Source of the DNA: a virus
Direction: 5' to 3' (one strand)
IMG/VR virus record: IMGVR_UViG_3300044742_000342
Span: 1-58,875 of that record
Length of the DNA stretch: 58,875 nucleotides
Shown here: in pieces, positions 1 through 58,875 of the stretch
Layout of the letters: the number at the start of each line of letters is the position of its first letter
Position numbering within the stretch: position 1 is the stretch's first letter
Position numbers and translations under genes: made by a program
The notes under the pieces: model-generated
Seen by the model: only the letters and a program-made list of their open reading frames with translations
What the model was told of the DNA's origin: nothing
The model's database searches: none

Positions 1-2
1 AC

Positions 3-176
3 AGCAGACTTCGAGATCAGGTTTGGTCGATCGCAGCGAGCGTTGAATGGAGCGAAGCAGACTGGAGAGATTTTTACAAAAGCCTTACAGCGGTATTCGC
101 CCGTATTGCCGCACGCCACGCCAAGTCTCGGATCACTCAGGATGTGCCACAGGCGGCTCAGCCCTCACGTCCCTAA
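3..176 (+). CDS. C-terminal part of an unidentified protein (5' partial)
   Basis: The frame starting at base 3 is open from the window edge to a TAA at 174-176. It reads as ordinary protein sequence (VEWSEADWRDFYKSLTAVF, then an Ala/Arg-rich helix), unlike the two overlapping frames. Only about 57 codons are visible. If the genome is circular the frame continues from the right edge, where GTG at 58863-58865 would be a possible start. I recognise no family. Confidence 0.5.
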   Translation, partial: SRLRDQVWSIAASVEWSEADWRDFYKSLTAVFARIAARHAKSRITQDVPQAAQPSRP

Positions 177-204
177 TTATTTCCTTCGAGGCCGTACTAG
201 AATT

Positions 205-495
205 ATGATGAATCACTTTAGAATCCTCAAGGGGATGATACTCGACATCGAAAAGGAGATGCGCGCAGCTGGCGATGGGGATGAGCCCTCACTCAAGGCT
301 GTCATTGACCGGATGCGACAAATCAAAGGCTACGCCGAGGAAGTAGAGGAGGAGGCTTTGTCCGCTCGATTTGCGATCCAACAAATGCAAAAGGATGTCC
401 AACTCCAGCGCCGTATGAATCGTCCACGCTACGACCCATCACAACTTCCCCCAGAGGATGTCGCCGATGACCCGTCAAATCATTGTGGGGAATAG
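205..495 (+). CDS. Small coiled-coil protein
   Basis: 96 residues from the first ATG of an ATGATG pair (205 or 208). The open frame extends further upstream, but that part is not protein-like and overlaps the partial gene before it. The protein is acidic and helical, with heptad-like EEVEEEALSARF in the middle, and ends in a Pro-rich tail. It overlaps the start of the methyltransferase gene, so the two are probably translationally coupled. Function unknown. Confidence 0.55.
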   Translation: MMNHFRILKGMILDIEKEMRAAGDGDEPSLKAVIDRMRQIKGYAEEVEEEALSARFAIQQMQKDVQLQRRMNRPRYDPSQLPPEDVADDPSNHCGE

Positions 496-1267
496 CATTA
501 GCCTGCTGAACTCAGCAGCCCCAGGATGGGCCCACCTAGCCTTTGCTGATCCCCCATTCAATATAGGGTACAAGTATGATCATTATGAGGACAACAAATC
601 CCACGCTGATTATCTCGCCTTCACTCGTGATTGGATTCGGGCAGTTCATCGAAGCCTCGTTCGACATGGAAGCCTATGGATCGCCATTGGAGATGACTAC
701 GCAGCAGAAGTCGTCCTGGCAGCTAAGCAGTCGGGATTCCTGCTTCGCAATTGGGTCATATGGCACTATACATTTGGGCAAAGCACACGTAACAAATTTG
801 CCCGTAGCCATACTCACCTGTTTTATTGGATTAAGGACGCTCGTCAGTTCACATTTAATCCACCGCTTGTTCCAAGCGCTCGGCAATCCGTGTATAATGA
901 CAAGCGTGCAGCACGTGATGGAAAAGTCCCGGATGATGTTTGGTTGCTCCGCCCTTCCGAAGCGGAACAGCAGGGGTTTTTCGCCCCCGACCAAGATGTC
1001 TGGCATCACCCTCGAGTTTGCGGTACCTTCCGTGAACGAGTGGGATGGCATAATTGCCAGATGCCCATGGCGATCCTGAACCGCATTGTAAGTGCATGCT
1101 CAAATCCTAGAGACATCGTCCTGGACCCATTCTCTGGGAGTGGTACTACCTGCGAGAGCGCCCTCAGGCTGGGGCGGCGATTTCTGGGAATAGACATCAG
1201 CCCAGCTTACGCCACCAAATCAAATGAACGACTAGATACCGCCGCCATCCAACTGGCGAGCGAATAG
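467..1267 (+). CDS. DNA methyltransferase (N6-adenine or N4-cytosine type)
   Basis: 266 residues. ADPPFNIGY near the N-terminus is the catalytic motif IV (DPPF), and DPFSGSGTT near residue 220, followed by GRRFLGIDIS, is the SAM-binding motif. Catalytic motif before SAM motif is the beta-class order. DPPF favours adenine-N6 methylation; SPPY would favour cytosine-N4. ATG 467 is preferred to ATG 458 because AGAGG lies directly against 458 but at proper spacing from 467. It probably protects phage DNA from host restriction or marks it. No cognate restriction gene is visible. Confidence 0.9.
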   Translation: MTRQIIVGNSISLLNSAAPGWAHLAFADPPFNIGYKYDHYEDNKSHADYLAFTRDWIRAVHRSLVRHGSLWIAIGDDYAAEVVLAAKQSGFLLRNWVIWHYTFGQSTRNKFARSHTHLFYWIKDARQFTFNPPLVPSARQSVYNDKRAARDGKVPDDVWLLRPSEAEQQGFFAPDQDVWHHPRVCGTFRERVGWHNCQMPMAILNRIVSACSNPRDIVLDPFSGSGTTCESALRLGRRFLGIDISPAYATKSNERLDTAAIQLASE

Positions 1268-1327
1268 CGAACCCGCCATTCGCGTTTACAGCGTTTTTGG
1301 CCCGGCAGCGGCCCCCGCGCCAAACTT

Positions 1328-1356
1328 TTGCTTTTAGACGCTCTTTCGGCCAAAAT
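1328..1356 (+). promoter_or_regulatory. Sigma-70-like promoter (TTGCTT-17-CAAAAT)
   Basis: The -35 TTGCTT at 1328-1333 and -10 CAAAAT at 1351-1356 are separated by exactly 17 bp, in the 183-bp gap before the SNF2-like gene. Upstream T-rich stretches resemble those of six other promoters in this window with the same layout. Transcription should start near 1363. Confidence 0.6.
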
Positions 1357-1450
1357 AGGCCGTTGCGCGGCCCGCTGTTGCGGGGCTATCCGGCGCTTTA
1401 AGCCTCCGCTCCCTCGGCGATTGGGAGCTTGAGGTAAGAAAGGATCGTCA

Positions 1451-2998
1451 GTGAGACCTCTCCTTCCGTGGCAGCACCCCGCCCTTGAATGGGCGTCATC
1501 CCGAGACCATGCCGCACTACTAATGGAGATGAGGCTAGGCAAGGCTATTGTGAGCCCCCGCTGGGCTGCCATTCGTGATGCCCAGCACGTCCTGCTCGTG
1601 ACAGCCCCTAGCGCCATCCCTGACTGGATCACCAATCTAACAGCCGACGGCTTTATCCACTCCTGGCTCCAGGGTTCTGCTGGCGAAAAGTACAACACAG
1701 CCTGCCATCTCTATGATGCCCCCGAATCAGAACAACCCTTCCCGCGATTCTATATCGTGAACACGCAGGGATTATTCCATTCAATCGCCAAGACATGCTC
1801 TCGGTGCAAAGGCAGCGGCCAGCTTGCATATACAGGATTCGTAGGCAATGTGTGTACCCAGTGTCGCGGCAAGGGCAAGCTAAAAGCTAAACCTACCCTT
1901 GGTGGTTGTGCTATTCTAGAGTACGACACAATTATCTGGGATGAAAGTACCAGCATATCCAATCCCCAGGCTCAGATCACCAAGGTCGCGCATGAGCTCG
2001 CTGCTTCCCCTCACGTGCTCCGCCGAATGATCCTTACCGGCGAAATCGCCCCCGAACGGACTCTTGACATATTTGAGCAGATGCGGTGGTGCTACGGGTC
2101 CTTTATGTCCCACACGAATTTCTATGAATGGCGCAATGCCCACTTCATACAGATCAGGTACGACTGGGAACCCATGCCCGGCCACCTCTCCCTCATCCAC
2201 GCCGCTCTTGCTGCCCACAGCTTCAGACTCACGCGCAAGCAGGCTGGCATTGAGAACAACCCGCCACGCTTCCAGCGAGTAGAAGTGAATCTTCCCCAGA
2301 AAGTGCGTGACCCCTACGACTACTTGGAGGAGCACTTCCGCCTTCCACCGGAACTCCTACATTCTGAAGCTGGCAGCTATGATCCGCTAGGGCAGGCTTT
2401 AATAGAGGCAAACGATTCCACAAAGTACAAGCCTGTTGTTCAGACCTGGCTTCGTCAGATCGCAGGCGGCTATCCTAAGCATTGGCCAGTTCTCTGGAGC
2501 GACCACAAGATCGCAGCTCTGCTCGGCCTGCTTAAGCAGCTAGGCAATCAGCAGGTCCCCGTCCTCTTCGCCTTCAACGCGGAGATCACAGCTGTGTGTG
2601 CCAGAATGAAGAACCTACGGATGTCTGTAGAACCATTCGTAGGAGGTACTAAGCCTGAGCTCCGCCGAGACATCCTTCGGCGATTCCAAAGGGGTACCAC
2701 ACAGTACTTGCTTATGCAATATGCAGTGATGGCACATGGCATGGACCTCAGCGCCGCCAATACGATGGTGCGGTTCAGCCTGCCATGGGAGTACAAGCTA
2801 GTAAGTCAAAGTAAGGACCGTCTCTTTAGTCCCCTGCGAGAGAACAATCTGACCTATATCGATATCGTCGCTAAAAACACGGTGGACGAGGATGTGCTGT
2901 CTGCTTCTCTGGAGAAGAGGGGTAATAGCCGATACTTCATGACAAGGATTCAACAGAATTTCTCGGCGAGGCTTCGCCGGAAAGTGAGAGTAGCATGA
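1451..2998 (+). CDS. SNF2/superfamily-2 helicase-like ATPase with DnaJ-type zinc insert
   Basis: 515 residues from GTG with AAGGAT upstream. MEMRLGKAI (25-33) is the SNF2-type motif I, but its Walker A reads GKA instead of GKT/S. WDESTS near 163 is a DEAD/H-type motif II, LTGEIAPE is motif III, and QSKDRLFSPL fits the motif VI arginine region. Between motifs I and II lie two CxxCxGxG units (C116/C119 and C135/C138), the signature of half a DnaJ zinc domain. A remodelling or translocating role in replication or recombination is inferred from its position before the recombination genes. A defence or anti-restriction role with the upstream methyltransferase is the alternative. Confidence 0.8.
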   Translation: MRPLLPWQHPALEWASSRDHAALLMEMRLGKAIVSPRWAAIRDAQHVLLVTAPSAIPDWITNLTADGFIHSWLQGSAGEKYNTACHLYDAPESEQPFPRFYIVNTQGLFHSIAKTCSRCKGSGQLAYTGFVGNVCTQCRGKGKLKAKPTLGGCAILEYDTIIWDESTSISNPQAQITKVAHELAASPHVLRRMILTGEIAPERTLDIFEQMRWCYGSFMSHTNFYEWRNAHFIQIRYDWEPMPGHLSLIHAALAAHSFRLTRKQAGIENNPPRFQRVEVNLPQKVRDPYDYLEEHFRLPPELLHSEAGSYDPLGQALIEANDSTKYKPVVQTWLRQIAGGYPKHWPVLWSDHKIAALLGLLKQLGNQQVPVLFAFNAEITAVCARMKNLRMSVEPFVGGTKPELRRDILRRFQRGTTQYLLMQYAVMAHGMDLSAANTMVRFSLPWEYKLVSQSKDRLFSPLRENNLTYIDIVAKNTVDEDVLSASLEKRGNSRYFMTRIQQNFSARLRRKVRVA

Positions 2999-3180
2999 CA
3001 AGAGAAGAAGAACAGCGGCTCGTCGAGCAGATCGAATACTTTCGCCGTGACCGAGGACGTCCTAATCTGGACGAAAACGACGGTGATCGGATAGCGGATA
3101 TCATGAGAGAGTTGTTGACTCATGCTCGAACTCAAGCAGATCGCATCACAAAACTGGAGAGGGAGAGGGGGATCCTGTGA
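2995..3180 (+). CDS. Small charged helical protein
   Basis: 61 residues, highly charged, predicted all-helical with a C-terminal heptad-like segment (ITKLERER). Its ATG overlaps the stop of the helicase gene (ATGA) and its stop overlaps the next GTG start, so it lies in a translationally coupled chain. No family recognised; an accessory or partner subunit is a guess from context only. Confidence 0.6.
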   Translation: MTREEEQRLVEQIEYFRRDRGRPNLDENDGDRIADIMRELLTHARTQADRITKLERERGIL

Positions 3181-3656
3181 ACGACAGACAAATGACAATT
3201 GATCCTGGCGTGGGGTCCGGCTCCGGCTGGGTTATCTGGCAGGACAAGGAAACTACAAATGTCATTGATTACGGCTTGGCTGTGGCATCTGTCTCCGTAT
3301 GGTTCAATGCCTGCAACATCGTATGTCAACAGCTCAAGCAGGTAATGCAACAACACCGGGTGCGCCAGGTGATTATTGAGTATCCCCGCTTCATGCAATC
3401 CAATGCGGGCCGACGTACTGCCGAGCGTGGAGATCTGATTAAGCTGGCGGTGCTCACAGGTCGGATATGCCAGGCAGCCACGGATCTCTGTCCACAAGTC
3501 CTGTTCTACGATGTTTCAACATGGAAAGCTCAATGGAGCAAGGAGATCGTAAAGGAACGAGTACTGGAAATCCTTGGCTACGACGCCTGCAAAGGATTTC
3601 ATCGAGACATCTGGGATGCAGCGGGGATAGGTTTGGCAGCGAGAGGACTCCTATGA
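3177..3656 (+). CDS. RuvC-fold Holliday-junction resolvase-like nuclease
   Basis: 159 residues with an RNase H/RuvC layout. TIDPGVGSGSGWVIW is strand 1 with the first catalytic Asp, VIIEYP carries the central acidic residue, and HRDIWDAAGIG supplies the C-terminal Asp pair. It would cut branched DNA made by recombination or replication before packaging. GTG 3177 has GAGAGGGGG just upstream and overlaps the previous stop; ATG 3192 is an alternative start. It lies between helicase and UDG genes in a tightly overlapping operon. Confidence 0.75.
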   Translation: MNDRQMTIDPGVGSGSGWVIWQDKETTNVIDYGLAVASVSVWFNACNIVCQQLKQVMQQHRVRQVIIEYPRFMQSNAGRRTAERGDLIKLAVLTGRICQAATDLCPQVLFYDVSTWKAQWSKEIVKERVLEILGYDACKGFHRDIWDAAGIGLAARGLL

Positions 3657-4237
3657 CGCTCAACGTGCTCGAAGAAGTTCGCCGCGTCCATCTTGCCCAT
3701 AAGAATCAATGGGAGCACTGCACATGCTGTAGCATCGGGCATCTCGCCCATCACCATGTATTCGCAAGGGGCACCCTTCCCTGTCGTATACTATTCATCG
3801 GCATCGCCCCCGGCAAGACCGAGAACGTTATGGGCTTCCCGTTTGTAGGTAAGGCAGGACGGCTTCTTGATACATGGCTGATGCGAGCCTCTTTTAAGAT
3901 TGGCACAGATTTTCTTCAGTGCTACGCCATCACTAATCTCACCTTGTGCCGGCCAACGAATAAGTTGGGCGGAGCTAATCGCGATCCTACGGACGAGGAG
4001 ATACGAAACTGCTCGGGACGCCTAGCGGACTTCATCAAGGACATTGCTAAGCCCAAGGTTATCATCACGCTCGGGCGGATTCCTGAACACAACATCCCCG
4101 ACACCGGCCTACGGCAATTCGCCGTTATTCATCCAGCCGGAGTACTCCGCCGTGGCGGGGAGGGTTCAAAGAGTGATTTGGCAGCCTCTGATAAGCTAAC
4201 AGCGTTCTTGGAGAAGGAGTTTAGCAATGGCAATTAG
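3653..4237 (+). CDS. Uracil-DNA glycosylase, family 4-like
   Basis: 194 residues. ILFIGIAPGKTENVMGFPFV followed by GKAGRLLD matches the N-terminal core of family 4 UDGs, and VIHPAG near 159 is the family HPA motif. Cysteines at 23, 26, 99 and 120 could hold the family's Fe-S cluster. The usual GEAPG reads GIAPG, so one conserved acidic position is replaced by Ile. ATG 3653 overlaps the resolvase stop; the longer open frame upstream is out of context. It would remove uracil from DNA. Confidence 0.8.
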   Translation: MTLNVLEEVRRVHLAHKNQWEHCTCCSIGHLAHHHVFARGTLPCRILFIGIAPGKTENVMGFPFVGKAGRLLDTWLMRASFKIGTDFLQCYAITNLTLCRPTNKLGGANRDPTDEEIRNCSGRLADFIKDIAKPKVIITLGRIPEHNIPDTGLRQFAVIHPAGVLRRGGEGSKSDLAASDKLTAFLEKEFSNGN

Positions 4238-5357
4238 CATTAAATCTGCCAAGAAGCCCACGCAGTTCTATCCGTGGAAGCTGGACCAGGCCAAAAGCAA
4301 GTGGAACCTATGGGAACACGGCGTGACCTCGAGCTTTCTAAACTGCTGGGTGGAGGACCGTGAACATGCCCGTAAGAACTACGTGGAAGGGTACAGAGGC
4401 GGGACAAATCTCGCTTTTGAGTATGGCACCTGCAATCACTGGATCCTGGAACAGACTTATGCCGACGGCATCTTCTGGGAGAGAATGCCCGTAACAGTGA
4501 TTGAGGCTCGACGGTACATGGAGATGAAGGTTAAGGAGTACCAACTCCTTTATGACAAAACACATCCCGTACAAACAGCCAAGGACCGCGACCGCCAGGA
4601 GCGTGTGTACGGACTTGCAGAAGCTGTAATGCCTTGGTATCTAATGCGGTGGGATGGAGATTTCACCGGCAATTACGCGCAGGGTAACAACACTGTCTCT
4701 CCCAGAGAATGGCTCACCCTCGAACAGGTTTTTAGATTCGACTACATCTATCCCGACGGCAAGCGGTGCCCGCTCCGTGGCAGGAGGGATGGAACATTCC
4801 TCGACAGCAGAAATGGTACGTGGGTCCTCGATACAAAGTGCCGTAGTGTCATTAAAGACGAGGAGGCTCTGGAGACATTGCAGTTCGATATCCAGCAGAT
4901 GCTTTATCTCTGGATTACCCATCTCGAGATGAAGCAGGCAAAGGAGTTGTCTCCGTGGCCTAAGGGTACGTTGATGAACATTATTCGTAGGCCTGGACTC
5001 CGCCAGGGTGTGAACGAGACACTTGGTGCATTCATCAATCGATGTAAACTTGATGTGGCTGGGGAAACCAAAGGCAAGGACAAGGCGACAGGAGAACATG
5101 TGCCTCGGCTTGATCACTACTTCGTTCGTAATGAGATGGTAGTGACACCCATGGAGCTTCTCGAGTGGAAACAAACTCAGCTCGACCCGATTATGCAGGG
5201 CGTGCGGATGTGGTGGGAGGGAACCTTCCCGCATTTTCTCAGTCCTGGTGCTCTCACCACGAAGTATGGTCCTAGCGGAATGTATCGAGCTATCGTGAAG
5301 AAGGATACAAGTACCTATGAGAAACGGGAACATGTCTTCCCAGAACTGGAGATCTAG
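4227..5357 (+). CDS. PD-(D/E)XK exonuclease, Cas4/RecB-like
   Basis: 376 residues. RGRRDGTFL and WVLDTKCRS give the spaced D...DxK nuclease core, followed by FDIQQMLYLWI, the QxxxY-like helix typical of RecB/Cas4 nucleases. No iron-sulphur cysteine set is obvious. It starts inside the end of the UDG gene, with GGAG upstream, and is followed two bases later by a Sak4-like ATPase. Nuclease plus Sak4 plus ssDNA-binding protein is a known phage recombination set, so resection of ends for annealing is the likely role. Confidence 0.8.
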   Translation: MAISIKSAKKPTQFYPWKLDQAKSKWNLWEHGVTSSFLNCWVEDREHARKNYVEGYRGGTNLAFEYGTCNHWILEQTYADGIFWERMPVTVIEARRYMEMKVKEYQLLYDKTHPVQTAKDRDRQERVYGLAEAVMPWYLMRWDGDFTGNYAQGNNTVSPREWLTLEQVFRFDYIYPDGKRCPLRGRRDGTFLDSRNGTWVLDTKCRSVIKDEEALETLQFDIQQMLYLWITHLEMKQAKELSPWPKGTLMNIIRRPGLRQGVNETLGAFINRCKLDVAGETKGKDKATGEHVPRLDHYFVRNEMVVTPMELLEWKQTQLDPIMQGVRMWWEGTFPHFLSPGALTTKYGPSGMYRAIVKKDTSTYEKREHVFPELEI

Positions 5358-5359
5358 CA

Positions 5360-6286
5360 ATGCCTCAGATGAAAACGACCTTCAGGCTGCCTACGCCGAT
5401 TATTGGCAAAGCTGTCGGCGCTAACGGAGCTCCAACGATAGTTAAGGCGGTGGCTCCTGTTATTGCAAGGCTAGAGCTACCGCTCGAGCCTACAGTACGG
5501 AGTGACGATATTAATGACTACTCCTTCCTCCTTCATGGAGAAAAGAAAATCGGCAAGAGCTCCTTCTCCACAATACCCGATCAGCCGGGAGAACGGGTGC
5601 TCCAGCTTACATTTGATCCTGTTCGCCCAGGCCTTGAGCTCATCCAGAGGCATATGCCTAATTGGACTGTCTTTACACAGTGGATTGTACGACTCGAGCA
5701 GGCTGCCAAGGAAGGAGACTTCCCTTACAAGAGAGTTGTGATTGACGGGGCGGACATTATGTACACCCGGTGCCAGACATGGTCCTGTACAAAGCTGGGT
5801 ATCCAGCACCCATCTGACGAGGGCTTTGCAAAGGGATGGCATCTAGTATCAGATACCTTTGCAGCATGGGTGGATCGGATACTGGCTTTACCGTGCGGTG
5901 TATGGTTCATCTCACACAGTGAATGGAAGGAGATTGACACACGTACTCCAGGCGTGAAACAGACTAAACTCGTACCTCTTATTAGCGGAAAGGGAGAGGA
6001 GATCATGAATGGGCGAGTGGACGGTTGGCTCGCCTATGTGTATGTGGAAAAGAAGCGTGCCCTGATTATTCTCGGCGATGAACGGACAGGAGCTGGGCAC
6101 GACTGTAAGGGACACTTCCTCACGCCCACCGGGGAGCGTGTGGCAGAGATTCCTATGGGGGATAGTGAAGAGGAGGCGTACTATAACTTCGTGCAGGCCT
6201 TTAACAATCAACAGACCTTCACGCATGTGGGTGGCAACATCGCTGCCCACTTCAAGAAGCCGAGGATCGTGATCAAGAAGAAGTAA
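5360..6286 (+). CDS. Sak4-like RecA-fold ATPase (single-strand annealing recombinase)
   Basis: 308 residues. LLHGEKKIGKSSF (about 52-64) is a Walker A, and VVIDGADIMYTRC is the Walker B-like strand. WFISHSEWKEI resembles the sensor region of RecA-like Sak4 proteins. The total length and single ATPase domain fit Sak4. It sits between an exonuclease and a probable ssDNA-binding protein. Predicted role: pairing of homologous single strands during phage recombination. Confidence 0.8.
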   Translation: MPQMKTTFRLPTPIIGKAVGANGAPTIVKAVAPVIARLELPLEPTVRSDDINDYSFLLHGEKKIGKSSFSTIPDQPGERVLQLTFDPVRPGLELIQRHMPNWTVFTQWIVRLEQAAKEGDFPYKRVVIDGADIMYTRCQTWSCTKLGIQHPSDEGFAKGWHLVSDTFAAWVDRILALPCGVWFISHSEWKEIDTRTPGVKQTKLVPLISGKGEEIMNGRVDGWLAYVYVEKKRALIILGDERTGAGHDCKGHFLTPTGERVAEIPMGDSEEEAYYNFVQAFNNQQTFTHVGGNIAAHFKKPRIVIKKK

Positions 6287-6292
6287 TCCATT

Positions 6293-6312
6293 TGAGGCTC
6301 AGCCTCAGGAGA
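6293..6312 (+). promoter_or_regulatory. Hairpin abutting a Shine-Dalgarno site
   Basis: TGAGGC (6293-6298), loop TCA, GCCTCA (6302-6307) is a perfect six-bp stem. It runs directly into AGGAG, the ribosome site of the gene starting at 6320. It could tune translation of the ssDNA-binding-like protein, separating its level from the upstream ATPase. Inference from sequence only. Confidence 0.45.
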
Positions 6313-6319
6313 TCGTACC

Positions 6320-7222
6320 ATGGCTACTGTATCAAAGCCTGCTGTTCCGACCCGTCCTGCTATTGCCAAACCCGCAGTTGCAGCTCCCGCCATTCCCAGG
6401 CCCGCCCCCGCACCTGCGCGGCCAGCCCCTGCCAAACCCGCCCCTGCTCGTTCTGCAGCCCCTCCTGGCCGTCCGGCAGCGGCGCGCACCACGACAGCGG
6501 CCCCACCTGCCGCCAATGGACTGGATGCCCGCCTCACCGCCATGCGAGCTGCATGGGATAAGAACAAGGAGGCTAGTAAGAACCTCAGCAATTTCGGTAT
6601 CAAGGTCGAAGATGGCCCCTACGTAACCAAGCTCACCGGCGCGGACATTAAAGACACGCCTAAGTGGCTCGGTTGTATCTGGCATTTCACGGTTATCGAA
6701 GGGGATCAGACCGGCGAAGTGATTGACGTGTTGGATGACCTCGGCGACGAAGAGCGCATCGTTCACTTCCAGAAAAACCTCCGGCGCATGGGAGTAGAAG
6801 TGGACGACTTCAATCCGGAAGAAGTACCCAGCATTCTCGAGCAACTCATCGAGGCTGCGCCGGCAGTTCGAATCGTCGTGGGCACATCAAGGAAGACAGG
6901 TTCCCGCTGGGCGAACATTGACATGCTCGTGGACACGTCCGAACCGATGGAGCCTACGGAGCCTGCCGCTGCTGAGGAACCCGCAGCTGAAGGAGCTGAG
7001 CCCACTGAACCTACCGAGCCTACTGAACCCACCGAACCCTCGGAAGAGACGGCCGAGCTCAAGCTCGACGATCATGTCAGCTTCCGTATTAGCGGCGTGG
7101 CGAAGATCGGCAAGGTAAAGAAGTTTAACGACGACGGCAGCGTAAACCTCTTCATCAAGGAAGAAGGCAGAGTTGTCAAGTGCGCCGCCGAGGACATCGA
7201 GGCCCTAGCAGAAGTTGGTTGA
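6320..7222 (+). CDS. Probable single-stranded DNA-binding protein with Pro/Ala-rich arm and EPT repeats
   Basis: 300 residues. About 60 N-terminal residues are Ala/Pro/Lys-rich (low complexity). A folded core at about 75-210 (FGIKVEDGPYVTKLTG; IVVGTSRKTGSRWANIDMLV) could be an OB-like fold. An acidic linker then carries tandem EPT units, followed by a small C-terminal domain (VSFRISGVAKIGKVKKFN) that reads SH3/KOW-like. Phage Sak4 genes are often followed by such SSB-like genes, so ssDNA binding is inferred mainly from context. AGGAG precedes ATG 6320. Confidence 0.55.
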   Translation: MATVSKPAVPTRPAIAKPAVAAPAIPRPAPAPARPAPAKPAPARSAAPPGRPAAARTTTAAPPAANGLDARLTAMRAAWDKNKEASKNLSNFGIKVEDGPYVTKLTGADIKDTPKWLGCIWHFTVIEGDQTGEVIDVLDDLGDEERIVHFQKNLRRMGVEVDDFNPEEVPSILEQLIEAAPAVRIVVGTSRKTGSRWANIDMLVDTSEPMEPTEPAAAEEPAAEGAEPTEPTEPTEPTEPSEETAELKLDDHVSFRISGVAKIGKVKKFNDDGSVNLFIKEEGRVVKCAAEDIEALAEVG

Positions 7223-7293
7223 TCTCCAGCAAAGGGGAGACATCCAGGGACCTGTTCTGTAACCAGGACAGGCCTCCTTAAAGGAGATCAACT
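7221..7293 (+). promoter_or_regulatory. Structured leader with sequestered ribosome site
   Basis: GATCTCC (7221-7227) is exactly complementary to GGAGATC (7283-7289), which contains the Shine-Dalgarno of the next gene. Inside are TCTCC...GGAGA and CCTGT...ACAGG stems plus CTCCTT next to AAGGAG. Four GGA triplets occur in the leader, the core of CsrA sites, and this phage encodes a CsrA homologue. A translational switch is plausible; not a riboswitch class I recognise. Confidence 0.45.
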
Positions 7294-7854
7294 ATGACTT
7301 CGCCTTACAAGTTCTATCTTGCTGCCCCTTTCTTCAACCCCGCTCAGGCGCGGATGGTGGAACGGATTGAGAGTCTCTTTGCCCAGAAAGGCGTGGATTT
7401 GTTCAGCCCTCGACAAACTGATCACAATCGAAAAAAGGAGCTAAATGATCAGGATGCCATCGAGATCTTCTCAAATAATGTGGCTGGCGTGAAGACATGC
7501 AGCCATATGTTGGCTGTCCTGGACTGGGCTAACCTACCGGAGATCGAGATATGGACCCTTAAGCACACGCTAATCAGCACATGCGTCGCCCCGCCCCATG
7601 TGCAAACCGAGAAACTTGGCCAACCACTCAACCTGCCGGACACAGGCACTGTCTGGGAAATGGGCGCGGCCTTTGTTCTGGAAAAACCCATCATCGGATT
7701 CACCCTACGTAAGCCCGGCGACAAGGTGAACATCATGCTTACACAGTGCTTGCGCGGTGTGATCTACGGCTTCGACGATCTAATCAATTTTCTTGGCATT
7801 GCTGGTAAAATTGATATGTCATATGCCCAGCTGGGCGTCTGGAAACACCGATGA
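7294..7854 (+). CDS. Nucleoside 2-deoxyribosyltransferase-like protein
   Basis: 186 residues. YLAAPFFNPAQ is the N-terminal strand and turn of the family. PDTGTVWEMGAAFVLEKPII matches its DxGTxxExGxA catalytic and substrate region, with Glu in WEMG as the likely nucleophile. Family members swap or hydrolyse the base on deoxynucleosides or deoxynucleotides. It heads a nucleotide-metabolism block (HD phosphohydrolase, SDR, ThyX), so dNTP-pool remodelling or base salvage is inferred. Translation may be controlled by the structured leader before it. Confidence 0.85.
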   Translation: MTSPYKFYLAAPFFNPAQARMVERIESLFAQKGVDLFSPRQTDHNRKKELNDQDAIEIFSNNVAGVKTCSHMLAVLDWANLPEIEIWTLKHTLISTCVAPPHVQTEKLGQPLNLPDTGTVWEMGAAFVLEKPIIGFTLRKPGDKVNIMLTQCLRGVIYGFDDLINFLGIAGKIDMSYAQLGVWKHR

Positions 7855-8474
7855 ATCTTAACATGCGAGAACTCCTCAACGGCGATATCGTACGACTTCG
7901 GTATGTGTACCGGTACAGCACATCCCGCGTTAGCCACCCGGAGACCGTGGCTGAGCATATGTACTTTGTGGCCTTGTATTCTCTGATGATCAGTAAGTGG
8001 GTACAGACCAACACAACTCTCCGTCCGCTTATAAATGAAGTGCTGAGCAAGGCTATTTTGCACGACATGGAAGAAGCCCGGTCCGGCGATTTCCCCCGAC
8101 CCTTCAAGCACTCCAGCAAGAGACTTCGAACAATGTTGGACGCTGCCAGCCGTGAGGCGATAGAACAAATCATAGGCAAGCTGATGCCTGTCTCTGGGAA
8201 AGAAGAGCATGTGGACAACAATCGCTTGTTTGTCGAGGACTGGGCTAACGCCAAGAATGACAGCCTTGAGGGTAGGATTGTGGAGTTTGCTGACTTCCTC
8301 TCTGTTCTCAGCTTCATGATCGAGGAGGGCTGTGCCAACGGACGTAAGTCAATTGCCCGACATGTGTCGGACATGAGATCCTACTGTGACAACTTTGACG
8401 AGCAGGAGTACGATTTTATTCGCCCCCTTGTGAACCAGGTGGGTGAATTGATGCTGGAAACTTTTGGGAGTTAA
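7851..8474 (+). CDS. HD-domain phosphohydrolase (YfbR/5'-deoxynucleotidase-like)
   Basis: 207 residues. VSHPETVAEHMYFVALYS supplies the first His, AILHDMEEARSGDFPRPFKH is the HD motif with the YfbR-type E..GD.P.K signature, and FADFLSVLSFM gives the last Asp. Such enzymes dephosphorylate dNMPs; some phage relatives hydrolyse dNTPs. ATG 7851 overlaps the previous stop (ATGA). With the deoxyribosyltransferase it could deplete one nucleotide species in the cell. Confidence 0.85.
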   Translation: MNLNMRELLNGDIVRLRYVYRYSTSRVSHPETVAEHMYFVALYSLMISKWVQTNTTLRPLINEVLSKAILHDMEEARSGDFPRPFKHSSKRLRTMLDAASREAIEQIIGKLMPVSGKEEHVDNNRLFVEDWANAKNDSLEGRIVEFADFLSVLSFMIEEGCANGRKSIARHVSDMRSYCDNFDEQEYDFIRPLVNQVGELMLETFGS

Positions 8475-8475
8475 T

Positions 8476-8868
8476 ATGGTAGGCAAAGAATTCACAAATC
8501 CTCTTGGGCTGTTCCATGCCGACGGGTCCTTAGACCCTGATAGGAAACAACCTCCTCTTCCCGCTGCCTCGAAAATGGATTCTCCTGCAGTTCAGGAATT
8601 AGAGATGAATGTAGAATCAACTCTTCTCCAGAGGAGGGCGCAGTACGGTGAAACACCATTTACGCAGGAGACTGATGCCGAGATATGGCACGGCTTATTG
8701 CAGAGGCACTTCCAAATCAAGTTGCCGCCGCTGTCTCCGTATATGGTGCCTCTCATGATGACAGCCATTAAGATCGCCAGAGCAGCGGGTCCTTTTCCTC
8801 TTAATGAGGACGACTATGTAGACGGCATCGGCTACCTCACGATTGCCAGAAAGTGCAGGGACAAATGA
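8476..8868 (+). CDS. DUF6378-like phage protein
   Basis: 130 residues from ATG 8476 with GGGAG upstream; a longer TTG frame is less likely. LQRRAQYGETPF, EIWHGLLQ, PPLSPYMVPLMMTAIKIARA and DDYVDGIGYLTIARK follow the layout I associate with DUF6378, a common helical phage family of unknown function. It lies inside the nucleotide-metabolism block and overlaps the SDR start by four bases. Confidence 0.65.
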   Translation: MVGKEFTNPLGLFHADGSLDPDRKQPPLPAASKMDSPAVQELEMNVESTLLQRRAQYGETPFTQETDAEIWHGLLQRHFQIKLPPLSPYMVPLMMTAIKIARAAGPFPLNEDDYVDGIGYLTIARKCRDK

Positions 8869-9593
8869 AGATCCTCCTAACAGGAGCCAGCTACGGGCTT
8901 GGAAAGCATCTGCGCGATGATTTCCTAAAAGCCGGGCACCGCGTAACGGGAATAGGGATTGAGGGACCAGATGTTGTGTGTGACTTTACCAATTTCTGCC
9001 AGCCAGGAAGGTCACAGGAAATTCTGAATGTAATCGCCGAGCGAGGTCCGTACGACATTGTGATCAACAATGCCGGCACTATGCGGCTGAGCTGGTTTAA
9101 GCACTACAAACAGCAGGACCTGATGGAAAGCCTGTATGTGAATCTGGTAGCACCCATCATGATCATGCAGCGGGTATACCTTGAGCAGATCTTTCTGTCC
9201 CCTCCATTTGGAGGCTTCTGGCGGTTCGTGAATATCACGTCTATGGCCGTCAAGCAGCCCGGCCGCGCCTGCGTGGGTTATAATGCCAGTAAGGCTGGGC
9301 TGGAATGTGCTGTACGAGGGCTGGCCCGCGAATTGGCTAACAATGCTTTTATTCTAAGCTCAGTGGCTCCGTGTATCATCGAAGGTACAGCTATGCAAGA
9401 ACGAGGTATGCTCCACCTCATAGGAGCTCGAGGGATGACGCCCACTGAGGCGGAAGCCTATCAAACCTCAAACCCCCTAGGGCGACGCGCTTCTCTGGAG
9501 GAGATAGCTCGAGTGGTAAAATTTGCGGCTTTTGAGTTGCCTCAGGCTATGTCCGGTACAACGCTCTATGTACCGGCAGCAACGGGAGTTTGA
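8865..9593 (+). CDS. Short-chain dehydrogenase/reductase (SDR)
   Basis: 242 residues from ATG 8865, overlapping the previous stop; GTG 8853 is a weaker alternative. LLTGASYGLGKHL is the TGxxxGxG NAD(P)-binding motif, INNAGT the NNAG motif, ITSM the catalytic Ser, and YNASKAG the YxxxK catalytic pair. All active-site residues of classical SDRs are present. SDRs are unusual in phages. Between DUF6378 and ThyX genes, reduction or oxidation in modified-nucleotide or folate chemistry is a guess. Confidence 0.9.
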   Translation: MKILLTGASYGLGKHLRDDFLKAGHRVTGIGIEGPDVVCDFTNFCQPGRSQEILNVIAERGPYDIVINNAGTMRLSWFKHYKQQDLMESLYVNLVAPIMIMQRVYLEQIFLSPPFGGFWRFVNITSMAVKQPGRACVGYNASKAGLECAVRGLARELANNAFILSSVAPCIIEGTAMQERGMLHLIGARGMTPTEAEAYQTSNPLGRRASLEEIARVVKFAAFELPQAMSGTTLYVPAATGV

Positions 9594-9594
9594 C

Positions 9595-9777
9595 ATGACG
9601 GACCGAGAAAAACTTCAGCTCGAGGACCTGCTCAAGATTGCCGAGGAGGATGACTCTCCGCTCAACGACTGGGAGAAAGAATTCCTTGAGGCGCTGGAGA
9701 GCAGGAGCCACTTCACGATGACCGAGAAACAGGCTAATGTTTTCGAGCGTCTAGTCGCCAAGCATTTAAAGGACTAA
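9595..9777 (+). CDS. Small acidic protein
   Basis: 60 residues starting MTDREKLQ. ATG 9595 was chosen over an upstream frame that overlaps the SDR gene. Acidic and helical, with the C-terminal segment EKQANVFERLVAKHL. It sits directly between SDR and ThyX genes with 1-bp spacing. No family recognised. Confidence 0.6.
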   Translation: MTDREKLQLEDLLKIAEEDDSPLNDWEKEFLEALESRSHFTMTEKQANVFERLVAKHLKD

Positions 9778-9778
9778 C

Positions 9779-10897
9779 ATGAGTCATAAAACAACAGTGC
9801 GGTTATTGAGCTGGACAGCCAATCCGATCGAGACCATTTACGCTGAGTGGGTACAGAGTCGAACCCAGGAACCTGTACCTAATCCCAGTGAATTACATCT
9901 GAAGATTGCTCACGAGAAAATGGACCAAAAAATCGCCGGAGTACCACCCGAGTTGGAGGCAAAAATTCTGGACGTATTCGAGAAGGTTGTGGCAATGAAG
10001 ATGCCGCTCGGTGAGTCCATCAGTTTCGTATTCCTCCTAGAGCATGTCCCTGTCGCCCTCCGCGAACAGCTGGTTCGCCATCGAATAGGGCATAAGTTCG
10101 GCGACCGGCTGGGGGCAGATATCATCCCCGATCTTGCTGGCGGAAGCTCGTTCTGGAGCCAGACCACCCGGATCGTGGACATGGGTACTTTTGCTACCGA
10201 CGGGGAGTACCTGACGCCGACATGGCTAGAGGAAAACGGACATGCAGATATGCCAGGATACACCAAAAAGGACGGTCAAGTTGTACCCGATGGTGAATCT
10301 CGTATAGGCTTTGCTGGTAACAGACCGGGAACAATTCAAGAGTTCTACGACAAGCAGATGCTCTGGATCCAAGCAGCCTATCGCCGATTAGTAAAGGCGG
10401 GGATGCCGCTAGAGGATGCCCGGAATATCTTGCCCGTTGCTATGATGCATCGCATGACCTGGACGACCAATCTGCAAGCACTTATGCATGTGCTTTCCAG
10501 AAGATCCTGCTGGCTCGCTCAACTGGGAATGTGGGAGCCTGTCGTGCATGGCATCGTAGAGGAACTGGCAAATCGAATTCATCCTACATTCCGGCGATTG
10601 ATTGATCCGCCTTGCATCAGTGCGGACGGCAATTTTCAAGCCTGCGCCTTCGTGAAGGAGAACGAGGAGATCGCTGGGAATGCAGCAGGGATAGGCAGGG
10701 GCGAATACCCGCCCTGCTCCCTTTGGGTCAATAGGGAGTTTCTACCCAAACATACCCTTCATGCTGGACTGCTGCCTAACCCGGAAAAAGCTGTTGCGGG
10801 TACTGGAAGAGTCCCCCGCTACGAGAAGATGATGACCAAGTACGAGAAGCTATGGGCGCGTGACCCCCGAACAGGGGAGAGAAAGGTGGTGGCATAA
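9779..10897 (+). CDS. thyX: FAD-dependent thymidylate synthase (ThyX-like)
   Basis: 372 residues. QLVRHRIGHKFGDRLG carries the RHR start of the ThyX motif, and GGSSFWSQTTRIVDM supplies the serine/arginine part after an insertion. ARNILPVAMMHRMTW and LSRRSCWLAQLGMW match the downstream aRxxLP and R...AQ helices. It is longer than typical ThyX (about 220-300). It would make dTMP from dUMP with methylene-THF and FAD. The insertion in the signature loop leaves room for a variant pyrimidine reaction. Confidence 0.75.
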   Translation: MSHKTTVRLLSWTANPIETIYAEWVQSRTQEPVPNPSELHLKIAHEKMDQKIAGVPPELEAKILDVFEKVVAMKMPLGESISFVFLLEHVPVALREQLVRHRIGHKFGDRLGADIIPDLAGGSSFWSQTTRIVDMGTFATDGEYLTPTWLEENGHADMPGYTKKDGQVVPDGESRIGFAGNRPGTIQEFYDKQMLWIQAAYRRLVKAGMPLEDARNILPVAMMHRMTWTTNLQALMHVLSRRSCWLAQLGMWEPVVHGIVEELANRIHPTFRRLIDPPCISADGNFQACAFVKENEEIAGNAAGIGRGEYPPCSLWVNREFLPKHTLHAGLLPNPEKAVAGTGRVPRYEKMMTKYEKLWARDPRTGERKVVA

Positions 10898-11136
10898 TGT
10901 CTACTTCAGCCGGAACAAAACGTCATCGAGAGCTTATTGTAAAGTTCTCTGAGCTAGTTGTTAGAGAGCTGAACTCCGACGATCCAGCCAAGAATGGACA
11001 GGAGTTTTTTAGTCGGGCCAAGTCCTTCATGGGTGACGACTACAACTCGCTACTCGGGATGTCGCTGAGAGACATCACTGAAGCTGTGACTATCAGAGAC
11101 CTGGCGGATATAGCTGGTCAGATCAATATGGTGTAG
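10897..11136 (+). CDS. Small protein of unknown function
   Basis: 79 residues, helical, mixed charge, no cysteines or membrane segment. Its ATG overlaps the ThyX stop (ATAATG), so it belongs to the same operon. The C-terminal half (LRDITEAVTIRDLADIAG) is predicted helical. No family recognised. Confidence 0.6.
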   Translation: MSTSAGTKRHRELIVKFSELVVRELNSDDPAKNGQEFFSRAKSFMGDDYNSLLGMSLRDITEAVTIRDLADIAGQINMV

Positions 11137-11189
11137 CTATGCTGATGAAATGAAAGCTGTCGAGCAGCCGATCAGCTAGGAGCTAGGGA

Positions 11190-13430
11190 ATGGCGTTCTT
11201 TATCAACAAGCCGAAGCACTTTATCGATGGCAAGCGAATTGCTTTCGATACTGAAACTACAGGCCTTGATCTCTGGCACAACGACAAGCCCTTCGCCTTC
11301 AGCTTTACAAATGAAGCACTCGAGGATGCCTACTTTGAGTTTGACGTAAATCCACTTACGCGTGAGCCTATCATCCAGCCTAACGTTCTGAACAAGATCG
11401 CCAGGCTATTAGAGGATCCTGCCATAACGAAGGTCTGCCACAACCGCAAGTTCGACGAGCGAGCAATGGATCGTGGTTATGGCATTAAGCTTCTAGGCCC
11501 CCGCGCCGACACAATGATCAAGGCCTTCGTATGTAATACGAGGGAGCCTACGCTCGGCCTAAAGTTCCTCGGGGACAAGTATTGTGCCATCAGCAAGCAG
11601 GACCAGCAGGACCTCAAGAAGGCTGTAGTGAGTATGCGCCGCCGGGGAGCCAAAGTGGGGTGGAACATCAAGTTCGATATCGTGAAACAGCCAGACGGGA
11701 CAATCAAGAAAAAAGCCCAGACTGCCGCGGACTACTGGCTCCCTGGCACGATCGCCCGATGCTATCCCGTTATGCTCAAGCCCCTCGAGGACCGCGACTT
11801 GTACGCGGGGTTATGCGGCCTCTACGCCGTAGGCGATACCCAGCGGACAATGCTCCTGGACATGATGTATGAACCCATCTTGGACGAGCTGCACGTTAGG
11901 CATATCTACGAGGATATGGAACTCGCCCTGTACCCGGTGATTTATGACATGGAGACTCGCGGCCCGTGCACTGACACGGCTGTTCTCGATAGGCAAATGC
12001 ATGATTCCAAAGCAGTTATGGACGAAATCTATCCGCGCCTGGCCGCTGTCGCTGGCGAGGGGTTTCGCCCCTCAGCTGCCGACGACGTAAGGAGACTCTT
12101 CTATGAAGTCCTCGAATTCCCGATCAAGAAGTGGACGAAGGGCGGCAAAGAAACTGTCAAGGACAGAAAAACTGGAGAAATCCGGGCAAAAACCCAAGCC
12201 GAAATCGACGCCAAAAAACAACCCGCCGTCGATAAGTTCGTTATCCTTGACCATATCGATGATCCAGTTGTTAGAGACCTTGCCATCTGGAAGGGTAATA
12301 ATACGGCGTATACTGGATTCTTCTCTAAGTTCCGCCGCCAAAGTATTCCTGATACGTTTGGTGGACAGACAGCTCTGCATTGTGAATATAGGCAAGTCGG
12401 AGGAGACCAAAAGGGCGACCGTGGAGGAGTTGCAACGGGCAGGCTCTCTTCAGCTAATCCTAACTTGCAGAATGTGATGACGCCTGAGAACACGATGGCC
12501 GTGCATCCCCTGCATGTCCGCCCCGCTTTCATCCCTAGACCTGGAATGTGTTGGCTGTGCATTGACTACGAGGGTATGGAAGTATTCGTATATGCTATTG
12601 TATCCGGCGAACCCACAATGATGACCGCTATCAATGCCGGGCGTAGCATTCACGATGAGATGACCAATACCGTCTGGGGCGGCAAGGACAATGAGGAGGC
12701 TCTGAAACAGGCCATCCGTGCCCTGTCCCTGGACGGTACTGGTATGCATACGTCCGAGGGGGTGGACACTTTCTGGAGAGAGTTTGGCATTACCGACAAG
12801 AATGTACTCACACTGACTCTTCCCAGAAAGTACCAGCTCGCCGACATCTGGTTGAGCCGATATGACTACGATCAAGTCCGAGCCCAGGCAGGTGTGGGCA
12901 GGAAGAACTCCAAAACAACTATCAAGTCCCTAACCTTCCTAAAGATCTACTGCGGCGGAGCTGAGAAGGCCACCCTCCTTTTGAAGTGCCCAATCGACGA
13001 AGCCCAGCGAACCCTGGACTTGTACGATACAAAGTTTCCTCGTATCAATGAGTACAATTACGAGCTGATCGCCGAGGCCAAAGCCAACGGCTTTATCACC
13101 AGCCAGTGGGGTCGGCGACTGGAGATCAATCCGGACAAGCCCTATCAGGCTGTGAACTATATGATTCAAGGCTCTTCCGCGGACCTGATGAAGATGTCGC
13201 TGATTCGCCTTGACAAGTGGTACAAGGAATCCGGATTTAATGCGTACCTGCTTTTAACCATCCACGACGAGATCGTAACAGAACTCTCCTACGCCGAACT
13301 CACCAAGCCCTTTATCCGAGAGGCCTGTCGAATTATGTGTGACACACAGGGGGTCTTCCCAATTCCAATGAAGGTCGAAGCGAAGGTCGTAACCGACAAT
13401 TGGAGCATTAAGAGAAAGGTCGCTGTGTAA
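11190..13430 (+). CDS. Family A DNA polymerase with 3'-5' exonuclease domain
   Basis: 746 residues. The exonuclease starts with AFDTETTGLDLW (ExoI); VCHNRKFDERAM fits ExoII. Polymerase motif A is CIDYEGMEV with D459, the O-helix region reads KTTIKSLTFLKIYCGG (usual form RxxxKxxxFxxxYG), and motif C is TIHDEIV with H692-D693-E694. It is the replicative polymerase of this phage. The leader contains GGAGCTAGG, a ribosome-site word repeated before many genes here. The lysine-rich insert at about 310-345 lies between exonuclease and polymerase parts. Confidence 0.92.
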   Translation: MAFFINKPKHFIDGKRIAFDTETTGLDLWHNDKPFAFSFTNEALEDAYFEFDVNPLTREPIIQPNVLNKIARLLEDPAITKVCHNRKFDERAMDRGYGIKLLGPRADTMIKAFVCNTREPTLGLKFLGDKYCAISKQDQQDLKKAVVSMRRRGAKVGWNIKFDIVKQPDGTIKKKAQTAADYWLPGTIARCYPVMLKPLEDRDLYAGLCGLYAVGDTQRTMLLDMMYEPILDELHVRHIYEDMELALYPVIYDMETRGPCTDTAVLDRQMHDSKAVMDEIYPRLAAVAGEGFRPSAADDVRRLFYEVLEFPIKKWTKGGKETVKDRKTGEIRAKTQAEIDAKKQPAVDKFVILDHIDDPVVRDLAIWKGNNTAYTGFFSKFRRQSIPDTFGGQTALHCEYRQVGGDQKGDRGGVATGRLSSANPNLQNVMTPENTMAVHPLHVRPAFIPRPGMCWLCIDYEGMEVFVYAIVSGEPTMMTAINAGRSIHDEMTNTVWGGKDNEEALKQAIRALSLDGTGMHTSEGVDTFWREFGITDKNVLTLTLPRKYQLADIWLSRYDYDQVRAQAGVGRKNSKTTIKSLTFLKIYCGGAEKATLLLKCPIDEAQRTLDLYDTKFPRINEYNYELIAEAKANGFITSQWGRRLEINPDKPYQAVNYMIQGSSADLMKMSLIRLDKWYKESGFNAYLLLTIHDEIVTELSYAELTKPFIREACRIMCDTQGVFPIPMKVEAKVVTDNWSIKRKVAV

Positions 13431-13669
13431 TGATAACCCTGAACGAGTACCAGAAGCTGATGATCAAACATAGTAGTACGCGATTAAATGCCGGGTCAAT
13501 ACGGCAGGAGATGATGCAAACAATCAACGCTCTCGGCTTTGCCAAGAACGACGAGGAGCTGCGCGATTCTCTGGGGGAGATCCTGAGATTGGTCGCTGTC
13601 TATGCAGGCGGCAAGTTGATTGCATTGGACGACGTCGTGGACAAGAGCGTCAAGAAGGCCCAGGCCTAG
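13430..13669 (+). CDS. Miniature MazG-like protein (tentative)
   Basis: 79 residues. TLNEYQKLM at the start, LRDSLGEILRLVAVYAGG in the middle and LDDVVDKSVKKA at the end follow the helix order of phage MazG-like pyrophosphohydrolases. The ExxE metal helix expected between them seems shortened or lost. If correct it would be a degenerate dNTP-pool enzyme or a binding remnant. Start overlaps the polymerase stop. Confidence 0.45.
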   Translation: MITLNEYQKLMIKHSSTRLNAGSIRQEMMQTINALGFAKNDEELRDSLGEILRLVAVYAGGKLIALDDVVDKSVKKAQA

Positions 13670-13677
13670 GAGTCCTA

Positions 13678-14049
13678 ATGCAGTTGTCGCCGCGTAAAGC
13701 TGCTGAAAGAACTAGAAAGCGTAAGGAAATCGGCATTTATGCCGAAGCCCATCCAGGTACATGCCAAAAGGTCCTGGCTATAAAGTTCGATGTCTCTCAG
13801 CAGCAGGTGTCGATCGCCTTAAGACAGCATGGAATCAGAACTCGCAAGGTACGTAAGGACGCCATGACGGTGAAGCCGGACTCATTTGTGCAGTGCTTCA
13901 TCTGTTTACACATAGTGGACAAGCGAACGGGCTGGAAGCTCTGTAATCGGTATGCTCACCCGATGTGTGTCAAGATCATTGCCGAGTCAGTTGTTGAGCA
14001 AGTTGAAATGAAACGAGCAAAGGAGCTACATGGAAAGGCCCCCGGATAA
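13678..14049 (+). CDS. Helix-turn-helix protein with C-terminal zinc-finger-like region
   Basis: 123 residues. The N-terminal half (KVLAIKFDVSQQQVSIALRQ) reads as a helix-turn-helix, preceded by a basic helix. The C-terminal half has FVQCFICLHIV then KLCNRYAHPMC, a CxxC...C..HxxC set that could bind zinc. It overlaps the primase-helicase start by 20 bp. Possibly a DNA-binding regulator or replication accessory protein. Confidence 0.6.
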   Translation: MQLSPRKAAERTRKRKEIGIYAEAHPGTCQKVLAIKFDVSQQQVSIALRQHGIRTRKVRKDAMTVKPDSFVQCFICLHIVDKRTGWKLCNRYAHPMCVKIIAESVVEQVEMKRAKELHGKAPG

Positions 14050-16108
14050 ACTTAAACCTTTCCTTTGTCATGGGCTGGAACCAATTGACGTGGCAGGTAA
14101 CAACACCATCGCCAATTGTCCAATTTGTGGCAGAGAAGGTCATTTCTATGTCAACAACGAGACCGGGCAATGGGATTGTAAGTCCTGCCTAGCCAATGGC
14201 AATGTTCATGCATTCCTACATCTGGTGATAAAGGGGCATCTTGCTGCCACAACCGAGGATCAATACAATTGGCTGGCTTCAGTCCGTGGTATTCCACCGG
14301 GCATATTCCGGTCCAACGACGTGTGCTTTAATGGGGTTGAATGGCTAATTCCCTGCTATAATGAGAATGGCACAATCATGGACATCCGCCGTTGGGACGG
14401 CCAGAATCGGCTGATGAGCACGGACGGCTGCAACCTCAATGTGTTTCGCTACCGAGAATTGTATAAATGCGGTTACCACCAGCGGGTGTGGATATGTGAG
14501 GGCGAATGGGATTGCATGGCGATGCAATGGATGCTCAAGAAGGTCCATCGCTTTCTTGACGTCCCTGTGGGCATCCCCGGCGCAGGGACATTTAAGGACA
14601 AGTGGTGTGAAGCCTTCCGTGGTAAGCACTCCACCTTCTGCTATGATAATGACGAACCAGGGGACAAGGGGTCCCTCCGCGCCTCGGCGAAGCTCTTAGG
14701 TACCGCCGCTAAGATAGACTTTCTCTGCTGGCCTAAGACACGACCCAATGGCTATGACGTAAGGGATTTTGTCTGCGAATCTCTGGGGAAAAATGAGAGT
14801 GCCGACAAGGCGTTTGAATTATTTCAGAAGCTGATCAAGCCAAAACATCGGTTAGACACATCTTCTCCAGAAGGTGGCGCGAAGCCCGTAGGAATGAAGC
14901 CCGCTGGATTCAAGGAGGTTGTCGAGGAGTTCAAGAAGTGGATTGAAGTGGACTCTGAATTTGAGACAGCCCTGGCTGTGGCTTTGGCTGTGTGTCTGTC
15001 TAACGAGGTACCGGGTGAGCCCTTGTGGTTTTATCTTGTGGCTCCGCCCGGTGGAGGCAAGAATGTAATCCTGATGGCTTTACAAGAATCTCACCGTACC
15101 GTATTCCGTAGCTCGCTTACCCCCGCCAGCTTGGTGAGCGGATTTAATGTCCATCCTGATCCCAGTCTGCTACCGCACCTTAACGGCAGGACAGCTATAT
15201 TCAAGGACGGTACCGAACTTCTCGCTCTGCATCCGGATGCTCGGAAAGAAGCTTATGGCATTCTGCGAGGCGCGTATGACGGTAGGGTGACACGATCGTG
15301 GGGCAATGGCGTAAAACGGGACTACAAGATTCATTTTAACATGCTCGTGGGCATCACCCCTGCTATCCATGGGGACAACCAAGCTTCGATGGGTGAGCGA
15401 TTCCTCAAGTTCAATATGTCCCAAAATGGTGTGGACGAAAGGGACAAGATTCGAATGGCTATCAAACAAATAACCAAGGAAGTCAAGATGGAGCAAGATC
15501 TAATTGGCGTATGTCGCCGGTTCATGTTGCAGGATGTAGACTACGTCAAGCTTCGTCCTATCAGCACCTCGTACGAGGAAAGGATTATTTCTCTCTCACA
15601 GCTTGTGAGCATCCTTAGAGCTCAGGTAGACCGAGCAGGTTATGGGCGGAATGATATTCAGTACAGGCCTGTGCGAGAGGTAGGTTCCCGAGTGGCTAAG
15701 GTACTTATAAAGCTGGCGAGGATGCTCTGCTATGTGTATGATGTGCCTTGTGTAACAGAATTCATATACGGAATAATCAAGCGAATAGCCATTGATACCT
15801 GTACAGGCTATCATGTGGACATTGTCCGGGTAATGGCCCGTGCCCCAGACGGCATGAGTCGAGAACAGATAGCCACCTACTCCAAGATCCCCCTTGGCAT
15901 GATCTATACAAAGCTGGATGACCTGGAGCAGCTCAACATCGTGGAAAAGAAGAAGACGGACAGGCCAAAGGGTTACCGAGGGATGCTCCCTACGATATGG
16001 GTACTAACCAAAACAATGGCCGGTTTGTGGAATAAATCCGTGGCTATAAGGGTTACAGCGCCGCCCCGCGCAGCCCAAACAGGCTCAACAAGCCGGCAGG
16101 GGGGATAG
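14030..16108 (+). CDS. Primase-helicase
   Basis: 692 residues. Cys30/Cys33 and Cys50/Cys53 (NCPICG; WDCKSC) form a CHC2-like zinc finger. A TOPRIM-like part follows (WICEGEWDCMAM near 160; FCYDNDEPGDKG near 210). The ATPase core has LVAPPGGGKNVIL, a Walker A with GKN in place of GKT/S, then AIFKDGTELLAL. A winged-helix end (MSREQIATYSKIPLG) closes the protein. AAAGGAG precedes ATG 14030. It should prime and unwind DNA at the fork with the PolA-type enzyme. Confidence 0.82.
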   Translation: MERPPDKLKPFLCHGLEPIDVAGNNTIANCPICGREGHFYVNNETGQWDCKSCLANGNVHAFLHLVIKGHLAATTEDQYNWLASVRGIPPGIFRSNDVCFNGVEWLIPCYNENGTIMDIRRWDGQNRLMSTDGCNLNVFRYRELYKCGYHQRVWICEGEWDCMAMQWMLKKVHRFLDVPVGIPGAGTFKDKWCEAFRGKHSTFCYDNDEPGDKGSLRASAKLLGTAAKIDFLCWPKTRPNGYDVRDFVCESLGKNESADKAFELFQKLIKPKHRLDTSSPEGGAKPVGMKPAGFKEVVEEFKKWIEVDSEFETALAVALAVCLSNEVPGEPLWFYLVAPPGGGKNVILMALQESHRTVFRSSLTPASLVSGFNVHPDPSLLPHLNGRTAIFKDGTELLALHPDARKEAYGILRGAYDGRVTRSWGNGVKRDYKIHFNMLVGITPAIHGDNQASMGERFLKFNMSQNGVDERDKIRMAIKQITKEVKMEQDLIGVCRRFMLQDVDYVKLRPISTSYEERIISLSQLVSILRAQVDRAGYGRNDIQYRPVREVGSRVAKVLIKLARMLCYVYDVPCVTEFIYGIIKRIAIDTCTGYHVDIVRVMARAPDGMSREQIATYSKIPLGMIYTKLDDLEQLNIVEKKKTDRPKGYRGMLPTIWVLTKTMAGLWNKSVAIRVTAPPRAAQTGSTSRQGG

Positions 16109-16115
16109 AAATGAA

Positions 16116-16190
16116 TATAAGCGTTTTTGAGGGCCAGCCGAAGACTTCCTTCGCCTGCGCTAGTAGGAACCTCTATAACGCATTGCATAG
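16116..16190 (+). promoter_or_regulatory. Bipartite TATAAGCGTTT / CCTCTATAAC element, copy A
   Basis: TATAAGCGTTT begins at 16116 and CCTCTATAAC at 16170, 54 bp apart, with a small CGAAG...CTTCG hairpin between them and GCATT following. The same pair, 53 bp apart, occurs at 48948-49010, and the second half also occurs at 52326. All three precede rightward genes. A phage promoter or regulator site is likely, but it does not match sigma-70 spacing. Confidence 0.5.
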
Positions 16191-16218
16191 CCCCTTTTTC
16201 TAGTTTGGAGGCTCAAAA

Positions 16219-16497
16219 ATGAGTATACAGGTTCGCAGGGCTCTGAAAAAGTCCAAAATCCAGATGATGCTGGAAGAACGAGTACGTTCCTCCAATCCAC
16301 TTGAGGTATGCTGGCCGGGCCAATTAGCAGGTGGACGGCGACTGATCGGGCAGTGGTGGAGGGTATGGATAGAGGGGCGAACTTGTCAGTACTTTGCGGG
16401 TTATGTCTCTGGTAAGCAGGAGCAGGCCATTGCGCATGCTCGTAAGTACTGGCCGGAGAGTGTAGGCAAATTGGTTCTCACTCCGAGGAATGCATGA
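16219..16497 (+). CDS. Small protein, tandem paralogue 1
   Basis: 92 residues, basic N-terminus, then a domain with WWRVWIEGRTCQYFAGYVSG and KYWPESVGKLVL. The next gene encodes the same layout (EVWLEG; ELWPHLVGRFVV), so the two look like a tandem duplication. GGAGG precedes ATG. No known family recognised. Confidence 0.6.
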   Translation: MSIQVRRALKKSKIQMMLEERVRSSNPLEVCWPGQLAGGRRLIGQWWRVWIEGRTCQYFAGYVSGKQEQAIAHARKYWPESVGKLVLTPRNA

Positions 16498-16748
16498 ACT
16501 CTTCTTCCCCAGAAAGTCCGTCAGCCCTGGACATCATGTCTGGAACCTACAAAGGGAAGTACTGCGAGGTTTGGCTAGAGGGGACGCACTTTCTGGGAGT
16601 GATGCTTGGATCGGCAAAAGATGTAAAACATAAAGCAGCAGAACTATGGCCGCACCTGGTGGGGCGATTTGTTGTGATTCAAAGGGGTGTTAGACCCATT
16701 CGATTTCCACCCAGCCCGGCAGCCCGGCCACGGTCACGAACCCGCTGA
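16494..16748 (+). CDS. Small protein, tandem paralogue 2 (overlaps convergent spike gene)
   Basis: 84 residues. The core is related to the previous gene; the C-terminal 20 residues (Pro/Arg-rich) are not, and they lie over the 3' end of the leftward spike gene by 59 bp. This is the point where the rightward early and leftward late transcription units meet. No terminator with a T-run is visible between them. The odd tail suggests the original 3' end was replaced when the spike gene was exchanged. Confidence 0.55.
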   Translation: MNSSSPESPSALDIMSGTYKGKYCEVWLEGTHFLGVMLGSAKDVKHKAAELWPHLVGRFVVIQRGVRPIRFPPSPAARPRSRTR

Positions 16749-18675
16749 CGGGGTTGGTTGCTCGCAATCGGAACTGGCGTTTGGCATCGCTGTCCACCAG
16801 GTAGCGAATCTCCGGGCTCACCTGGGTCTGGTCCACATTGCCGTCGGTGACCGCCATGGTGCACAGCACGTTGCTGTCCTTGTCGAGGATTTCCAGGGTG
16901 ATGGCCTTGCCGGACTGGCTGGCCAGGGCTTTCCTGATGATCGTGAACTTTCGGACGGTGCAGCCGCGAGGGACCTTGCGCATGTGAGGCACGGTCGGCG
17001 TGCCCGATCCGGTGGTTTTTACTTCGGCTGTCGTCGTGGGCGTGGGCAGGCCATCGTCAACCGTCGTCGGCGCAAGCCGCCACGTCATCACCTTGACGCC
17101 CGGCGCCAGCGATGTGTTGCCGTAGTGGGCGTTCAGGAACACGTCCACCGGCTCCATAGCCGACCCGTTCCAGCAGCCCCGAACCTCGGCGCGGGCGTAG
17201 GCGCTGAGGATCTCGCCGTTGGTGGGGAAATCCCAGCTCAGCTGATCGTAGAACTGTCCGAACAGTTCGCTGTCGGCGATAAGCGTAGAAAGGTGGTAGG
17301 GCAGCACGTAATCCGATCCGCCGACCCCGCTGAACTTGAAGCCCAGCAGCGGCGACAGGCGGGAGTCCCGGATGGTCAGGTGACCCCGTCTGTGCATGCG
17401 GATGGCGTCCGGCACCAGCACGTTAGAGGTCACCGTGGTGAGGTTGCCCTGCATCGTCACGGTGGCCAGTGCGTTCAGCTCCAACAAGCGGCCGTAGGTG
17501 CGGGCATCGGTGGCGACGACGTTGGCGGGATCATCGCCCGGCGCCCGCAGTTCCGGGGCGATGGCGAGAAACTCGAAGTTGCCGTTGTTGGTGCCGATCA
17601 GGCTGCCGTCTCCCGCTCCCCCTTCGACGATCTTGGTCAAGAGCCCGCCGGGCATGCAGATCATGTTCGCACAGTCCAGCTTCAGCTTGCCCCCGGCCTG
17701 GATGAGCATCCCCACGCCCTGCTTCCACACGACAGCGTCCTCAGCGGAGAACGTGGCGGGCCAGTAGGTGTCGCAGGTCACGTTGTTGGCGTCGAAGGCG
17801 GTGATCAGGCGTGTGCCCTGGCCCGGCACGGTCACCAGATGAAGCCCATCGGCCATCGCCGCCGTGAACGTTCCGCCCGGCGAGTTGAGGTTGGTGGTTC
17901 CTGCAGTGGCCGCTGCATCACTGATCGACAGGACCGTCTCCCCGCCCTCAACGTAGAACTCATTGTCGCGCAGCCAGATGTTGACCGCCTGCGGGTTGCC
18001 GTTCATCCAAAGTCCGACCTGACCCGGTCGCACCACCCACTTCACGCGGTTAAATTTGACCTCCGAGACGTTGACAGCGCCAGCAAGTCGCACGGCCGCT
18101 GCGAAGTTTTCAAACGCCACGTCCTCGAAGATGAAGTTCTGAACTCGTCCTCCAGAGCCCGGCTGCTCCAGGTTGAAGCCGCGCTCGACGCGGTTGGCGG
18201 ACACGAATCGGACGTTGCGGATCGCGCTGAACGCGAACAGGTCCTGGTTATCGCACAGCCATTCATCCGTGTTCCAGTCACAGATGATCTCTGCCGATTC
18301 CGGCCCGTCAGAGGTGATGACCAGGCCTCGCAGGCTGACGTCGCCGGTCGTGAGCGTGGGGGTCAAAGCATTGGGGGAGGTGAGGCGGTAGCGTGATCCG
18401 CTTTTGAGATAGAGCGACGGGATGAATCCGCGGAATCCGCTGTCATAGTACGGCGAGGAAACCTTAGCGGCTTCAATGGCGACCAGGGCGGCGGCGAAGG
18501 CTGCATCGGCGGAGGCTGCGCCGGTGGGGTCGGCGTCGAAGTCGTTGACGTTGCAGCTCCCGTTCTGCACCCGGCGCGAGAGCTGGCCGAAGTTGTCCAT
18601 CAGCAGTGACCCGCCTGCGCCGGTGGACGCGGGCGAGGGGAATTGTAACGTGTTACGGGTGATAATGGTTGGCAT
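16690..18675 (-). CDS. Tail spike, parallel beta-helix (pectate-lyase-like)
   Basis: 661 residues from ATG 18675 with AAGGAG upstream (TTG 18678 rejected). The N-terminal part FDADPTGAASADAAFAAAL matches the linker that opens many phage beta-helix spikes (GVxxDGxTDDTxA). Long runs of short strands follow (VRFVSANRVERGFNLEQPGS). A C-terminal beta domain ends the protein. Likely receptor-binding or polysaccharide-degrading. GC content is visibly higher than in the tail genes before it, as expected for an exchanged host-range gene. Confidence 0.7.
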   Translation of the reverse strand: MPTIITRNTLQFPSPASTGAGGSLLMDNFGQLSRRVQNGSCNVNDFDADPTGAASADAAFAAALVAIEAAKVSSPYYDSGFRGFIPSLYLKSGSRYRLTSPNALTPTLTTGDVSLRGLVITSDGPESAEIICDWNTDEWLCDNQDLFAFSAIRNVRFVSANRVERGFNLEQPGSGGRVQNFIFEDVAFENFAAAVRLAGAVNVSEVKFNRVKWVVRPGQVGLWMNGNPQAVNIWLRDNEFYVEGGETVLSISDAAATAGTTNLNSPGGTFTAAMADGLHLVTVPGQGTRLITAFDANNVTCDTYWPATFSAEDAVVWKQGVGMLIQAGGKLKLDCANMICMPGGLLTKIVEGGAGDGSLIGTNNGNFEFLAIAPELRAPGDDPANVVATDARTYGRLLELNALATVTMQGNLTTVTSNVLVPDAIRMHRRGHLTIRDSRLSPLLGFKFSGVGGSDYVLPYHLSTLIADSELFGQFYDQLSWDFPTNGEILSAYARAEVRGCWNGSAMEPVDVFLNAHYGNTSLAPGVKVMTWRLAPTTVDDGLPTPTTTAEVKTTGSGTPTVPHMRKVPRGCTVRKFTIIRKALASQSGKAITLEILDKDSNVLCTMAVTDGNVDQTQVSPEIRYLVDSDAKRQFRLRATNPVSGFVTVAGLPGWVEIEWV

Positions 18676-18693
18676 CAAACTACTCCTTCGGCC

Positions 18694-20277
18694 TCACTCC
18701 GGCATGCTCCACTTCAGGATTGCCGTCTTGCGCAGAATGTAGAAACCGCTGTGGACGATCGAGGTATAGTCTCCGGTGCCCCCACTCGCGGTAAGCGGGT
18801 CCGCCGGTTGGACGAAATTAGGAACGCCGAGCACCACCTCGCCAATCTTCTCCGTCCCGATCGTCTCCCCGTCCGATTCCAGTGATAGCGAGTCGAGCAG
18901 TCCCCACGCGCGGAAGTTTAGCCCAGTCGCGTTAGGGTCAAAGTCATTTACAACGCGGTCTGGCCAGTCAGCCGCCATGTCCTCGTCCGGGTCGTCCACG
19001 TCCACAACTCCCCACCCGTAAAAGTCTGCAGTTGCCGAGAGGAGAGTCGGGTATCCGCTGATTTTGACGTAAGAGTACGCGCCATCGCCGCTCAGCGGCC
19101 CGACGGAGCCGTTGTCGTCGGAGAGCAGTCCTCCGCTCGCCGCCCCGCTGATAATGCTCTGGTATGGAATCTGATTATCAACCGCGACGATGACGGGGAG
19201 TGGAGGATATTCGCCCGTGATGTAGGTCATCGCAGCAGACCACGCATCGTCGTAAGTCGCGTTAGCCTGGCCCGGTCCCCAAAACTCCCCAATGTTCGTC
19301 GCGTTGCGGCTGCCCGCAGCTACGTTGTTTTCGCCCTTATTTGTCCAGGTAAAGCCTGCTAGCGTCCATTGCAGCTCATCAATGGCGGCGTTGATTTGCT
19401 CAAAGATCCACGCCCCAAGGTAGTCGTCTTTCATGAACCTGCCGTAGCGCTTCACCACGCTGGGCTGGATGTTCTTTTTGTCGGCGGGGAATTCGCTGCC
19501 CGTGCGCACGTCGATCCCGTCAGATACAGCCCATTCACCATCCAGGTTGGCGTATACCTCGCCAAAGTGCTGGTCGATAATCGACCAGGTTGAACCATCC
19601 ACGACATTCTCCGCCGGTTCAAACCAGATAGAGGTGTCGTCGCTGTGGGTGACGGTTACTTCGAGAGGCTCGCCTCCGCCCGGTGGGGTAATGGTAATCG
19701 TTCGCCCCCGCCACTTGTTCAGCTCGTGCAGAGGTTCGCGGATGCGGTAGTCACAACTCGCAGCGCTGAAAGGCATCGCTAAATCCCAGCCGATCGTCGC
19801 GCCTGTGTGACTCGTGATCGGCCGCTTGTGCCAGATTGGCGGATCGGAGTCCGGTTCGAGCACTTCGACCATGTGACCGAGCCATCGTCCGCGCTCCGGA
19901 TGGGTCCAGAAGCTGCTGGCAGCTTTACTGCTGTCGGTTAGACTCAAGCTGCTTCCTCCACTGGCGACACCGGTGTGGGTGATGAGCACTCCGCCCCAGA
20001 AGTCCTGGCCGGTGTCGATCAGATAGCCGTTGCCGCCTGAAGTAACCGTTCCTGAGATGTCCACGCCCTGCGGCCCCGTCAGGCTTAAGCCGTCGGGATC
20101 GTGGCCGGTCCAGAAGACGTCGGCGTCACCGATCAGCGTTGGGTCGTTGTGGTTGTCCCCAATCAGACGCGCCAGTCCCGCGACGGCACCACCGTCTAGT
20201 AGCAGGAGGGTGAGCTGCTCCGACGTTAGATCAGAAAGGTGATCAAGGCTTAGTGATCGTAGGGCAAGTGGGATCAT
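18694..20277 (-). CDS. Tail-associated protein of unknown function
   Basis: 527 residues, last but one gene of the late operon. Rich in Trp, Asp and Gly, predicted beta. Contains LTDSSKAASSFWTHPERGRW, a TDS-K-W-RW pattern also present in the neighbouring upstream gene product, so the two proteins share a repeated beta module. It overlaps that gene by ATGA and precedes the spike gene by 18 bp. A role in the distal tail or fibre network is inferred from position. Confidence 0.6.
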   Translation of the reverse strand: MIPLALRSLSLDHLSDLTSEQLTLLLLDGGAVAGLARLIGDNHNDPTLIGDADVFWTGHDPDGLSLTGPQGVDISGTVTSGGNGYLIDTGQDFWGGVLITHTGVASGGSSLSLTDSSKAASSFWTHPERGRWLGHMVEVLEPDSDPPIWHKRPITSHTGATIGWDLAMPFSAASCDYRIREPLHELNKWRGRTITITPPGGGEPLEVTVTHSDDTSIWFEPAENVVDGSTWSIIDQHFGEVYANLDGEWAVSDGIDVRTGSEFPADKKNIQPSVVKRYGRFMKDDYLGAWIFEQINAAIDELQWTLAGFTWTNKGENNVAAGSRNATNIGEFWGPGQANATYDDAWSAAMTYITGEYPPLPVIVAVDNQIPYQSIISGAASGGLLSDDNGSVGPLSGDGAYSYVKISGYPTLLSATADFYGWGVVDVDDPDEDMAADWPDRVVNDFDPNATGLNFRAWGLLDSLSLESDGETIGTEKIGEVVLGVPNFVQPADPLTASGGTGDYTSIVHSGFYILRKTAILKWSMPE

Positions 20278-21848
20278 GGCTCAATGCTAATTGCATCCGG
20301 CCCATCGGAGTTGGGACTGAACGGACTAGGACGGTGCCCGCGACGGTCGTACTCGGCATAGCGCGTGCTCTTGGGGCGCGTGCTCCAGTTGCCAGTGCGA
20401 TTGTTGTCCTCTTCGTCGTCCTCCTCGGGGATCAGCGGCGCATCATCGTTGGCCCGAGTCCAACAGGTCTTGTCATACATGTAACGAAATCGCCGTGGAA
20501 TGTACCGAGTCCAACCCGGCGACAAAATGCCGGAAGGAGATCCGCCATCGAAATACCAATCGTCGTCTCCGTTTACACCCACCAGATGGCCATCTTCGGT
20601 GAGTTCTGTGGTGCCAGATGTCAGCAGCACGTTATCATGGCTGAAGATTGCGTAATCGACCGGGACGGTGAAGCCGTTGCCGGTGCCTAGCAGGATCACG
20701 CTGGTTTCGATTTCCTCATCCTCTTCGGCAGTCACGCCGAAAGTGTGTGAGTTGATGCCAGCGGCCTGCCAGCCCTCTGCCTTCACCATTGTGCGGATGT
20801 CCCCTTCGTAAGCTTCGTACGAGCGCATGTACACGAAATTCACGACGAAGCCTTCGGTGCCGATCTGCGCGCCACGCGGCGACTTATACAACTTCGGGTT
20901 GTAGGATTTGTCGGGCGGAAGTGGCGGATCATCCAAATCGGCGTCGATGTCTGTCCAGAGATCGTTATCGAACAATTGAACAGGATCTTCCCCCAGAGCC
21001 AGAACGGTATCTTCCACGGGAGAAAGTGTTCCGCCCAACGAGTGGTCAGGAAGGTGCGTCTCCACAAACTCAGGCTCGCTACGTGACCACACCCACATCG
21101 GATGATTCGGCCCTGGATGCCAAAGGGCACCGCTGGCCACGATGTTGAATTCCGTATCTATTCCAGGCTCGGGGGATGCAAGCGGGATGAATAGGCGAGT
21201 GGCGTCGCTGTCTGCGATTGCAACTCGAACAAGCTCGCCGCTGGACGTGTAGAGTAAGTCAAAGCCAATCCATGCGCCGTCCGACCAATCCGTAGAGCCG
21301 CGCCGACTGCCGGCATCCGTAATAATCCGGTAGGTCGCGTCCGTGTCCAGGGCTTCCACGGTGCCACTAAAGCGAGAATGGCGCGGCCAAATCGGAATGC
21401 GCTCATGCCACCAAAGCCCGTCGTAGCCAAAGCCCGAGCCGCCAGTAGTGGACTTGGAAATGATGTAATAGTGTTTGCCGACCAAATCGGAGGCGCTGTC
21501 GATGTGTCCAAACGTAATCCACTGCGCAATTACGCCAATGGTGAGCGTGTCGCTGGTGTTGGCGCTGATCCCTAGATGAACGAATTGGTACGGGTCGTCG
21601 TTGCTGCCGCTCAAATCTACGATAACGTCATAGAAAGCGGGTCCACCGCCGCTCCAGTCGCTCCATCTGTTCGCTTCCCAGGTCTTTATGCTGTCTGTCA
21701 GCGTCGTGGCGGTCGCTGCGGTAATCGTCCCGGTGTCCCACTGATGCGACGTGCGCGGCCAGCGCGCTTCGTTGTTGACCGCCTGGTTGCGGTACCAGAG
21801 CCGTCGGCAGATCGCAAAAAGATTCTCCCACTTCCAGTCGAACGCCAT
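20274..21848 (-). CDS. Tail-associated protein of unknown function
   Basis: 524 residues, good ribosome site (GGAGATTAGCC). The N-terminus has TLTDSIKTWEANRWSDW, the same TDS-K-W-RW pattern as in the downstream gene. The rest is beta-rich with many Trp and Asp. No catalytic motif seen. Position after the distal tail genes suggests a baseplate or fibre part. Confidence 0.6.
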   Translation of the reverse strand: MAFDWKWENLFAICRRLWYRNQAVNNEARWPRTSHQWDTGTITAATATTLTDSIKTWEANRWSDWSGGGPAFYDVIVDLSGSNDDPYQFVHLGISANTSDTLTIGVIAQWITFGHIDSASDLVGKHYYIISKSTTGGSGFGYDGLWWHERIPIWPRHSRFSGTVEALDTDATYRIITDAGSRRGSTDWSDGAWIGFDLLYTSSGELVRVAIADSDATRLFIPLASPEPGIDTEFNIVASGALWHPGPNHPMWVWSRSEPEFVETHLPDHSLGGTLSPVEDTVLALGEDPVQLFDNDLWTDIDADLDDPPLPPDKSYNPKLYKSPRGAQIGTEGFVVNFVYMRSYEAYEGDIRTMVKAEGWQAAGINSHTFGVTAEEDEEIETSVILLGTGNGFTVPVDYAIFSHDNVLLTSGTTELTEDGHLVGVNGDDDWYFDGGSPSGILSPGWTRYIPRRFRYMYDKTCWTRANDDAPLIPEEDDEEDNNRTGNWSTRPKSTRYAEYDRRGHRPSPFSPNSDGPDAISIEP

Positions 21849-21850
21849 GG

Positions 21851-22417
21851 CTAATCTCCTTCCCCCAGCAGGGAGCTGGCCTGGGGCATGTCCCAGGCAG
21901 CGACGTTGTCGGCGACCATCATGTGCACCTGACCTTGCCGGGTACCACGAGACTCGAAGCCTCCACCTAGTCCTAGTACTATCAGCTTGTTGTTAACGTT
22001 GCGATCAACAACCTTTCCGCCTACAATAGCACCAGCCTCCAGAGAGCTCTCCCCAGTCGCGATATCCGGAATAAACCATATAATCAGATCTTCTACTTCA
22101 GAAAGCACTCCCAGATTCGCCTCGATCAAGTCGCCAGTCGCGTCCAGGTTAGGTACACCACTAAATGACTTAGCATTATATCGGCCTGCCTGTCCAGAAA
22201 CCTGGCTGGTTACCTTGCCAAAAACGAGAACCTGACGCTTCCCTATCTCTGGGGATAGTGCAACACTCGTACCGCCGTCTGGCGATGTTGTAACAATGAC
22301 TTGGCCGTCTCCTATCATTGGAGTCAGCTGACGAAGCCGTGCAGAATGGCTAGTTAAAGCGCCTGCTGAGGCTTTCTTGCCTGGTGTGAAATTACCAAAG
22401 TCGTGTCCTTGAATCAT
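21851..22417 (-). CDS. Probable baseplate or tail protein
   Basis: 188 residues, predicted beta-rich (GDGQVIVTTSPDGGTSVALS; LDATGDLIEANLGVLSEVED). It sits in a coupled pair with the preceding 275-residue gene (TAATG overlap). No family recognised. Order after the tape measure fits a distal-tail or baseplate component. Confidence 0.5.
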   Translation of the reverse strand: MIQGHDFGNFTPGKKASAGALTSHSARLRQLTPMIGDGQVIVTTSPDGGTSVALSPEIGKRQVLVFGKVTSQVSGQAGRYNAKSFSGVPNLDATGDLIEANLGVLSEVEDLIIWFIPDIATGESSLEAGAIVGGKVVDRNVNNKLIVLGLGGGFESRGTRQGQVHMMVADNVAAWDMPQASSLLGEGD

Positions 22418-23244
22418 TAGGTGCCTACTCCAAAAACGGTTGCAAAGTTCTGCATTTCATACAAACCCACAGCTACAAAGCCGTTCGAAGTGATCATGGA
22501 CGTTGTATATGCTGTGTTCACCGCAGCCTGAACGAGTGCCGGATTAATATCGCGAGGTGGGCGTCCGGTTTCGTCAATAAAGAAGGCGTAGCTTTTCCAA
22601 TCCCGATGAACTTTGCTGATGAACGACGCCGACACCTTTATTTTGCTAGGTTCGCCAGAACTCGCCTCAGCTCCTACACCCGCGCAAAGCCAGTAACCCA
22701 CCGGCTTGCTGAACCATGTGGCATTGTTCACAGCCCCCACCGCGTTTAGGACCGTCTCACTCGGTCGCACAGAGAGCGTGGCCTGAAGGACGAGTGATCT
22801 CATCGGCTCAAACTTGTTGAATCGCGGATAATCAACAATTGTATTAGTAGCACTCGGCGGTAGATAGTTCACATCAATGGGTATGCCACTAACGTCTAGC
22901 TGCGTTTGTTCTTGTGTCAGTGATGTCTCGTCCCTAACATACCAGCTTGTCTGCGGGAAGAAATCAAATTCCAACGCAAGTGTCTCGTACTTCACACGGA
23001 CAATGGCTGTGTCCCAGAACTGCCCATAGATAGACCGACCAGTCACGATCAGATCGGGATGACTAACATCATATGCTTCTCCCATTATAGGCATGCCAGC
23101 GTCTTCAAGGAGTGCAATGAGTGTTGCCCTAGGGACCGTTCTGTCAAGACCCTGAGCCAATGCACCACGTACTACCGCCAGGTTATTGCGACCTTGCTCA
23201 ATGATCGCGTCGCGAGGACGTTCCCATTTGAACGTTGCAGGCAT
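22417..23244 (-). CDS. Probable distal tail protein
   Basis: 275 residues, AGGAGAGG upstream. First gene after the tape measure, the usual place for distal-tail proteins. Predicted mixed beta with a long central beta region (YETLALEFDFFPQTSWYVRD). Assignment rests on gene order, not on a motif. Confidence 0.5.
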   Translation of the reverse strand: MPATFKWERPRDAIIEQGRNNLAVVRGALAQGLDRTVPRATLIALLEDAGMPIMGEAYDVSHPDLIVTGRSIYGQFWDTAIVRVKYETLALEFDFFPQTSWYVRDETSLTQEQTQLDVSGIPIDVNYLPPSATNTIVDYPRFNKFEPMRSLVLQATLSVRPSETVLNAVGAVNNATWFSKPVGYWLCAGVGAEASSGEPSKIKVSASFISKVHRDWKSYAFFIDETGRPPRDINPALVQAAVNTAYTTSMITSNGFVAVGLYEMQNFATVFGVGT

Positions 23245-23252
23245 AGCCTCTC

Positions 23253-26090
23253 CTAGTTAGCCAAACCGCCAAACTCCTTGTCCACGATCCGCTGAAGCAG
23301 TCCTTCAATTGTTTTAACAGCTGTTGCAATATCCTGCTGGCCATTGGCTTCCACACCAAAGGCCATGTTAGGAGCGTTACCTTCCACTGCCCGATACCGA
23401 TCGAAGATCTGTTGCTTCTCGAACTGCAGGGCGAGTCTCAAATTCATACGGGCATCGGCTGCTTCCTCCGGCCTGTCGCTGCGCATCAGATCCCTAATCG
23501 TTTGTTCACCCTGCCCAGCTAAAGCTGTAGCTGAAGCAGCCAAAGGACTGCGACCGAGTAAGAACTCCAGCCCTGTTCGTTGATAGGACAATCGGGACTT
23601 GATATCTTGCGTAGTGTCACCGAACTGCTGCTGAGTCAGCGCCTCGATCGTATCAAACATGTCCTGAGTCTCGACAACCTGCTGCGCGTGAGACGGACCC
23701 AGGGGTATAGCATTCAATGCCAACTTCCTCTGAGTTTTTACACGAGCAAGCTGAGCGCCAAGGCTATCTCTGGAGAGCAACAGTCGATTTGCTTCGGTTT
23801 GACCTGTTATCTCCAGAGATTGCTGCCCTCGTTCGAAGGCTGTATTGGCATTGAATTCAGCCATTCGTGCCTCGGCGACTTTCGTGATGTTGTCCATTGC
23901 GTCCTTGTCCCCGACATGCTGGGCCATTTGGACAGCGGCATCGGCCAGGATTTGTGCCCTACCAGCCTCCTCGAATCTCCGCTGGGCGCGGAATCCCGAA
24001 ACAATAACCTGGCCACCAGCGTCGAGATCCTGGACATGCTGTTGACGTGTCAGTGAGTACTCAAGCTGCTGTCGTTCCTTGACCTGAGCTGCTTGGACCT
24101 GCGGCAGATTTTGGGGAGCATTTCTAATCACATCTCGGAGCTCGATGTCCTGCGTGTCTTGTAGGGACTGTCTCGCTAAGTCCTTGGGTGATCCGAAAAT
24201 AAGAGCAGCCGCCCGTAGGCCATAGCCGAACACAATGTCGTCGTTGTCTTTCACTCTCTCAGCCCGTTCAAACTGTCTTTGTCGCTCAACCTCGGCAATC
24301 TGTGCGTTGATGGATGTCATTCGGTTCCGCATTGCAACTTGAGCACCTTCGTCGCTGATCACAGGGACTCTAGCATTATAGCCTTGATAGTCTGTGAACT
24401 GCTCCCAATAAGTCTGTGGACGACTTACAGCTAGACTTGTTCCTAATCCGCCTCTCTCCTCAATCAACTTACGGACCTGTTCAGCAGCAGCAGCGTCTGC
24501 TCTGATGTCGGTAACTGCCATTCGTCCTAGAGGTGTAGCAGTTCTTATTGCGTCAGCTAGTTTAACCGATCTATAAGCATCGCTGGTCGCCATCTGGTTG
24601 GTGATTCGAACTTCCTGCATTCTGGATAAATCACGGACTGAAGACGGTCCAACACCAAATGCGTCCAAAGCCATGCCAAATGGCTGGCTGAACACACCGC
24701 CGAACAATTGATCAACTCCCTGCGATGTGACGTGGAGTCGTTCTAGGTCAGACCCTGCTAAAGCACTGTCAATTTCCATTCGTCGAGCGATTTGCTGTGC
24801 TCTGCCTGCTTCCCATAAAGCAAAGACAATTGAGTAGTAGTACGCACGACTTAAACCGCCCATACTACGTCTACCTCTGGCATTTGGACCGTCTGAGCTA
24901 AGATCAACAGTCCTTAGTCCTGGTAAACCACCACCTCCCTGAAATCCAAGCAAAGGTGGACCCCCACCGCCGCCCGATCCACCGCCGCCTGGAGGACCCT
25001 CCAGCAACCCACCCCCTGGTCGAGAAGATATGAATTCTCCTTCGAAGTCGCCCGTCACTGGATTATAACCGCCCCCACCCGGCAGAAATCGTGGGCCACC
25101 ACCCGGCAGAATTGGAATGTATCCCCCAAATCCTCCTCCAGCGCCTCCGCCTCCAGTATATGCTCCGCTGCCACCCCCAGTTGCCGAAACAATACCCGTT
25201 AATCGGGCTAGAGCAGTTCCGAGGTTATCAGCCTCTTGCTGAACCGCGCCGAAATCGACATCCCTACCCCTACCAGTACGAGCTAAATCCATAGAGTTGG
25301 AGTAGCCCTGTGGGAAGCTGGGTCTTATCTGCTCAGGATGCAAATTCATGTACGACGAACCAGGACCTTCGACTGTGTTATCGTATACAAGAGCATCATA
25401 TCCGCTGGACACCAGCTCTTGCCTGATCCTATCCCACCCCCTTTTCTCTGACACACCTGAAAACCACCCAGAGCCCAAACTCTCATCACCTATATCAGAT
25501 AGGTCTTTACCCTTGTGAGGTTTAACACCCTTTATAATCCGATTAAATTGAGTTCCAGATATTGCACCAGTTTCTAGTAGTTGCCTCGCGACCGCACCCC
25601 ACCAGTTTTCGCCTGTGTCTTCAATTCTCGCAGCTTTGTTATACGAGAACTCCACGGGATAGATTCTCATACGACTGCCCCATTGAAAGTCGTCCTCAGA
25701 GCCTATATCCCCATAGTTCTTTTCTAGACCGCTTGCTTGAATAGGTGTGCCGAAATGACTGAATGGCCGCCATTCAGCAATATCTTTTCTTGATCTCGTT
25801 CCATGGAATAACTGAACTCGATTTGCATATCCGACAGCAGGAGGACCGGGCAAATAAATTACCGGTCTAGAGTCCTTAGGACCATACGAATCGTAACCGT
25901 CATCACCAACCGGTCTACTCTCCCCCGGCGCAGGCAAAACTGCCCGAGCCATGGGACCGCCGATCTGCGCACGTCCTTCCATAGAAAACGTCATACCCCC
26001 GGCGAGGTTGGCCTCTCTCCGGCGAGCTTCCTCGTCGAATACAGTCCAATCTCCGATCACCTTAATTACAAGTGGTTCTTCTTCAGGCAT
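23253..26090 (-). CDS. Tape-measure protein with ADP-ribosyltransferase-like N-terminal domain
   Basis: 945 residues, placed directly after the frameshifted tail chaperone, the fixed position of tape measures. Residues 300-400 are Gly-rich linkers; 400-945 are long helices and coiled coil (REQs, QARA patterns), as expected. Unusually, residues 90-260 read like an ADP-ribosyltransferase of the polyvalent-protein type: VQLFHGT (H96), FSYNKAARIED, SSGYDALVYDNTVEGPGSSY (E241), then LHPEQIRPSF. If active it would be delivered with the DNA or modify proteins in the tail. Tape-measure role is firm; the enzymatic role is inference. Confidence 0.8.
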   Translation of the reverse strand: MPEEEPLVIKVIGDWTVFDEEARRREANLAGGMTFSMEGRAQIGGPMARAVLPAPGESRPVGDDGYDSYGPKDSRPVIYLPGPPAVGYANRVQLFHGTRSRKDIAEWRPFSHFGTPIQASGLEKNYGDIGSEDDFQWGSRMRIYPVEFSYNKAARIEDTGENWWGAVARQLLETGAISGTQFNRIIKGVKPHKGKDLSDIGDESLGSGWFSGVSEKRGWDRIRQELVSSGYDALVYDNTVEGPGSSYMNLHPEQIRPSFPQGYSNSMDLARTGRGRDVDFGAVQQEADNLGTALARLTGIVSATGGGSGAYTGGGGAGGGFGGYIPILPGGGPRFLPGGGGYNPVTGDFEGEFISSRPGGGLLEGPPGGGGSGGGGGPPLLGFQGGGGLPGLRTVDLSSDGPNARGRRSMGGLSRAYYYSIVFALWEAGRAQQIARRMEIDSALAGSDLERLHVTSQGVDQLFGGVFSQPFGMALDAFGVGPSSVRDLSRMQEVRITNQMATSDAYRSVKLADAIRTATPLGRMAVTDIRADAAAAEQVRKLIEERGGLGTSLAVSRPQTYWEQFTDYQGYNARVPVISDEGAQVAMRNRMTSINAQIAEVERQRQFERAERVKDNDDIVFGYGLRAAALIFGSPKDLARQSLQDTQDIELRDVIRNAPQNLPQVQAAQVKERQQLEYSLTRQQHVQDLDAGGQVIVSGFRAQRRFEEAGRAQILADAAVQMAQHVGDKDAMDNITKVAEARMAEFNANTAFERGQQSLEITGQTEANRLLLSRDSLGAQLARVKTQRKLALNAIPLGPSHAQQVVETQDMFDTIEALTQQQFGDTTQDIKSRLSYQRTGLEFLLGRSPLAASATALAGQGEQTIRDLMRSDRPEEAADARMNLRLALQFEKQQIFDRYRAVEGNAPNMAFGVEANGQQDIATAVKTIEGLLQRIVDKEFGGLAN

Positions 26091-26840
26091 CGGGATCCAC
26101 TTTCTGGGGATAGAGGTGTGGGAAATTCATCTCAACAATTAACCGCGCATTGAGTTCGTCCAGTCTCAGCTGATTGTACGTGTCGTCCGTGGCATTCGAG
26201 TTCACTAAGCCGGCGATTTGATGGGCTGAACGGAGGCGGTACTCGAAGACCGGGACGGTCCACTTTCTCCACGTGCCAGATCCGTAGAGAGCTTCGACGG
26301 TGGCGATGTCTCTCGCCCAGTTTCTTGCGATTTGGGCGCATCGGTTGTCCCGGTAGATGTCAAAGGGTTTTCACCCCCGTTCTCAGACAGCTTAGACACA
26401 GGCGTTGGATCTCGCATTGAGTTCTCCACGAGATCGGCGATCGCCCACGCAATGCCGGCAGAACGACCTGCTCCGTTGATCTTCACGAGCTGCTGGATCT
26501 CCTCCAGAGAGAGGCTCGGCAGTTCAGGTCCTGGAGTGTTGTCGGGATTGCGTTTGAACGCCTTTGCAGTTGACAAACGGGTAGTCAGGATCCGCTTGAA
26601 ACCCTCGGGTGTGAGGACGAGTTTGCGCATCTCGTTAATGTCCGGAGGTATCGGAGGGTAGAACTGTTTGAACTCCGCCTTGCGCGTATCGTCCAGGTCT
26701 TTGATCGCTTCTTCAGTCCTTGCGGAGGCGATCTCATTCGACCATTGAATAAAATAATCCATGTCGCATCGTTCGACATGGAGTACTTTATCTCCAAGGA
26801 CCACGATAATAGGTGCTGCTGTTGCTTGCAGGAAAAACAT
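26083..26840 (-). CDS. Tail assembly chaperone, frameshifted long form (G-T type)
   Basis: A -1 shift at A_AAC_CCT (26370-26364) moves ribosomes from the 211-residue frame into a second frame open for 93 more codons, ending TGA at 26085-26083 inside the tape-measure start. The extension is clearly protein-like (FDIYRDNRCAQIARNWARDI; LRLDELNARLIVEM). Total 252 residues. Such paired products load the tape-measure protein for tail assembly, as with lambda G and GT. Heptamer, gene order and size all agree. Confidence 0.85.
26205..26840 (-). CDS. Tail assembly chaperone, short form (G type)
   Basis: 211 residues without frameshift. N-terminal beta then helical core (MDYFIQWSNEIASARTEEAI; FKRILTTRLSTAKAFKR). 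After residue 159 the product is Ser/Thr/Gly-rich and low in complexity, as expected when the conserved information lies in the other frame. AAAGGAG precedes ATG. Lies between the tail tube genes and the tape measure. Confidence 0.8.
   Translation of the reverse strand: MFFLQATAAPIIVVLGDKVLHVERCDMDYFIQWSNEIASARTEEAIKDLDDTRKAEFKQFYPPIPPDINEMRKLVLTPEGFKRILTTRLSTAKAFKRNPDNTPGPELPSLSLEEIQQLVKINGAGRSAGIAWAIADLVENSMRDPTPVSKLSENGGENPLTSTGTTDAPKSQETGRETSPPSKLSTDLARGESGPSRSSSTASVQPIKSPA
26364..26370 (-). other. Programmed -1 frameshift site AAACCCT
   Basis: Minus-strand heptamer A AAC CCT in the zero frame of the chaperone gene, a canonical X XXY YYZ slippery site. Both tRNAs can re-pair at their first two positions after slipping (AAC to AAA, CCT to CCC). 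The -1 frame has a stop eight nucleotides upstream of the heptamer (TGA, 26373-26371 region), which fixes the shift to this short interval. Confidence 0.8.
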
Positions 26841-26873
26841 AGTGCTCCTTTGCGGGAGAACGGGTTTAGAAGG

Positions 26874-27278
26874 TTACGGACCCGGCACAACGTCCCAGGT
26901 CACAGTATACGCTGCTTTGGAAATGAAGCGGCCACCTATCCGCATGTTTTGGTTCACCATACGATCGGCGGAAGCTTCAGTAAAATTGGCCTGTAGAGTG
27001 ATTGTACAGCCGACGCTATACGTTGCGACTACAGCGACGTTCTGAGGTGCAGGAATTAGTGGCCCGGAGATTGTGATCTCCTTCTTACCAATTCCTGTCA
27101 GTTCACCCACCAGCTGACTGCGGCCTGGTTCTTGATCCGCCGTACCTTCGATGGAAAACGTATCCGCGTTTGTCATTTCAGTGACTTCACGGATACGGAA
27201 CATGTCGAGTAGCGTCGCATATAGAACACCGGCAATGCTGAAATTGGCAGTGCCATCCTTGCCGTTAATGACTCCCAT
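26874..27278 (-). CDS. Major tail tube protein, copy 2
   Basis: 134 residues, beta-rich, AGGAGATTCCT upstream. Nearly the same protein as the preceding gene product over residues 20-115 (TFSIEGTADQEPGRSQLVGE; NRMIGGRF-like end), but the two ends differ. Position just before the tail chaperone fits the tail tube. DNA of the two copies differs at many third codon positions. Confidence 0.7.
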   Translation of the reverse strand: MGVINGKDGTANFSIAGVLYATLLDMFRIREVTEMTNADTFSIEGTADQEPGRSQLVGELTGIGKKEITISGPLIPAPQNVAVVATYSVGCTITLQANFTEASADRMVNQNMRIGGRFISKAAYTVTWDVVPGP

Positions 27279-27322
27279 AGGAATCTCCTATCAGCCAAGG
27301 CCTATCCACTGACGTGGTTAGG

Positions 27323-27721
27323 CTATGGGGTCTTGTCCCAGGTTACTATATACGCCGCTTTAGAGATAAACCTGCCGCCGATGCGCATGTTCTGGTTAAC
27401 CATACGATCAGCACTGGCCTCAGTGAAATTGACATTCATAGTGATGAAGCAACCAGTACTGTATGTAGCCACGACAGCCACATTCTGCGGCGCAGGAATA
27501 AGGGGTCCGGAAATGGCGAGATCCTTCTTGCCGATGCCCGTCAGCTCTCCCACAAGCTGGCTTCTACCGGGTTCCTGATCAGCAGTACCTTCAATGGAAA
27601 AGGTATCGGCATTAGTCATCTCAGTAACCTCCCGGATACGGAACATATCCAGGAGTGTCCTCTGGGAAACAGTTGCGATTAAGAAGTCGGCTGTTCCGTC
27701 TCTGCCGTTGATCACTCCCAT
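27323..27721 (-). CDS. Major tail tube protein, copy 1
   Basis: 132 residues, paralogue of the next gene and read first. Shared central region, different residues near 10-20 and 90-97 (ATVSQRT against AGVLYAT; FITMNVN against TITLQAN). Two tube subunits, one possibly decorated or minor, would build the tail. AAGGATTTAAC precedes the start. Confidence 0.7.
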   Translation of the reverse strand: MGVINGRDGTADFLIATVSQRTLLDMFRIREVTEMTNADTFSIEGTADQEPGRSQLVGELTGIGKKDLAISGPLIPAPQNVAVVATYSTGCFITMNVNFTEASADRMVNQNMRIGGRFISKAAYIVTWDKTP

Positions 27722-27733
27722 GTTAAATCCTTT

Positions 27734-28180
27734 CTAACCATCGTAGCCGCCGCTTTCGCTACCGGCCACTGGGTCGTCTGCATTCCCCCTAAAGTAGTCG
27801 CGGGCGAGCCTAAGAAAATCGGATCTGATGTACCGATTTATCACTCTCCGAGCTGGCTCCCAGAAAGGCCGTGGGTCCATCTTGAAGGTCCCATTTTCAA
27901 GCCATATGCCGTGGGGAGCGATCTTGCTATCCTGATAGATAGTGAGATCGGCGACATTCTTAGCACGAGCTCGTACTCGGTATTTGATACTTCGCCAGAG
28001 CCTGCTGAACTCCCTACGGGGTGGTTCGCCGGGATCAGAACGGATTGTTAGCGTTCCAATGTGCTGAACCCGCACATTAATCGAATCACGTATCATAGCA
28101 ACGCCCCGCTTGCCGAGCTCGTTCAAGGCGAGCCTGATAGCACGTTTAGCCCTGCCAGATGCGTTGTCAGCGAATCCCAC
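27734..28180 (-). CDS. HK97 gp10-like neck or tail-completion protein
   Basis: 148 residues from GTG 28180 with AGGAG nine bases upstream. An N-terminal helix (AIRLALNELGKRGVAMIRDS) is followed by a basic beta part (LWRSIKYRVRARAKNVADLT) and FWEPARRVINRYI. This matches the layout of HK97 gp10-type head-tail joining proteins, and the position between capsid and tail tube agrees. Confidence 0.6.
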   Translation of the reverse strand: MGFADNASGRAKRAIRLALNELGKRGVAMIRDSINVRVQHIGTLTIRSDPGEPPRREFSRLWRSIKYRVRARAKNVADLTIYQDSKIAPHGIWLENGTFKMDPRPFWEPARRVINRYIRSDFLRLARDYFRGNADDPVAGSESGGYDG

Positions 28181-28237
28181 GGTTTTTAACTCCTAGGCCA
28201 CACTTTTCCCGGTTGTGCCCGCCAAAACCCCTATAAA

Positions 28238-28513
28238 TCATTGGGGGGGCGTTATCGCGGGTTTGTGAGCCCGCTCAGTCGCAGCTTTCGCCGCAGACTT
28301 CTTTCCGAGGGCAACAGCCTCGTCGAAGGTCTTCGGACCCTGGTCATTAGGGAGCTCCACGACCTCGATATTACGAGCGTCGGGAAACAAATTGAACTGC
28401 TTGTAATGGGCTACGAGGCTTTCGGGAGTATGCAGTCCACCACCCACAGACGCCCTTTTTTCCTTGACGTTTCCGTCTTTGTCCGTAACACGGACCATCC
28501 AATACTGAGGCAT
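28238..28513 (-). CDS. Small neck-region protein
   Basis: 91 residues. Starts with a short beta unit (YWMVRVTDKDGNVKEKRA) and ends in an Ala/Lys-rich helix. Its ATG overlaps the stop of the gene before it (TAATG). Unknown family; a structural or assembly role is inferred only from its place in the neck cluster. Confidence 0.5.
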   Translation of the reverse strand: MPQYWMVRVTDKDGNVKEKRASVGGGLHTPESLVAHYKQFNLFPDARNIEVVELPNDQGPKTFDEAVALGKKSAAKAATERAHKPAITPPQ

Positions 28514-29049
28514 TAGCCACCTAAACTTTCTCCGGCGATTTCAACACCCACAGTTATATCGTGATTTACAACCTCCCGTTTGGCGAGATCTTCGTCCTCG
28601 ATATCCTGTGACTGTCGCCGGTCTAGTTGTTCTGATCGAACTTTGACACTCGTAACGTACGAGAGTCCTAGCTTTGGGCCACCCGCTCTTATCGCCTGAC
28701 GCGATTGTGCAGCGAGTCCCGAGCTTTCGTTGAGGCTCAGTAGCTGACTAGTAGTAGTGAGCCTAAATATGTACTCGTGCTTTTCCATCCAGTCGGATGG
28801 ACCACCCGGAGCATGAGTCTGGAACGTCTCACCCTCTGTGTAGAAGCTGAAACTTCCTGTCTTAGTAATCAGGCGAGCAGACGCCCGATCACCATCGGCG
28901 TTGTTAGGCTTGTCAGGATTTTCATCGCCCTCGAGATCATCAAATCTGATCCGGTTACCTTCTGGCACCAAAGCTGCCCATATAGGATCAGCCATCAGAA
29001 GTTGCCAGAGCTTTTGATAAATCTCAAGTTCAATGTTCTTAGCAGCCAT
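28513..29049 (-). CDS. Neck or tail terminator-like protein
   Basis: 178 residues from ATG 29049, chosen because TAGGAG lies correctly before it (ATG 29076 lacks one). N-terminal helix IYQKLWQLLMADPIWAALV, then a beta domain (RLITKTGSFSFYTEGETFQT; EYIFRLTTTS) as in tail terminator and completion proteins. Position between capsid and gp10-like genes fits. Confidence 0.5.
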   Translation of the reverse strand: MAAKNIELEIYQKLWQLLMADPIWAALVPEGNRIRFDDLEGDENPDKPNNADGDRASARLITKTGSFSFYTEGETFQTHAPGGPSDWMEKHEYIFRLTTTSQLLSLNESSGLAAQSRQAIRAGGPKLGLSYVTSVKVRSEQLDRRQSQDIEDEDLAKREVVNHDITVGVEIAGESLGG

Positions 29050-29106
29050 TTCTGCTCCTAAACCCCTAGTGGGCATGCACCACTAGGAGCTGCAAAGGAA
29101 CATCCA

Positions 29107-29478
29107 CTACTCATCCTCGGGCTCAGGAGCCTCGCCTTCGCCTTCGGGTTCAGGCTGCGCCGCCTGAATTGCATCGATAATCTGCTCTTTCGTCATCCGG
29201 GTTGTGACCTCGACGTCGGCCTTCTCGGCGTAGTCGAGCAACTGCGCCTTGGTGAGTGTGTTCAGATCCACAGTCTCCTCACCAGTGGTTCCGCCGGAAC
29301 TCACATTCTCTGGACCATTAGGAAGAGGCGACGAGCTTTCAGGATCTTCGGTTTCCTCAACCGCACCAAGACCAAGAAGGCGATTGACGTCAATTCTGCT
29401 TGCAGCCAGCTCCTCACCCGAAACGACTCGGCCAAAGGGATACGGACCGACCATGGTATGCTTTACGAGATAGTTCAT
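29107..29478 (-). CDS. Rho-N/SAP-like domain structural protein
   Basis: 123 residues from ATG 29478, which has AGGAG at correct spacing (ATG 29484 is too close). The N-terminal 35 residues form a small beta unit. A Ser/Pro/Glu linker follows, then a LNTLTKAQLLDYAEKADVEV helix pair typical of Rho-N or SAP folds, and an acidic tail. Such genes often follow the capsid gene and bind nucleic acid or the head. Confidence 0.55.
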   Translation of the reverse strand: MNYLVKHTMVGPYPFGRVVSGEELAASRIDVNRLLGLGAVEETEDPESSSPLPNGPENVSSGGTTGEETVDLNTLTKAQLLDYAEKADVEVTTRMTKEQIIDAIQAAQPEPEGEGEAPEPEDE

Positions 29479-29522
29479 TTGCATCTCCTAAAAGGGGACG
29501 CCCTTCTCTGGAGGAGAAGAGT

Positions 29523-30575
29523 CTAGACGTTCATTACGACCACTGCCGACGGATAGAAGATCGTCGGGCCACCATTGTGGCCACGATGAATCTCGATATT
29601 CGCCGGAGTACGCTTCTCGGCCAGAACGCCGTTGGCGCGATCGATCGTGTACTGATACGAGCCGGGTTGGAAATTGTTGCTGGCGTTACGAGTGGTAATG
29701 TACTGACCAAGTCGTGCACCAGAAGTACGACGACCAATGACAACGACGAGGTTGTCGGGAATGAACTTCTTGAACGTACCAGCAATTCCGCCCGGAGCTG
29801 CCGGAACATATCCTTCGTCGTACACCTGGACCTTGGGTAAGTTTTGGCCCAGAAGGAACTGGTTGATGTCGTTAAGGGAATTGAACGTACCGCCACTGCC
29901 GATTCTGCGACCAGCCAGGTCACTGGCATTGGTGTTGTTGAGCAGGTTGTTGGCAGTGACGCTGTTCATGTAGGCCGTTGCTCCAGAACCCAGATCAACA
30001 CTCTTCCCGAGGGCCAACTGCTGAACGCTCTGGAAGTTACGCGCGGGCGTAGCCGTGGCAATTGTGCTCCACGGAATGGCCGCCGTAAAGGTCTGGATCA
30101 CATAGGTGTCACTATATCCGATCATGACACCCTGCGGCCCGGCGATATCGATTTTGATCGTGCCGGTTGTGAGGAGCGTCCAGTTCGAGGACTCAATTCG
30201 ATCGAGTTCGCGAGCGATCAATTGCCGTTGAGCGTCAACGACCAGGTCTTGGACGTTAATCGGCACAGCGCTGACATCTACAGAACCTGCACGAATAGTC
30301 AGTTCCTGCTCGGTGATGTCGATGAATTCGCCGAACACACCAGGCTCGTACTCGAAGGTCTTCTGTCCAACTCGATTGACATGGGTGGGTTGACCATCCA
30401 TGCCTCTGAGGTGCTGAAGACCGAAGTAGTTATCCTGCTGTGACCAGCGGACTTTGGCGGCATTTACGGATTGGATAGGCAGCAGTTCGATGCCGACACG
30501 ACCTGCTGATCCACGCTGTACAAGCTCCGGCTCAATTTGCCGAAGCTCGTACGAAGTGGGATAAATGAAAGGCAT
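29523..30575 (-). CDS. Major capsid protein
   Basis: 350 residues with strong ribosome site (GGAGAAACC). Gene order protease/scaffold, decoration, capsid fixes the identity. GVFGEFIDITEQELTIRAG and LVVDAQRQLIARELDRIESS resemble the spine helix region of HK97-fold capsids of the gpE type. The C-terminal P-domain strand VYDEGYVPAAPG is also typical. It forms the icosahedral head. Confidence 0.75.
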   Translation of the reverse strand: MPFIYPTSYELRQIEPELVQRGSAGRVGIELLPIQSVNAAKVRWSQQDNYFGLQHLRGMDGQPTHVNRVGQKTFEYEPGVFGEFIDITEQELTIRAGSVDVSAVPINVQDLVVDAQRQLIARELDRIESSNWTLLTTGTIKIDIAGPQGVMIGYSDTYVIQTFTAAIPWSTIATATPARNFQSVQQLALGKSVDLGSGATAYMNSVTANNLLNNTNASDLAGRRIGSGGTFNSLNDINQFLLGQNLPKVQVYDEGYVPAAPGGIAGTFKKFIPDNLVVVIGRRTSGARLGQYITTRNASNNFQPGSYQYTIDRANGVLAEKRTPANIEIHRGHNGGPTIFYPSAVVVMNV

Positions 30576-30620
30576 AGGTTTCTCCTTGTGGAAGTTGAAG
30601 CAAAGGGGATGTTGCTCCGA

Positions 30621-31370
30621 TTACGGCAGATGGATGAAGCCGTTAGGCAGGAGCTTAGAACCAGCCCAGTCGGTAAGGATGTTGGCCATTGACCGACCGC
30701 TGGCAGCCGTAGTGGCAACGCGTGCAAATGTCTGGGTGTTGGCAACACCACCATCCGTAGTTGTAGAGGCAACAGAGAACGCTACGCCAGCTACCTTGCC
30801 GGTTAGGACTACGGTAGATGTACCGCTTGCCGTGGCCACACCCGCCAGTTCGTTGTCGGCGTTCCAGAGAGCAATAATGCCGGCGGACACATTTGCGGCA
30901 GTAGTAGCTGTCGCCGTGAACGAAATCGCCTTGGTCGTCAGGTCGGGTCGAGTGTAGGTGAGGGTGAAGATGTCGCCGACCTCGATGGTAGCCGGAGTGA
31001 ACGTATCCACTTCAGCCACAAGTGCTGCCACACCGAGTTCATTGGGGTCAAACACGCCGCTTTCCCACACAGGCATGGTGGTCCAGGGACCGTTGCGCGT
31101 GGACACGGTCGTGGAATCACCAAGATACGCCAGTCCATTAGCGTCGGTCTTGAACGTATACATGGCGATTGCACTGGGGACCTGAGTGCCGTCACCGGCA
31201 CCATTTACGTAAGCGTACATCTTCTGATCGGCAGTCTTCTTCCCCAGAAAAGTGCCTTTGAGGATCGTCAGGTTTGGACCAAAGATCACTGCATTCTGAC
31301 GAGCGTCCTCAGGGCGCTGAGCAGGAGTCAGGATGTCTGCCAGACTGAATTGCTCAATCGTGGTAATCAT
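30621..31370 (-). CDS. Head decoration protein (lambda gpD-like)
   Basis: 249 residues, AGAGG upstream. The N-terminal part (VIFGPNLTILKGTFLGKKTA; MYAYVNGAGDGTQVPSAIA) has the beta-tulip look of capsid decoration proteins, and an Ig-like Thr/Ala-rich C-terminal half is added. It sits between the protease/scaffold and capsid genes, the usual place. Confidence 0.65.
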   Translation of the reverse strand: MITTIEQFSLADILTPAQRPEDARQNAVIFGPNLTILKGTFLGKKTADQKMYAYVNGAGDGTQVPSAIAMYTFKTDANGLAYLGDSTTVSTRNGPWTTMPVWESGVFDPNELGVAALVAEVDTFTPATIEVGDIFTLTYTRPDLTTKAISFTATATTAANVSAGIIALWNADNELAGVATASGTSTVVLTGKVAGVAFSVASTTTDGGVANTQTFARVATTAASGRSMANILTDWAGSKLLPNGFIHLP

Positions 31371-31415
31371 AAAAACCTCTTTCTTCGTTCAGGTTGTTGG
31401 TGAAGGGATGAACGA

Positions 31416-31970
31416 CTACTTCCCAGCACCATTTGACGGCGCGATGCCGACGTGACCCAGGAGCTCGGCCCTGCGATCGGAGGTCATCGGCTTGTCCTCG
31501 GGCTTGTCCTTGCCGGGCTCGGTCCGAGGTGCAGGCTGGCCTGTCGTTTTCGGATCGAGGATGCCGCTGGGCTTGTTCTGCTGAAGGGCAGTCAGCATCG
31601 GTACATAGGGCATCGACCCGTCAGCCAGAGGCGTAAGCATAGCTGCGCTAGGCTGATCGCCAACAATGATCAGCTTCTTCAGTTCGGTGGCCTGAGCGGG
31701 CAGAATAAACTGCTTTTCCACCAGGAGATCGATACGCTCCTGAGCCACCAATGCGCGATCCTTCAGAACCTGGGGATCGATCACCTTGGGCACCTGCTTC
31801 TGAACCGCATCAAGCTGCGTCTTCAGACTGGTGTTGGCCGTCTCCATGTCCTTATTGGCAGTTTGCAGTGCCAACCCTGCTGACAGTAGAAGCTCATCAG
31901 CGTTCTCTGTCGTGATTGCGCTCGTACCCGGCAGTTTCTTAGCCTGGACGAGTTGTTCAGCGGTGAGCAT
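31416..31970 (-). CDS. Scaffold protein from internal start inside the protease gene
   Basis: AAAAGGAGCAAAACC stands directly before an in-frame ATG at 31970-31968. This is one of the best ribosome sites of the operon, yet it lies inside the protease frame. The product would be 184 residues, helical (MLTAEQLVQAKKLPG; LIVEKQF-like core), ending in a Pro/Lys-rich and then basic tail. Same reading frame as the protease C-terminus, as in lambda Nu3. Confidence 0.75.
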   Translation of the reverse strand: MLTAEQLVQAKKLPGTSAITTENADELLLSAGLALQTANKDMETANTSLKTQLDAVQKQVPKVIDPQVLKDRALVAQERIDLLVEKQFILPAQATELKKLIIVGDQPSAAMLTPLADGSMPYVPMLTALQQNKPSGILDPKTTGQPAPRTEPGKDKPEDKPMTSDRRAELLGHVGIAPSNGAGK

Positions 31971-32888
31971 GGTTTTGCTCCTTTTCGCGGTCACTGGTAC
32001 CGTCCCTGGAACAGGACCGCGAGTCACTGATCCAGTACGAACACGTTCGGTCAATGCCTCGTAGGCCTGATCTGCTGAGCAAACCCGATCTACGAGTCCA
32101 ATATCTACTGCCCCCTGCCCTACATAGACGCGCGCAGTAACAATGTCCTTCAATTGTTCCGGCTTGAGTTTCCGGGCCTTTGCAACATCATTTTTGAAAG
32201 GCTCATTGATCTGATGCACAAGTCGAGTTATTTCCTCTTCATGCTCCTTAGTGATCGGCTGGCCTTCCGCTCCTATACCCTTGTACTTGCCGGTAGTGAA
32301 GATCCTGGGTTTCACTAACGATTTCTCAGCCAACTGAGATGAATCAGTTAGTCGAGCCATCGTCCCCAGAGAACCGACCTGTGCCATCGGACCACACGTA
32401 AACACCGGTGCTTGCGTGGCGATCCAGAGCATGCCGCTACACGCCAGGTCCTCAGCATGAACAGCAATAGGCTTGGCAGCGGCAAATCTCCTGATTGCTT
32501 CGGCCATCTCAGGCGTCCCATTGGCTGTTCCTCCTGGACTGTCGGCATCTACGTATACACCCCTTACAGCCGGGTCATTTCTAGCCTGTAAAAGTACATC
32601 ACGCATTTGCATCATACTGGTGCCGCCAAACAGAGACTGGAAAGACGTCGGGTACTTTGTCAGTGGACCCGACATTTGTAACCGAGCAATACCGTTCGCG
32701 TCCACCTTATACGGCTCCTCGGCAAAGGAGTCATTGGCTGACTGACTCCGTTCCTGGTAGATCTGTAGCTGCTTACTCTCCACGATAGCCCACGCCGAGT
32801 TCACCCAGCTGTCCAGATGTTCTACCAGACACAGCCACTGTCCATAAAGCGTATCAATCCGGCATCCTTCTAGATTGTATCTGATCAT
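31416..32888 (-). CDS. Head maturation protease (S49/SppA family) fused to scaffold
   Basis: 490 residues. VYVDADSPGGTANG and VHAEDLACSGMLWIA contain the S49 core, with Ser in CSGM as the likely nucleophile. KYKGIGAEGQPIT holds the expected general-base Lys region. Residues about 307-490 are helical and low in complexity, a scaffold domain. An internal start (ATG 31970) produces that domain alone. The arrangement equals lambda C/Nu3: cleaves scaffold and portal or capsid parts during head maturation. Confidence 0.85.
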   Translation of the reverse strand: MIRYNLEGCRIDTLYGQWLCLVEHLDSWVNSAWAIVESKQLQIYQERSQSANDSFAEEPYKVDANGIARLQMSGPLTKYPTSFQSLFGGTSMMQMRDVLLQARNDPAVRGVYVDADSPGGTANGTPEMAEAIRRFAAAKPIAVHAEDLACSGMLWIATQAPVFTCGPMAQVGSLGTMARLTDSSQLAEKSLVKPRIFTTGKYKGIGAEGQPITKEHEEEITRLVHQINEPFKNDVAKARKLKPEQLKDIVTARVYVGQGAVDIGLVDRVCSADQAYEALTERVRTGSVTRGPVPGTVPVTAKRSKTMLTAEQLVQAKKLPGTSAITTENADELLLSAGLALQTANKDMETANTSLKTQLDAVQKQVPKVIDPQVLKDRALVAQERIDLLVEKQFILPAQATELKKLIIVGDQPSAAMLTPLADGSMPYVPMLTALQQNKPSGILDPKTTGQPAPRTEPGKDKPEDKPMTSDRRAELLGHVGIAPSNGAGK

Positions 32889-32897
32889 TATGCTGCG

Positions 32898-32911
32898 CCA
32901 CTTTCTGGAGA
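32898..32911 (-). repeat. Recurrent word TCTCCAGAAAGTGG, intergenic copy
   Basis: Minus-strand TTCTCCAGAAAGTGGCG between the portal stop and protease start. One of six copies of TCYCCAGAAAGTGG in the window, all oriented with transcription. Confidence 0.6.
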
Positions 32912-32918
32912 AGATGTG

Positions 32919-34427
32919 CTATGCGACTTTCTTGGGACGACCACCTTGAGGTTCGCCGCCGGACGCTTTCTCCTGCTGTCTTGACTTGGCCTTAGCTCGT
33001 TTTTCCTTTGTGGTTGTAACGGCCTGAGCATCGAACGTCTTCTTACGAGTGATCTGGAGCACATCCATTGCCCTGTCCATATCGGCTGTCTTGATGACTT
33101 CTTCCACGACCTCAGGGTCATTAAGGAGAGCAAGCAGGAAGGCCCGGAGAATAGACGTCTTACGGTCAATGAGCGACGGTGTCTTGATGATAATCTTGTC
33201 CACGGCCTTGGCCGAGAAGTTCAGGACTACGAAGTTATTAACAAGACACTGGCACTTTTTTGCAAAGGCTTCGTCCTCAGTCTCGGCAATCACCGTGCCA
33301 GTGTCTGTGTGCACGCCAGCATCCTCCTTGGCGCCATGCTCGGCTTCCAGACCTACACGGGCAGATCGGAGTCCGGCGTTGAACATCAGCTCTTCCTCGT
33401 GCTTCATCTTGTCCAGGATCGGTGACAAGGCCTGGGACTGCTGACCAAAGTCTAGGACATTGATGTTGGTGAGTGATTTACCGGCGAGTTCAATCAGGAC
33501 CTTCATCGCGTCGATGTTGCCTTTGGCATCGGGAGCAAGTCCGAGGCTGGGGAACCATACTCCCGCTGCTCCAGCCGCCAGTGCCTTGATCACGATTTTG
33601 GCATTTTCCTCATAACTCACTTTCGTAGCCTGCCCATTGGCGTCCAATGGTCCCGGAAATGTACCAGCAGGAGACGTGATTACTGTTACGATGCCAGTGA
33701 TCTTGGCACCCAGCTTCTGAAGTTGTTGCGCCGAATCTAACCAGCCGCGCCAGGCCGTCATCCGAGCATTCTCAAGCCATGACCGGCCATAGGGGTTGTC
33801 GCACTCGGGATCATAGGCGTAATGAAAGCCCTTGTACGGCATTGTCAGGTCAATGTATGACTCCCCGCCCTGAGTGCCTTCCGGTACGGCATTGTTACGT
33901 AATCCCGTTATGTTGCCGTACTTGTCCCTGAGCACGTCGGTGATATCCTGAAGGACCGGCTTCACGCGAGCGAGATCATATCGTCCATCCTTGTACTGCC
34001 AGATCTGCTCTCCGCCGCTCCAGCCCATATCTCTCCCAGAGATATAAAAGTCCCTGATCAGATCAGACCGAAGCCGGTTAAATGTAAGCTTGACAGCCTC
34101 CACCCATTCAGTAGGAATACTCTTGTCCAAAGCCTCATACTCCCAGCTGGAGGCCAGGATCGGCGCTGTTGAGATCGCTCTTACCAAGCGCAGAACTGGG
34201 TGCTGGAGCATCCACCTGTACACAGTGTAAGTGCCGGTATACAGATAGTTGTAACCGGGGAACGCCATCGGATTATCAGAGGTTCCCGCATTGGCGAACA
34301 GCATGCTTCCCAGAGCGTAAGCCAGATTCATGATCCTGGCCTTGTCGTCAGGGAGCTGCTTGGCGGTCAGCTCGTCCATTCGATTGGGCGGAGCCTCGTA
34401 CTTGCCCTTTTCAGTCCTAATTGGCAT
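32919..34427 (-). CDS. Portal protein (DUF935/Mu gp29-like)
   Basis: 502 residues from ATG 34427, preceded by TAGGAG; the frame upstream overlaps terminase. LRLVRAISTAPILASSWEYE, DMGWSGGEQIWQY and ENARMTAWRGWL match the clip and stem pattern of DUF935-type portals. Lies directly after the large terminase. The C-terminal 45 residues are Lys/Arg-rich and end GGRPKKVA, an AT-hook-like sequence that could contact DNA. It forms the DNA channel of the head. Confidence 0.8.
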   Translation of the reverse strand: MPIRTEKGKYEAPPNRMDELTAKQLPDDKARIMNLAYALGSMLFANAGTSDNPMAFPGYNYLYTGTYTVYRWMLQHPVLRLVRAISTAPILASSWEYEALDKSIPTEWVEAVKLTFNRLRSDLIRDFYISGRDMGWSGGEQIWQYKDGRYDLARVKPVLQDITDVLRDKYGNITGLRNNAVPEGTQGGESYIDLTMPYKGFHYAYDPECDNPYGRSWLENARMTAWRGWLDSAQQLQKLGAKITGIVTVITSPAGTFPGPLDANGQATKVSYEENAKIVIKALAAGAAGVWFPSLGLAPDAKGNIDAMKVLIELAGKSLTNINVLDFGQQSQALSPILDKMKHEEELMFNAGLRSARVGLEAEHGAKEDAGVHTDTGTVIAETEDEAFAKKCQCLVNNFVVLNFSAKAVDKIIIKTPSLIDRKTSILRAFLLALLNDPEVVEEVIKTADMDRAMDVLQITRKKTFDAQAVTTTKEKRAKAKSRQQEKASGGEPQGGRPKKVA

Positions 34428-34428
34428 G

Positions 34429-35814
34429 TTAGTTGCTCCTATACACAGCGACCGCCATTGCCGATGTTGTGACAAGTGTCATGCCGGCGATGTTATCTAC
34501 GTAACACACACCATACCTCATGGTGTCCATCCCATGGTCGTCCTTCTTAACAGGCTCTTCCTTCACCGGCTTGCCATCTTTGTCCTTAGGATACACATAT
34601 CCGTCAAACTCATCCTCTGTCCGATCTGGGAGACCGACAGCTTTAAGTGCCGTATCTTCCTCAACAAGAGAGTCTCGACAGATAAAGAGGGTCGGTCGCA
34701 CATGCTGTTCGTGACGTAGTCGGAGATTGACTGCTTCAATTCCCGGTGTAATTGCTTTATGCGCCGGAATCGTGAAGATGCCTTGTTCGTGGAGCGTAGC
34801 ACGATCTTCAGCGTCATGATCTGATATCGTCGCTTCGTAATTCTCCCCCTCGGAGTACCGACGTATCGTTTGAGCATGATCAGCCACCAGCCTTTTGGTG
34901 AAGTAGATCTGTCGGTACAAGAACATTACGTCGTCAGGACTAATCGCCCACCACTGACATACGAATGGGTTCTTATACCCGAAGTCAATCACCCGTATCC
35001 TGCGCCAGTTGGACTCAATCCTAGGACGCGGCACCATATGGACAAAGGGGTCCCAGCTTTCATATACCATACCCTCTGATGCCGCCCAGATACCTTTACG
35101 AAGGCGGAGGTACCTCGCCCCAGAAAGTCGCTCCAGCCGCCGCATGTATGCTGAGCCATTAGGCGTCATCGTGCCGTCGCGATTGAACAACACAGGGTTA
35201 TCCTCATGCCGGGATAAGAGCCGAGTCATCTTGTCTGTATTGGCTCTAGCATTCAGCCAGTGATTTGGCGAGCCAGGATTACAGTCCAGGATGATTTGCT
35301 GGTACGGCATACGACCATTGCGCAAGCGAGTTGTTAGGCTCTCGTGATCCTCTTCAGTGAGTTCAGTAGCCTCAAAGCCAGCAATGATATCGTACTCAGT
35401 AGACATAATCTTCGAGGCCTTGTCCATACCACCAATGACAAACTCGGAGCCATTAGGGTAGCGATAGGTCTGACGGAGATTTCTTTGAGGCCCACGGAGC
35501 ATGGGAGAGCCCTCGGGAATCACCTTGTCCTCGTAGGTCCAGAGAGCGGACTCTGTCATGCTCTCACGAGTTTTGCGGACGCCAAGCACACGGAGCCTCG
35601 AGTACTTCATACAACAGAAGTTGATCTTCTCCAGGATAGCCCGTGTCTTGCCAGTACCTGCTGGGCCATCCATCAGGATTTCCTCATCACGGCAACTCCA
35701 CAATGTCCGAGCTGCTCCGTAGGCGCAGTAGGCTTTCTGCTTTACCGAATCATACTCCGGTGGAGCCACGCGCGGGCGCTTGCGAACATAAATGGGTGTG
35801 ATCTGCTGGATCAT
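34429..35814 (-). CDS. terL: Terminase large subunit
   Basis: 461 residues. MDGPAGTGKTRAILEK (about 49-64) is the Walker A of the packaging ATPase; the Walker B region is near YDIIAGFEATELTEE. RVIDFGYKNPFVCQWW supplies the first Asp of the RNase H-like nuclease and ISDHDAEDR a later acidic motif. It cuts and pumps DNA into the head through the portal encoded next. Overlaps the preceding gene by ATGA. Confidence 0.9.
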   Translation of the reverse strand: MIQQITPIYVRKRPRVAPPEYDSVKQKAYCAYGAARTLWSCRDEEILMDGPAGTGKTRAILEKINFCCMKYSRLRVLGVRKTRESMTESALWTYEDKVIPEGSPMLRGPQRNLRQTYRYPNGSEFVIGGMDKASKIMSTEYDIIAGFEATELTEEDHESLTTRLRNGRMPYQQIILDCNPGSPNHWLNARANTDKMTRLLSRHEDNPVLFNRDGTMTPNGSAYMRRLERLSGARYLRLRKGIWAASEGMVYESWDPFVHMVPRPRIESNWRRIRVIDFGYKNPFVCQWWAISPDDVMFLYRQIYFTKRLVADHAQTIRRYSEGENYEATISDHDAEDRATLHEQGIFTIPAHKAITPGIEAVNLRLRHEQHVRPTLFICRDSLVEEDTALKAVGLPDRTEDEFDGYVYPKDKDGKPVKEEPVKKDDHGMDTMRYGVCYVDNIAGMTLVTTSAMAVAVYRSN

Positions 35815-36176
35815 GGGGTCTGAGGATCATTGTCGGCAGTAGGCATGCCGATATAGAGCTTGATGTTGTTGCCTTCGGCGTCGGCGATCCTGGAGGGCAC
35901 TTTGCCCTCTTCGCGGTCGATGAATTCCTTGGAGTGGATGAAACTGCCTCGCTCCATGAACTGAGCGTAAGCATTAGCGGCATCTTCCAGCCGCGTATTG
36001 TACGTTCCGTCAGGCATCCGAGAAGGCTCCATCAGGATCTCACGAACATAGTTCATGAACGTCTTGCGACTGCGCCGCGCCACTTTCTGGGGAAGAGGCT
36101 GCTCGCCCACCTGAATGGACGCAATTGTGGTAGGCTGAGCCCGCTTGACACGAACTAGAATTGTTCGATTGCTCAT
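35811..36176 (-). CDS. Candidate terminase small subunit
   Basis: 121 residues, basic N-terminus (KVARRSRKTFMNYVREILME), helical, placed directly before and overlapping terL, the usual place of terS. No helix-turn-helix is obvious, so this rests on context. The coding sequence contains one exact copy of the recurrent CCCCAGAAAGTGG word. Confidence 0.45.
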   Translation of the reverse strand: MSNRTILVRVKRAQPTTIASIQVGEQPLPQKVARRSRKTFMNYVREILMEPSRMPDGTYNTRLEDAANAYAQFMERGSFIHSKEFIDREEGKVPSRIADAEGNNIKLYIGMPTADNDPQTP

Positions 36177-36901
36177 ACATCCTCCGTAATAACAGAGGCT
36201 GCGCCCACAACTAGATTTCCCCCAGAAGTTGCGTCGGCCACAGCCGGAAGGATTCGAACTCCAGCCCGGTACAGTCCCATTTCATCGTAGGTATTCTTCA
36301 GTAGCTTGCTGATTTTGTTGCCGGTGCGATCCTGGTCGGTCCAACCGCGTACATCGTACAAATCAGCGTAGGCAATGATCATTGCCCAGCGTTTCACCCT
36401 CGGCGGAACAACTCCTGCATTGGGTACAAAGCTGAGGGGGATGGAGTACATGCTGCCTCTGAACGACTCCTGAATTTCGCCGTATGCGTAGTCGAAGGCG
36501 TCTTGAACTGCATTCATGTCTGGGTTGGCATTCACATTCTGCTTGTTGGATGCTATGGCAATGTTCTTCAAACCCCATCGCCGAACAAACTCGTCCCAGG
36601 TGAAGTAGATTGACAATGGGATCGCCAGGACTCCGGTGACATTGAATTCACGACTCTGTGTCACCCCTAAGAAAGTCCAGCGGATCCAGTAGGTGTACGC
36701 AAGGGACGACACTGGTTCAACCAGTCCATACTGGTAAATTCCAGGACCGAGGTTAGGTAAAGGAGTACCAGCTGGTACCAGTACTTGATCAGTATCATTT
36801 CGCTTAATGCCAAATGTGTTGACTGGATCAGCGAACACGACTAAGTCGGCATTGATCATCCCGTCGTCATCTGTCTCATGTGTGAAGATAATATCGATCA
36901 T
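36173..36901 (-). CDS. Mu gp36-like (DUF1320) head-tail connector with N-terminal extension
   Basis: 242 residues. The C-terminal half (WDEFVRRWG; VQDAFDYAYGEIQESFRG; VKRWAMIIAYADLYDV) matches the helical fold of Mu gp36-like connectors. The N-terminal 100 residues are a beta domain not usually present. It is separated from the neck genes and read before the terminase, an unusual place. Overlaps the next and previous genes by a few bases. Confidence 0.55.
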   Translation of the reverse strand: MIDIIFTHETDDDGMINADLVVFADPVNTFGIKRNDTDQVLVPAGTPLPNLGPGIYQYGLVEPVSSLAYTYWIRWTFLGVTQSREFNVTGVLAIPLSIYFTWDEFVRRWGLKNIAIASNKQNVNANPDMNAVQDAFDYAYGEIQESFRGSMYSIPLSFVPNAGVVPPRVKRWAMIIAYADLYDVRGWTDQDRTGNKISKLLKNTYDEMGLYRAGVRILPAVADATSGGNLVVGAASVITEDV

Positions 36902-39510
36902 TAGTTAGTTACCCTCACGATCTGGGTTAGATTTCCGCGATCAGTAATAACATTGGTAATTCCCACGTCATTCTTGGATCCTACCCCTGCGCCTTTGACC
37001 GTGATGATTGTTCCGGAGAACACGCCATCGATTGTGATATCGGTTAGCTCCATAGAATAACGTCGAGTTCCGCCAGGCGGAATATATGTGACTGACCCAG
37101 TGAATGTCGCTGGTCCTGTCAGGAGGGAAGCTGACGCGATGAACTGTGGAGTGACTGTAACAACCGATCCGGCAAGCGTTGCGGTTCCCACAACGAAGTC
37201 GCCGAATGCATCGTAGATTGGAGCTGTGAATGTTACCGAGCCGCTGATCTGAACCGCTGAGCCGAGCACATTGACAGAGCCGAGAAACACGCCTGACGCA
37301 AAGATGGCTGATCCTGCAAGCTCAACAATACCGGCAGTTAATGAGCCTGACGCTGTGTAAGTAGGTGCCGTGAAGGCACTGCTTCCAGAGAGTGCCGTGG
37401 CAGCAACGACTAGAGTTCCTACTCCGGTATAGGTAGGTAACGTGAACGAGGCGCTGATAGATGTCGTGGATGCGGCAACAATTAGATTTCCGGAAGCCGC
37501 AAATTCAGGACCTCCAAATGACACCAACCCAGCCAAGCCTGCTGTACCCACCACAAGACTGGCCGACCCTGTATACACGGGCGCTGTAAATGACGCCGAC
37601 CCAGTCAGCTGAGAAACTGGTGCAACAATAGCGGCCTCTGCCACATTGAAGGCCGAGAATGTAGCATTTCCAGAGTAAGTTGCAGCGGCGATTGTCATCG
37701 CCCCTGAAGCCGTATAAACAGGTGATGTGAAAGTAGCAGAACCAGCAAGAACCGTAACCGGCGAGATCAGTGAGGCTGTTCCCGTGTAGCTAGGTGCCGT
37801 AAAGACCGCAGAACCTGATAATGCAACAGGAGACGCCACCAGGCTACCAGAGGCTGTAAACGCGTCGAAAAATGTTCCTGTCACGGTAGTCGTAACCGGT
37901 CCGACCACGAGGGCAGCTGACCCCGTGTATATTGGGGCAGTAAAGGCGGCTGAAGAAGCAAGAACTGTCGGCGATATTAACAAAGCTGCTGACGCTGTGT
38001 AGGTTGGTACAGTGAAGATTGCCGTACCAGCAAGCGATGTCGTACCGGCGAGTAGAGCACCTGAAGCTGTGTAGATCGGCGAAGTAAATACTGCGGTTGA
38101 CGCGGAAGTTGTCGGTGCGATTAACAGACTTGCTGTGCCGGAATAGATCGGAGCCGTGAATGTCGCTGTGGAAGCGGACGTTGCCGGCGCGATCGACAGA
38201 GCGGCCGTCGCGGAATACACCGGCGCGGTGAACGTGGCGGTGCCTGCTGATGTGGCAGGCGCAACCGCAAGTGCTCCACTGGCCGTATAGATCGGCGCGG
38301 TGAATGTTGCTGTCGATTCTGATGTGGCCGGTGCGGCAGCCAGCGCTGCGCTGGCCGTGTAGGTCGGCGCGGTGAACGTCGCGGTGCCGCTGAAGGTTGT
38401 CGGCGCCACCGAAAGCGCGGCCGATGCGACAGTGACGTCCTGGAGTGCGAAGATTCCCCACTCGCCCAGCGTGAATGTTCCCCACTCCGCCAGGGTGAAC
38501 ATCGCCCAGTTCAGCTGCGTGACCAGCTCAGCCGTTCCCGCTGCGGTCGCCGGTCCGATCGATACCGCGATGGCTCCGCTGTAGACCGGCGCGGTGAATG
38601 TCGCTGTCGATTCTGATGTGGCCGGTGCGGCAGCGAGTGCTCCGCTGGCGGTATAGACCGGGGCGGTGAAGGTGCCGGTGAGCGATGACGTGGCCGGTGC
38701 TGCTGATACTGCGCCGGTGGCGCTGTAGGTCGGCACGGTGAACGTTGCCGTAACCGACGTTGTCGCAGGTCCTGTCGAGCTGGCGATCGAGCCGGTGAAC
38801 GGCACCACGCCCTGCACCACCCACTTGCACGCGCCGGTTTCCGCGGCTGAGATCGTCCCGGTCATGCGCAGGGTGGCCGTCGCTCCGGTGGTGACCAACC
38901 GGTGGCCCAGGTCACCGGACATATCATCGCCGGTGGTCGAGCTGAAATGCGTCGCCGGGGATTCGACGTAGTTGCCGTTCCAGGTGATGGCGCCCGCTGA
39001 ATCGTCAATGCCCGACGTCGGCCGGGTCATGGTGGCCGAGTCGTCGCGAATGCCGATGAGCCCGATCACCACACCACCCGAAGGGACTGCAACCGTGCTG
39101 CTGGCCGAGACAGTCTGGCTGCTGGTGGTCCAGTTGGTCATCGCGGCGGTGACCGTCAGCGGCGTGGTCCAGTTGTCGCTCGCCGCCTTCTGCCAGAGCA
39201 TGATGACGGCGTGGCCTTCAGTAGGATTCGCTGACCAATCGATCGTCGGCGCAGTATCCCCCGATTGCCAGTCCCGATACCAGGCCATCACCTTGACCGA
39301 GCCCGTGCCGTTGCCGGTGGCCACGGCGCCGTCGGTGAACTCCGTTCCGATGGGGATCCAGTCGCTGGGGTCGAGGACGGTGACGGAGAAGGTCTTCCAG
39401 GTGGCGAACAGGAACATACGGTCACCGGCAGCCGGTGAGCCGGGAATGGCGACCGTCCCGTCTACGACAAGTCGCGCCCAGGTCCCTGCGGTTTTGAGGC
39501 TGATGGCCAT
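36901..39510 (-). CDS. Giant repeat protein, probable fibre or adhesin
   Basis: 869 residues. The N-terminal 230 residues form a lectin-like beta unit (MAISLKTAGTWARLVVDG). The rest is about 25 tandem units of 23-27 residues built on ATFTAPxYTASGALxxAP. Near 330 a short WxxFTLxEWGxF duplication interrupts the array. Repeats in the first-translated half are near-identical and GC-rich; those near the C-terminus are diverged and AT-richer. Beta-repeat stalks of this sort present receptor-binding domains. No enzyme motif. Confidence 0.6.
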   Translation of the reverse strand: MAISLKTAGTWARLVVDGTVAIPGSPAAGDRMFLFATWKTFSVTVLDPSDWIPIGTEFTDGAVATGNGTGSVKVMAWYRDWQSGDTAPTIDWSANPTEGHAVIMLWQKAASDNWTTPLTVTAAMTNWTTSSQTVSASSTVAVPSGGVVIGLIGIRDDSATMTRPTSGIDDSAGAITWNGNYVESPATHFSSTTGDDMSGDLGHRLVTTGATATLRMTGTISAAETGACKWVVQGVVPFTGSIASSTGPATTSVTATFTVPTYSATGAVSAAPATSSLTGTFTAPVYTASGALAAAPATSESTATFTAPVYSGAIAVSIGPATAAGTAELVTQLNWAMFTLAEWGTFTLGEWGIFALQDVTVASAALSVAPTTFSGTATFTAPTYTASAALAAAPATSESTATFTAPIYTASGALAVAPATSAGTATFTAPVYSATAALSIAPATSASTATFTAPIYSGTASLLIAPTTSASTAVFTSPIYTASGALLAGTTSLAGTAIFTVPTYTASAALLISPTVLASSAAFTAPIYTGSAALVVGPVTTTVTGTFFDAFTASGSLVASPVALSGSAVFTAPSYTGTASLISPVTVLAGSATFTSPVYTASGAMTIAAATYSGNATFSAFNVAEAAIVAPVSQLTGSASFTAPVYTGSASLVVGTAGLAGLVSFGGPEFAASGNLIVAASTTSISASFTLPTYTGVGTLVVAATALSGSSAFTAPTYTASGSLTAGIVELAGSAIFASGVFLGSVNVLGSAVQISGSVTFTAPIYDAFGDFVVGTATLAGSVVTVTPQFIASASLLTGPATFTGSVTYIPPGGTRRYSMELTDITIDGVFSGTIITVKGAGVGSKNDVGITNVITDRGNLTQIVRVTN

Positions 39511-39517
39511 TTAATGC

Positions 39518-40864
39518 TCAGAGATTCAGAGACTGCCACACCCGGTCCCACTTACTGTCCCCGCCGTGATATTTGAAGCTGATGTAGTCGGTTTTGGCAG
39601 CCGTTGTAGTGAGCGTCGGTGTAACTCCAGCGTTGAAGCGGAACGCGCTACCCCAGGTGATCAGTCGAGTGCCCGTTCCATCCTGGCGAATCCGGTAGGT
39701 GATGACCTTGCCGTCCACGGGGTTGGTGGGATTGTCCATGGTGCGATCGCCGCCCAGCGTGACCGTGAAGGTGCTGGCCAAGGCTGCATTGGTGGCGATG
39801 TTGGCACCGTCGGTCAGAGCGAAGACATCAGGCCAGGTGGTCTCCAGGGGCGACCGCTTCCAGGTGTTGGTGGCGGTGCAGACGTAGATGTAACTGGTGT
39901 CCCAGCAGATTTCCCCCCCTGTACCCGATGCACCAGCCGACGCGGGCGTTTTGCTGTTGACGATCTGGATGGTGTTATTCGCGATCAGCTTAAACGTGTC
40001 CGTTCCAGACACCACGAGCGTGTGCGCACTGGCGTCAAACACCAGCGCCTTGTACGCCGATCCGCCGCGATCGTAGGAGAGGAACTGATTCGCATTGGCT
40101 CCGGCGTTGTAGAACAGCTCAAGTCCGACTCCGGTGGCGAACGTACCGCTCCCGCCGCTGAACCGCACACCGTCCTTGATGTCCACTCCGCCCGCCGCCT
40201 GAATGTCGATCTTGACCGTACCCGAGCGCGAGAACTGCGTTGAGAGTGCGTCGAACGCCAGTGCCAGGTAAGCCGAGCCCGTCCGGTTGTAGCTCAGGAG
40301 TGTCGTGGTGGAAGCACCGGCGTTGTAGAACAGCTCGCCCCCGGAACCGGTGACTCCGGTGGAGGTCCCGCGCACGGTGACGCCCGCACCGGAAACAATG
40401 TCCGACGCGGAAGTAAGCAAACCGGTACTGCTCAGTGTCAGCACTGTCGCGTAGGCACCAACGCCCACGGAGTATCTAAATAGCAGATTCCCGGTCGGTG
40501 CCGCAGCCCCCTGATCGGGAAGCACCTCGGCGATGAAATTGACGGCCTGAGCAGCGGCGGTGGCGTCGGTTTTCCATCCGCTGCCTCTCCAGCGAAGTCG
40601 TGGGCTGATCTGTTGTGCACCCGCAGCAGCAACACCGGAAGTTGATAGGGCGAGTCCGTCGGTGCTGGAAGTCCCAAAACCAGCCGATGGAATCACGAAG
40701 ATCTGACGAGGCGTCAGGACTAGCTGGGCGAATGCTTCATCCACGTCGGCCTCACCGCTGATTCCGCAAACGAAATCAGCCAGCTTGGTGAAGTCGGCAT
40801 CGAGGCCAACTCCACCGGCACCGGTGGGCGTACCATGAATTGTCAGACCCTTGTAGGTTGCCAT
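39518..40864 (-). CDS. Tail fibre protein
   Basis: 448 residues. The C-terminal 75 residues (GDRTMDNPTNPVDGKVITYR; GTGTRLITWGSAFRFNAGV; DYISFKYHGGDSKWDRV) match a C-terminal module common on phage fibres. The middle has at least three repeats of the form ELFYNAGA...LSYDRGGSAYKALVFDA. No good Shine-Dalgarno is present before ATG 40864. High GC like the other fibre genes. Confidence 0.75.
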   Translation of the reverse strand: MATYKGLTIHGTPTGAGGVGLDADFTKLADFVCGISGEADVDEAFAQLVLTPRQIFVIPSAGFGTSSTDGLALSTSGVAAAGAQQISPRLRWRGSGWKTDATAAAQAVNFIAEVLPDQGAAAPTGNLLFRYSVGVGAYATVLTLSSTGLLTSASDIVSGAGVTVRGTSTGVTGSGGELFYNAGASTTTLLSYNRTGSAYLALAFDALSTQFSRSGTVKIDIQAAGGVDIKDGVRFSGGSGTFATGVGLELFYNAGANANQFLSYDRGGSAYKALVFDASAHTLVVSGTDTFKLIANNTIQIVNSKTPASAGASGTGGEICWDTSYIYVCTATNTWKRSPLETTWPDVFALTDGANIATNAALASTFTVTLGGDRTMDNPTNPVDGKVITYRIRQDGTGTRLITWGSAFRFNAGVTPTLTTTAAKTDYISFKYHGGDSKWDRVWQSLNL

Positions 40865-40876
40865 GGGAGAGGGGTC

Positions 40877-41296
40877 CTAGAGCTTGTCAGCAGTGATGGG
40901 CTCGCGGTCCAACGCCAGCTCCTTCACGTGCCAGAGCAGGTGGAAGGCGCAGTTGCGTAAGGAGATATCGGTGATCGCCTCGAATATCGTAGCGAACGTC
41001 TCGATTTCGTCATCCCAGGGGATGTACTCGTCCAGCGCCTTGGCGATCGGCGCGTCGAGTGGAATCATCATTGGAGCCGGACGAGTCCTTCCTTCTTTGT
41101 CGGTGATCTCACCCACCGGATGAGGCTCACCAACACCAGTGGAGTCGGGCTGTGTCCACCACCCTTCTGCGCACTTATAGCAGGTGTCCAGCGCTGACCG
41201 AAGCCTTGATTCTGGATCCACTTTTCCGATCAGGACCTTATAGTTCTTCAGCTTCTCGTTGGTCAGAGGGGGTGCAAATGATCCACCAATTCTCAT
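40877..41296 (-). CDS. Fibre-cluster protein of unknown function
   Basis: 139 residues, AGGAGAAACC upstream. Helical C-terminal half with FAHL-like LRNCAFHLLWHVKELAL; the N-terminal half has CYKCAEGWW. It may be a fibre-assembly chaperone since it stands next to the fibre gene, but no motif supports this. Confidence 0.5.
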   Translation of the reverse strand: MRIGGSFAPPLTNEKLKNYKVLIGKVDPESRLRSALDTCYKCAEGWWTQPDSTGVGEPHPVGEITDKEGRTRPAPMMIPLDAPIAKALDEYIPWDDEIETFATIFEAITDISLRNCAFHLLWHVKELALDREPITADKL

Positions 41297-41333
41297 GGTT
41301 TCTCCTAAAAAGGTTGGCAGGACAAATCAGCGG

Positions 41334-41756
41334 CTAGCTGATTGGTACCGTAACAGTCATCGCGCTAATGGCAATAGTTCCACCAGCCACAATCACGTTA
41401 TTGTTGAAGACGAGGTCGGTGCTGGCAGTACCGGAGTTGCCCTGGCATAGAGCAGCTGTGTCACCCCCAGCTCCAGTATAGATGCGAAAATAGCCAGCGG
41501 TCCCTGAGGCGTCGGCGTTGGTGTCGCTGCCGATGGCGTTGGCGGTTGCCACGCCCGTGGCCGCTGAACCAAAAGCGGGATTGGCAAACAAATTGGTACC
41601 GAGCAGGGTACCGCTGCTGGCATCATTGACATTGGTCGGCTGAGTGCCAGTCCGATGCTCAAGCCGCCCTGGAGGAGTACCACCATCGACTGCGTCCACA
41701 ATGCCGTCACAAGCACCATTACGCATTGTAGTACCAAGTTTGAAGAGCAACGCCAT
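41334..41756 (-). CDS. Small beta-rich structural protein
   Basis: 140 residues, CTAGGAG upstream. MALLFKLGTTMRNGACDGIV at the start and GYFRIYTGAGGDTAALCQG in the middle resemble a family of small proteins found in phage fibre clusters. Thr/Ala/Gly-rich with strands. Function unknown. Confidence 0.55.
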   Translation of the reverse strand: MALLFKLGTTMRNGACDGIVDAVDGGTPPGRLEHRTGTQPTNVNDASSGTLLGTNLFANPAFGSAATGVATANAIGSDTNADASGTAGYFRIYTGAGGDTAALCQGNSGTASTDLVFNNNVIVAGGTIAISAMTVTVPIS

Positions 41757-41786
41757 ATATGACTCCTAGTTTGAGGAAGGGGGAGG

Positions 41787-41800
41787 CCACTTTCTGGAGA
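41787..41800 (-). repeat. Recurrent word TCTCCAGAAAGTGG, intergenic copy
   Basis: Minus-strand GCCTCTTCTCCAGAAAGTGGC in the 71-bp gap between the beta-helix gene and the 140-residue gene. Twenty of twenty-one bases agree with the copy inside the candidate terS gene at 36080. Confidence 0.6.
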
Positions 41801-41827
41801 AGAGGCTCTAGATCCAATTAGTTCTTA

Positions 41828-43513
41828 TTATTGAAGTGCTGCCTTTGCTGCCGCAACCTTCGCGGTCAGGTCCCTGACCTGCACTTCCAGCTGCATGATC
41901 TTCGCGTCCTTGACTCCGCCCGCCTGCTGAGCCGCCACTAAGTCGGCCTGAGCCTTGGCAAGCTGCACCTTAAGCGAGGCTATATCATCGGTGGGGGGCG
42001 GCACAGTCTTGATCTTTAGATCATTCTCCGGCGCTGTCGTATTCGGATCGCCCGCCACGCGGACTCTGACTGATCCCGTAGCCCCGCCCGTTGATGCAAT
42101 CGCTACGTTGTATTCCCACCCCGGATGCCCGCCAATCAGCACCACCGACTTGTCCGGCGTCTGGCCGATGAGCTTGACCGGATCGGCACCGCTCGAGGTC
42201 TTGGCCGAGATTGCGTAGGGTCCGGCGCTGGCCGTTGACCAGACCAGCGCCAGCGAGCCGTCCGCGTTGGGGGTTGCCGCCACGGTGATGATCTGAACGG
42301 GGGGCTGTTGACCTGTTCGCGGCACTGGTCGCGGGCGGTTGATGTCCCACGTCAAGGCGACGTTCGGGCCGTTGTTCTGGATGTCCGAATGCGCTCCGAC
42401 GCGGGTATTGTTCCCAGGCAGCGGCATGTTGACGATCCGGTTATTCTTGACCTCGCCGCTGGCCCGCGTTCCGTTGATCGGGATCGATAGATTACCGGCG
42501 CCGTCGGGCGAGACGTTCGGGCCGTTGCCGATTATGTAGTTGTCGATGATCTTCTGACGACACCCGCCGCCCTCGCAAGCGACGCGCATCGTTCCGATGT
42601 TCACGCCAGCGGGCAGGCGGCAGTCGATGAAGTTCCGCTGAATGATTTCGTCAACGGATCGCGCGCTTACAATGCTGTAAGCCCAGTTGTCGCCGTTGGC
42701 CTGCGGGTCATTTCCGAACGGGCTGGACTGTTCAAAATAGTTGTCCTCGATCTTGCAGGCTACGTCGCCGTCCTGCTTCTCAATCGCCATGCCGCGAACG
42801 GCTTTGAAGTGGTTGTGATGAATCCAAAGGTCACGCGCCCAGAGCTTCGCGGTGTTGTCGCCGCCTTCAGGGAACGTCGCCTGCTGATCCGCCCCTTCGC
42901 CGAAAATCTTGATGCATCGGCCCCACGATGCTGGCTTGGCCGGGTTGACCGTGTTGAAAAACTGGTTGTACGCAATCTCGACATTTCGGTAGGGCTGTGC
43001 CCCAACGTCGCGCCCGTAAAAGTAAATCCCCGCCCATGGTTCGATGGGGTCGAACACGTTATCGGTGATCTTGCAATCGACGAACCCGCCGCTGCTGTTG
43101 GAACCGATGACCGCCCATTGGCCGACGCCGAATGGCGTACCCGGTTGATTCCGCCCCATGAAGCGATTGCCGACGATCCGCCAGCCGGTCGGATGGAAGT
43201 TATCGAAGCTGCCGACAAGCAACCCCTCGCAGGTGATCCCGGTTATCGTGACGTTGTTCCCGCCCGGCTTCGCGAGGAATGCGTAGGCGTTGTCGCTGGA
43301 CCGGAAGTAACCCGTGATGGTCAACGGCTTGTTGATCGGCACGTTCGTACAGAACGGCACGAGCAATCCGACCTTAACGCCGTTGATCGTATCGCCGGGC
43401 TGCGCGGACTGGACGGCGGCGGCGACGGAATCGCCGGGGTTGACATTGATCGTCGCCGAGCGAGCCTCGCCGGTGATAACCACTATGATCAGTGCGAAGA
43501 GTAGTTTGGTCAT
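41828..43513 (-). CDS. Secreted right-handed beta-helix protein (pectate-lyase-like)
   Basis: 561 residues. A signal peptide is apparent (LLFALIIVVITGEARSA) with cleavage near residue 20. It is followed by VNPGDSVAAAVQSAQPGDTI, the opening of many beta-helix polysaccharide-binding proteins, and by many N-x-F/I turns (NQFFNTV; DNYFEQS). The last 45 residues are coiled coil. A signal peptide is not expected on a tail spike, so either it is exported as a depolymerase or the helix is a membrane anchor. Sits between fibre and membrane-protein genes. Confidence 0.65.
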   Translation of the reverse strand: MTKLLFALIIVVITGEARSATINVNPGDSVAAAVQSAQPGDTINGVKVGLLVPFCTNVPINKPLTITGYFRSSDNAYAFLAKPGGNNVTITGITCEGLLVGSFDNFHPTGWRIVGNRFMGRNQPGTPFGVGQWAVIGSNSSGGFVDCKITDNVFDPIEPWAGIYFYGRDVGAQPYRNVEIAYNQFFNTVNPAKPASWGRCIKIFGEGADQQATFPEGGDNTAKLWARDLWIHHNHFKAVRGMAIEKQDGDVACKIEDNYFEQSSPFGNDPQANGDNWAYSIVSARSVDEIIQRNFIDCRLPAGVNIGTMRVACEGGGCRQKIIDNYIIGNGPNVSPDGAGNLSIPINGTRASGEVKNNRIVNMPLPGNNTRVGAHSDIQNNGPNVALTWDINRPRPVPRTGQQPPVQIITVAATPNADGSLALVWSTASAGPYAISAKTSSGADPVKLIGQTPDKSVVLIGGHPGWEYNVAIASTGGATGSVRVRVAGDPNTTAPENDLKIKTVPPPTDDIASLKVQLAKAQADLVAAQQAGGVKDAKIMQLEVQVRDLTAKVAAAKAALQ

Positions 43514-43893
43514 TTGGTCTCCATTGATGAGCCGTTCTCCATCGGTGCCGACTTCCGCGCAGGCAACCCCGTCGCCAGCGTCGCAGCCACGAGCCGCGCC
43601 CGGAGCGTCTGCAATTCCGCGTCCTCAACCTGCTTTACGGTCGTCGGCGAGTTGTGCTCGGGAACTACCGCAGCGATTGCGGGAACCAGCGGCACGTCAG
43701 GGTTTACGCTCGTCATTTTCGCTACCGTCTCAACCGCCGCCACCGCCTCGTGCGAAATCTCCCGAAACGATTGGGCGCGCGAGCGCTCGCGGGCGGCAAG
43801 GTTTGATTTGATGACCGCGATGTATCCGGCGACCATCGCGGCAATCACACCAGGAGCACCGGCGATCAATGCAATGTAAAGTGCGTCGTGCAT
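43510..43893 (-). CDS. Single-pass membrane protein (lysis cluster)
   Basis: 127 residues. ALYIALIAGAPGVIAAMVAG near the N-terminus is one transmembrane helix, followed by a helical cytoplasmic part rich in Ala/Arg/Glu and a Pro-containing tail. Start overlaps none; AGGAT upstream. Layout fits an i-spanin or pinholin-like protein, next to a two-helix holin candidate. Confidence 0.5.
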   Translation of the reverse strand: MHDALYIALIAGAPGVIAAMVAGYIAVIKSNLAARERSRAQSFREISHEAVAAVETVAKMTSVNPDVPLVPAIAAVVPEHNSPTTVKQVEDAELQTLRARLVAATLATGLPARKSAPMENGSSMETK

Positions 43894-43924
43894 TTATGTA
43901 ATCCTATAGGATTCGGCGTCACCA

Positions 43925-44113
43925 TTATACAAGGGGTTTGTTGTCCCCTCCCCAGTACTTAACTGCACCGAACAATCCACCGAGTATGGCAACAGCCACA
44001 AAGCACTTGTACATGATTCTTGGAGCCTCCATGTACTCGATCACCCATAGGAGTGCCATAACCAGAACCACATACATAGCTAGGTACAACATAAATAAAA
44101 AGGCAGTTTTCAT
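43925..44113 (-). CDS. Holin-like small membrane protein
   Basis: 62 residues with two hydrophobic helices (LFMLYLAMYVVLVMALLWVI and KCFVAVAILGGLFGAVKYWG), a charged N-terminus and a short charged tail; class II holin size and layout. GGAG is well placed before ATG. Neighbours are a one-helix protein and a lipoprotein, as in lysis cassettes. Confidence 0.6.
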   Translation of the reverse strand: MKTAFLFMLYLAMYVVLVMALLWVIEYMEAPRIMYKCFVAVAILGGLFGAVKYWGGDNKPLV

Positions 44114-44142
44114 GTCAACTCCAAGTTAGATCGTTAGGGACG

Positions 44143-44156
44143 CCACTTTCTGGAGA
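44143..44156 (-). repeat. Recurrent word TCTCCAGAAAGTGG, intergenic copy
   Basis: Minus-strand CATCTCCAGAAAGTGGCG in the 53-bp gap between the lipoprotein stop and the holin-like start, well upstream of the holin ribosome site. Confidence 0.6.
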
Positions 44157-44166
44157 TGATGCTCCT

Positions 44167-44607
44167 TTAGCCTGTCTTGAACGGCTGAGCCGCAGTGATG
44201 GCGGCGTTGCACATGCGGATGACGATCTCCTGGATCTGTGACGTCGGTATGAGTGGGTTGGGGTCTTGTAGGTCCACATACTCTTCTACCTCATTAAGCA
44301 GCACCCCCACGATCACGCGGATCTTCGCTCGCTTCTTCGGATCAGTGATCCTGCTGAGCACCAGGTTTTCAATTGTGACGCGGAGGTTACCGCTGCCCAG
44401 GTCGCCGCTGGCCACCATTTTGATAAGGGTGGCGGTCTCGATCACTTGCTGGGCTTTTTCAACCTGCTTGCCTTCGTCGTCCTCCAGGCCGACATAGAGC
44501 AGGACTGCGCTATTGGTGCGTCGCTCGAGGGACTGGCTGGCGCAACCTGTGCTGGCTAGAGCGAACAGAATGAGCATCAGAAAGCAGATGTGATTACGAT
44601 TCGTCAT
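44167..44607 (-). CDS. Lipoprotein, possible o-spanin
   Basis: 146 residues. MLILFALASTGCAS is a lipoprotein signal with the lipobox ending at Cys22. The mature part is helical and mixed in charge. AAAGGAGCC precedes the start. A lipoprotein beside a holin-like gene suggests an outer-membrane spanin and a Gram-negative host, but it is larger than most o-spanins. Confidence 0.55.
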   Translation of the reverse strand: MTNRNHICFLMLILFALASTGCASQSLERRTNSAVLLYVGLEDDEGKQVEKAQQVIETATLIKMVASGDLGSGNLRVTIENLVLSRITDPKKRAKIRVIVGVLLNEVEEYVDLQDPNPLIPTSQIQEIVIRMCNAAITAAQPFKTG

Positions 44608-44637
44608 GAGGCTCCTTTGTTAGTTAGTTGATAGCTG

Positions 44638-45147
44638 CTAATTCCACCCCTGGTTGGTGGCCTGTCTGACAAGCAGCTCATTTACGCGAGGCAAATTGCA
44701 AAACTCGCCGTGTCCAGCCGCCACTGTCTCGTCGATCGGATAAGTATCGACTGGGCCGTCGTAGGCCCGTATGATACCGGCGCTACAGGGAAAGATCAGG
44801 TTCATGGGGAAGGGCCGATGAATTGACTTGCAGTTAGGACGGAGTACCTTGGCGTAGATTAGGGTAATGCCACCTATGACACTCTCCTTGTCCACATAAT
44901 CCTCTACGAGACAAGACTCGATCCCTGGGTTTTGATTGTACTCCTCAATCACCTTGTCAGCGCCGAAGCTGTGACCGATCATGCACTTACACTTGAGCCC
45001 CGGCGGTATCGCCGTGTAGGGCACCTGCAGGCTCACGATACCGAAGTTCTTGAGAAACTCGGCCATCGGTTTGTGCGGAAACTCCGGCGAGTCGCCGAAC
45101 CGGTGACCGCTCACGAACACGAAGAGATTAGAGGAGGGGTCGGGCAT
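44638..45147 (-). CDS. Alpha/beta-hydrolase-like protein
   Basis: 169 residues. MIGHSFGADKVIEEY is the GxSxG nucleophile elbow, and AAGHGEFCNLPRV offers a catalytic His near the C-terminus; an Asp at YDGPVD lies between. NLFVFVSGHRFGDSPEF is a likely first strand. It could be an esterase or lipase acting on the envelope at lysis, comparable in role (not shown in homology) to LysB enzymes. No signal peptide. Confidence 0.6.
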   Translation of the reverse strand: MPDPSSNLFVFVSGHRFGDSPEFPHKPMAEFLKNFGIVSLQVPYTAIPPGLKCKCMIGHSFGADKVIEEYNQNPGIESCLVEDYVDKESVIGGITLIYAKVLRPNCKSIHRPFPMNLIFPCSAGIIRAYDGPVDTYPIDETVAAGHGEFCNLPRVNELLVRQATNQGWN

Positions 45148-45153
45148 AGGTGG

Positions 45154-45276
45154 TTAGCGATGGCGCCGCTTCTTGATCCTGCTCATGGTTCCATAGATGT
45201 ATGCAGCTCTTCGCCTGCCTTTGAGGCCTTTCTTGGCGGCGGAGCGAGAGAGCTTTCTATGTAGGGCTTTTGGCAT
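45154..45276 (-). CDS. Very small Arg/Lys-rich phage protein
   Basis: 40 residues, 19 of them Arg, Lys or His (SAAKKGLKGRRRAAYIYGTM). The pattern KGL.G.R..AYIYGT resembles a short basic protein seen in many phages, of unknown function. TGATG overlap with the preceding gene stop; AAGGACGAAGGG upstream. Confidence 0.6.
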   Translation of the reverse strand: MPKALHRKLSRSAAKKGLKGRRRAAYIYGTMSRIKKRRHR

Positions 45277-45920
45277 CAGGAGTGCCCTTCGTCCTTAGAA
45301 GAAGAGGGAGGCGATGAGAAATGGCCTTGGCACCGCAGAAGAAGGCGAGGTTCGGGCTGAGGCCTGTCTGATCGGAGGGGAGGCTTGGGCCATTCGGTAC
45401 GCCCCCATAGGACAAGTTTGCGGAAGGACTTGGTGTCAATAACGGCGTCGAAGGACTCGTTCTGGATGATATGGTATAGAGTACGGCCTGGACTGGGGAT
45501 TTCAGGCAGTCCGTCCTCTAGGATCCGAGGTTCGGTGGGATCACGCAAGGTAGAAGACAGGAGGCGGCGATCGCGGCGGAAATCAAGGATCACGTCCTCG
45601 GGAAGGCGGCTGTCCCAGCGGTGCCCCGTCATGATCATGGAAAGAATGGGCTGAGAGCCGGCTTTGAGATGGAAGGAGAGATGGAGAAGAGCCAGAGCTC
45701 GGCGTAGATCGGGATTCTTCGTAGGCTCCTTCTCGAAGGAGGCTAGCTCATGCCAGCTATGGCCCGAGGGATGGTCCTGGAGGCTGATGGACTCCTTGAT
45801 TATGATTGTAATGTTGGGCAGGGGCAAATTGGAGGAGGCGCGCACCCTTGGTGAGTCTTGAGGATCAGGATGAGGATCAGGACGAGAAAGCGGAGAGGTT
45901 AGTTCATGGGGGTTGGACAT
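45276..45920 (-). CDS. Protein of unknown function (late operon)
   Basis: 214 residues, Pro/Ser/Arg-rich ends and a folded-looking middle (LRRALALLHLSFHLKAGSQP; YHIIQNESFDAVIDTKSFRK). No motif recognised. Overlaps the preceding gene by 22 bp and the small basic gene by 1 bp. Codon choice leans to C/T-rich codons unlike the structural genes. Confidence 0.5.
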   Translation of the reverse strand: MSNPHELTSPLSRPDPHPDPQDSPRVRASSNLPLPNITIIIKESISLQDHPSGHSWHELASFEKEPTKNPDLRRALALLHLSFHLKAGSQPILSMIMTGHRWDSRLPEDVILDFRRDRRLLSSTLRDPTEPRILEDGLPEIPSPGRTLYHIIQNESFDAVIDTKSFRKLVLWGRTEWPKPPLRSDRPQPEPRLLLRCQGHFSSPPSSSKDEGHS

Positions 45921-46486
45921 AGCGTGATCTGATCGGGTTGAACAGGCATCTCGAGTATACGCCCGAGGAGGGGAAACTCGAGTACCAGATTGCCGGGGCC
46001 ATCATTATTGCTTAGATGACGGCGAAGCGAGCCGGCTATCTCTGGGAGAGATGTCAAATTGGCTTGCCGCCCGTCGTAATTAAATGGCGGAGGCGGAGGC
46101 GGCTGACCGGGCTGACCGGGCTGACCGGGCTGATTGGGTTGTCCTTCGCTTGACGGGGATCGGGTAGATTGATCACAGGCTTCCCAAATTGCGATAAGTT
46201 CGCCGCGGAGCTGAGATTGGAGTTCTGTTAGCAGGAAGCCATTGAGCAGGCGGCGATGGATCGGATTACTTTTGATGATGTCGAATGTAGGCTGAAAGGC
46301 CTCCCGGATACTAATCGGTGAGGATTCAATGTCTTGAAGCGGGGTTGGAGGAGCGACGAACATGAGGCCGGGGAAATAGGTGCGTGAGCGTAGATTTCGA
46401 GACAGGGATCGAAATGTGATGATAGGGAGAAAGTAGGGAATCTCGAGAGGGAGGGCTTTGAGATAGAGGGCCAGCTGCCGCTCCAT
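45899..46486 (-). CDS. First gene of the late operon, unknown function
   Basis: 195 residues. The first ATG after the leftward promoter lies at 46486, 128 bases from the predicted start of transcription, without clear Shine-Dalgarno; the frame remains open upstream to 46675 but offers no ATG/GTG/TTG. Contains four GQP units before a Pro run (GQPGQPPPPPPF), then a helical/beta part. No family recognised. Confidence 0.5.
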   Translation of the reverse strand: MERQLALYLKALPLEIPYFLPIITFRSLSRNLRSRTYFPGLMFVAPPTPLQDIESSPISIREAFQPTFDIIKSNPIHRRLLNGFLLTELQSQLRGELIAIWEACDQSTRSPSSEGQPNQPGQPGQPGQPPPPPPFNYDGRQANLTSLPEIAGSLRRHLSNNDGPGNLVLEFPLLGRILEMPVQPDQITLCPTPMN

Positions 46487-46620
46487 TGATGCTGTGGTCC
46501 GGGCTACAGCCCAAAGGGGTGATGTCGCAGGATGGGAGCCTATCTCTGTAGGCGCGGCTTGAGCTAACGGGTCCGGGGGGAGGGGGTTGATGCTGGATGT
46601 AACTTGCGTCGCGATGGCGA

Positions 46621-46649
46621 AGTATAGAGGGGGAGAGGTGGGGAGGCAA
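46621..46649 (-). promoter_or_regulatory. Leftward promoter of the late operon (TTGCCT-17-TATACT)
   Basis: On the minus strand TTGCCT (46649-46644) and TATACT (46626-46621) are 17 bp apart. The -35 is preceded by CAAAACTC as at other promoters in this window. Transcription should start near 46614 and run through about 30 kb of virion genes. Confidence 0.7.
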
Positions 46650-46801
46650 GAGTTTTGCTGAAAATATTTGCGTTCCTAATTATTGGTTCTTGTGTGGGGG
46701 ACGTTTGGATTGTTTTGTCGTACTCTGAACGCATTGCGGCAGGCCACCCGGAAAAAAAGTGAGACCGCCGTAAACCCCGGCCCCGCCGGGGGTTATAGCG
46801 C

Positions 46802-46826
46802 AAAAAAAAAAAAAAAAAACTTTTTT
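46802..46826 (+). repeat. A18 tract followed by C and T6
   Basis: Eighteen A in a row, then CTTTTTT, just upstream of the rightward promoter. It may act as an UP element or bend, and can fold as A/T hairpin. Exact length may be affected by sequencing. Confidence 0.6.
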
Positions 46827-46831
46827 AGGTC

Positions 46832-46860
46832 TTGCCACCGGGGGTCTTTTCGGCGAAAAT
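46832..46860 (+). promoter_or_regulatory. Rightward promoter of the accessory operon (TTGCCA-17-GAAAAT)
   Basis: TTGCCA at 46832-46837, 17 bp, GAAAAT at 46855-46860, preceded by GGTC and the A/T tract. Divergent to the late promoter about 180 bp away. Start of transcription near 46867 places the G-rich repeat in the 5' leader. Confidence 0.55.
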
Positions 46861-46861
46861 A

Positions 46862-46980
46862 CCCGGGCGGGGGCGGGGGCGGGGGCGGGGGCGGGGGCGG
46901 GGGGCGGCGGGGGCGGGGCGGGGGCGGGGGGCGGAGAGAAAAAATTTCGGGGCGGGGCGGGGCGGAAAAAGTTTTTCCCC
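46862..46980 (+). repeat. G-rich tandem repeat (GGGGGC units), G-quadruplex-prone
   Basis: About 80 bp of GGGGGC units with GGCGG variants, then GGGGC units around 46950. At least ten runs of four or more G lie on the + strand, inside the predicted leader RNA. The open frames seen through this stretch are compositional artefacts. Nothing else in the window is comparable. Confidence 0.75.
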
Positions 46981-47028
46981 CCAAACCCCCCATACCCAAG
47001 AGGGCCGGAAGGCCCGGGAGCTAGAGTT

Positions 47029-47214
47029 ATGGCAGACGACAAGGCTACCGTGTTGGCAAACGCAGCGACCGCCCAGGCGGAGGCGCAAGCCAAGGTCAAC
47101 GAGACCGTGAAAGAGGTCACGTCCGTCCAGAAGAGGCTGGAGAAACGGCAAGGCGCCCTCGCCTTAGCCCAGGCCGCGTACAAGGCCGCCTACGCCGAGG
47201 CGACCAAAAAGTAG
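47029..47214 (+). CDS. Small Ala-rich coiled-coil protein
   Basis: 61 residues, almost one helix (QAEAQAKVNETVKEVTSVQK), no aromatic core except Tyr near the end. GGGAGCTAG is the ribosome site. First gene after the rightward promoter and G-rich leader. Could oligomerise; function unknown. Confidence 0.65.
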   Translation: MADDKATVLANAATAQAEAQAKVNETVKEVTSVQKRLEKRQGALALAQAAYKAAYAEATKK

Positions 47215-47233
47215 GACCAGGCCGGTCCCCGAA

Positions 47234-47259
47234 CCCCCCCTCCCGCAAGGGCGGGGGGG
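47234..47259 (+). promoter_or_regulatory. GC hairpin between small genes
   Basis: C7-T-CCC, loop GCAA, GGG-C-G7: a very stable hairpin 20 bp after the previous stop, without a T-run. It precedes AAGGAGCCTAG and the next start. It may stabilise the message or act as a weak terminator. Confidence 0.5.
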
Positions 47260-47298
47260 CTGGGGTCTGGCCCTCAGAGCCAGCCAAGGAGCCTAGCT

Positions 47299-47439
47299 AT
47301 GTTGAAGATCACAGTTATCGCCGACGTTCAAACGGCGACTCAGATCGACGATCTGAACCTCGCCATCCAGGAAGCTGTCCGCAAGTACGAGGGGTACAAC
47401 CCCAGTGTCCAGATCAGTGTTGAGTCCGAGGAAGATTGA
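47299..47439 (+). CDS. 46-residue protein
   Basis: ATG 47299 after AAGGAGCCTAGCT, ending TGA 47437-47439. Starts with a strand (MLKITVIADV), then a helix (LNLAIQEAVRKYEGY) and a second strand. Layout is similar to that of the next gene, and both are followed by related hairpin leaders, so they may be duplicated cassettes. Confidence 0.6.
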   Translation: MLKITVIADVQTATQIDDLNLAIQEAVRKYEGYNPSVQISVESEED

Positions 47440-47510
47440 CCCTCCGCCAACCTCCCTGTCCTCGCGGGGAGGCTGCGGTCGGCCAATTTCTGGTCGCCAA
47501 AGGAGTTAGC
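47437..47510 (+). promoter_or_regulatory. Hairpin leader repeat, copy 1
   Basis: TGACCCTCCGCCAACC, then CCTCCC...GGGGAGG stem, GGCTGCGGTCGGCCA and CGCCAAAGGAGTTAGC before ATG 47511. It closely resembles the leader at 47691-47765. The long outer pairing CCGCCAACC with GGTCGG and inner stem form one structure ending at the ribosome site. Confidence 0.55.
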
Positions 47511-47693
47511 ATGAGAGAGATCACCATCTACATCAGCCTCACAGTGAACGACGATGAGGTGACGGAGATCCGCAAGTCACTCGAACCGCTCAAACTGGAC
47601 GAGTACTTCCGGAGTCAGGGTGCTCGGTCAGTGGATGTGTGCAACACCTGCATCCAAACTAATGCCGAAGTACTTCCGCCACCCCATGCCTGA
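47511..47693 (+). CDS. 60-residue protein with C-terminal CxxC
   Basis: ATG 47511 with AAAGGAG six bases upstream. Strand-helix layout (REITIYISLTVNDDEVTEIR), then VCNTCIQT with one CxxC. Possibly related to the 46-residue protein before it. Unknown function. Confidence 0.6.
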   Translation: MREITIYISLTVNDDEVTEIRKSLEPLKLDEYFRSQGARSVDVCNTCIQTNAEVLPPPHA

Positions 47694-47765
47694 CCCACCG
47701 CCAACCGCCCTTCCTCGGAGGGGCGGCTGCGGTTGGCCATGTCGGCCACCAAAGGAGCTAGAGCT
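47691..47765 (+). promoter_or_regulatory. Hairpin leader repeat, copy 2
   Basis: TGACCCACCGCCAACC, CCGCCC...GGGGCGG stem, GGCTGCGGTTGGCCA and CCACCAAAGGAGCTAG before ATG 47766. CCGCCAACCGCCC pairs with GGGCGGC..GGTTGG, with compensating differences relative to copy 1 (TCCC/GGGA against GCCC/GGGC), which argues for conserved structure. Confidence 0.55.
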
Positions 47766-48038
47766 ATGGAACGTCAAGATATCCAAGTTGGCGAGGAATA
47801 CCTCGTCCGCGAACCCGAGGTAGGCCTCCGGCGCATCCGTGTCGTGGCGGACCGGGGATTCGGCGGGGAGGTCAAAGTGCACCACAACGGATGGACGGCT
47901 GACGTCACCGGCCCGACCCCGGGACGGACGATGCACATCCGCGCCGCCTGCCACTTTATTCGTTCGATCCCGAACGAATCTGCTCTGCCGACGGACTCTC
48001 TGGAGGAGATGTGCACCACCGACCTGGAGGGCACATGA
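47766..48038 (+). CDS. 90-residue beta-rich protein
   Basis: AAAGGAGCTAGAGCT precedes ATG. MERQDIQVGEEYLVRE and VKVHHNGWTADVTG suggest a small beta-barrel (SH3/Tudor-like), which could bind nucleic acid. Overlaps the next gene by 4 bp. Unknown family. Confidence 0.6.
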   Translation: MERQDIQVGEEYLVREPEVGLRRIRVVADRGFGGEVKVHHNGWTADVTGPTPGRTMHIRAACHFIRSIPNESALPTDSLEEMCTTDLEGT

Positions 48039-48268
48039 TCTGGTACTGGACAACCACAACGCCGATTTGCCTAGTCTGTAGATCGGACAGGATTAGGGGT
48101 CTCGGATTCCTGATCCACCTGGACGACGGGTGCGCATCCCTCTACTACGACGACGGGAAAGGAAACGGAGACGGTATCAGCACCGGACCGTCCGTCACCG
48201 AAGCCATGAAAAAGGCCGAAGAAGTTGAAGCCGAGCTATACGCCAAACCATACATTGAGCGATACTAG
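48035..48268 (+). CDS. 77-residue protein with CxxC
   Basis: ATG 48035 overlaps the previous stop. Starts IWYWTTTTPICLVC, then beta (GLGFLIHLDDGCASLYY) and a C-terminal helix (VTEAMKKAEEVEAELYAK). Unknown. Confidence 0.55.
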   Translation: MIWYWTTTTPICLVCRSDRIRGLGFLIHLDDGCASLYYDDGKGNGDGISTGPSVTEAMKKAEEVEAELYAKPYIERY

Positions 48269-48281
48269 CTCCTTCCGGGAC

Positions 48282-48303
48282 CCTGCCGCTTAACGGCGGC
48301 AGG
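48282..48303 (+). terminator. Weak terminator-like hairpin
   Basis: CCTGCCG (48282-48288) pairs with CGGCAGG (48297-48303) around CTTAACGG; followed by CGTCCTTTATG, only a short T-run. It ends the first accessory operon; the next promoter begins at 48370. Confidence 0.45.
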
Positions 48304-48369
48304 CGTCCTTTATGTCCAAGCCGGATCTTTCAAAGTTTTTGAAAACGGGTTTGGCCCGCGTTTTGCCTC

Positions 48370-48398
48370 TTGCTTTTTGCGGGGCGGCGCGGGAAAAT
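48370..48398 (+). promoter_or_regulatory. Promoter (TTGCTT-17-GAAAAT)
   Basis: TTGCTT at 48370-48375, 17 bp, GAAAAT at 48393-48398, preceded by CGTTTTGCCTC. Start near 48405. A GCGGGG...CCCCGC pair then encloses the leader up to AAAAAGGAGCTAGG. Confidence 0.6.
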
Positions 48399-48445
48399 AT
48401 CGGAACCGCAAGCGGGGCGGAACCCCCGCAAAAAGGAGCTAGGTT

Positions 48446-48925
48446 ATGACTCAGGTAGTTTTCAGGACCAAGGAGGAGGCCCATGCGTTCATGACGCCAC
48501 TCTTCAATGAGTGGAACGATCTGGACTGCTCGGACCCTAAGCCTTCGGACAACGAACACTATCCCTGGATGCTCGTGATTCCCGCGTCCAAGCACCAAGC
48601 CCAAATTATCCACGCGATGACGCAGGCCTTCCGCTGGGGTATAGAGCTCGGGACGGGGCGATTTAGTTGGTCTGAGATCCAGCAACGATGCACTTGCAAA
48701 GGAGGGGACGGCAACCCTGTCTTCCCGCTCGGCAGTCGGGTTCGCCGATCTGCCTACGATCGGGAAGGCCACCGTCCTCCGCCTCCCGAAATCGGGGCGG
48801 AAGGAAAGGTCGTCGGCTACAACGGCAACGCCGTCATCATCCAGTTCGACGGAGTAGCCTACCCCAGAGAACCCGGCCAGGCCTTGGGGGACTACTTGTT
48901 TGGAGAGGACATCCAGCTGATCTAA
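48446..48925 (+). CDS. Protein of unknown function
   Basis: 159 residues. An alpha/beta N-terminal half (FRTKEEAHAFMTPLFNEWND) and a small beta C-terminal domain (EIGAEGKVVGYNGNAVIIQF) that reads like a KOW/SH3 barrel. CTCKGG between them holds two Cys. First gene after its own promoter. No known family. Confidence 0.6.
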   Translation: MTQVVFRTKEEAHAFMTPLFNEWNDLDCSDPKPSDNEHYPWMLVIPASKHQAQIIHAMTQAFRWGIELGTGRFSWSEIQQRCTCKGGDGNPVFPLGSRVRRSAYDREGHRPPPPEIGAEGKVVGYNGNAVIIQFDGVAYPREPGQALGDYLFGEDIQLI

Positions 48926-48947
48926 CCCACAAGGCCCTCAGATGAGT

Positions 48948-49022
48948 TATAAGCGTTTCCGCCGCCCTAGCCCCCGATCGCCGGGGGCGGCGGCTAGAAA
49001 CCTCTATAACCATTTCTATCCC
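48948..49022 (+). promoter_or_regulatory. Bipartite TATAAGCGTTT / CCTCTATAAC element, copy B
   Basis: TATAAGCGTTT at 48948 and CCTCTATAAC at 49001, 53 bp apart, with a strong hairpin between (CCGCC...CCCCCGATCGCCGGGGG...GGCGG). CATTTC follows. Upstream of the AAA+ ATPase gene. Same element as at 16116 and, half of it, at 52326 and 50259. Confidence 0.55.
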
Positions 49023-49079
49023 TGCTACCGGGCCATCTGCGCAAGGGGGGGCGGCGCAGGGGCGAAAGGAGGCTCTCGC

Positions 49080-49799
49080 ATGAGCCAATTCGACATGAAC
49101 AACGTTTTCCAGGCCGTGGCGGATAAGTTCAAGACGTACAAGCAGTTGCTACATGGGACTGCCCAAGGCCGCATCCGCCATTTGTTTGTACATGGCTCAC
49201 CAGGCCTTGGGAAGAGTTTTGAAGCAGAGCAGATCCTGGGGGCGTACTCTCTGGGGAAGAAGATCAGATATCACCGCTCTGCCGGGTACACAACGCCCCT
49301 CAGCCTTTATAATTCGCTATACGAATGGAGAAGGCGAGGAGACGTGCTGCTGTACGACGACTGTGACACGGCATTCCAGTACCCGCAATGCATGAATATC
49401 CTGAAGGCAGCAACGGACACGAAAGAGCGTCGTGTCCTGTCCTGGGGTACGACCTCCAAAGCGGTTCGATGCCGGGAATTCCTGTACGAGGGACAATTGG
49501 TGGTTATCACAAATGTGGATTTCGAGAAGGATCGGTTCTCTGCTCTTACGGATCGAGTTACGAGTTATAACCTGACCCTCAGCCCTGAGGAGGTAGTAGC
49601 TCGAGTCATCGATGTAATCCACAGAGAACCTAAGTACCCTGCGTACCACGACGAGGTTATTGATTGGCTGATTGACAATCATATGGTGCTTGGAACTAAG
49701 TTAACCATCCGGACGGCTGTCAAAGCCCTGGAGCTTGCGGCATATAACCTGGATACATGGAAGGAACTAGCGGCGGCAACGATTCTAGGCGGTCTCTAA
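49080..49799 (+). CDS. AAA+ ATPase, probable replication or helicase-loading factor
   Basis: 239 residues from ATG 49080 with AAAGGAGG. LFVHGSPGLGKSFEAEQ is the Walker A (near 40), DVLLYDDCDTAF the Walker B, VVITNVDFEKD sensor 1 with Asn, and FSALTDRV a probable arginine finger. A helical lid domain follows. It directly precedes the iteron region, and a loader for the primase-helicase or an origin-binding ATPase is the natural guess. Other AAA+ roles remain possible. Confidence 0.75.
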   Translation: MSQFDMNNVFQAVADKFKTYKQLLHGTAQGRIRHLFVHGSPGLGKSFEAEQILGAYSLGKKIRYHRSAGYTTPLSLYNSLYEWRRRGDVLLYDDCDTAFQYPQCMNILKAATDTKERRVLSWGTTSKAVRCREFLYEGQLVVITNVDFEKDRFSALTDRVTSYNLTLSPEEVVARVIDVIHREPKYPAYHDEVIDWLIDNHMVLGTKLTIRTAVKALELAAYNLDTWKELAAATILGGL

Positions 49800-49803
49800 T
49801 AAT

Positions 49804-49824
49804 TGCACGCGGAAAAAACGTGCA
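49804..49824 (+). promoter_or_regulatory. Inverted repeat after the AAA+ gene
   Basis: TGCACG (49804-49809), CGGAAAAAA, CGTGCA (49819-49824): perfect six-bp stem just after the stop. No T-run, so a site or RNA end structure rather than a clear terminator. Confidence 0.4.
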
Positions 49825-49951
49825 GGCGCATCCACAGCCCTATCCCACCCCTCAGCCGTCAATCCAACTATCAGTCGTTTTTCAAACGTTCTAAGTTGTA
49901 AGGTTCAAGGGGGGCCTTACACCCTAAGGGTATATACCCCCCCCCCTTACT

Positions 49952-50448
49952 GGGGGTAATAACGAAAAGAAAGAACAACTTATCTTTACATTAGCCAGTG
50001 AAGGCCTTTTCAGCTTTCAGGCCGCACTCTGTCACAGGTGCTGCCCCCCCCCTAAAAATACAACACAACTCTCACATATAACCCTCAAATCGCGGAAAAC
50101 CAAAATCAAAAACAACGCATCACCTGAGGAGGGGTAAGGGGGTAATTTCAACAGAATAGTACAACCCTCGTGCAACCATACGCCACATATCCCAACCACA
50201 CATCCAATCAAACCACTTCAATTCACCTGAGTTGTCACATTACGATTTTAGCCACTGGCTTTATAAGCATTTCTCACCAAGTTGTAAGGTTCCAACAGCC
50301 CTAGCCCCCCGCACCGCTAAATAAAGCGCCAATATAACGCCAATACAAGGCCTGCAAAATTCTACAGGGGGTAATTATGCCGGAATATAACAACTCGACC
50401 CCCTTAAACGCGCCTCCTAGGTTGTTCTATTCTGCCGTTATTACCCCC
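49952..50448 (+). other. Putative replication origin with iterons
   Basis: Four copies of a 25-bp unit near GGGGGTAATNNNNNCAGAATAGNAC: direct at 49952, 50138 and 50367, inverted at 50424-50448. All are in a 760-bp gene-free, AT-rich stretch. The 14-mer AAGTTGTAAGGTTC also occurs twice (49893, 50279). The region holds A-rich blocks suited to unwinding and homopolymeric C tracts. It lies between an AAA+ ATPase gene and a promoter. Origin function is inferred. Confidence 0.55.
50259..50278 (+). repeat. CTNTATAANCATTTC element, copy D
   Basis: CTTTATAAGCATTTCTCACC agrees at 16 of 20 positions with CTCTATAACCATTTCTATCC of copy B (49002). It lies within the origin region, next to the second AAGTTGTAAGGTTC. 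Confidence 0.45.
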
Positions 50449-50526
50449 TCCCCCCTCCCCCCCTGATGCGTAATATTTCGCCCCCCGCGCCGCACCAAAA
50501 ATATTACAAAAACGTGCAAAAAACTT

Positions 50527-50555
50527 TTGCAATTCAACAATTCACACATTATACT
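50527..50555 (+). promoter_or_regulatory. Strong promoter (TTGCAA-17-TATACT), leaderless start
   Basis: TTGCAA 50527-50532, 17 bp, TATACT 50550-50555, with an A-rich upstream block. The expected start of transcription, about seven bases after the -10, falls on the ATG at 50562, and there is no Shine-Dalgarno. Confidence 0.75.
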
Positions 50556-50561
50556 CTCACA

Positions 50562-51887
50562 ATGGCAATACGCATCAGACTACCGCATCCGAATCCAGGC
50601 CTCCGACCAGCAAAGCCAGTAGCCAAGCCCCAACCCCATCCTCGCCCGTTCCATCAGCCGCCTCGTCCAATTCTAGTACAACGGACCCCATCTCGAGAGA
50701 ATCCTTTCCCAGCTCCCGCTCTTGCTCCTGCTCTTGCTTCTGCTCCCTATTCAGGTACTGGTCCTAACCCCATATACGCCATAGGTACTACAGAAGAAAT
50801 CCGCGAAGCTCTTAGGTCCGCCAGCTCTAACTCCAACTCCAATATTGGTGGCTGGTACATGTGTCAAGCTAAATCTCCGTATCACAAGAACCGATTCCTA
50901 GACTTTGTGTACAGAGTGGAAGTCCTCGACGACGGGCGACGCAAGTACCATCCAGATGACGACGTTACTCCGCCCCTGCCTGACTTTAACCCTCGCATCC
51001 ACACCAGTGAACCAGTCCCTGATCTCCGCGCCTACCCTGCCGACCACGATATCTTCAAAAGCCATCGTACCCGCCACAATGACGGCGACAGCAGCTACTC
51101 CCAGGAAAGGCCGCCCCCTCGCTCCAGGCCCCAACCCAACCGTGCCGACACCGACACCGACGATGCGCCGCCCATTCCCAGTAAAGACCTACCTAGAAAG
51201 GTGAGTAAATGCCGTACAAATCTTTCTGATGGCACTCGCGTTTCCTTTACCGGCTTTCTGATTCGTCTCTTTCGACTTAACGAGGAGCTACCTCATAAGG
51301 AGAAGCTAACCGACCAGGACATCCAAGCCCAGATCGCGATCAGTTTCCCGACCCGTGCTCCAGGCGAAAAGGACTACAATCCTAGCTCCTTCAATATTCG
51401 CCAGTTCCGTATGCGATACAATGCCGGACATTTACCTGCCCAGCTTACTGCCAGAGCAAAGAACCCAGCCCGTTCTGCTCTCAACGAAAAGGATCCCTCC
51501 CTTAAAATGCCTCGTCCAGCTCTACACAGCTATCGCTACGTACACACCGTTCATCCTGAAAGCCAGGACCCCATTGTAATCCGCATCGGCTCGTATATGA
51601 AGATCATGGGTTATTTCTATTACACTGACTTCCCTCAGGCATTGCCTCGCGAATTCCATGACAAGGACAACAACTATCGCGGATCATTCCGCAGGTTTCT
51701 TCAGAAGCAGGATGAAGAGCAGCTCAACACACAACTCAAACTCAACCTGGAGGATGCCCGTGCACGTGAACTAAACCTCAACAGCAGATCTTCCCCGTCC
51801 CTCCCAATAACATCCGAGGCAGACCTTCTCCCCGACGAGACAGGCCTTCCTCCCATCTCCGAGAATAGGACATATCACAATGACTGA
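50562..51887 (+). CDS. Pro-rich protein with a domain shared with the gene at 57009
   Basis: 441 residues from ATG 50562; the frame upstream crosses the promoter and is not used. The N-terminal 60 residues are Pro/Lys/Arg-rich. A central domain (about 225-290: FLIRLFRLNEELPHKEKLTD, then FRMRYNAG) matches the product of 57009 in layout (YIFQVNEKQPVNEKWTD; RADYNAG). The Asp/Ser-rich and C-terminal parts look disordered. Possibly a DNA-binding or regulatory protein of the origin region. Family unknown. Confidence 0.65.
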   Translation: MAIRIRLPHPNPGLRPAKPVAKPQPHPRPFHQPPRPILVQRTPSRENPFPAPALAPALASAPYSGTGPNPIYAIGTTEEIREALRSASSNSNSNIGGWYMCQAKSPYHKNRFLDFVYRVEVLDDGRRKYHPDDDVTPPLPDFNPRIHTSEPVPDLRAYPADHDIFKSHRTRHNDGDSSYSQERPPPRSRPQPNRADTDTDDAPPIPSKDLPRKVSKCRTNLSDGTRVSFTGFLIRLFRLNEELPHKEKLTDQDIQAQIAISFPTRAPGEKDYNPSSFNIRQFRMRYNAGHLPAQLTARAKNPARSALNEKDPSLKMPRPALHSYRYVHTVHPESQDPIVIRIGSYMKIMGYFYYTDFPQALPREFHDKDNNYRGSFRRFLQKQDEEQLNTQLKLNLEDARARELNLNSRSSPSLPITSEADLLPDETGLPPISENRTYHND

Positions 51888-51984
51888 CCCCCATATACTC
51901 TTCGTTGTACTTATCGGTACAGTTATTGGTCTAGGAGTTATCTCTGTCCTCGTGAAGATAATGATCGGCCTAGCCCCAACCTAA
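51880..51984 (+). CDS. 34-residue single-pass membrane peptide
   Basis: ATG 51880 overlaps the preceding stop. ILFVVLIGTVIGLGVISVLV is one membrane helix, with a short charged end (KIM). Directly behind it the -1 frame encodes a zinc ribbon, so this may be the N-terminal part of a longer membrane-anchored protein. Confidence 0.55.
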   Translation: MTDPHILFVVLIGTVIGLGVISVLVKIMIGLAPT

Positions 51985-52055
51985 CGTGTCATAGCTGCAA
52001 CTGCAACAATCCTAACAAAGCAAATTACTGCCGCCGCTGTGGAGCCAAAGTATGA
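51980..52055 (+). pseudogene. Zinc-ribbon segment in the -1 frame, without its own start
   Basis: Read in the -1 frame of the membrane peptide the sequence gives NLTCHSCNCNNPNKANYCRR then CGAKV, a typical CxxC...CxxC zinc ribbon. Its TGA (52053-52055) overlaps the next ATG at 52052 in the ATGA form used across this operon. No start codon exists in this frame. Either ribosomes shift at GCC-CCA-ACC, or an indel has split a membrane/zinc-ribbon gene, or the read has an error. Confidence 0.5.
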
Positions 52056-52375
52056 AACATCGCTCAATCACCGTAACCGGCGATTACCAAGGACGACCAA
52101 TCACCCGCAATGCTGAACTGATCATCTGCGATAAATGCGGATGTGAGACATTTGTCATATTCGTTCTCCGAGGGTCACATCAGCATATACAGTGCTCCGC
52201 CTGCCATAACACGTACTGCAACGGCCAATGTGCGTTATTAAGCCCGGAAGAAGCCTTTGCCCCTTCCACCCCACTCGGCCATCTCCAGCCCCCAGCGGCC
52301 CAGCCCCCAGATCGCGCCGCCGAAACCTCTATAACTCATTCTACAGCCCCCCCGCCAGTTCGAAAGGAGAACTGA
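52052..52375 (+). CDS. Zinc-finger-like protein
   Basis: 107 residues. CDKCGCETF and CSACHNTYCNGQC supply paired CxxC knuckles with a beta strand between. The C-terminal 40 residues are Pro-rich and overlie a CCTCTATAAC element, so the true functional part is probably the first 65 residues. Stop overlaps a following ATG. Confidence 0.6.
   Translation: MKHRSITVTGDYQGRPITRNAELIICDKCGCETFVIFVLRGSHQHIQCSACHNTYCNGQCALLSPEEAFAPSTPLGHLQPPAAQPPDRAAETSITHSTAPPPVRKEN
52326..52347 (+). promoter_or_regulatory. CCTCTATAAC element, copy C
   Basis: GAAACCTCTATAACTCATT, matching copies A and B over the core, upstream of the CsrA gene. The TATAAGCGTTT partner is not present at the 53-54 bp position. Confidence 0.45.
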
Positions 52376-52560
52376 TGCAATTTCGCCTCAGCTATGCTCC
52401 CCAGAGAATGGGTTCGTCCCTAACCAAAGGTCCACCATATGCTAGTACTACAACTCAACCATATCGACGATGTCATCTATATCAACATTCCTCCCTCTAC
52501 AGAGCCTCAGCAGGTGTCCATCACCCTTGTTCGCGGCGGTCTTGTGCGCCTTGGCTTTGA
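52375..52560 (+). CDS. Doubtful short frame overlapping csrA
   Basis: ATG 52375 has an excellent ribosome site (GAAAGGAGAACTG), but only the first about 22 residues (MQFRLSYAPQRMGSSLTK) look like protein; the rest overlaps csrA in another frame. The opening resembles the start of the gene at 52684 (MTFYLSYSTKSGG), so it may be a decayed copy that now delivers ribosomes to csrA. Confidence 0.3.
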   Translation: MQFRLSYAPQRMGSSLTKGPPYASTTTQPYRRCHLYQHSSLYRASAGVHHPCSRRSCAPWL

Positions 52561-52687
52561 TGCTCCAAAGCAGATCGCCATCTGCCGCGTCAATGCCATT
52601 GTGAAGGAGCCTCCTCCCCATCGCCTCAATCCCCCCGACAGCTACGTGCCTCGTAGCAGCCACCATAATAGGAAACAACAGCCATGA
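52439..52687 (+). CDS. csrA: CsrA/RsmA-family RNA-binding regulator
   Basis: 82 residues. MLVLQLNHIDDVIYI, VSITLVRGGLVRLGF and DAPKQIAICR match CsrA through its beta strands, including Leu4 and the Arg of the HRE motif; Glu of that motif reads Val. A short Pro-rich tail follows. CsrA dimers bind GGA in leader hairpins and block ribosomes. AAAGG precedes ATG. Likely regulates phage genes with GGA-rich leaders, host messages, or both. Confidence 0.88.
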   Translation: MLVLQLNHIDDVIYINIPPSTEPQQVSITLVRGGLVRLGFDAPKQIAICRVNAIVKEPPPHRLNPPDSYVPRSSHHNRKQQP

Positions 52688-52974
52688 CATTCTACCTCAG
52701 CTATTCCACCAAATCCGGCGGCTGGCAGGGCCTCGTGGCTCTCACGCAAGCTCCCACAGAACAAATCGCCCGCGCCCGCTTCCAAGCAGCCTTCGGCGGC
52801 TTGTGGTTCTTTCGCTTCTCCCTCTCCTCCGACGACGGCTATCTCCAGAGTGCTCTGCATTTTCCTCTACCCGCCCCTGACGATGTGGGCGTAATGGACC
52901 GCCTTCCCCCCGAGCTGATCGAAGCCCTGGCCCGACCCGACCACTCTTCTTCCCCAGAGGAGGGCGTTACCTGA
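52684..52974 (+). CDS. 96-residue protein of unknown function
   Basis: ATG overlaps the csrA stop (ATGA). MTFYLSYSTKSGGWQG, then a helix (QIARARFQAAFGGLWFFRF) and a Pro/Asp-rich tail. No motif. Last gene before the promoter at 53020. Confidence 0.6.
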   Translation: MTFYLSYSTKSGGWQGLVALTQAPTEQIARARFQAAFGGLWFFRFSLSSDDGYLQSALHFPLPAPDDVGVMDRLPPELIEALARPDHSSSPEEGVT

Positions 52975-53019
52975 TGCTCAAACGGCGCGAAAAAAAACAC
53001 GAATTCGCGTTTTTGGGTC

Positions 53020-53048
53020 TTGCTTTTTCGCGCGCGGCGCGAGACAAT
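53020..53048 (+). promoter_or_regulatory. Promoter (TTGCTT-17-GACAAT)
   Basis: TTGCTT 53020-53025, 17 bp, GACAAT 53043-53048, preceded by CGCGTTTTTGGGTC. Start near 53055. CG-rich inverted repeats (GCGCGAAAAA...CGCGTTTTT; GGCGCGCGGCGCGG) surround it. Confidence 0.6.
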
Positions 53049-53108
53049 GTGGGCTGTTTCGGGCGGCGCGCGGCGCGGCCCAAAAAACGGTTCTAACTGG
53101 AGCTAAAG

Positions 53109-53315
53109 ATGACGAGGCCTAGAGCCAAGAGGACGACAGAGAAAACGATCTGTAACGTCTGTGGCAAGACAGTTTATGTTTACCAGATAGATGACATCAA
53201 GTACAGATCAATTCACAACACCCCGCTGTCTCGCGGCGCAGAGGAACAGATCCTCGCCCGCATCGCGAACAGACGCAGGTACCCAATTTGCCCCGGCAGC
53301 AAGGAGAAGATCTGA
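53109..53315 (+). CDS. Small zinc-finger-like protein
   Basis: 68 residues. ICNVCGKTVYVYQ at 15-27 and a C-terminal YPICPG give three Cys. Very basic N-terminus. GGAGCTAAAG upstream. Its stop overlaps the next ATG. Possibly binds nucleic acid. Confidence 0.6.
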   Translation: MTRPRAKRTTEKTICNVCGKTVYVYQIDDIKYRSIHNTPLSRGAEEQILARIANRRRYPICPGSKEKI

Positions 53316-53785
53316 TGAAATACAGCAACCACGTAATGCAGGCGATTCGCCAACACATGTCCCTAGACAAGGATGATACCTCTGAGGACCGAATAATCGA
53401 GCAAGCCTCCCTCAAATCTGCGCTCGATCACTACTTGTCCTGGGAAGGCATCCACGGCTACACCGATACGGTCCTCGAGATCGTTCGCTCTAATCAGATC
53501 CAGTATCGCCCCTTCAACGACAATGACTACCACGCCTTTGCCGATGCCGCGCCGTTCACCCCGAGCCATCCACCAATGATAGGCTCATTCGAACTGGACG
53601 GGCAGCGCGGCGATATCGTAATAGATCGACTGGGGGTCGGCCTCTTCTGGGGAGAAGATGCTCCCGACGACATCAACAATGCCTCTGGCGGCGGTTGGTA
53701 CTGTGAGCATGGCGGCGTGGCGGTTTTGCTCAAGCCCCAGATGACGTTAGCCGAAATCAAAGCCCTGGGCTTCGAGCCCTGCTAA
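53315..53785 (+). CDS. Protein of unknown function
   Basis: 156 residues from ATG 53315 (GGAGAAGATCTG upstream). Helical N-terminal half (QASLKSALDHYLSWEGIHGY) and a beta C-terminal half (GQRGDIVIDRLGVGLFWGED; GGVAVLLKPQMT). No motif recognised. Confidence 0.6.
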   Translation: MKYSNHVMQAIRQHMSLDKDDTSEDRIIEQASLKSALDHYLSWEGIHGYTDTVLEIVRSNQIQYRPFNDNDYHAFADAAPFTPSHPPMIGSFELDGQRGDIVIDRLGVGLFWGEDAPDDINNASGGGWYCEHGGVAVLLKPQMTLAEIKALGFEPC

Positions 53786-53790
53786 CCCCC

Positions 53791-53821
53791 GGCTCGGCTT
53801 CCTAACCGGAGCCTAGCCGAT
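53791..53821 (+). terminator. Terminator-like hairpin without T-run
   Basis: CGGCT-C-GGCTTCC, loop TAACC, GGAGCC-T-AGCCG. Strong stem after the gene stop; followed by ATTAAAACC. It separates two small genes and may be an attenuator or RNA-stability element. Confidence 0.4.
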
Positions 53822-53865
53822 TAAAACCGTACCCGCCGGATTGCGGGAGCTAGGAGTCAAGGACA

Positions 53866-54099
53866 ATGATGATCAGATTCACGGAAACGAACAAAAACCT
53901 ACGATCTGATGAGCCTGTCCAAACCACGGTACTCATCCGTTCTACGGACATAACTCAGGTCACTCGTGGTAATGGTACTTTAGACGGAAAACCCACCGTA
54001 CAGGTGACCGTCAAGTACTCTACACATACTTGGACGTATGAATTCCTCGGGTCTCTTGAGGAGTTGGAACAACGACTAGAAGTTGTTGTATTCCCATGA
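53866..54099 (+). CDS. 77-residue beta-rich protein
   Basis: Starts at ATG 53866 or 53869 after GGAGTCAAGGAC. A likely beta barrel (VQTTVLIRSTDITQV; VQVTVKYSTHTWTYEFLGS) with a C-terminal helix. Stop overlaps the next frame. Unknown. Confidence 0.55.
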   Translation: MMIRFTETNKNLRSDEPVQTTVLIRSTDITQVTRGNGTLDGKPTVQVTVKYSTHTWTYEFLGSLEELEQRLEVVVFP

Positions 54100-54110
54100 G
54101 AAAGGAAGCC

Positions 54111-54215
54111 ATGAAGTTACAGATGAAAAGCGGATCAGAAGGCCCCCGCCACGACCCCTATGGCTATACCGAATACATCGTTACGTACGATGTCCAAGGC
54201 TACCCCGGCGAGTAA
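54111..54215 (+). CDS. 34-residue peptide
   Basis: ATG 54111 has AAAGGAAG upstream; ATG 54096 (39 residues) overlaps the previous stop and is the alternative. Contains DPYGYTEYIVTYDVQGYPGE. Too short to classify. Confidence 0.4.
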   Translation: MKLQMKSGSEGPRHDPYGYTEYIVTYDVQGYPGE

Positions 54216-54221
54216 CTTAAT

Positions 54222-54244
54222 ATTTGCTCGCGCTGTGAGCAAAT
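54222..54244 (+). promoter_or_regulatory. Perfect 8-bp inverted repeat
   Basis: ATTTGCTC (54222-54229), GCGCTGT, GAGCAAAT (54237-54244), between a short gene and the SLOG-type gene. Operator or RNA hairpin; no T-run. Confidence 0.4.
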
Positions 54245-54277
54245 CGTGAGCTCCGACTTCAACGAAAGCGGGATCAT

Positions 54278-54772
54278 ATGACCACAAAGCTGAAGATATA
54301 TAGCGGCGGTCAGCTTGGCGCAGATCAGGCGGGTCTAGAAGCAGCCAAGTTCTGCAATATCCCCACCGGAGGCTACGCACCCAAAGGCTATCTGACACTC
54401 GTCGGCCCACAGGTAGAACTACTCCAGGGCTATGGCCTAGTAGAATGCCAAGTCCCTGGCTATAAGGCTCGTACATGGGAAAATGTCAAGTCCTCGGACG
54501 GTACAGTCCGGTTTGCCTACAACTTCCAATCCCCCGGCGAGAAATGCACTCTCAATGCCATTTCCTACTACCACAAGCCCTACCTCGATATCGACTACCC
54601 ATTCCTCACGCACAAGTACGAGGACCGGATCGAGCAGTTCATTCGCCAACGCCTGGCTCTCGGTCATGCCATAATAAACATCGCCGGTAACCGTCCCGGC
54701 AAAGGAGTCCTCAGAATGTTTCATTACGACGTCCGCGATATGCTTGTCAATGTCTTCAGGAGGTTTATATGA
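54278..54772 (+). CDS. SLOG-type Rossmann protein (putative molybdenum-carrier family)
   Basis: 164 residues. IYSGGQLGADQAGLEAAKFC followed by IPTGGYAPKGY matches the GGQTGxDxxxLxxA...IPxGGxxPKG core of the putative molybdenum-carrier/YpsA-like branch of the SLOG superfamily, and INIAGNRPGKGV matches its last strand. SLOG proteins bind nucleotides or nucleotide-derived signals, and some act in defence or nucleotide metabolism. Why a phage has it is unclear. Overlaps the next gene by ATGA. Confidence 0.75.
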   Translation: MTTKLKIYSGGQLGADQAGLEAAKFCNIPTGGYAPKGYLTLVGPQVELLQGYGLVECQVPGYKARTWENVKSSDGTVRFAYNFQSPGEKCTLNAISYYHKPYLDIDYPFLTHKYEDRIEQFIRQRLALGHAIINIAGNRPGKGVLRMFHYDVRDMLVNVFRRFI

Positions 54773-54987
54773 ACCCACGAATCCGCGATGCCTGCTACAG
54801 CACATCCGCCCATAGCGGCGCATCCATCGAGTACGCCGAGGGTGTGCTCCTCGGTCTCGTGGCCGCTCTGATGGACTGCCATCCCTCAACAGCAGGCAGC
54901 TTCGACAAGTCCTGGGCGATCGTAAAAGCGCACCTGCCAGCCGACTACCGTAAGAAATGCGTCCCCGAACCCTGGAGGAACGACTAA
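54769..54987 (+). CDS. 72-residue protein of unknown function
   Basis: Mostly helical (SIEYAEGVLLGLVAALMDCH; FDKSWAIVKAHLPADYRKK). AGGAGG lies seven bases before ATG 54769, inside the SLOG gene end. Looks like a four-helix unit without membrane segment. Unknown. Confidence 0.55.
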   Translation: MNPRIRDACYSTSAHSGASIEYAEGVLLGLVAALMDCHPSTAGSFDKSWAIVKAHLPADYRKKCVPEPWRND

Positions 54988-54989
54988 TC

Positions 54990-55220
54990 ATGATCGTAAA
55001 GCACCTCAAAACATCAATTGGCGGCGAGGACTGGCAGGCCAATGTAGAGGCTGTCGTCGTTATAGACGAACAGTCCCGACAAATTCAGTTCGGCAGCGTT
55101 CAGGTTAAAAGTACTCAACCTGACCAACTCAACGAGGTCCAGAGTCATGCTCTCTGGCTCCAAGGCAGCGTGCTTGTGGAGAGCCTCGCCAAGGACCCCT
55201 CAAAAGAGTACGAGGTCTAA
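54990..55220 (+). CDS. 76-residue protein of unknown function
   Basis: ATG 54990 after GGAGGAACGACTAATC. Beta hairpins (VEAVVVIDEQSRQIQFGSVQ) and a helix at the end. Follows the previous stop by 2 bp. Unknown. Confidence 0.55.
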   Translation: MIVKHLKTSIGGEDWQANVEAVVVIDEQSRQIQFGSVQVKSTQPDQLNEVQSHALWLQGSVLVESLAKDPSKEYEV

Positions 55221-55222
55221 TC

Positions 55223-55462
55223 ATGATATGCAAATGCAGAAACTGCGGCAAGGTCTACGATGAGTTCAAGTCAAGGGCTGACTGGAAAGGCTACTGTTCT
55301 CAGAAATGCTTTCATGAGAAGGCACGCGAACTAGGCTATCGTAAGCCTGGCAAGGGTCAGACTGACTCCAAGGACGAGGCTATACGCCGAGGCTATGAGT
55401 ATGTTAGAAGTGAGTATGACATTGTGAAACGTGCTAATCAGATCGGAAACGCACCTGTATGA
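55223..55462 (+). CDS. Zinc-finger protein, 79 residues
   Basis: CKCRNCGKVYDEF and KGYCSQKCFHEKARE give a CxxC...CxxxC zinc knuckle, followed by a basic region and a C-terminal helix. Lies in a chain of four-base overlaps. Probably nucleic-acid binding. Confidence 0.6.
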   Translation: MICKCRNCGKVYDEFKSRADWKGYCSQKCFHEKARELGYRKPGKGQTDSKDEAIRRGYEYVRSEYDIVKRANQIGNAPV

Positions 55463-55698
55463 GCTTCTGCAACACATGCCGCCTCCGGATCACGAAGCAG
55501 AAAGTTCTGGATATAATTCCAGGACCTCCGGCGGCGATATCTCTGGGGGAGATCCGGCTGGCGCTTAATCAGCCCCTGTCGGACATTTTAGCGGCCCTTT
55601 ACGATCTCGAGCAGGACGACTGCAAGATCACTCGCCAAGTTATTAACGGGGAGATAGCTATCCCCAGAAAGTGGAGTCGCAGACATGCGGTTAACTAA
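55459..55698 (+). CDS. Small winged-helix-like protein
   Basis: 79 residues. After FCNTCRL, a winged helix layout is suggested by AISLGEIRLALNQPLSDILA and ALYDLEQDDCKITRQ. The C-terminus (IAIPRKWSRRH) is encoded by one exact copy of the recurrent TCCCCAGAAAGTGG word at 55661-55674. Possible regulator. Confidence 0.5.
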   Translation: MSFCNTCRLRITKQKVLDIIPGPPAAISLGEIRLALNQPLSDILAALYDLEQDDCKITRQVINGEIAIPRKWSRRHAVN

Positions 55699-55783
55699 AG
55701 CCTATCTCAGAGCTGAGAAAAAGAAGATCACCGAGGCGTTGTTCGCTATGAAGACGGAAAGTCGCGAGCAGCTAATCCGTTAA
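55685..55783 (+). CDS. 32-residue basic peptide
   Basis: ATG 55685 to TAA 55781-55783: MRLTKAYLRAEKKKITEALF then a charged tail. Overlaps the previous gene by 14 bp with GTGGAG upstream. Helical, basic; real but unclassified, or a spurious short frame. Confidence 0.35.
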   Translation: MRLTKAYLRAEKKKITEALFAMKTESREQLIR

Positions 55784-55809
55784 CCGTCATTCTACAAGAG
55801 GTAGCAGCC

Positions 55810-56547
55810 ATGGAAACATCAGCAGCGATCGAACGCATCCGCAAGCTAATGGCATACGCCTCCGACGGTAGCGCGTCAGAAGGCGAGATCGAGAATGCCC
55901 TTGGCCATGCCAGGCGGCTCATGGATAAATTTAATCTCGAAGAAAAGGACATCGAGTCACCCGCCCGTCGTCAAAGCTTCTACGACGAGATCAAGCAGCA
56001 CGAGGTTTATCAGCGAGCAAATCAGATCGACGAATTCGACCGCTTACTCGCCGTCGTGCCCTGCATTATCTGTGATGTCAAGTCCTATACGAAGCACGAC
56101 TATCGCCCCAACAAGCGAGGCAAGACCTCCCGCATGCAAGTTATGGTGTTCTACGGAGCACCTAGGGATTGTGCGATAGCAGAAGCTCTATATCATGAAC
56201 TGCTTTCCACAATGCGGGCTATGGTTCGCTTTCGATATCCCGATGACTGGCAAAGGCAGTTCTCCAGCTACTGCTACGGCTTTGTGAATCGCCTGACCGA
56301 GCGAGCACAAGAACTCAAGCAGCGAATCCCTCAAGAAGAAGGCTGCACCGCCATTGTAGTGGCTAAGGAGAAGATAATCAAGAACTGGGCCAGCAATAAT
56401 CTTCAGCTGACTAAGCGTAAGCACATATCTCGAGCTGGCGAACGTGTGAACGGTGACGCTTACGACGCAGGCCGTGAGGACGGATCGCGAGTGCATCTCG
56501 GTACAAATGGCATCCAAGGTGGCAGCGAGCCAAAGGAGGTTACCTAA
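55810..56547 (+). CDS. DUF2786-containing protein
   Basis: 245 residues. IERIRKLMAYASDGSASEGE and ALGHARRLMDKFNLEEKDI form the N-terminal DUF2786 helical motif. The rest (FYGAPRDCAIAEALYHELLS; FRYPDDWQRQFSSYCYGFVN) fits the longer phage and bacterial DUF2786 proteins, whose function is unknown. GAGGTAGCAGCC precedes the start. Its stop overlaps the next ATG. Confidence 0.75.
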   Translation: METSAAIERIRKLMAYASDGSASEGEIENALGHARRLMDKFNLEEKDIESPARRQSFYDEIKQHEVYQRANQIDEFDRLLAVVPCIICDVKSYTKHDYRPNKRGKTSRMQVMVFYGAPRDCAIAEALYHELLSTMRAMVRFRYPDDWQRQFSSYCYGFVNRLTERAQELKQRIPQEEGCTAIVVAKEKIIKNWASNNLQLTKRKHISRAGERVNGDAYDAGREDGSRVHLGTNGIQGGSEPKEVT

Positions 56548-57689
56548 TGAGCGCCGCGATCATATCCGCAACCCCAAACGAAGTCTGCCATTCCTGTGGC
56601 TTCCTCGCGCCCAAGCCGCATCTCCTGTACTTCAGCGAGATCGGCCAGCAACATCACTTCTGTCCTGCCTGCGGCCTTGGCCATGGACTACGATGGAAGC
56701 CCTCTACTCCCAGAGAGTGCGACCCTCATGTCCTGCACGTAGATCGCCTGGATCTGTACTGGACTTATGAGGAGGAATACAAGGGGAGGCCTATCTGGCA
56801 GGTTCGTAAGAATGACATCTGGTTAGCGGATAGTAGATCACAAAGTGATTTACTTCCTCTCGCCCTGCTCGAAGTGGCAGCGCAAAATCTTTTTTCAAAG
56901 AACGAAAAAACCTCTTGCAAAACGCCGCCTCTTATGTTACAATACGCTCTGCAAAGTTCGGACACGAAACCGAACGGAACATCCAATCCCTTACACAAGG
57001 AGGCTTCAATGCCTGCCACGATCACTGCTCCGAAGAAAGTTATCTCCAAGCCCAAGGCTCCCGCCAAGCCGGTAGCCCCTGCTCCCGCTGCTCCCGCTGC
57101 TCCCGCTGCGCCCCCTAAGGCCCGCGTGGCTCTTACGGAAGACGAGCTTCAGGCTCTCGTGAACGGGGAGCTCCAGCCCCGTGACAACAAGGGAACCGCC
57201 GATCAGGAGTCCCTCGGTACCACAGATGAGAAGGGACGTCCCAAAGGTCGGCCCATCGGTGTTACCACCGGCCTGCCCATCACGGCGGCATGGAGCTACA
57301 TTTTCCAGGTGAACGAAAAGCAGCCCGTCAACGAGAAGTGGACGGACGAACAGATCTCCGGTTGGATGAAGGAGGAGTTCCCTGGCCGCGCAACTCCTGC
57401 TTTCGATCATCCCGCTGGCTGCCGCGCCGATTACAATGCCGGTAAATTCTCGAAGGGCGTTGCCCCGACTCTCCAGAGTAACCAGTACTCTGCGGATGGC
57501 CAGATCGTAGCCCCTCGCCAGCGCGGCGTGAAGGCTGCTCCCGCTGAGGAATCCGCTGCGCCTGCCCCAGCCCCCGTCGCAGCCAAGCCCAAGGCGGCTA
57601 CCAAGCCTGTTGCGCCCGCAGCTGCTCCGGTAGCGGCCAAGCCCCGTACCGTGATTGCGAAGCCCAAGCCCGCTGCTGTCAAGGCCTAG
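56547..57689 (+). CDS. Zinc-binding protein whose frame runs on into the gene at 57009
   Basis: The first about 110 residues form a unit with VCHSCGFL and FCPACGLGH (two CxxC) and RPIWQVRKNDIWLADSR. Then the same frame passes without stop through a promoter (56915-56943) and the leader of the next gene; residues about 118-154 are odd in composition. Either a 380-residue fusion is made, or the stop was lost by drift. The independent downstream gene is listed separately. Confidence 0.55.
   Translation: MSAAIISATPNEVCHSCGFLAPKPHLLYFSEIGQQHHFCPACGLGHGLRWKPSTPRECDPHVLHVDRLDLYWTYEEEYKGRPIWQVRKNDIWLADSRSQSDLLPLALLEVAAQNLFSKNEKTSCKTPPLMLQYALQSSDTKPNGTSNPLHKEASMPATITAPKKVISKPKAPAKPVAPAPAAPAAPAAPPKARVALTEDELQALVNGELQPRDNKGTADQESLGTTDEKGRPKGRPIGVTTGLPITAAWSYIFQVNEKQPVNEKWTDEQISGWMKEEFPGRATPAFDHPAGCRADYNAGKFSKGVAPTLQSNQYSADGQIVAPRQRGVKAAPAEESAAPAPAPVAAKPKAATKPVAPAAAPVAAKPRTVIAKPKPAAVKA
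56915..56943 (+). promoter_or_regulatory. Strong promoter (TTGCAA-17-TACAAT)
   Basis: TTGCAA 56915-56920, 17 bp, TACAAT 56938-56943, preceded by GAAAAAACCTC and a CTTTTTTC stretch. Start near 56950, about 59 bases before ATG 57009. Closest match to sigma-70 consensus in the window together with the one at 50527. Confidence 0.8.
57009..57689 (+). CDS. Ala/Pro/Lys-rich, histone-H1-like protein with shared core domain
   Basis: 226 residues from ATG 57009 with AAGGAGG. Both arms are Lys/Ala/Pro-rich repeats (KPKAPAKPVAPAPAAPAAPA; AKPKAATKPVAPAA), like bacterial H1-type or DNA-coating proteins. The core (about 80-160: AWSYIFQVNEKQPVNEKWTD; CRADYNAGKFSKG) is related to that of the gene at 50562. 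Own promoter and terminator make it a separate strongly expressed unit. DNA binding is inferred. Confidence 0.7.
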   Translation: MPATITAPKKVISKPKAPAKPVAPAPAAPAAPAAPPKARVALTEDELQALVNGELQPRDNKGTADQESLGTTDEKGRPKGRPIGVTTGLPITAAWSYIFQVNEKQPVNEKWTDEQISGWMKEEFPGRATPAFDHPAGCRADYNAGKFSKGVAPTLQSNQYSADGQIVAPRQRGVKAAPAEESAAPAPAPVAAKPKAATKPVAPAAAPVAAKPRTVIAKPKPAAVKA

Positions 57690-57713
57690 CTCCCCGCGAC
57701 ACAGCGCAAGGAG

Positions 57714-57741
57714 GTCTCCCCTAACCGGGAGACTTTCTTTT
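57714..57741 (+). terminator. Rho-independent terminator
   Basis: GTCTCCC (57714-57720), loop CTAACC, GGGAGAC (57727-57733) followed by TTTCTTTT. The clearest intrinsic terminator in the window, ending the histone-like gene. Confidence 0.85.
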
Positions 57742-57817
57742 GAGGACCCGGCCATTTCTTGCTCCTGCTAAGCACATGAGTCGAGATGCCGGGTTCCTCT
57801 TTTACCGGAGACGAAAC

Positions 57818-58183
57818 ATGAGCAAGAGTTATCAATTATTAAGTGTTGCTGGGTTTGGATATCGATCCTATGCAGAAGCCGTCGCCGAGCTCGCCGCGCA
57901 GGGGGCGGTGTTGTGGGTGAAGCATGAACAAGGATCAAGGGATACCGTGGTGCGTAGCTTGTCAGAGTTGGCACCCAAGGCCAACAAGCAGGAAACATCA
58001 TGCGATGCTGAAGTGCTTCGCGCCGTACAAGGCGAAGCCGTCACAGACTCAGATAAGTTCGGTTCGGTCTTCCTCTCCCCGCCGCAGCCGCAAACGCCGG
58101 TCCTCGACCTGAGCAGGTTCAGCCCCGTTCCCGATGACCTGGCGAAGATGATCGAGAAGCAGGAGAAAGGACGTGAAGGATGA
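57818..58183 (+). CDS. 121-residue protein of unknown function
   Basis: ATG 57818 after CCGGAGACGAAAC. SYAEAVAELAAQGAVLWVKH is a helix-strand pair; the second half is Pro-rich and charged. Stop overlaps the next ATG (GGATGA). No family recognised. Confidence 0.55.
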   Translation: MSKSYQLLSVAGFGYRSYAEAVAELAAQGAVLWVKHEQGSRDTVVRSLSELAPKANKQETSCDAEVLRAVQGEAVTDSDKFGSVFLSPPQPQTPVLDLSRFSPVPDDLAKMIEKQEKGREG

Positions 58184-58389
58184 CTCACAGGACAGCAAAG
58201 CGAATACTGGAATACACTCCGTCGCAGACAACGCACGCGCTCTGCCAGAACATGCTTCGATGGTTCAAGGCAAACCCTGATCGGTGGAAGGAGTTTTCAG
58301 ATTGGAACTTGATGTTCCACCTGAAGCACATGTTCAAAATCAATGGTCCCAAAGATCATGTGAACCGGAAGGATCACCCCAATGTCTGA
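58180..58389 (+). CDS. 69-residue basic protein
   Basis: Helical, aromatic-rich (CQNMLRWFKANPDRWKEFSD; WNLMFHLKHMFKI) with basic C-terminus. Starts within the previous stop and ends 8 bp after the next ATG. Unknown. Confidence 0.55.
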   Translation: MTHRTAKRILEYTPSQTTHALCQNMLRWFKANPDRWKEFSDWNLMFHLKHMFKINGPKDHVNRKDHPNV

Positions 58390-58875
58390 CACAAAAACGA
58401 CCGACGAGTTGGTGAAGAAAGTGGAGGCTAGAAACGTCAAGCTAAAGCAGATCATCGCCGATCTCATCCCGTGGGTTGAACCGCAGAACGGACCTGATTG
58501 GGCCACGGAATATGGGAAAAAGCGGAACAGACTCAACTGTCAGAAGGCACTTGATTCGGCGTTGGAGGTGTTCCCCCCAACCTACAACGGTTTTGTAGAT
58601 ACGATTGAGTCAGATCAGGACACTAAGGAACTCGCCCGCCGCTGTGCCGAGATGCAGAAGGTGATCGACAAGCTGCCAAAGACGGCGGATGGAGTGCCGA
58701 TTATGCCTGGGATGACGTTGTGGGTTCCGAAGTATGCCACGGATGAAGATTTTGACGACGCAGAATGTTTGGTAACTGGCGTAACGAACTACAACGCTTG
58801 TGGGTATGGCGGTGACGATGAGGAATCTTTTCACACCGCCAACGACGACTGCTTGCCTGGCTGTGACAAAAACAC
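58382..58875 (+). CDS. Protein of unknown function, cut by the window edge (3' partial)
   Basis: 164 codons open to the edge. N-terminal helical part (TDELVKKVEARNVKLKQIIA) with a coiled-coil stretch near ELARRCAEMQKVIDKL, then a beta part with several Cys (AECLVTGVTNYNACGYGG). If the ends join, the frame would stop at base 46 after about 15 more residues. Confidence 0.6.
   Translation, partial: MSDTKTTDELVKKVEARNVKLKQIIADLIPWVEPQNGPDWATEYGKKRNRLNCQKALDSALEVFPPTYNGFVDTIESDQDTKELARRCAEMQKVIDKLPKTADGVPIMPGMTLWVPKYATDEDFDDAECLVTGVTNYNACGYGGDDEESFHTANDDCLPGCDKN

What the first reader, a model, noticed from the sequence alone, without database searches (positions are those of the whole stretch)
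25310..25810. ADP-ribosyltransferase-like domain at the front of the tape-measure protein
Residues 90-260 carry FHGT (H96), a mid strand FSYNKAARIED, GYDALVYDN, a Glu in NTVEGPGSSY, and HPEQIRPSF, the order of ART domains known from polyvalent and MuF-type phage proteins. Here it is joined to a tape measure, which is ejected during infection. A tail-delivered ADP-ribosyltransferase could modify host targets at once. Family resemblance is from memory; catalysis is inference.
Basis: partly seen in the sequence, partly recalled or inferred. Interest (0 to 1): 0.68.

Follow-up and report, generated by a model that had tools for sequence, protein, structure and literature searches.

The report
ADP-ribosyltransferase inserted in phage tape-measure protein
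An uncultured tailed phage carries an enzyme-type domain of the ADP-ribosyltransferase kind, with its signature residues intact, inserted into the protein that most likely sets tail length and leaves the virion during infection, whereas its closest relative has nearly the same protein without the insert, so the tail itself may deliver an enzyme into the bacterium.

Summary
The 945-residue ORF 23253-26090(-) contains, at residues ~90-265, a divergent relative of Pfam ART-PolyVal (PF18760). It scores below the Pfam cutoff itself. A profile of relatives chosen by a different motif scores it 60.7 bits (best of 1000 shuffles 5.4). In 47 relatives not selected for them, H96, Y236, N238 and E241 are invariant. 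The AlphaFold model (pLDDT 81) matches viral ART-PolyVal proteins and, more weakly, AcrIF11 and PARPs.

New: the domain is an insertion. The nearest relative phage (capsid 56% identical, tail-tube candidate 62%) has the same gene in the same place, 756 residues long. It keeps the first ~47 residues, the Gly-rich linker and the body (640 versus 642 residues) but lacks ~187 residues, including the whole ART domain.

'Tape measure' rests on gene order, helix-rich composition and conserved body length; no family model calls it so, and my tail-tube fold test failed. Most likely this is a virion-borne effector that ADP-ribosylates a host target after ejection; catalysis, target and delivery are inferred. 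I found no report of an ART in a tape measure, though ARTs on other virion proteins and peptidoglycan hydrolases in tape measures are known. New variant of a known kind.

The parts
23253..26090 (-). 945-aa protein: short N-terminal segment + ART-like domain + Gly-rich linker + helix-rich body; probable tail tape-measure protein
   Evidence: ORF; position after neck and two tail-tube-like genes; homologue in the same place in a relative phage
25950..26090 (-). residues 1-47, shared with the relative that lacks the ART
   Evidence: 50% identity to residues 6-51 of the L118 protein
25296..25823 (-). ADP-ribosyltransferase-like domain, residues ~90-265, absent from the relative
   Evidence: profile tests; AlphaFold model pLDDT 81.3, pTM 0.77; Foldseek
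25803..25805 (-). codon of H96 (strand 1, FHGT)
   Evidence: 46 of 46 relatives not selected for it
25755..25757 (-). codon of H112 (strand 2, HFGT)
   Evidence: invariant in the relatives of alignment A4, not selected for it
25377..25385 (-). codons of Y236 to N238 (YDN)
   Evidence: Y236 47/47 and N238 47/47
25368..25370 (-). codon of E241 (EGPGSSY), candidate catalytic acid
   Evidence: 47/47 in relatives not selected for it
24861..25193 (-). Gly-rich linker, residues ~300-410, also present in the relative
23256..24860 (-). helix-rich body, residues 411-945, probable ruler part
   Evidence: homologous to residues 239-756 of the L118 protein, z=8.1; 642 versus 640 aa counted from residue 304/117
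26205..26840 (-). 211-aa gene in the place of the tail-assembly chaperone
   Evidence: homologue at the same place in the relative, E=1e-15
26874..27278 (-). tail-tube-like protein, copy 2
   Evidence: 62% identity to the single copy in the relative
27323..27721 (-). tail-tube-like protein, copy 1 (86% identical to copy 2)
   Evidence: weak profile match to a protein that hits phrog_1407 'major tail protein'
27734..28180 (-). neck / tail-completion protein
   Evidence: phrog_5, E=3.3e-10

Best explanation
A tailed phage, probably a siphovirus, carries an ART-PolyVal-like ADP-ribosyltransferase domain inserted near the N-terminus of its tape-measure protein, between a conserved ~47-residue start and a Gly-rich flexible linker. 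The ruler part kept its length, so assembly was not disturbed. On infection the tape measure leaves through the tube ahead of the DNA (general knowledge of siphophages). The tethered domain then folds or refolds in the host and uses NAD+, bound by H96 and neighbours and activated by E241, to transfer ADP-ribose to a host protein, or possibly to a defence component as AcrIF11 does, before any phage gene is expressed. Shown here: the domain, its family, its conserved residues and its presence/absence as an insert. Inferred: tape-measure identity, ejection, catalysis, target.
For: Family and fold. Signature residues intact. Insertion: relative IMGVR_UViG_3300037119_004955, bridged by contig 3300037071_006095, is syntenic from the g36173 gene through terminase, capsid, neck and tail tube to the next tail genes, and its protein lacks residues ~48-303 apart from a short unrelated stretch. 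The ART part is lower in G+C (0.468) than the other parts of the gene (0.52-0.57). Tape-measure position: neck phrog_5, two tail-tube-like genes, a chaperone-position gene, then this gene; it is the only large helix-rich ORF of the tail module. Precedents: virion-borne ARTs fused to MuF or portal proteins (PMC9503650); peptidoglycan-hydrolase motif in a tape measure (PMC1796659).
Against: No family library recognises the protein as a tape measure. The tail-tube structure prediction failed (pLDDT 36). Two more distant relatives with a downstream-gene homologue have no such large gene upstream of it. Several copies of a ~20-kDa globular domain may not fit folded in a tail lumen. Asp before Ser-Tyr, the commonest residue at that place in relatives, is Ser here (S245). 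Only one lineage (two identical contigs) carries the fusion, so selection for activity could not be measured.
Confidence: 0.6

Rival explanations
1. The domain is an ART used inside the producing cell: it modifies phage or host proteins late in infection or during tail assembly, and its place in the tape measure is only a fusion of convenience.
For: The domain lies in a late structural gene; ADP-ribosylation by phage ARTs also occurs after entry (T4 ModA and ModB, PMC9503650). The Variovorax relative is free-standing on a plasmid, so the family exists without a delivery part.
Against: Fusion to a structural rod ties the enzyme to virion stoichiometry and place, which has no evident use for an intracellular enzyme; family members in phages are mostly in large proteins thought to be virion-borne (PMC5512222).
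Confidence: 0.12
2. The ART fold is kept as a non-catalytic structural or binding module, for instance at the head-tail joint or tail tip.
For: Fits the steric problem in the tube; the S245 change from the usual Asp; Pfam score below cutoff.
Against: H96, H112, Y236, N238 and E241 are all retained in an otherwise diverged domain (21-34% identity); the relative builds its protein without it.
Confidence: 0.12
3. The carrier is not a tape measure but another internal or ejected virion protein, and the ART is an effector of that protein.
For: No tape-measure model matches. The first Foldseek hit in PDB is a chain of the cyanophage A4 pre-ejectosome (E=2e-5), though TM-score is low and the proteins of Anabaena phage A-4L show no sequence match.
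Against: Gene order neck, tail tube, chaperone position, this gene, further tail genes; body length 642 versus 640 aa in the relative.
Confidence: 0.16

Closest known systems
ART-PolyVal (Pfam PF18760), the ART of polyvalent proteins of phages and conjugative elements (PMC5512222)
   Same: Same order of motifs (YHGT, HFGT..QA, I.PV.L...PLRL.D.G.W, GYD.IVY.N..EG.G.SY, P.QI), same predicted fold, same invariant H and E
   Different: Carrier is a tape-measure-position protein with no other recognised effector domain; sequence too diverged for the Pfam cutoff; S245 for the usual Asp; Iyer et al. describe H-Y-D whereas strand 2 here is HF
T4 Alt and MuF-ART or portal-ART fusions (PMC9503650)
   Same: ART carried on a virion protein and thought to act at once on entry
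   Different: Head-packaged and of Alt/VIP2 or N4 type; here the carrier belongs to the tail module
Tape measures with peptidoglycan hydrolase motifs, such as mycobacteriophage TM4 (PMC1796659)
   Same: Enzymatic module inside a tape measure, dispensable for viability in TM4
   Different: Those act on the cell wall; an ART would act on cytoplasmic macromolecules with NAD+
AcrIF11 (PMC12421852; PDB 6KYF)
   Same: Phage ART of the diphtheria/PARP side; Foldseek E=4.8e-3, prob 0.91; an acidic residue in a conserved loop is essential
   Different: Small free protein; key residues described as H-F-H-D; known target Csy1 (Cas8f)
Variovorax sp. RA8 plasmid protein WP_162590077.1
   Same: Closest sequence relative found outside the phage lineage, 29% over 91%, E=4e-8
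   Different: Free-standing 151-aa protein

Membership tests
ART-PolyVal (PF18760) | Scores above the curated Pfam cutoff | tested here: not met
   No PF18760 hit at E<=1 for the protein or the domain nor for the identical contig; relatives found by motif do hit
ART-PolyVal (PF18760) | Homology to members in a profile built from them | tested here: met
   57.5 and 60.7 bits with two separately selected profiles, shuffles <=5.4
ART-PolyVal (PF18760) | Conserved strand-1 His and C-terminal acidic residue | tested here: met
   H96 46/46, E241 47/47
ART-PolyVal (PF18760) | ART fold | tested here: met
   Model pLDDT 81, pTM 0.77; BFVD hits named ART-PolyVal, prob 1.00; TM-scores moderate (0.4-0.6)
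ART-PolyVal (PF18760) | NAD-dependent ADP-ribosyl transfer | not testable with these tools
   needs a biochemical assay
Tox-ART-HYD2 active site (PMC5512222) | H in strand 1, Y in strand 2, D in strand 5 | tested here: not met
   Strand 2 is H112-F113, H invariant and F nearly so in relatives; residue before Ser-Tyr is S245
Polyvalent protein | Two or more effector or enzyme domains in one large protein | tested here: not met
   Only the ART-like domain recognised
MuF-ART fusion | MuF domain | tested here: not met
   No Pfam or PHROG domain in the rest of the protein
Tail tape-measure protein | Match to a tape-measure family | tested here: inconclusive
   No Pfam or PHROG match for this protein or the relative's; tape measures diverge fast, so absence says little
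Tail tape-measure protein | Gene lies between tail tube/chaperone and distal tail genes | tested here: inconclusive
   Order fits and is conserved in the relative; tail-tube identity itself only weakly supported
Tail tape-measure protein | Long helix-rich body of constant length in related phages | tested here: met
   Body 642 versus 640 aa; helix-former residue fraction 0.54 in the last 430 residues
Tail tape-measure protein | Tail length scales with protein length; ejected on infection | not testable with these tools
   uncultured phage

The most novel reading that the evidence does not exclude
A tail-delivered effector: the tape measure of a tailed phage doubles as injector of a catalytically active ADP-ribosyltransferase that reaches the host ahead of the genome and acts on transcription machinery or a defence protein.
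Probability: 0.5. Interest if true: 0.72.

Novelty: new variant of a known kind. Interest (0 to 1): 0.56.

Why it matters
Virion-borne ARTs are known from heads. If a tape measure carries one, the tail tube is a second route for enzymatic effectors and the cargo arrives before the DNA. The pair of relatives with and without the domain is a natural comparison suggesting that the ruler tolerates cargo, which would make tape measures a class of proteins worth scanning for hidden effectors.

Tried and rejected
Whole-protein and domain searches of phage records gave nothing useful. A weak TrwC/TraI match of the middle part (E=0.0059 in Pfam, 0.79 in PDB) is below cutoff, covers only ~45-60 residues and is treated as chance. 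MuF fusion and polyvalent protein were rejected for lack of the other domains. AlphaFold of the tail-tube pair with three sequences gave pLDDT 36 and was not used for fold search. Most terminase relatives share little else with the window; only L036 was useful. Capsid relatives L122-L132 have no homologue of this protein. A profile search of Anabaena phage A-4L for the ART gave nothing, so the 9k3a hit is not built on. A profile that included the window itself (second table) was discarded in favour. The genome-contig scan, with the Variovorax protein, found only other Variovorax copies. Extra scans with the tail tube and with the relative's protein gave no further phage with the fusion.

Full report
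What was checked. The window is an IMG/VR virus record of 58,875 bases. The ORF at 23253-26090 on the minus strand encodes 945 residues and contains every motif quoted, at the stated place.

Is it an ART? Pfam and PHROGs give nothing convincing for the window protein. A translated search of plasmids finds a free-standing 151-aa protein of Variovorax sp. RA8, 29% identical over 91% of the domain, E=4e-8, which is a sub-cutoff relative of PF18760 ART-PolyVal (E=3.1e-5). A DNA motif scan of viral contigs for GYD[GA][IV][IV]Y.N..EG.G.[ST]Y gives 29 loci, nearly all translating to the same succession YHGT / G.HFGT..QA / I.PVYL.I.NPLRL.D.G.W / GYDGIVY.N..EG.GDSYIAF.PEQIKS. Several of them match PF18760 far above cutoff. 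A profile from them scores the window protein 57.5 bits, E=1.5e-16, with no other window ORF listed and no shuffle above 5.1 bits. Because those relatives were picked by the C-terminal motif, a second set was picked by G.HFGT.EQA only. Its profile, without the window and scored only on residues 120-270, gives 60.7 bits, E=1.1e-17, best of 1000 shuffles 5.4.

Active-site residues. In the second set, not selected for them, H96 is His in 46 of 46, Y236 in 47 of 47, N238 in 47 of 47, E241 in 47 of 47 and S246 in 46 of 47. In the first set, not selected for strand 2, H112 is invariant. The window keeps all of them. The position before Ser-Tyr, most often Asp, is Ser here. The literature gives H-Y-D for polyvalent ARTs (PMC5512222) and H-F-H-D for AcrIF11 with an essential Asp in a conserved loop (PMC12421852). 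E241 lies in what is probably the corresponding loop, but no structural superposition was made, so E241 as the catalytic acid is an inference.

Fold. AlphaFold2 with 17 sequences: pLDDT 81.3, pTM 0.77. Foldseek against viral models returns proteins named ART-PolyVal-like with probability 1.00, best E of any hit 3.4e-9. Against PDB: a chain of cyanophage A4 pre-ejectosome (E=2e-5), AcrIF11 6KYF (4.8e-3), then tankyrase/PARP, a RES toxin and other ARTs. TM-scores are moderate (0.3-0.6), so the fold call rests on the consistency of the hits and the sequence profiles.

The carrier. Gene order on the minus strand is terminase (34429-35814), Mu-like portal, S49 protease, decoration protein (HDPD), major capsid, connectors, neck (phrog_5), two tail-tube-like copies 86% identical, a 211-aa gene, the 945-aa protein, then further tail genes. 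It is the only large helix-rich ORF of the tail module. The tail-tube identity is weak: a profile comparison to a gene that hits phrog_1407 'major tail protein' gives E=0.0011 but only 20% probability, and the structure prediction failed. Tape measure is therefore likely, not proven.

The insertion. Terminase and capsid searches found a relative, IMGVR_UViG_3300037119_004955, whose contig ends split the module; contig 3300037071_006095 bridges it. Capsid 56%, portal 44%, tail-tube candidate 62%, neck 46% identical, same order. Its protein in the same place (756 aa, L118 14909-17176) shares residues 4-47 (50%) and the part from residue 304 on, including the Gly-rich linker and the YS..F.LWEAG stretch, but lacks the ART. 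From residue 304/117 on, the two are 642 and 640 residues long and align with z=11.8 over shuffles, although the last 440 residues alone reach only z=3.0. No PF18760 match exists elsewhere in that record, with the caution that the same search also misses the window's own diverged copy. So a ~187-residue segment is present in one and absent in the other, and its G+C is lower (0.468 versus 0.52-0.57). Gain in the window's lineage seems more likely than loss, but with one relative the direction is not proven.

How it may work. Tape measures leave through the tail tube before the DNA (general knowledge). A domain joined by a ~110-residue Gly-rich linker could sit outside the rod or pass unfolded; T7 gp16 refolds after passing a narrow channel (PMC8954989). 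Once inside it could ADP-ribosylate RNA polymerase, translation factors or a defence protein. Which target cannot be told from sequence.

Novelty. Searches of the paper library for tape measure together with ADP-ribosyltransferase gave no description of such a fusion; the papers looked at mention the two apart or describe MuF-VIP2 fusions, and the survey of viral NAD/ADPr systems does not use the term 'tape measure'. Subscription papers are not held. Enzymes in tape measures are known for cell-wall hydrolysis (PMC1796659). This is a new variant of a known kind.

Noticed in passing
26874-27278 and 27323-27721 (-): Two adjacent tail-tube-like genes 86% identical in protein; the relative has one copy. 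Recent tandem duplication, possibly with one copy specialised.
   Followed up: partly
18694-20277 and 20274-21848 (-); L118 10654-13626: Two window tail genes correspond to the two halves of a single 991-aa protein in the relative: a gene split or fusion.
   Followed up: no
36901-39510 (-): 869-aa protein made of many short repeats (TFTAPVYTASGALAAAPATS...), probably a repetitive beta-structured virion protein; a repeat protein in L051 resembles it.
   Followed up: no
7294-10897 (+): Nucleotide cluster: nucleoside 2-deoxyribosyltransferase (PF05014), YfbR-like 5'-deoxynucleotidase, short-chain dehydrogenase, ThyX; with UDG and an N6/N4 DNA methylase nearby this hints at modified or unusual nucleotides.
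   Followed up: partly
L011 712-5043 (-): Another ORF with an ART-PolyVal domain at its front, joined to a C-terminal zeta-toxin-like kinase and a weak second PARP-like stretch: a polyvalent protein.
   Followed up: partly
L001 / IMGVR_UViG_3300043579_000224: A second IMG/VR contig (36,595 bases) carries this protein at 100% identity, so the fusion is not an assembly accident of one record, though the two may come from the same sample.
   Followed up: partly
L149, L175, L159, L158: Some ART-PolyVal relatives have a long insert between the conserved Glu (N..E) and the SY strand, so the two elements can be far apart in sequence.
   Followed up: no
L038 13189-14394, L047 9851-11898: Phages with a homologue of window gene 22417-23244 directly after a major-tail-like gene or adaptor, with no large tape-measure-like gene between.
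   Followed up: no

Follow-up and report, generated by a model that had tools for sequence, protein, structure and literature searches.

A divergent phage-borne csrA gene and its putative relation to the host CsrA system

The window is a virus record, analysed over its whole length of 58,875 bases. It encodes a terminase, a head maturation protease, a DNA polymerase, a primase and a helicase, and in addition a small CsrA-like protein. The gene raises the question of which RNAs or proteins a phage CsrA would act on. The initial annotation had proposed a phage-wide post-transcriptional circuit, or a capture of host messages. In such a circuit, CsrA made by the phage would recognise GGA where ribosomes bind the messages of its accessory genes, and would repress their translation or set its timing. 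The features at the locus are as follows.

52052..52375, plus strand: gene upstream of csrA for a small protein containing CxxC pairs; a RING-like zinc-binding family was matched weakly and did not reach the cut-off
52375..52560, plus strand: short ORF of 61 amino acids, from sequence and translation
52439..52687, plus strand: CsrA-family gene, 82 amino acids (Pfam PF02599, PHROG 9500, fold matches, residue table, codon-position GC pattern)
52684..52974, plus strand: gene downstream of csrA, ATGA overlap with the csrA stop; no family match

The csrA gene and its protein

The assignment of 52439-52687 to a phage-encoded CsrA was borne out by the translation and by Pfam, PHROG and fold matches. 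The protein starts with MLVLQLN, contains an IPPSTEPQQ loop and the core VRGGLVRLGFDAPKQIAICR, and ends in a proline-rich tail. The Pfam CsrA family (PF02599) was matched with E=2.6e-5 and 24.5 bits, below the gathering cut-off of 27, and PHROG 9500 (CsrA-like regulator) with 4e-4. A sequence comparison with the PDB yielded a best value of 0.12, and 8/8 matches were of the CsrA type. The composition of the frame by codon position (GC pattern) is of the coding type. Judged from its sequence, the gene is a real but divergent phage-borne csrA.

It belongs to an accessory block on the plus strand, at a great distance from the structural genes, which are on the minus strand. This block, located beside replication genes, is fast-evolving. 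The downstream gene is likely co-translated with csrA via the ATGA overlap. The short ORF 52375-52560 overlaps csrA in another frame, has a Shine-Dalgarno (SD) sequence, AAAGGAG, better than that of csrA, and is coupled to the preceding gene by TGATG; its first residues, MQFRLSY, resemble MTFYLSY of the gene after csrA. A leader peptide or a remnant is possible for this ORF.

A residue table was prepared by aligning the window protein with 64 other CsrA sequences, using E. coli CsrA numbering. The beta5 arginine R44, essential for RNA binding and found in 64/64 others, is kept as R50, and L4 is retained. Position 6 is Leu and position 46 is Asn, as opposed to R6 and E46 in 64/64 others, and thus both partners of the R6-E46 salt bridge are gone. 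Furthermore, R/K7 is replaced by Asn and H43 is absent. The exchanges R6A, L4A, R44A and E46A impair activity, and in RsmE the R6-E46 salt bridge is indispensable (PMC6692469). Given that R44 and L4 are kept and that GGA recognition by CsrA proceeds largely via backbone contacts (PMC6692469), RNA binding by the window protein may survive; on the basis of the residues, standard GGA recognition is doubtful after the loss of R6 and E46.

Of the CsrA fold, an interlocked dimer with five strands and a C-terminal helix, the AlphaFold model of the protein, of moderate confidence (pLDDT 68), comprised strands 2-4, the three central strands, with no C-terminal helix predicted. The CsrA of the sister phage described below, modelled likewise as a control, has a C-terminal helix (pLDDT 86). 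The first 15 Foldseek matches with the window model were all CsrA/RsmA/RsmE chains, with weak E-values of 0.05-0.8. The earlier statement that the CsrA strands and the RNA-contacting arginine are kept holds for R44 and L4, but does not extend to the whole RNA-contacting set, as R6, E46 and R/K7 are lost and the C-terminal helix is not predicted.

Relatives of the phage CsrA

Phage csrA is an already known kind of gene, as 30 csrA-positive phages were reported among 2517 (PMC7366521) and CsrA is encoded at at least 80 IMG/VR loci; no tested function of a phage csrA was reported in the literature searched. With the CsrA/RsmA family (PF02599; phage alleles such as RsmM and those in PMC7366521) the window protein shares the M1-L2-x-L4 start, the predicted strands 2-4, the VRLGF.AP core, R44 and the carriage by phages. 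It differs from the family in the missing R6, E46 and H43, a long PPSTEPQQ loop, a C-terminal helix that is not predicted, a proline-rich tail and a score below the Pfam gathering cut-off.

The closest phage is IMGVR_UViG_3300037119_004955, with 58,924 bases and a terminase of 57% identity; a circular permutation aside, it and the window are collinear. This sister phage encodes a canonical CsrA, scoring 89 bits. The gene has the same strand and lies in the counterpart of the window's accessory region at 46.6-58.8 kb, a block bounded in the sister comparison by matches at 22-23 kb and 33-35 kb. While the two csrA genes are alike in accessory block, strand and collinear phage background, their products share 29% identity, and the sister protein has canonical RNA-contact positions and lacks the PPSTEPQQ loop. 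The protein encoded at 54278-54772 in the window, a circularly permuted member of the YpsA/SLOG family (Pfam 8e-22), is conserved in the sister phage (48%). A third terminase relative of 97.5 kb likewise carries CsrA; no CsrA was found in 43/45 records searched, many of which are fragments.

The PPSTEPQQ loop is common to the window CsrA and one other sequence. This relative, 47% identical in residues 1-56 (E 2e-10), is encoded on NZ_CAJATU010000033.1, a contig of a metagenome-assembled genome that was binned as Rhodopila. Both proteins have the loop and VRLGF, whereas the relative retains R6, H43 and E46, reaches 49.1 bits in Pfam and has a longer, different C-terminal part. Between the two genes, 4/8 loop codons and 5/5 VRLGF codons differ, every change being synonymous. 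Since this contig also bears small overlapping ORFs and a DUF1643 protein, and its CsrA is the only one in that bin, we infer that the contig could be misplaced in the bin or could derive from a phage. With the window protein, neither tblastn in the phage collection nor a single-sequence scan of viral contigs returned a match. A profile scan of viral contigs detected just one canonical CsrA, PPSTEPQQ-type scans of viral contigs no further relative, and searches of phages and plasmids only distant csrA matches (E 2e-3 or weaker). The two PPSTEPQQ proteins did not group together in a tree, which was built on few columns with very long branches and a misaligned loop, and was given no weight.

Because only two PPSTEPQQ sequences are known, the window copy may be a useless gene in degeneration, that is, an accessory csrA which has lost its RNA-binding surfaces and is drifting. 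The absence of R6, E46, H43 and the C-terminal helix is consistent with decay, as are the proline-rich tail, the weak Pfam score and the stronger SD of the overlapping upstream ORF. The ORF, however, is intact, has a coding-type codon pattern and overlaps the next gene by ATGA, and loop and core residues were kept although the codons diverge from those of the relative on NZ_CAJATU010000033.1. We regard decay as possible but rather unlikely, and as a serious rival to an action on host CsrA.

Start-associated sequences and leader hairpins

The proposed circuit drew on GGA within the SD of many leaders and on the sequence GGAGCTAG, which was said to recur before at least seven genes. Exact copies are present at five of these.

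11179..11186, plus strand: GGAGCTAG, SD of the DNA polymerase gene 11190
47017..47024, plus strand: GGAGCTAG, SD of gene 47029
47754..47761, plus strand: GGAGCTAG, SD of gene 47766
48435..48442, plus strand: GGAGCTAG, SD of gene 48446
53846..53853, plus strand: GGAGCTAG, 13-20 nt upstream of gene 53866

The other two have one-base variants, GGAGTTAG before 47511 and GGAGCTAA before 53109. In total, the window contains 8 copies of GGAGCTAG against 1.7 expected, five of them at the starts listed; the remaining three lie on the minus strand and were assigned no role. CTAG follows GGAG in 5/50 cases in start zones and in 3/579 elsewhere (p=1e-4), the start-zone and leader counts being approximate as the gene calls came from a simple script. 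On this sequence evidence, GGAGCTAG is a start-associated, extended Shine-Dalgarno sequence. In the csrA-positive sister phage it is not enriched (1 copy vs 0.9 expected). The SAS/ESAS elements of cluster K mycobacteriophages are similar in being repeated, SD-containing sequences just upstream of starts, some with inverted repeats upstream (PMC3203893). The cluster K consensus GGGATAGGAGCCC differs from GGAGCTAG, however, and copies in the window are fewer; only the position is analogous.

Hairpins do exist in the leaders, as the initial annotation stated, and in those of 47029, 48446 and 53866 a hairpin loop close to the SD contains GGA. The frequency of such sites was compared with shuffled sequences of 68 leaders in which the SD was fixed and the flanks were shuffled. 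The SD GGA was located in a hairpin loop in 4/68 leaders, without excess over the shuffles (4.0). When GGA at any position was counted, predicted hairpin loops contained it slightly more often than under this null (12 vs 8.1 +/- 1.7); a second count of any loop GGA was not above another null (25 vs 21.9 leaders). ANGGAN hexaloops occurred at chance genome-wide (12 vs 10.3) and in 1/71 leaders, at a structural gene and in none of the seven named leaders. The csrA leader has no GGA, and a search of Rfam gave no match. One further leader had been singled out for its four GGA.

7221..7293, plus strand: leader with four GGA (7236, 7248, 7266, 7283), predicted fold

The four GGA are indeed present. 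Such a density, four or more, is reached in about 5% of stretches of 73 nt. According to the predicted fold, 0/4 GGA are in a hairpin loop, all GGA bases being paired save the last base of the GGA at 7248.

The best-structured leaders belong to a repeated two-hairpin element.

47212..47301, plus strand: two-hairpin leader, copy 1, before gene 47299
47437..47513, plus strand: two-hairpin leader, copy 2, before gene 47511; SD variant GGAGTTAG; loops without GGA
47691..47768, plus strand: two-hairpin leader, copy 3, before gene 47766; loops without GGA

It begins with a long hairpin that is interrupted; another hairpin follows, then an SD of the AAGGAG type on the 3' side of both, and the start codon. 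Across the three sequences, from which the structure itself was derived, 6/19 pairs have changes at both positions, and pairing holds in 94.7% of cells, compared with 45-59% when the partners are slid. These hairpins covary as RNA, while hairpin formation was judged poorly supported for the cluster K SAS (PMC3203893). The three small genes behind the leaders encode proteins which look unrelated, and the element was found only in the window and a contig matching this phage, not outside this phage lineage. As a guess, it might shield the SD from structure further upstream, or serve in processing of the transcript. On account of their hairpins, the leaders at 47437 and 47691 had been considered CsrA targets, which was rejected because GGA is absent from the predicted loops of the element and the SD is located on the 3' side of its hairpins.

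The circuit on the phage's own leaders is unsupported by the sequence data and appears improbable. The GGA within many SDs, the over-representation of GGAGCTAG at starts, the retained R44 and L4 and the loop GGA of three leaders speak for it. Against these stand CsrA-type sites at chance level, both for SD-GGA in loops and for ANGGAN hexaloops, the sister phage with csrA but without GGAGCTAG enrichment, the csrA leader without GGA, the best-structured leaders without loop GGA, and the loss of R6 and E46.

Two other kinds of repeats were observed in the genome. The dispersed motif YYCCAGARA (longer form TCTTCYCCAGARARTGGCG) is present 41 times, with 4.9 copies expected. It occurs on either strand, within and between genes (for example at 2294, 14863, 32898, 36080, 41787, 44147 and 52399). 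It is also enriched in the sister phage (20 vs 3.6), though not in most other terminase relatives, and could represent dispersed repressor or stoperator-like sites. At 37347-38751, degenerate repeats with a 72-nt spacing lie inside a long minus-strand gene (36901-39510).

A putative action on host CsrA

Alongside the established family relationship, residue losses, counterpart location and lack of CsrA-site enrichment, any activity of the phage CsrA is what we infer. On balance, we consider it fairly probable that the window carries a divergent phage csrA, a rare PPSTEPQQ variant without the R6-E46 pair, which most likely modulates the host CsrA pool rather than binding the named phage leaders. 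The conserved PPSTEPQQ loop, located between strands 2 and 3, would mark this rare variant. With the central strands and the beta5 arginine kept and both R6-E46 partners lost, it may still fold as a CsrA-like subunit whose action, on RNA or on CsrA itself, differs in affinity or in the partners bound. The host CsrA pool could then be modulated by a weak or re-targeted homodimer, or by mixed dimers with pockets lacking the salt bridge. The named leaders would not be bound; they would be extended Shine-Dalgarno, start-associated sequences plus an unrelated repeated two-hairpin leader. The most likely role would be to act on the CsrA system of the host while binding RNA in an altered way.

A stricter anti-CsrA role seems unlikely to us. 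Here the PPSTEPQQ variant, marked in the window also by the concerted loss of the R6-E46 bridge, would mix with host CsrA subunits or occupy a partner; it would de-repress messages of the host during infection and would not bind GGA RNA. A packaged or virion-associated CsrA-like protein has a precedent in gp47 of Burkholderia phage JC1, for which virion association was suggested from one peptide only (PMC9144972), but is highly improbable here, as csrA of JC1 immediately precedes the gene for the major capsid protein and the window csrA is part of the accessory block on the plus strand, remote from the structural genes on the minus strand.

In surveys, csrA is a common phage gene. The window protein, a naturally occurring member, has dropped both halves of a salt bridge regarded as indispensable while its loop is conserved relative to a diverged relative, and would therefore offer a cheap test of whether phage CsrAs bind RNA or interfere with host CsrA.
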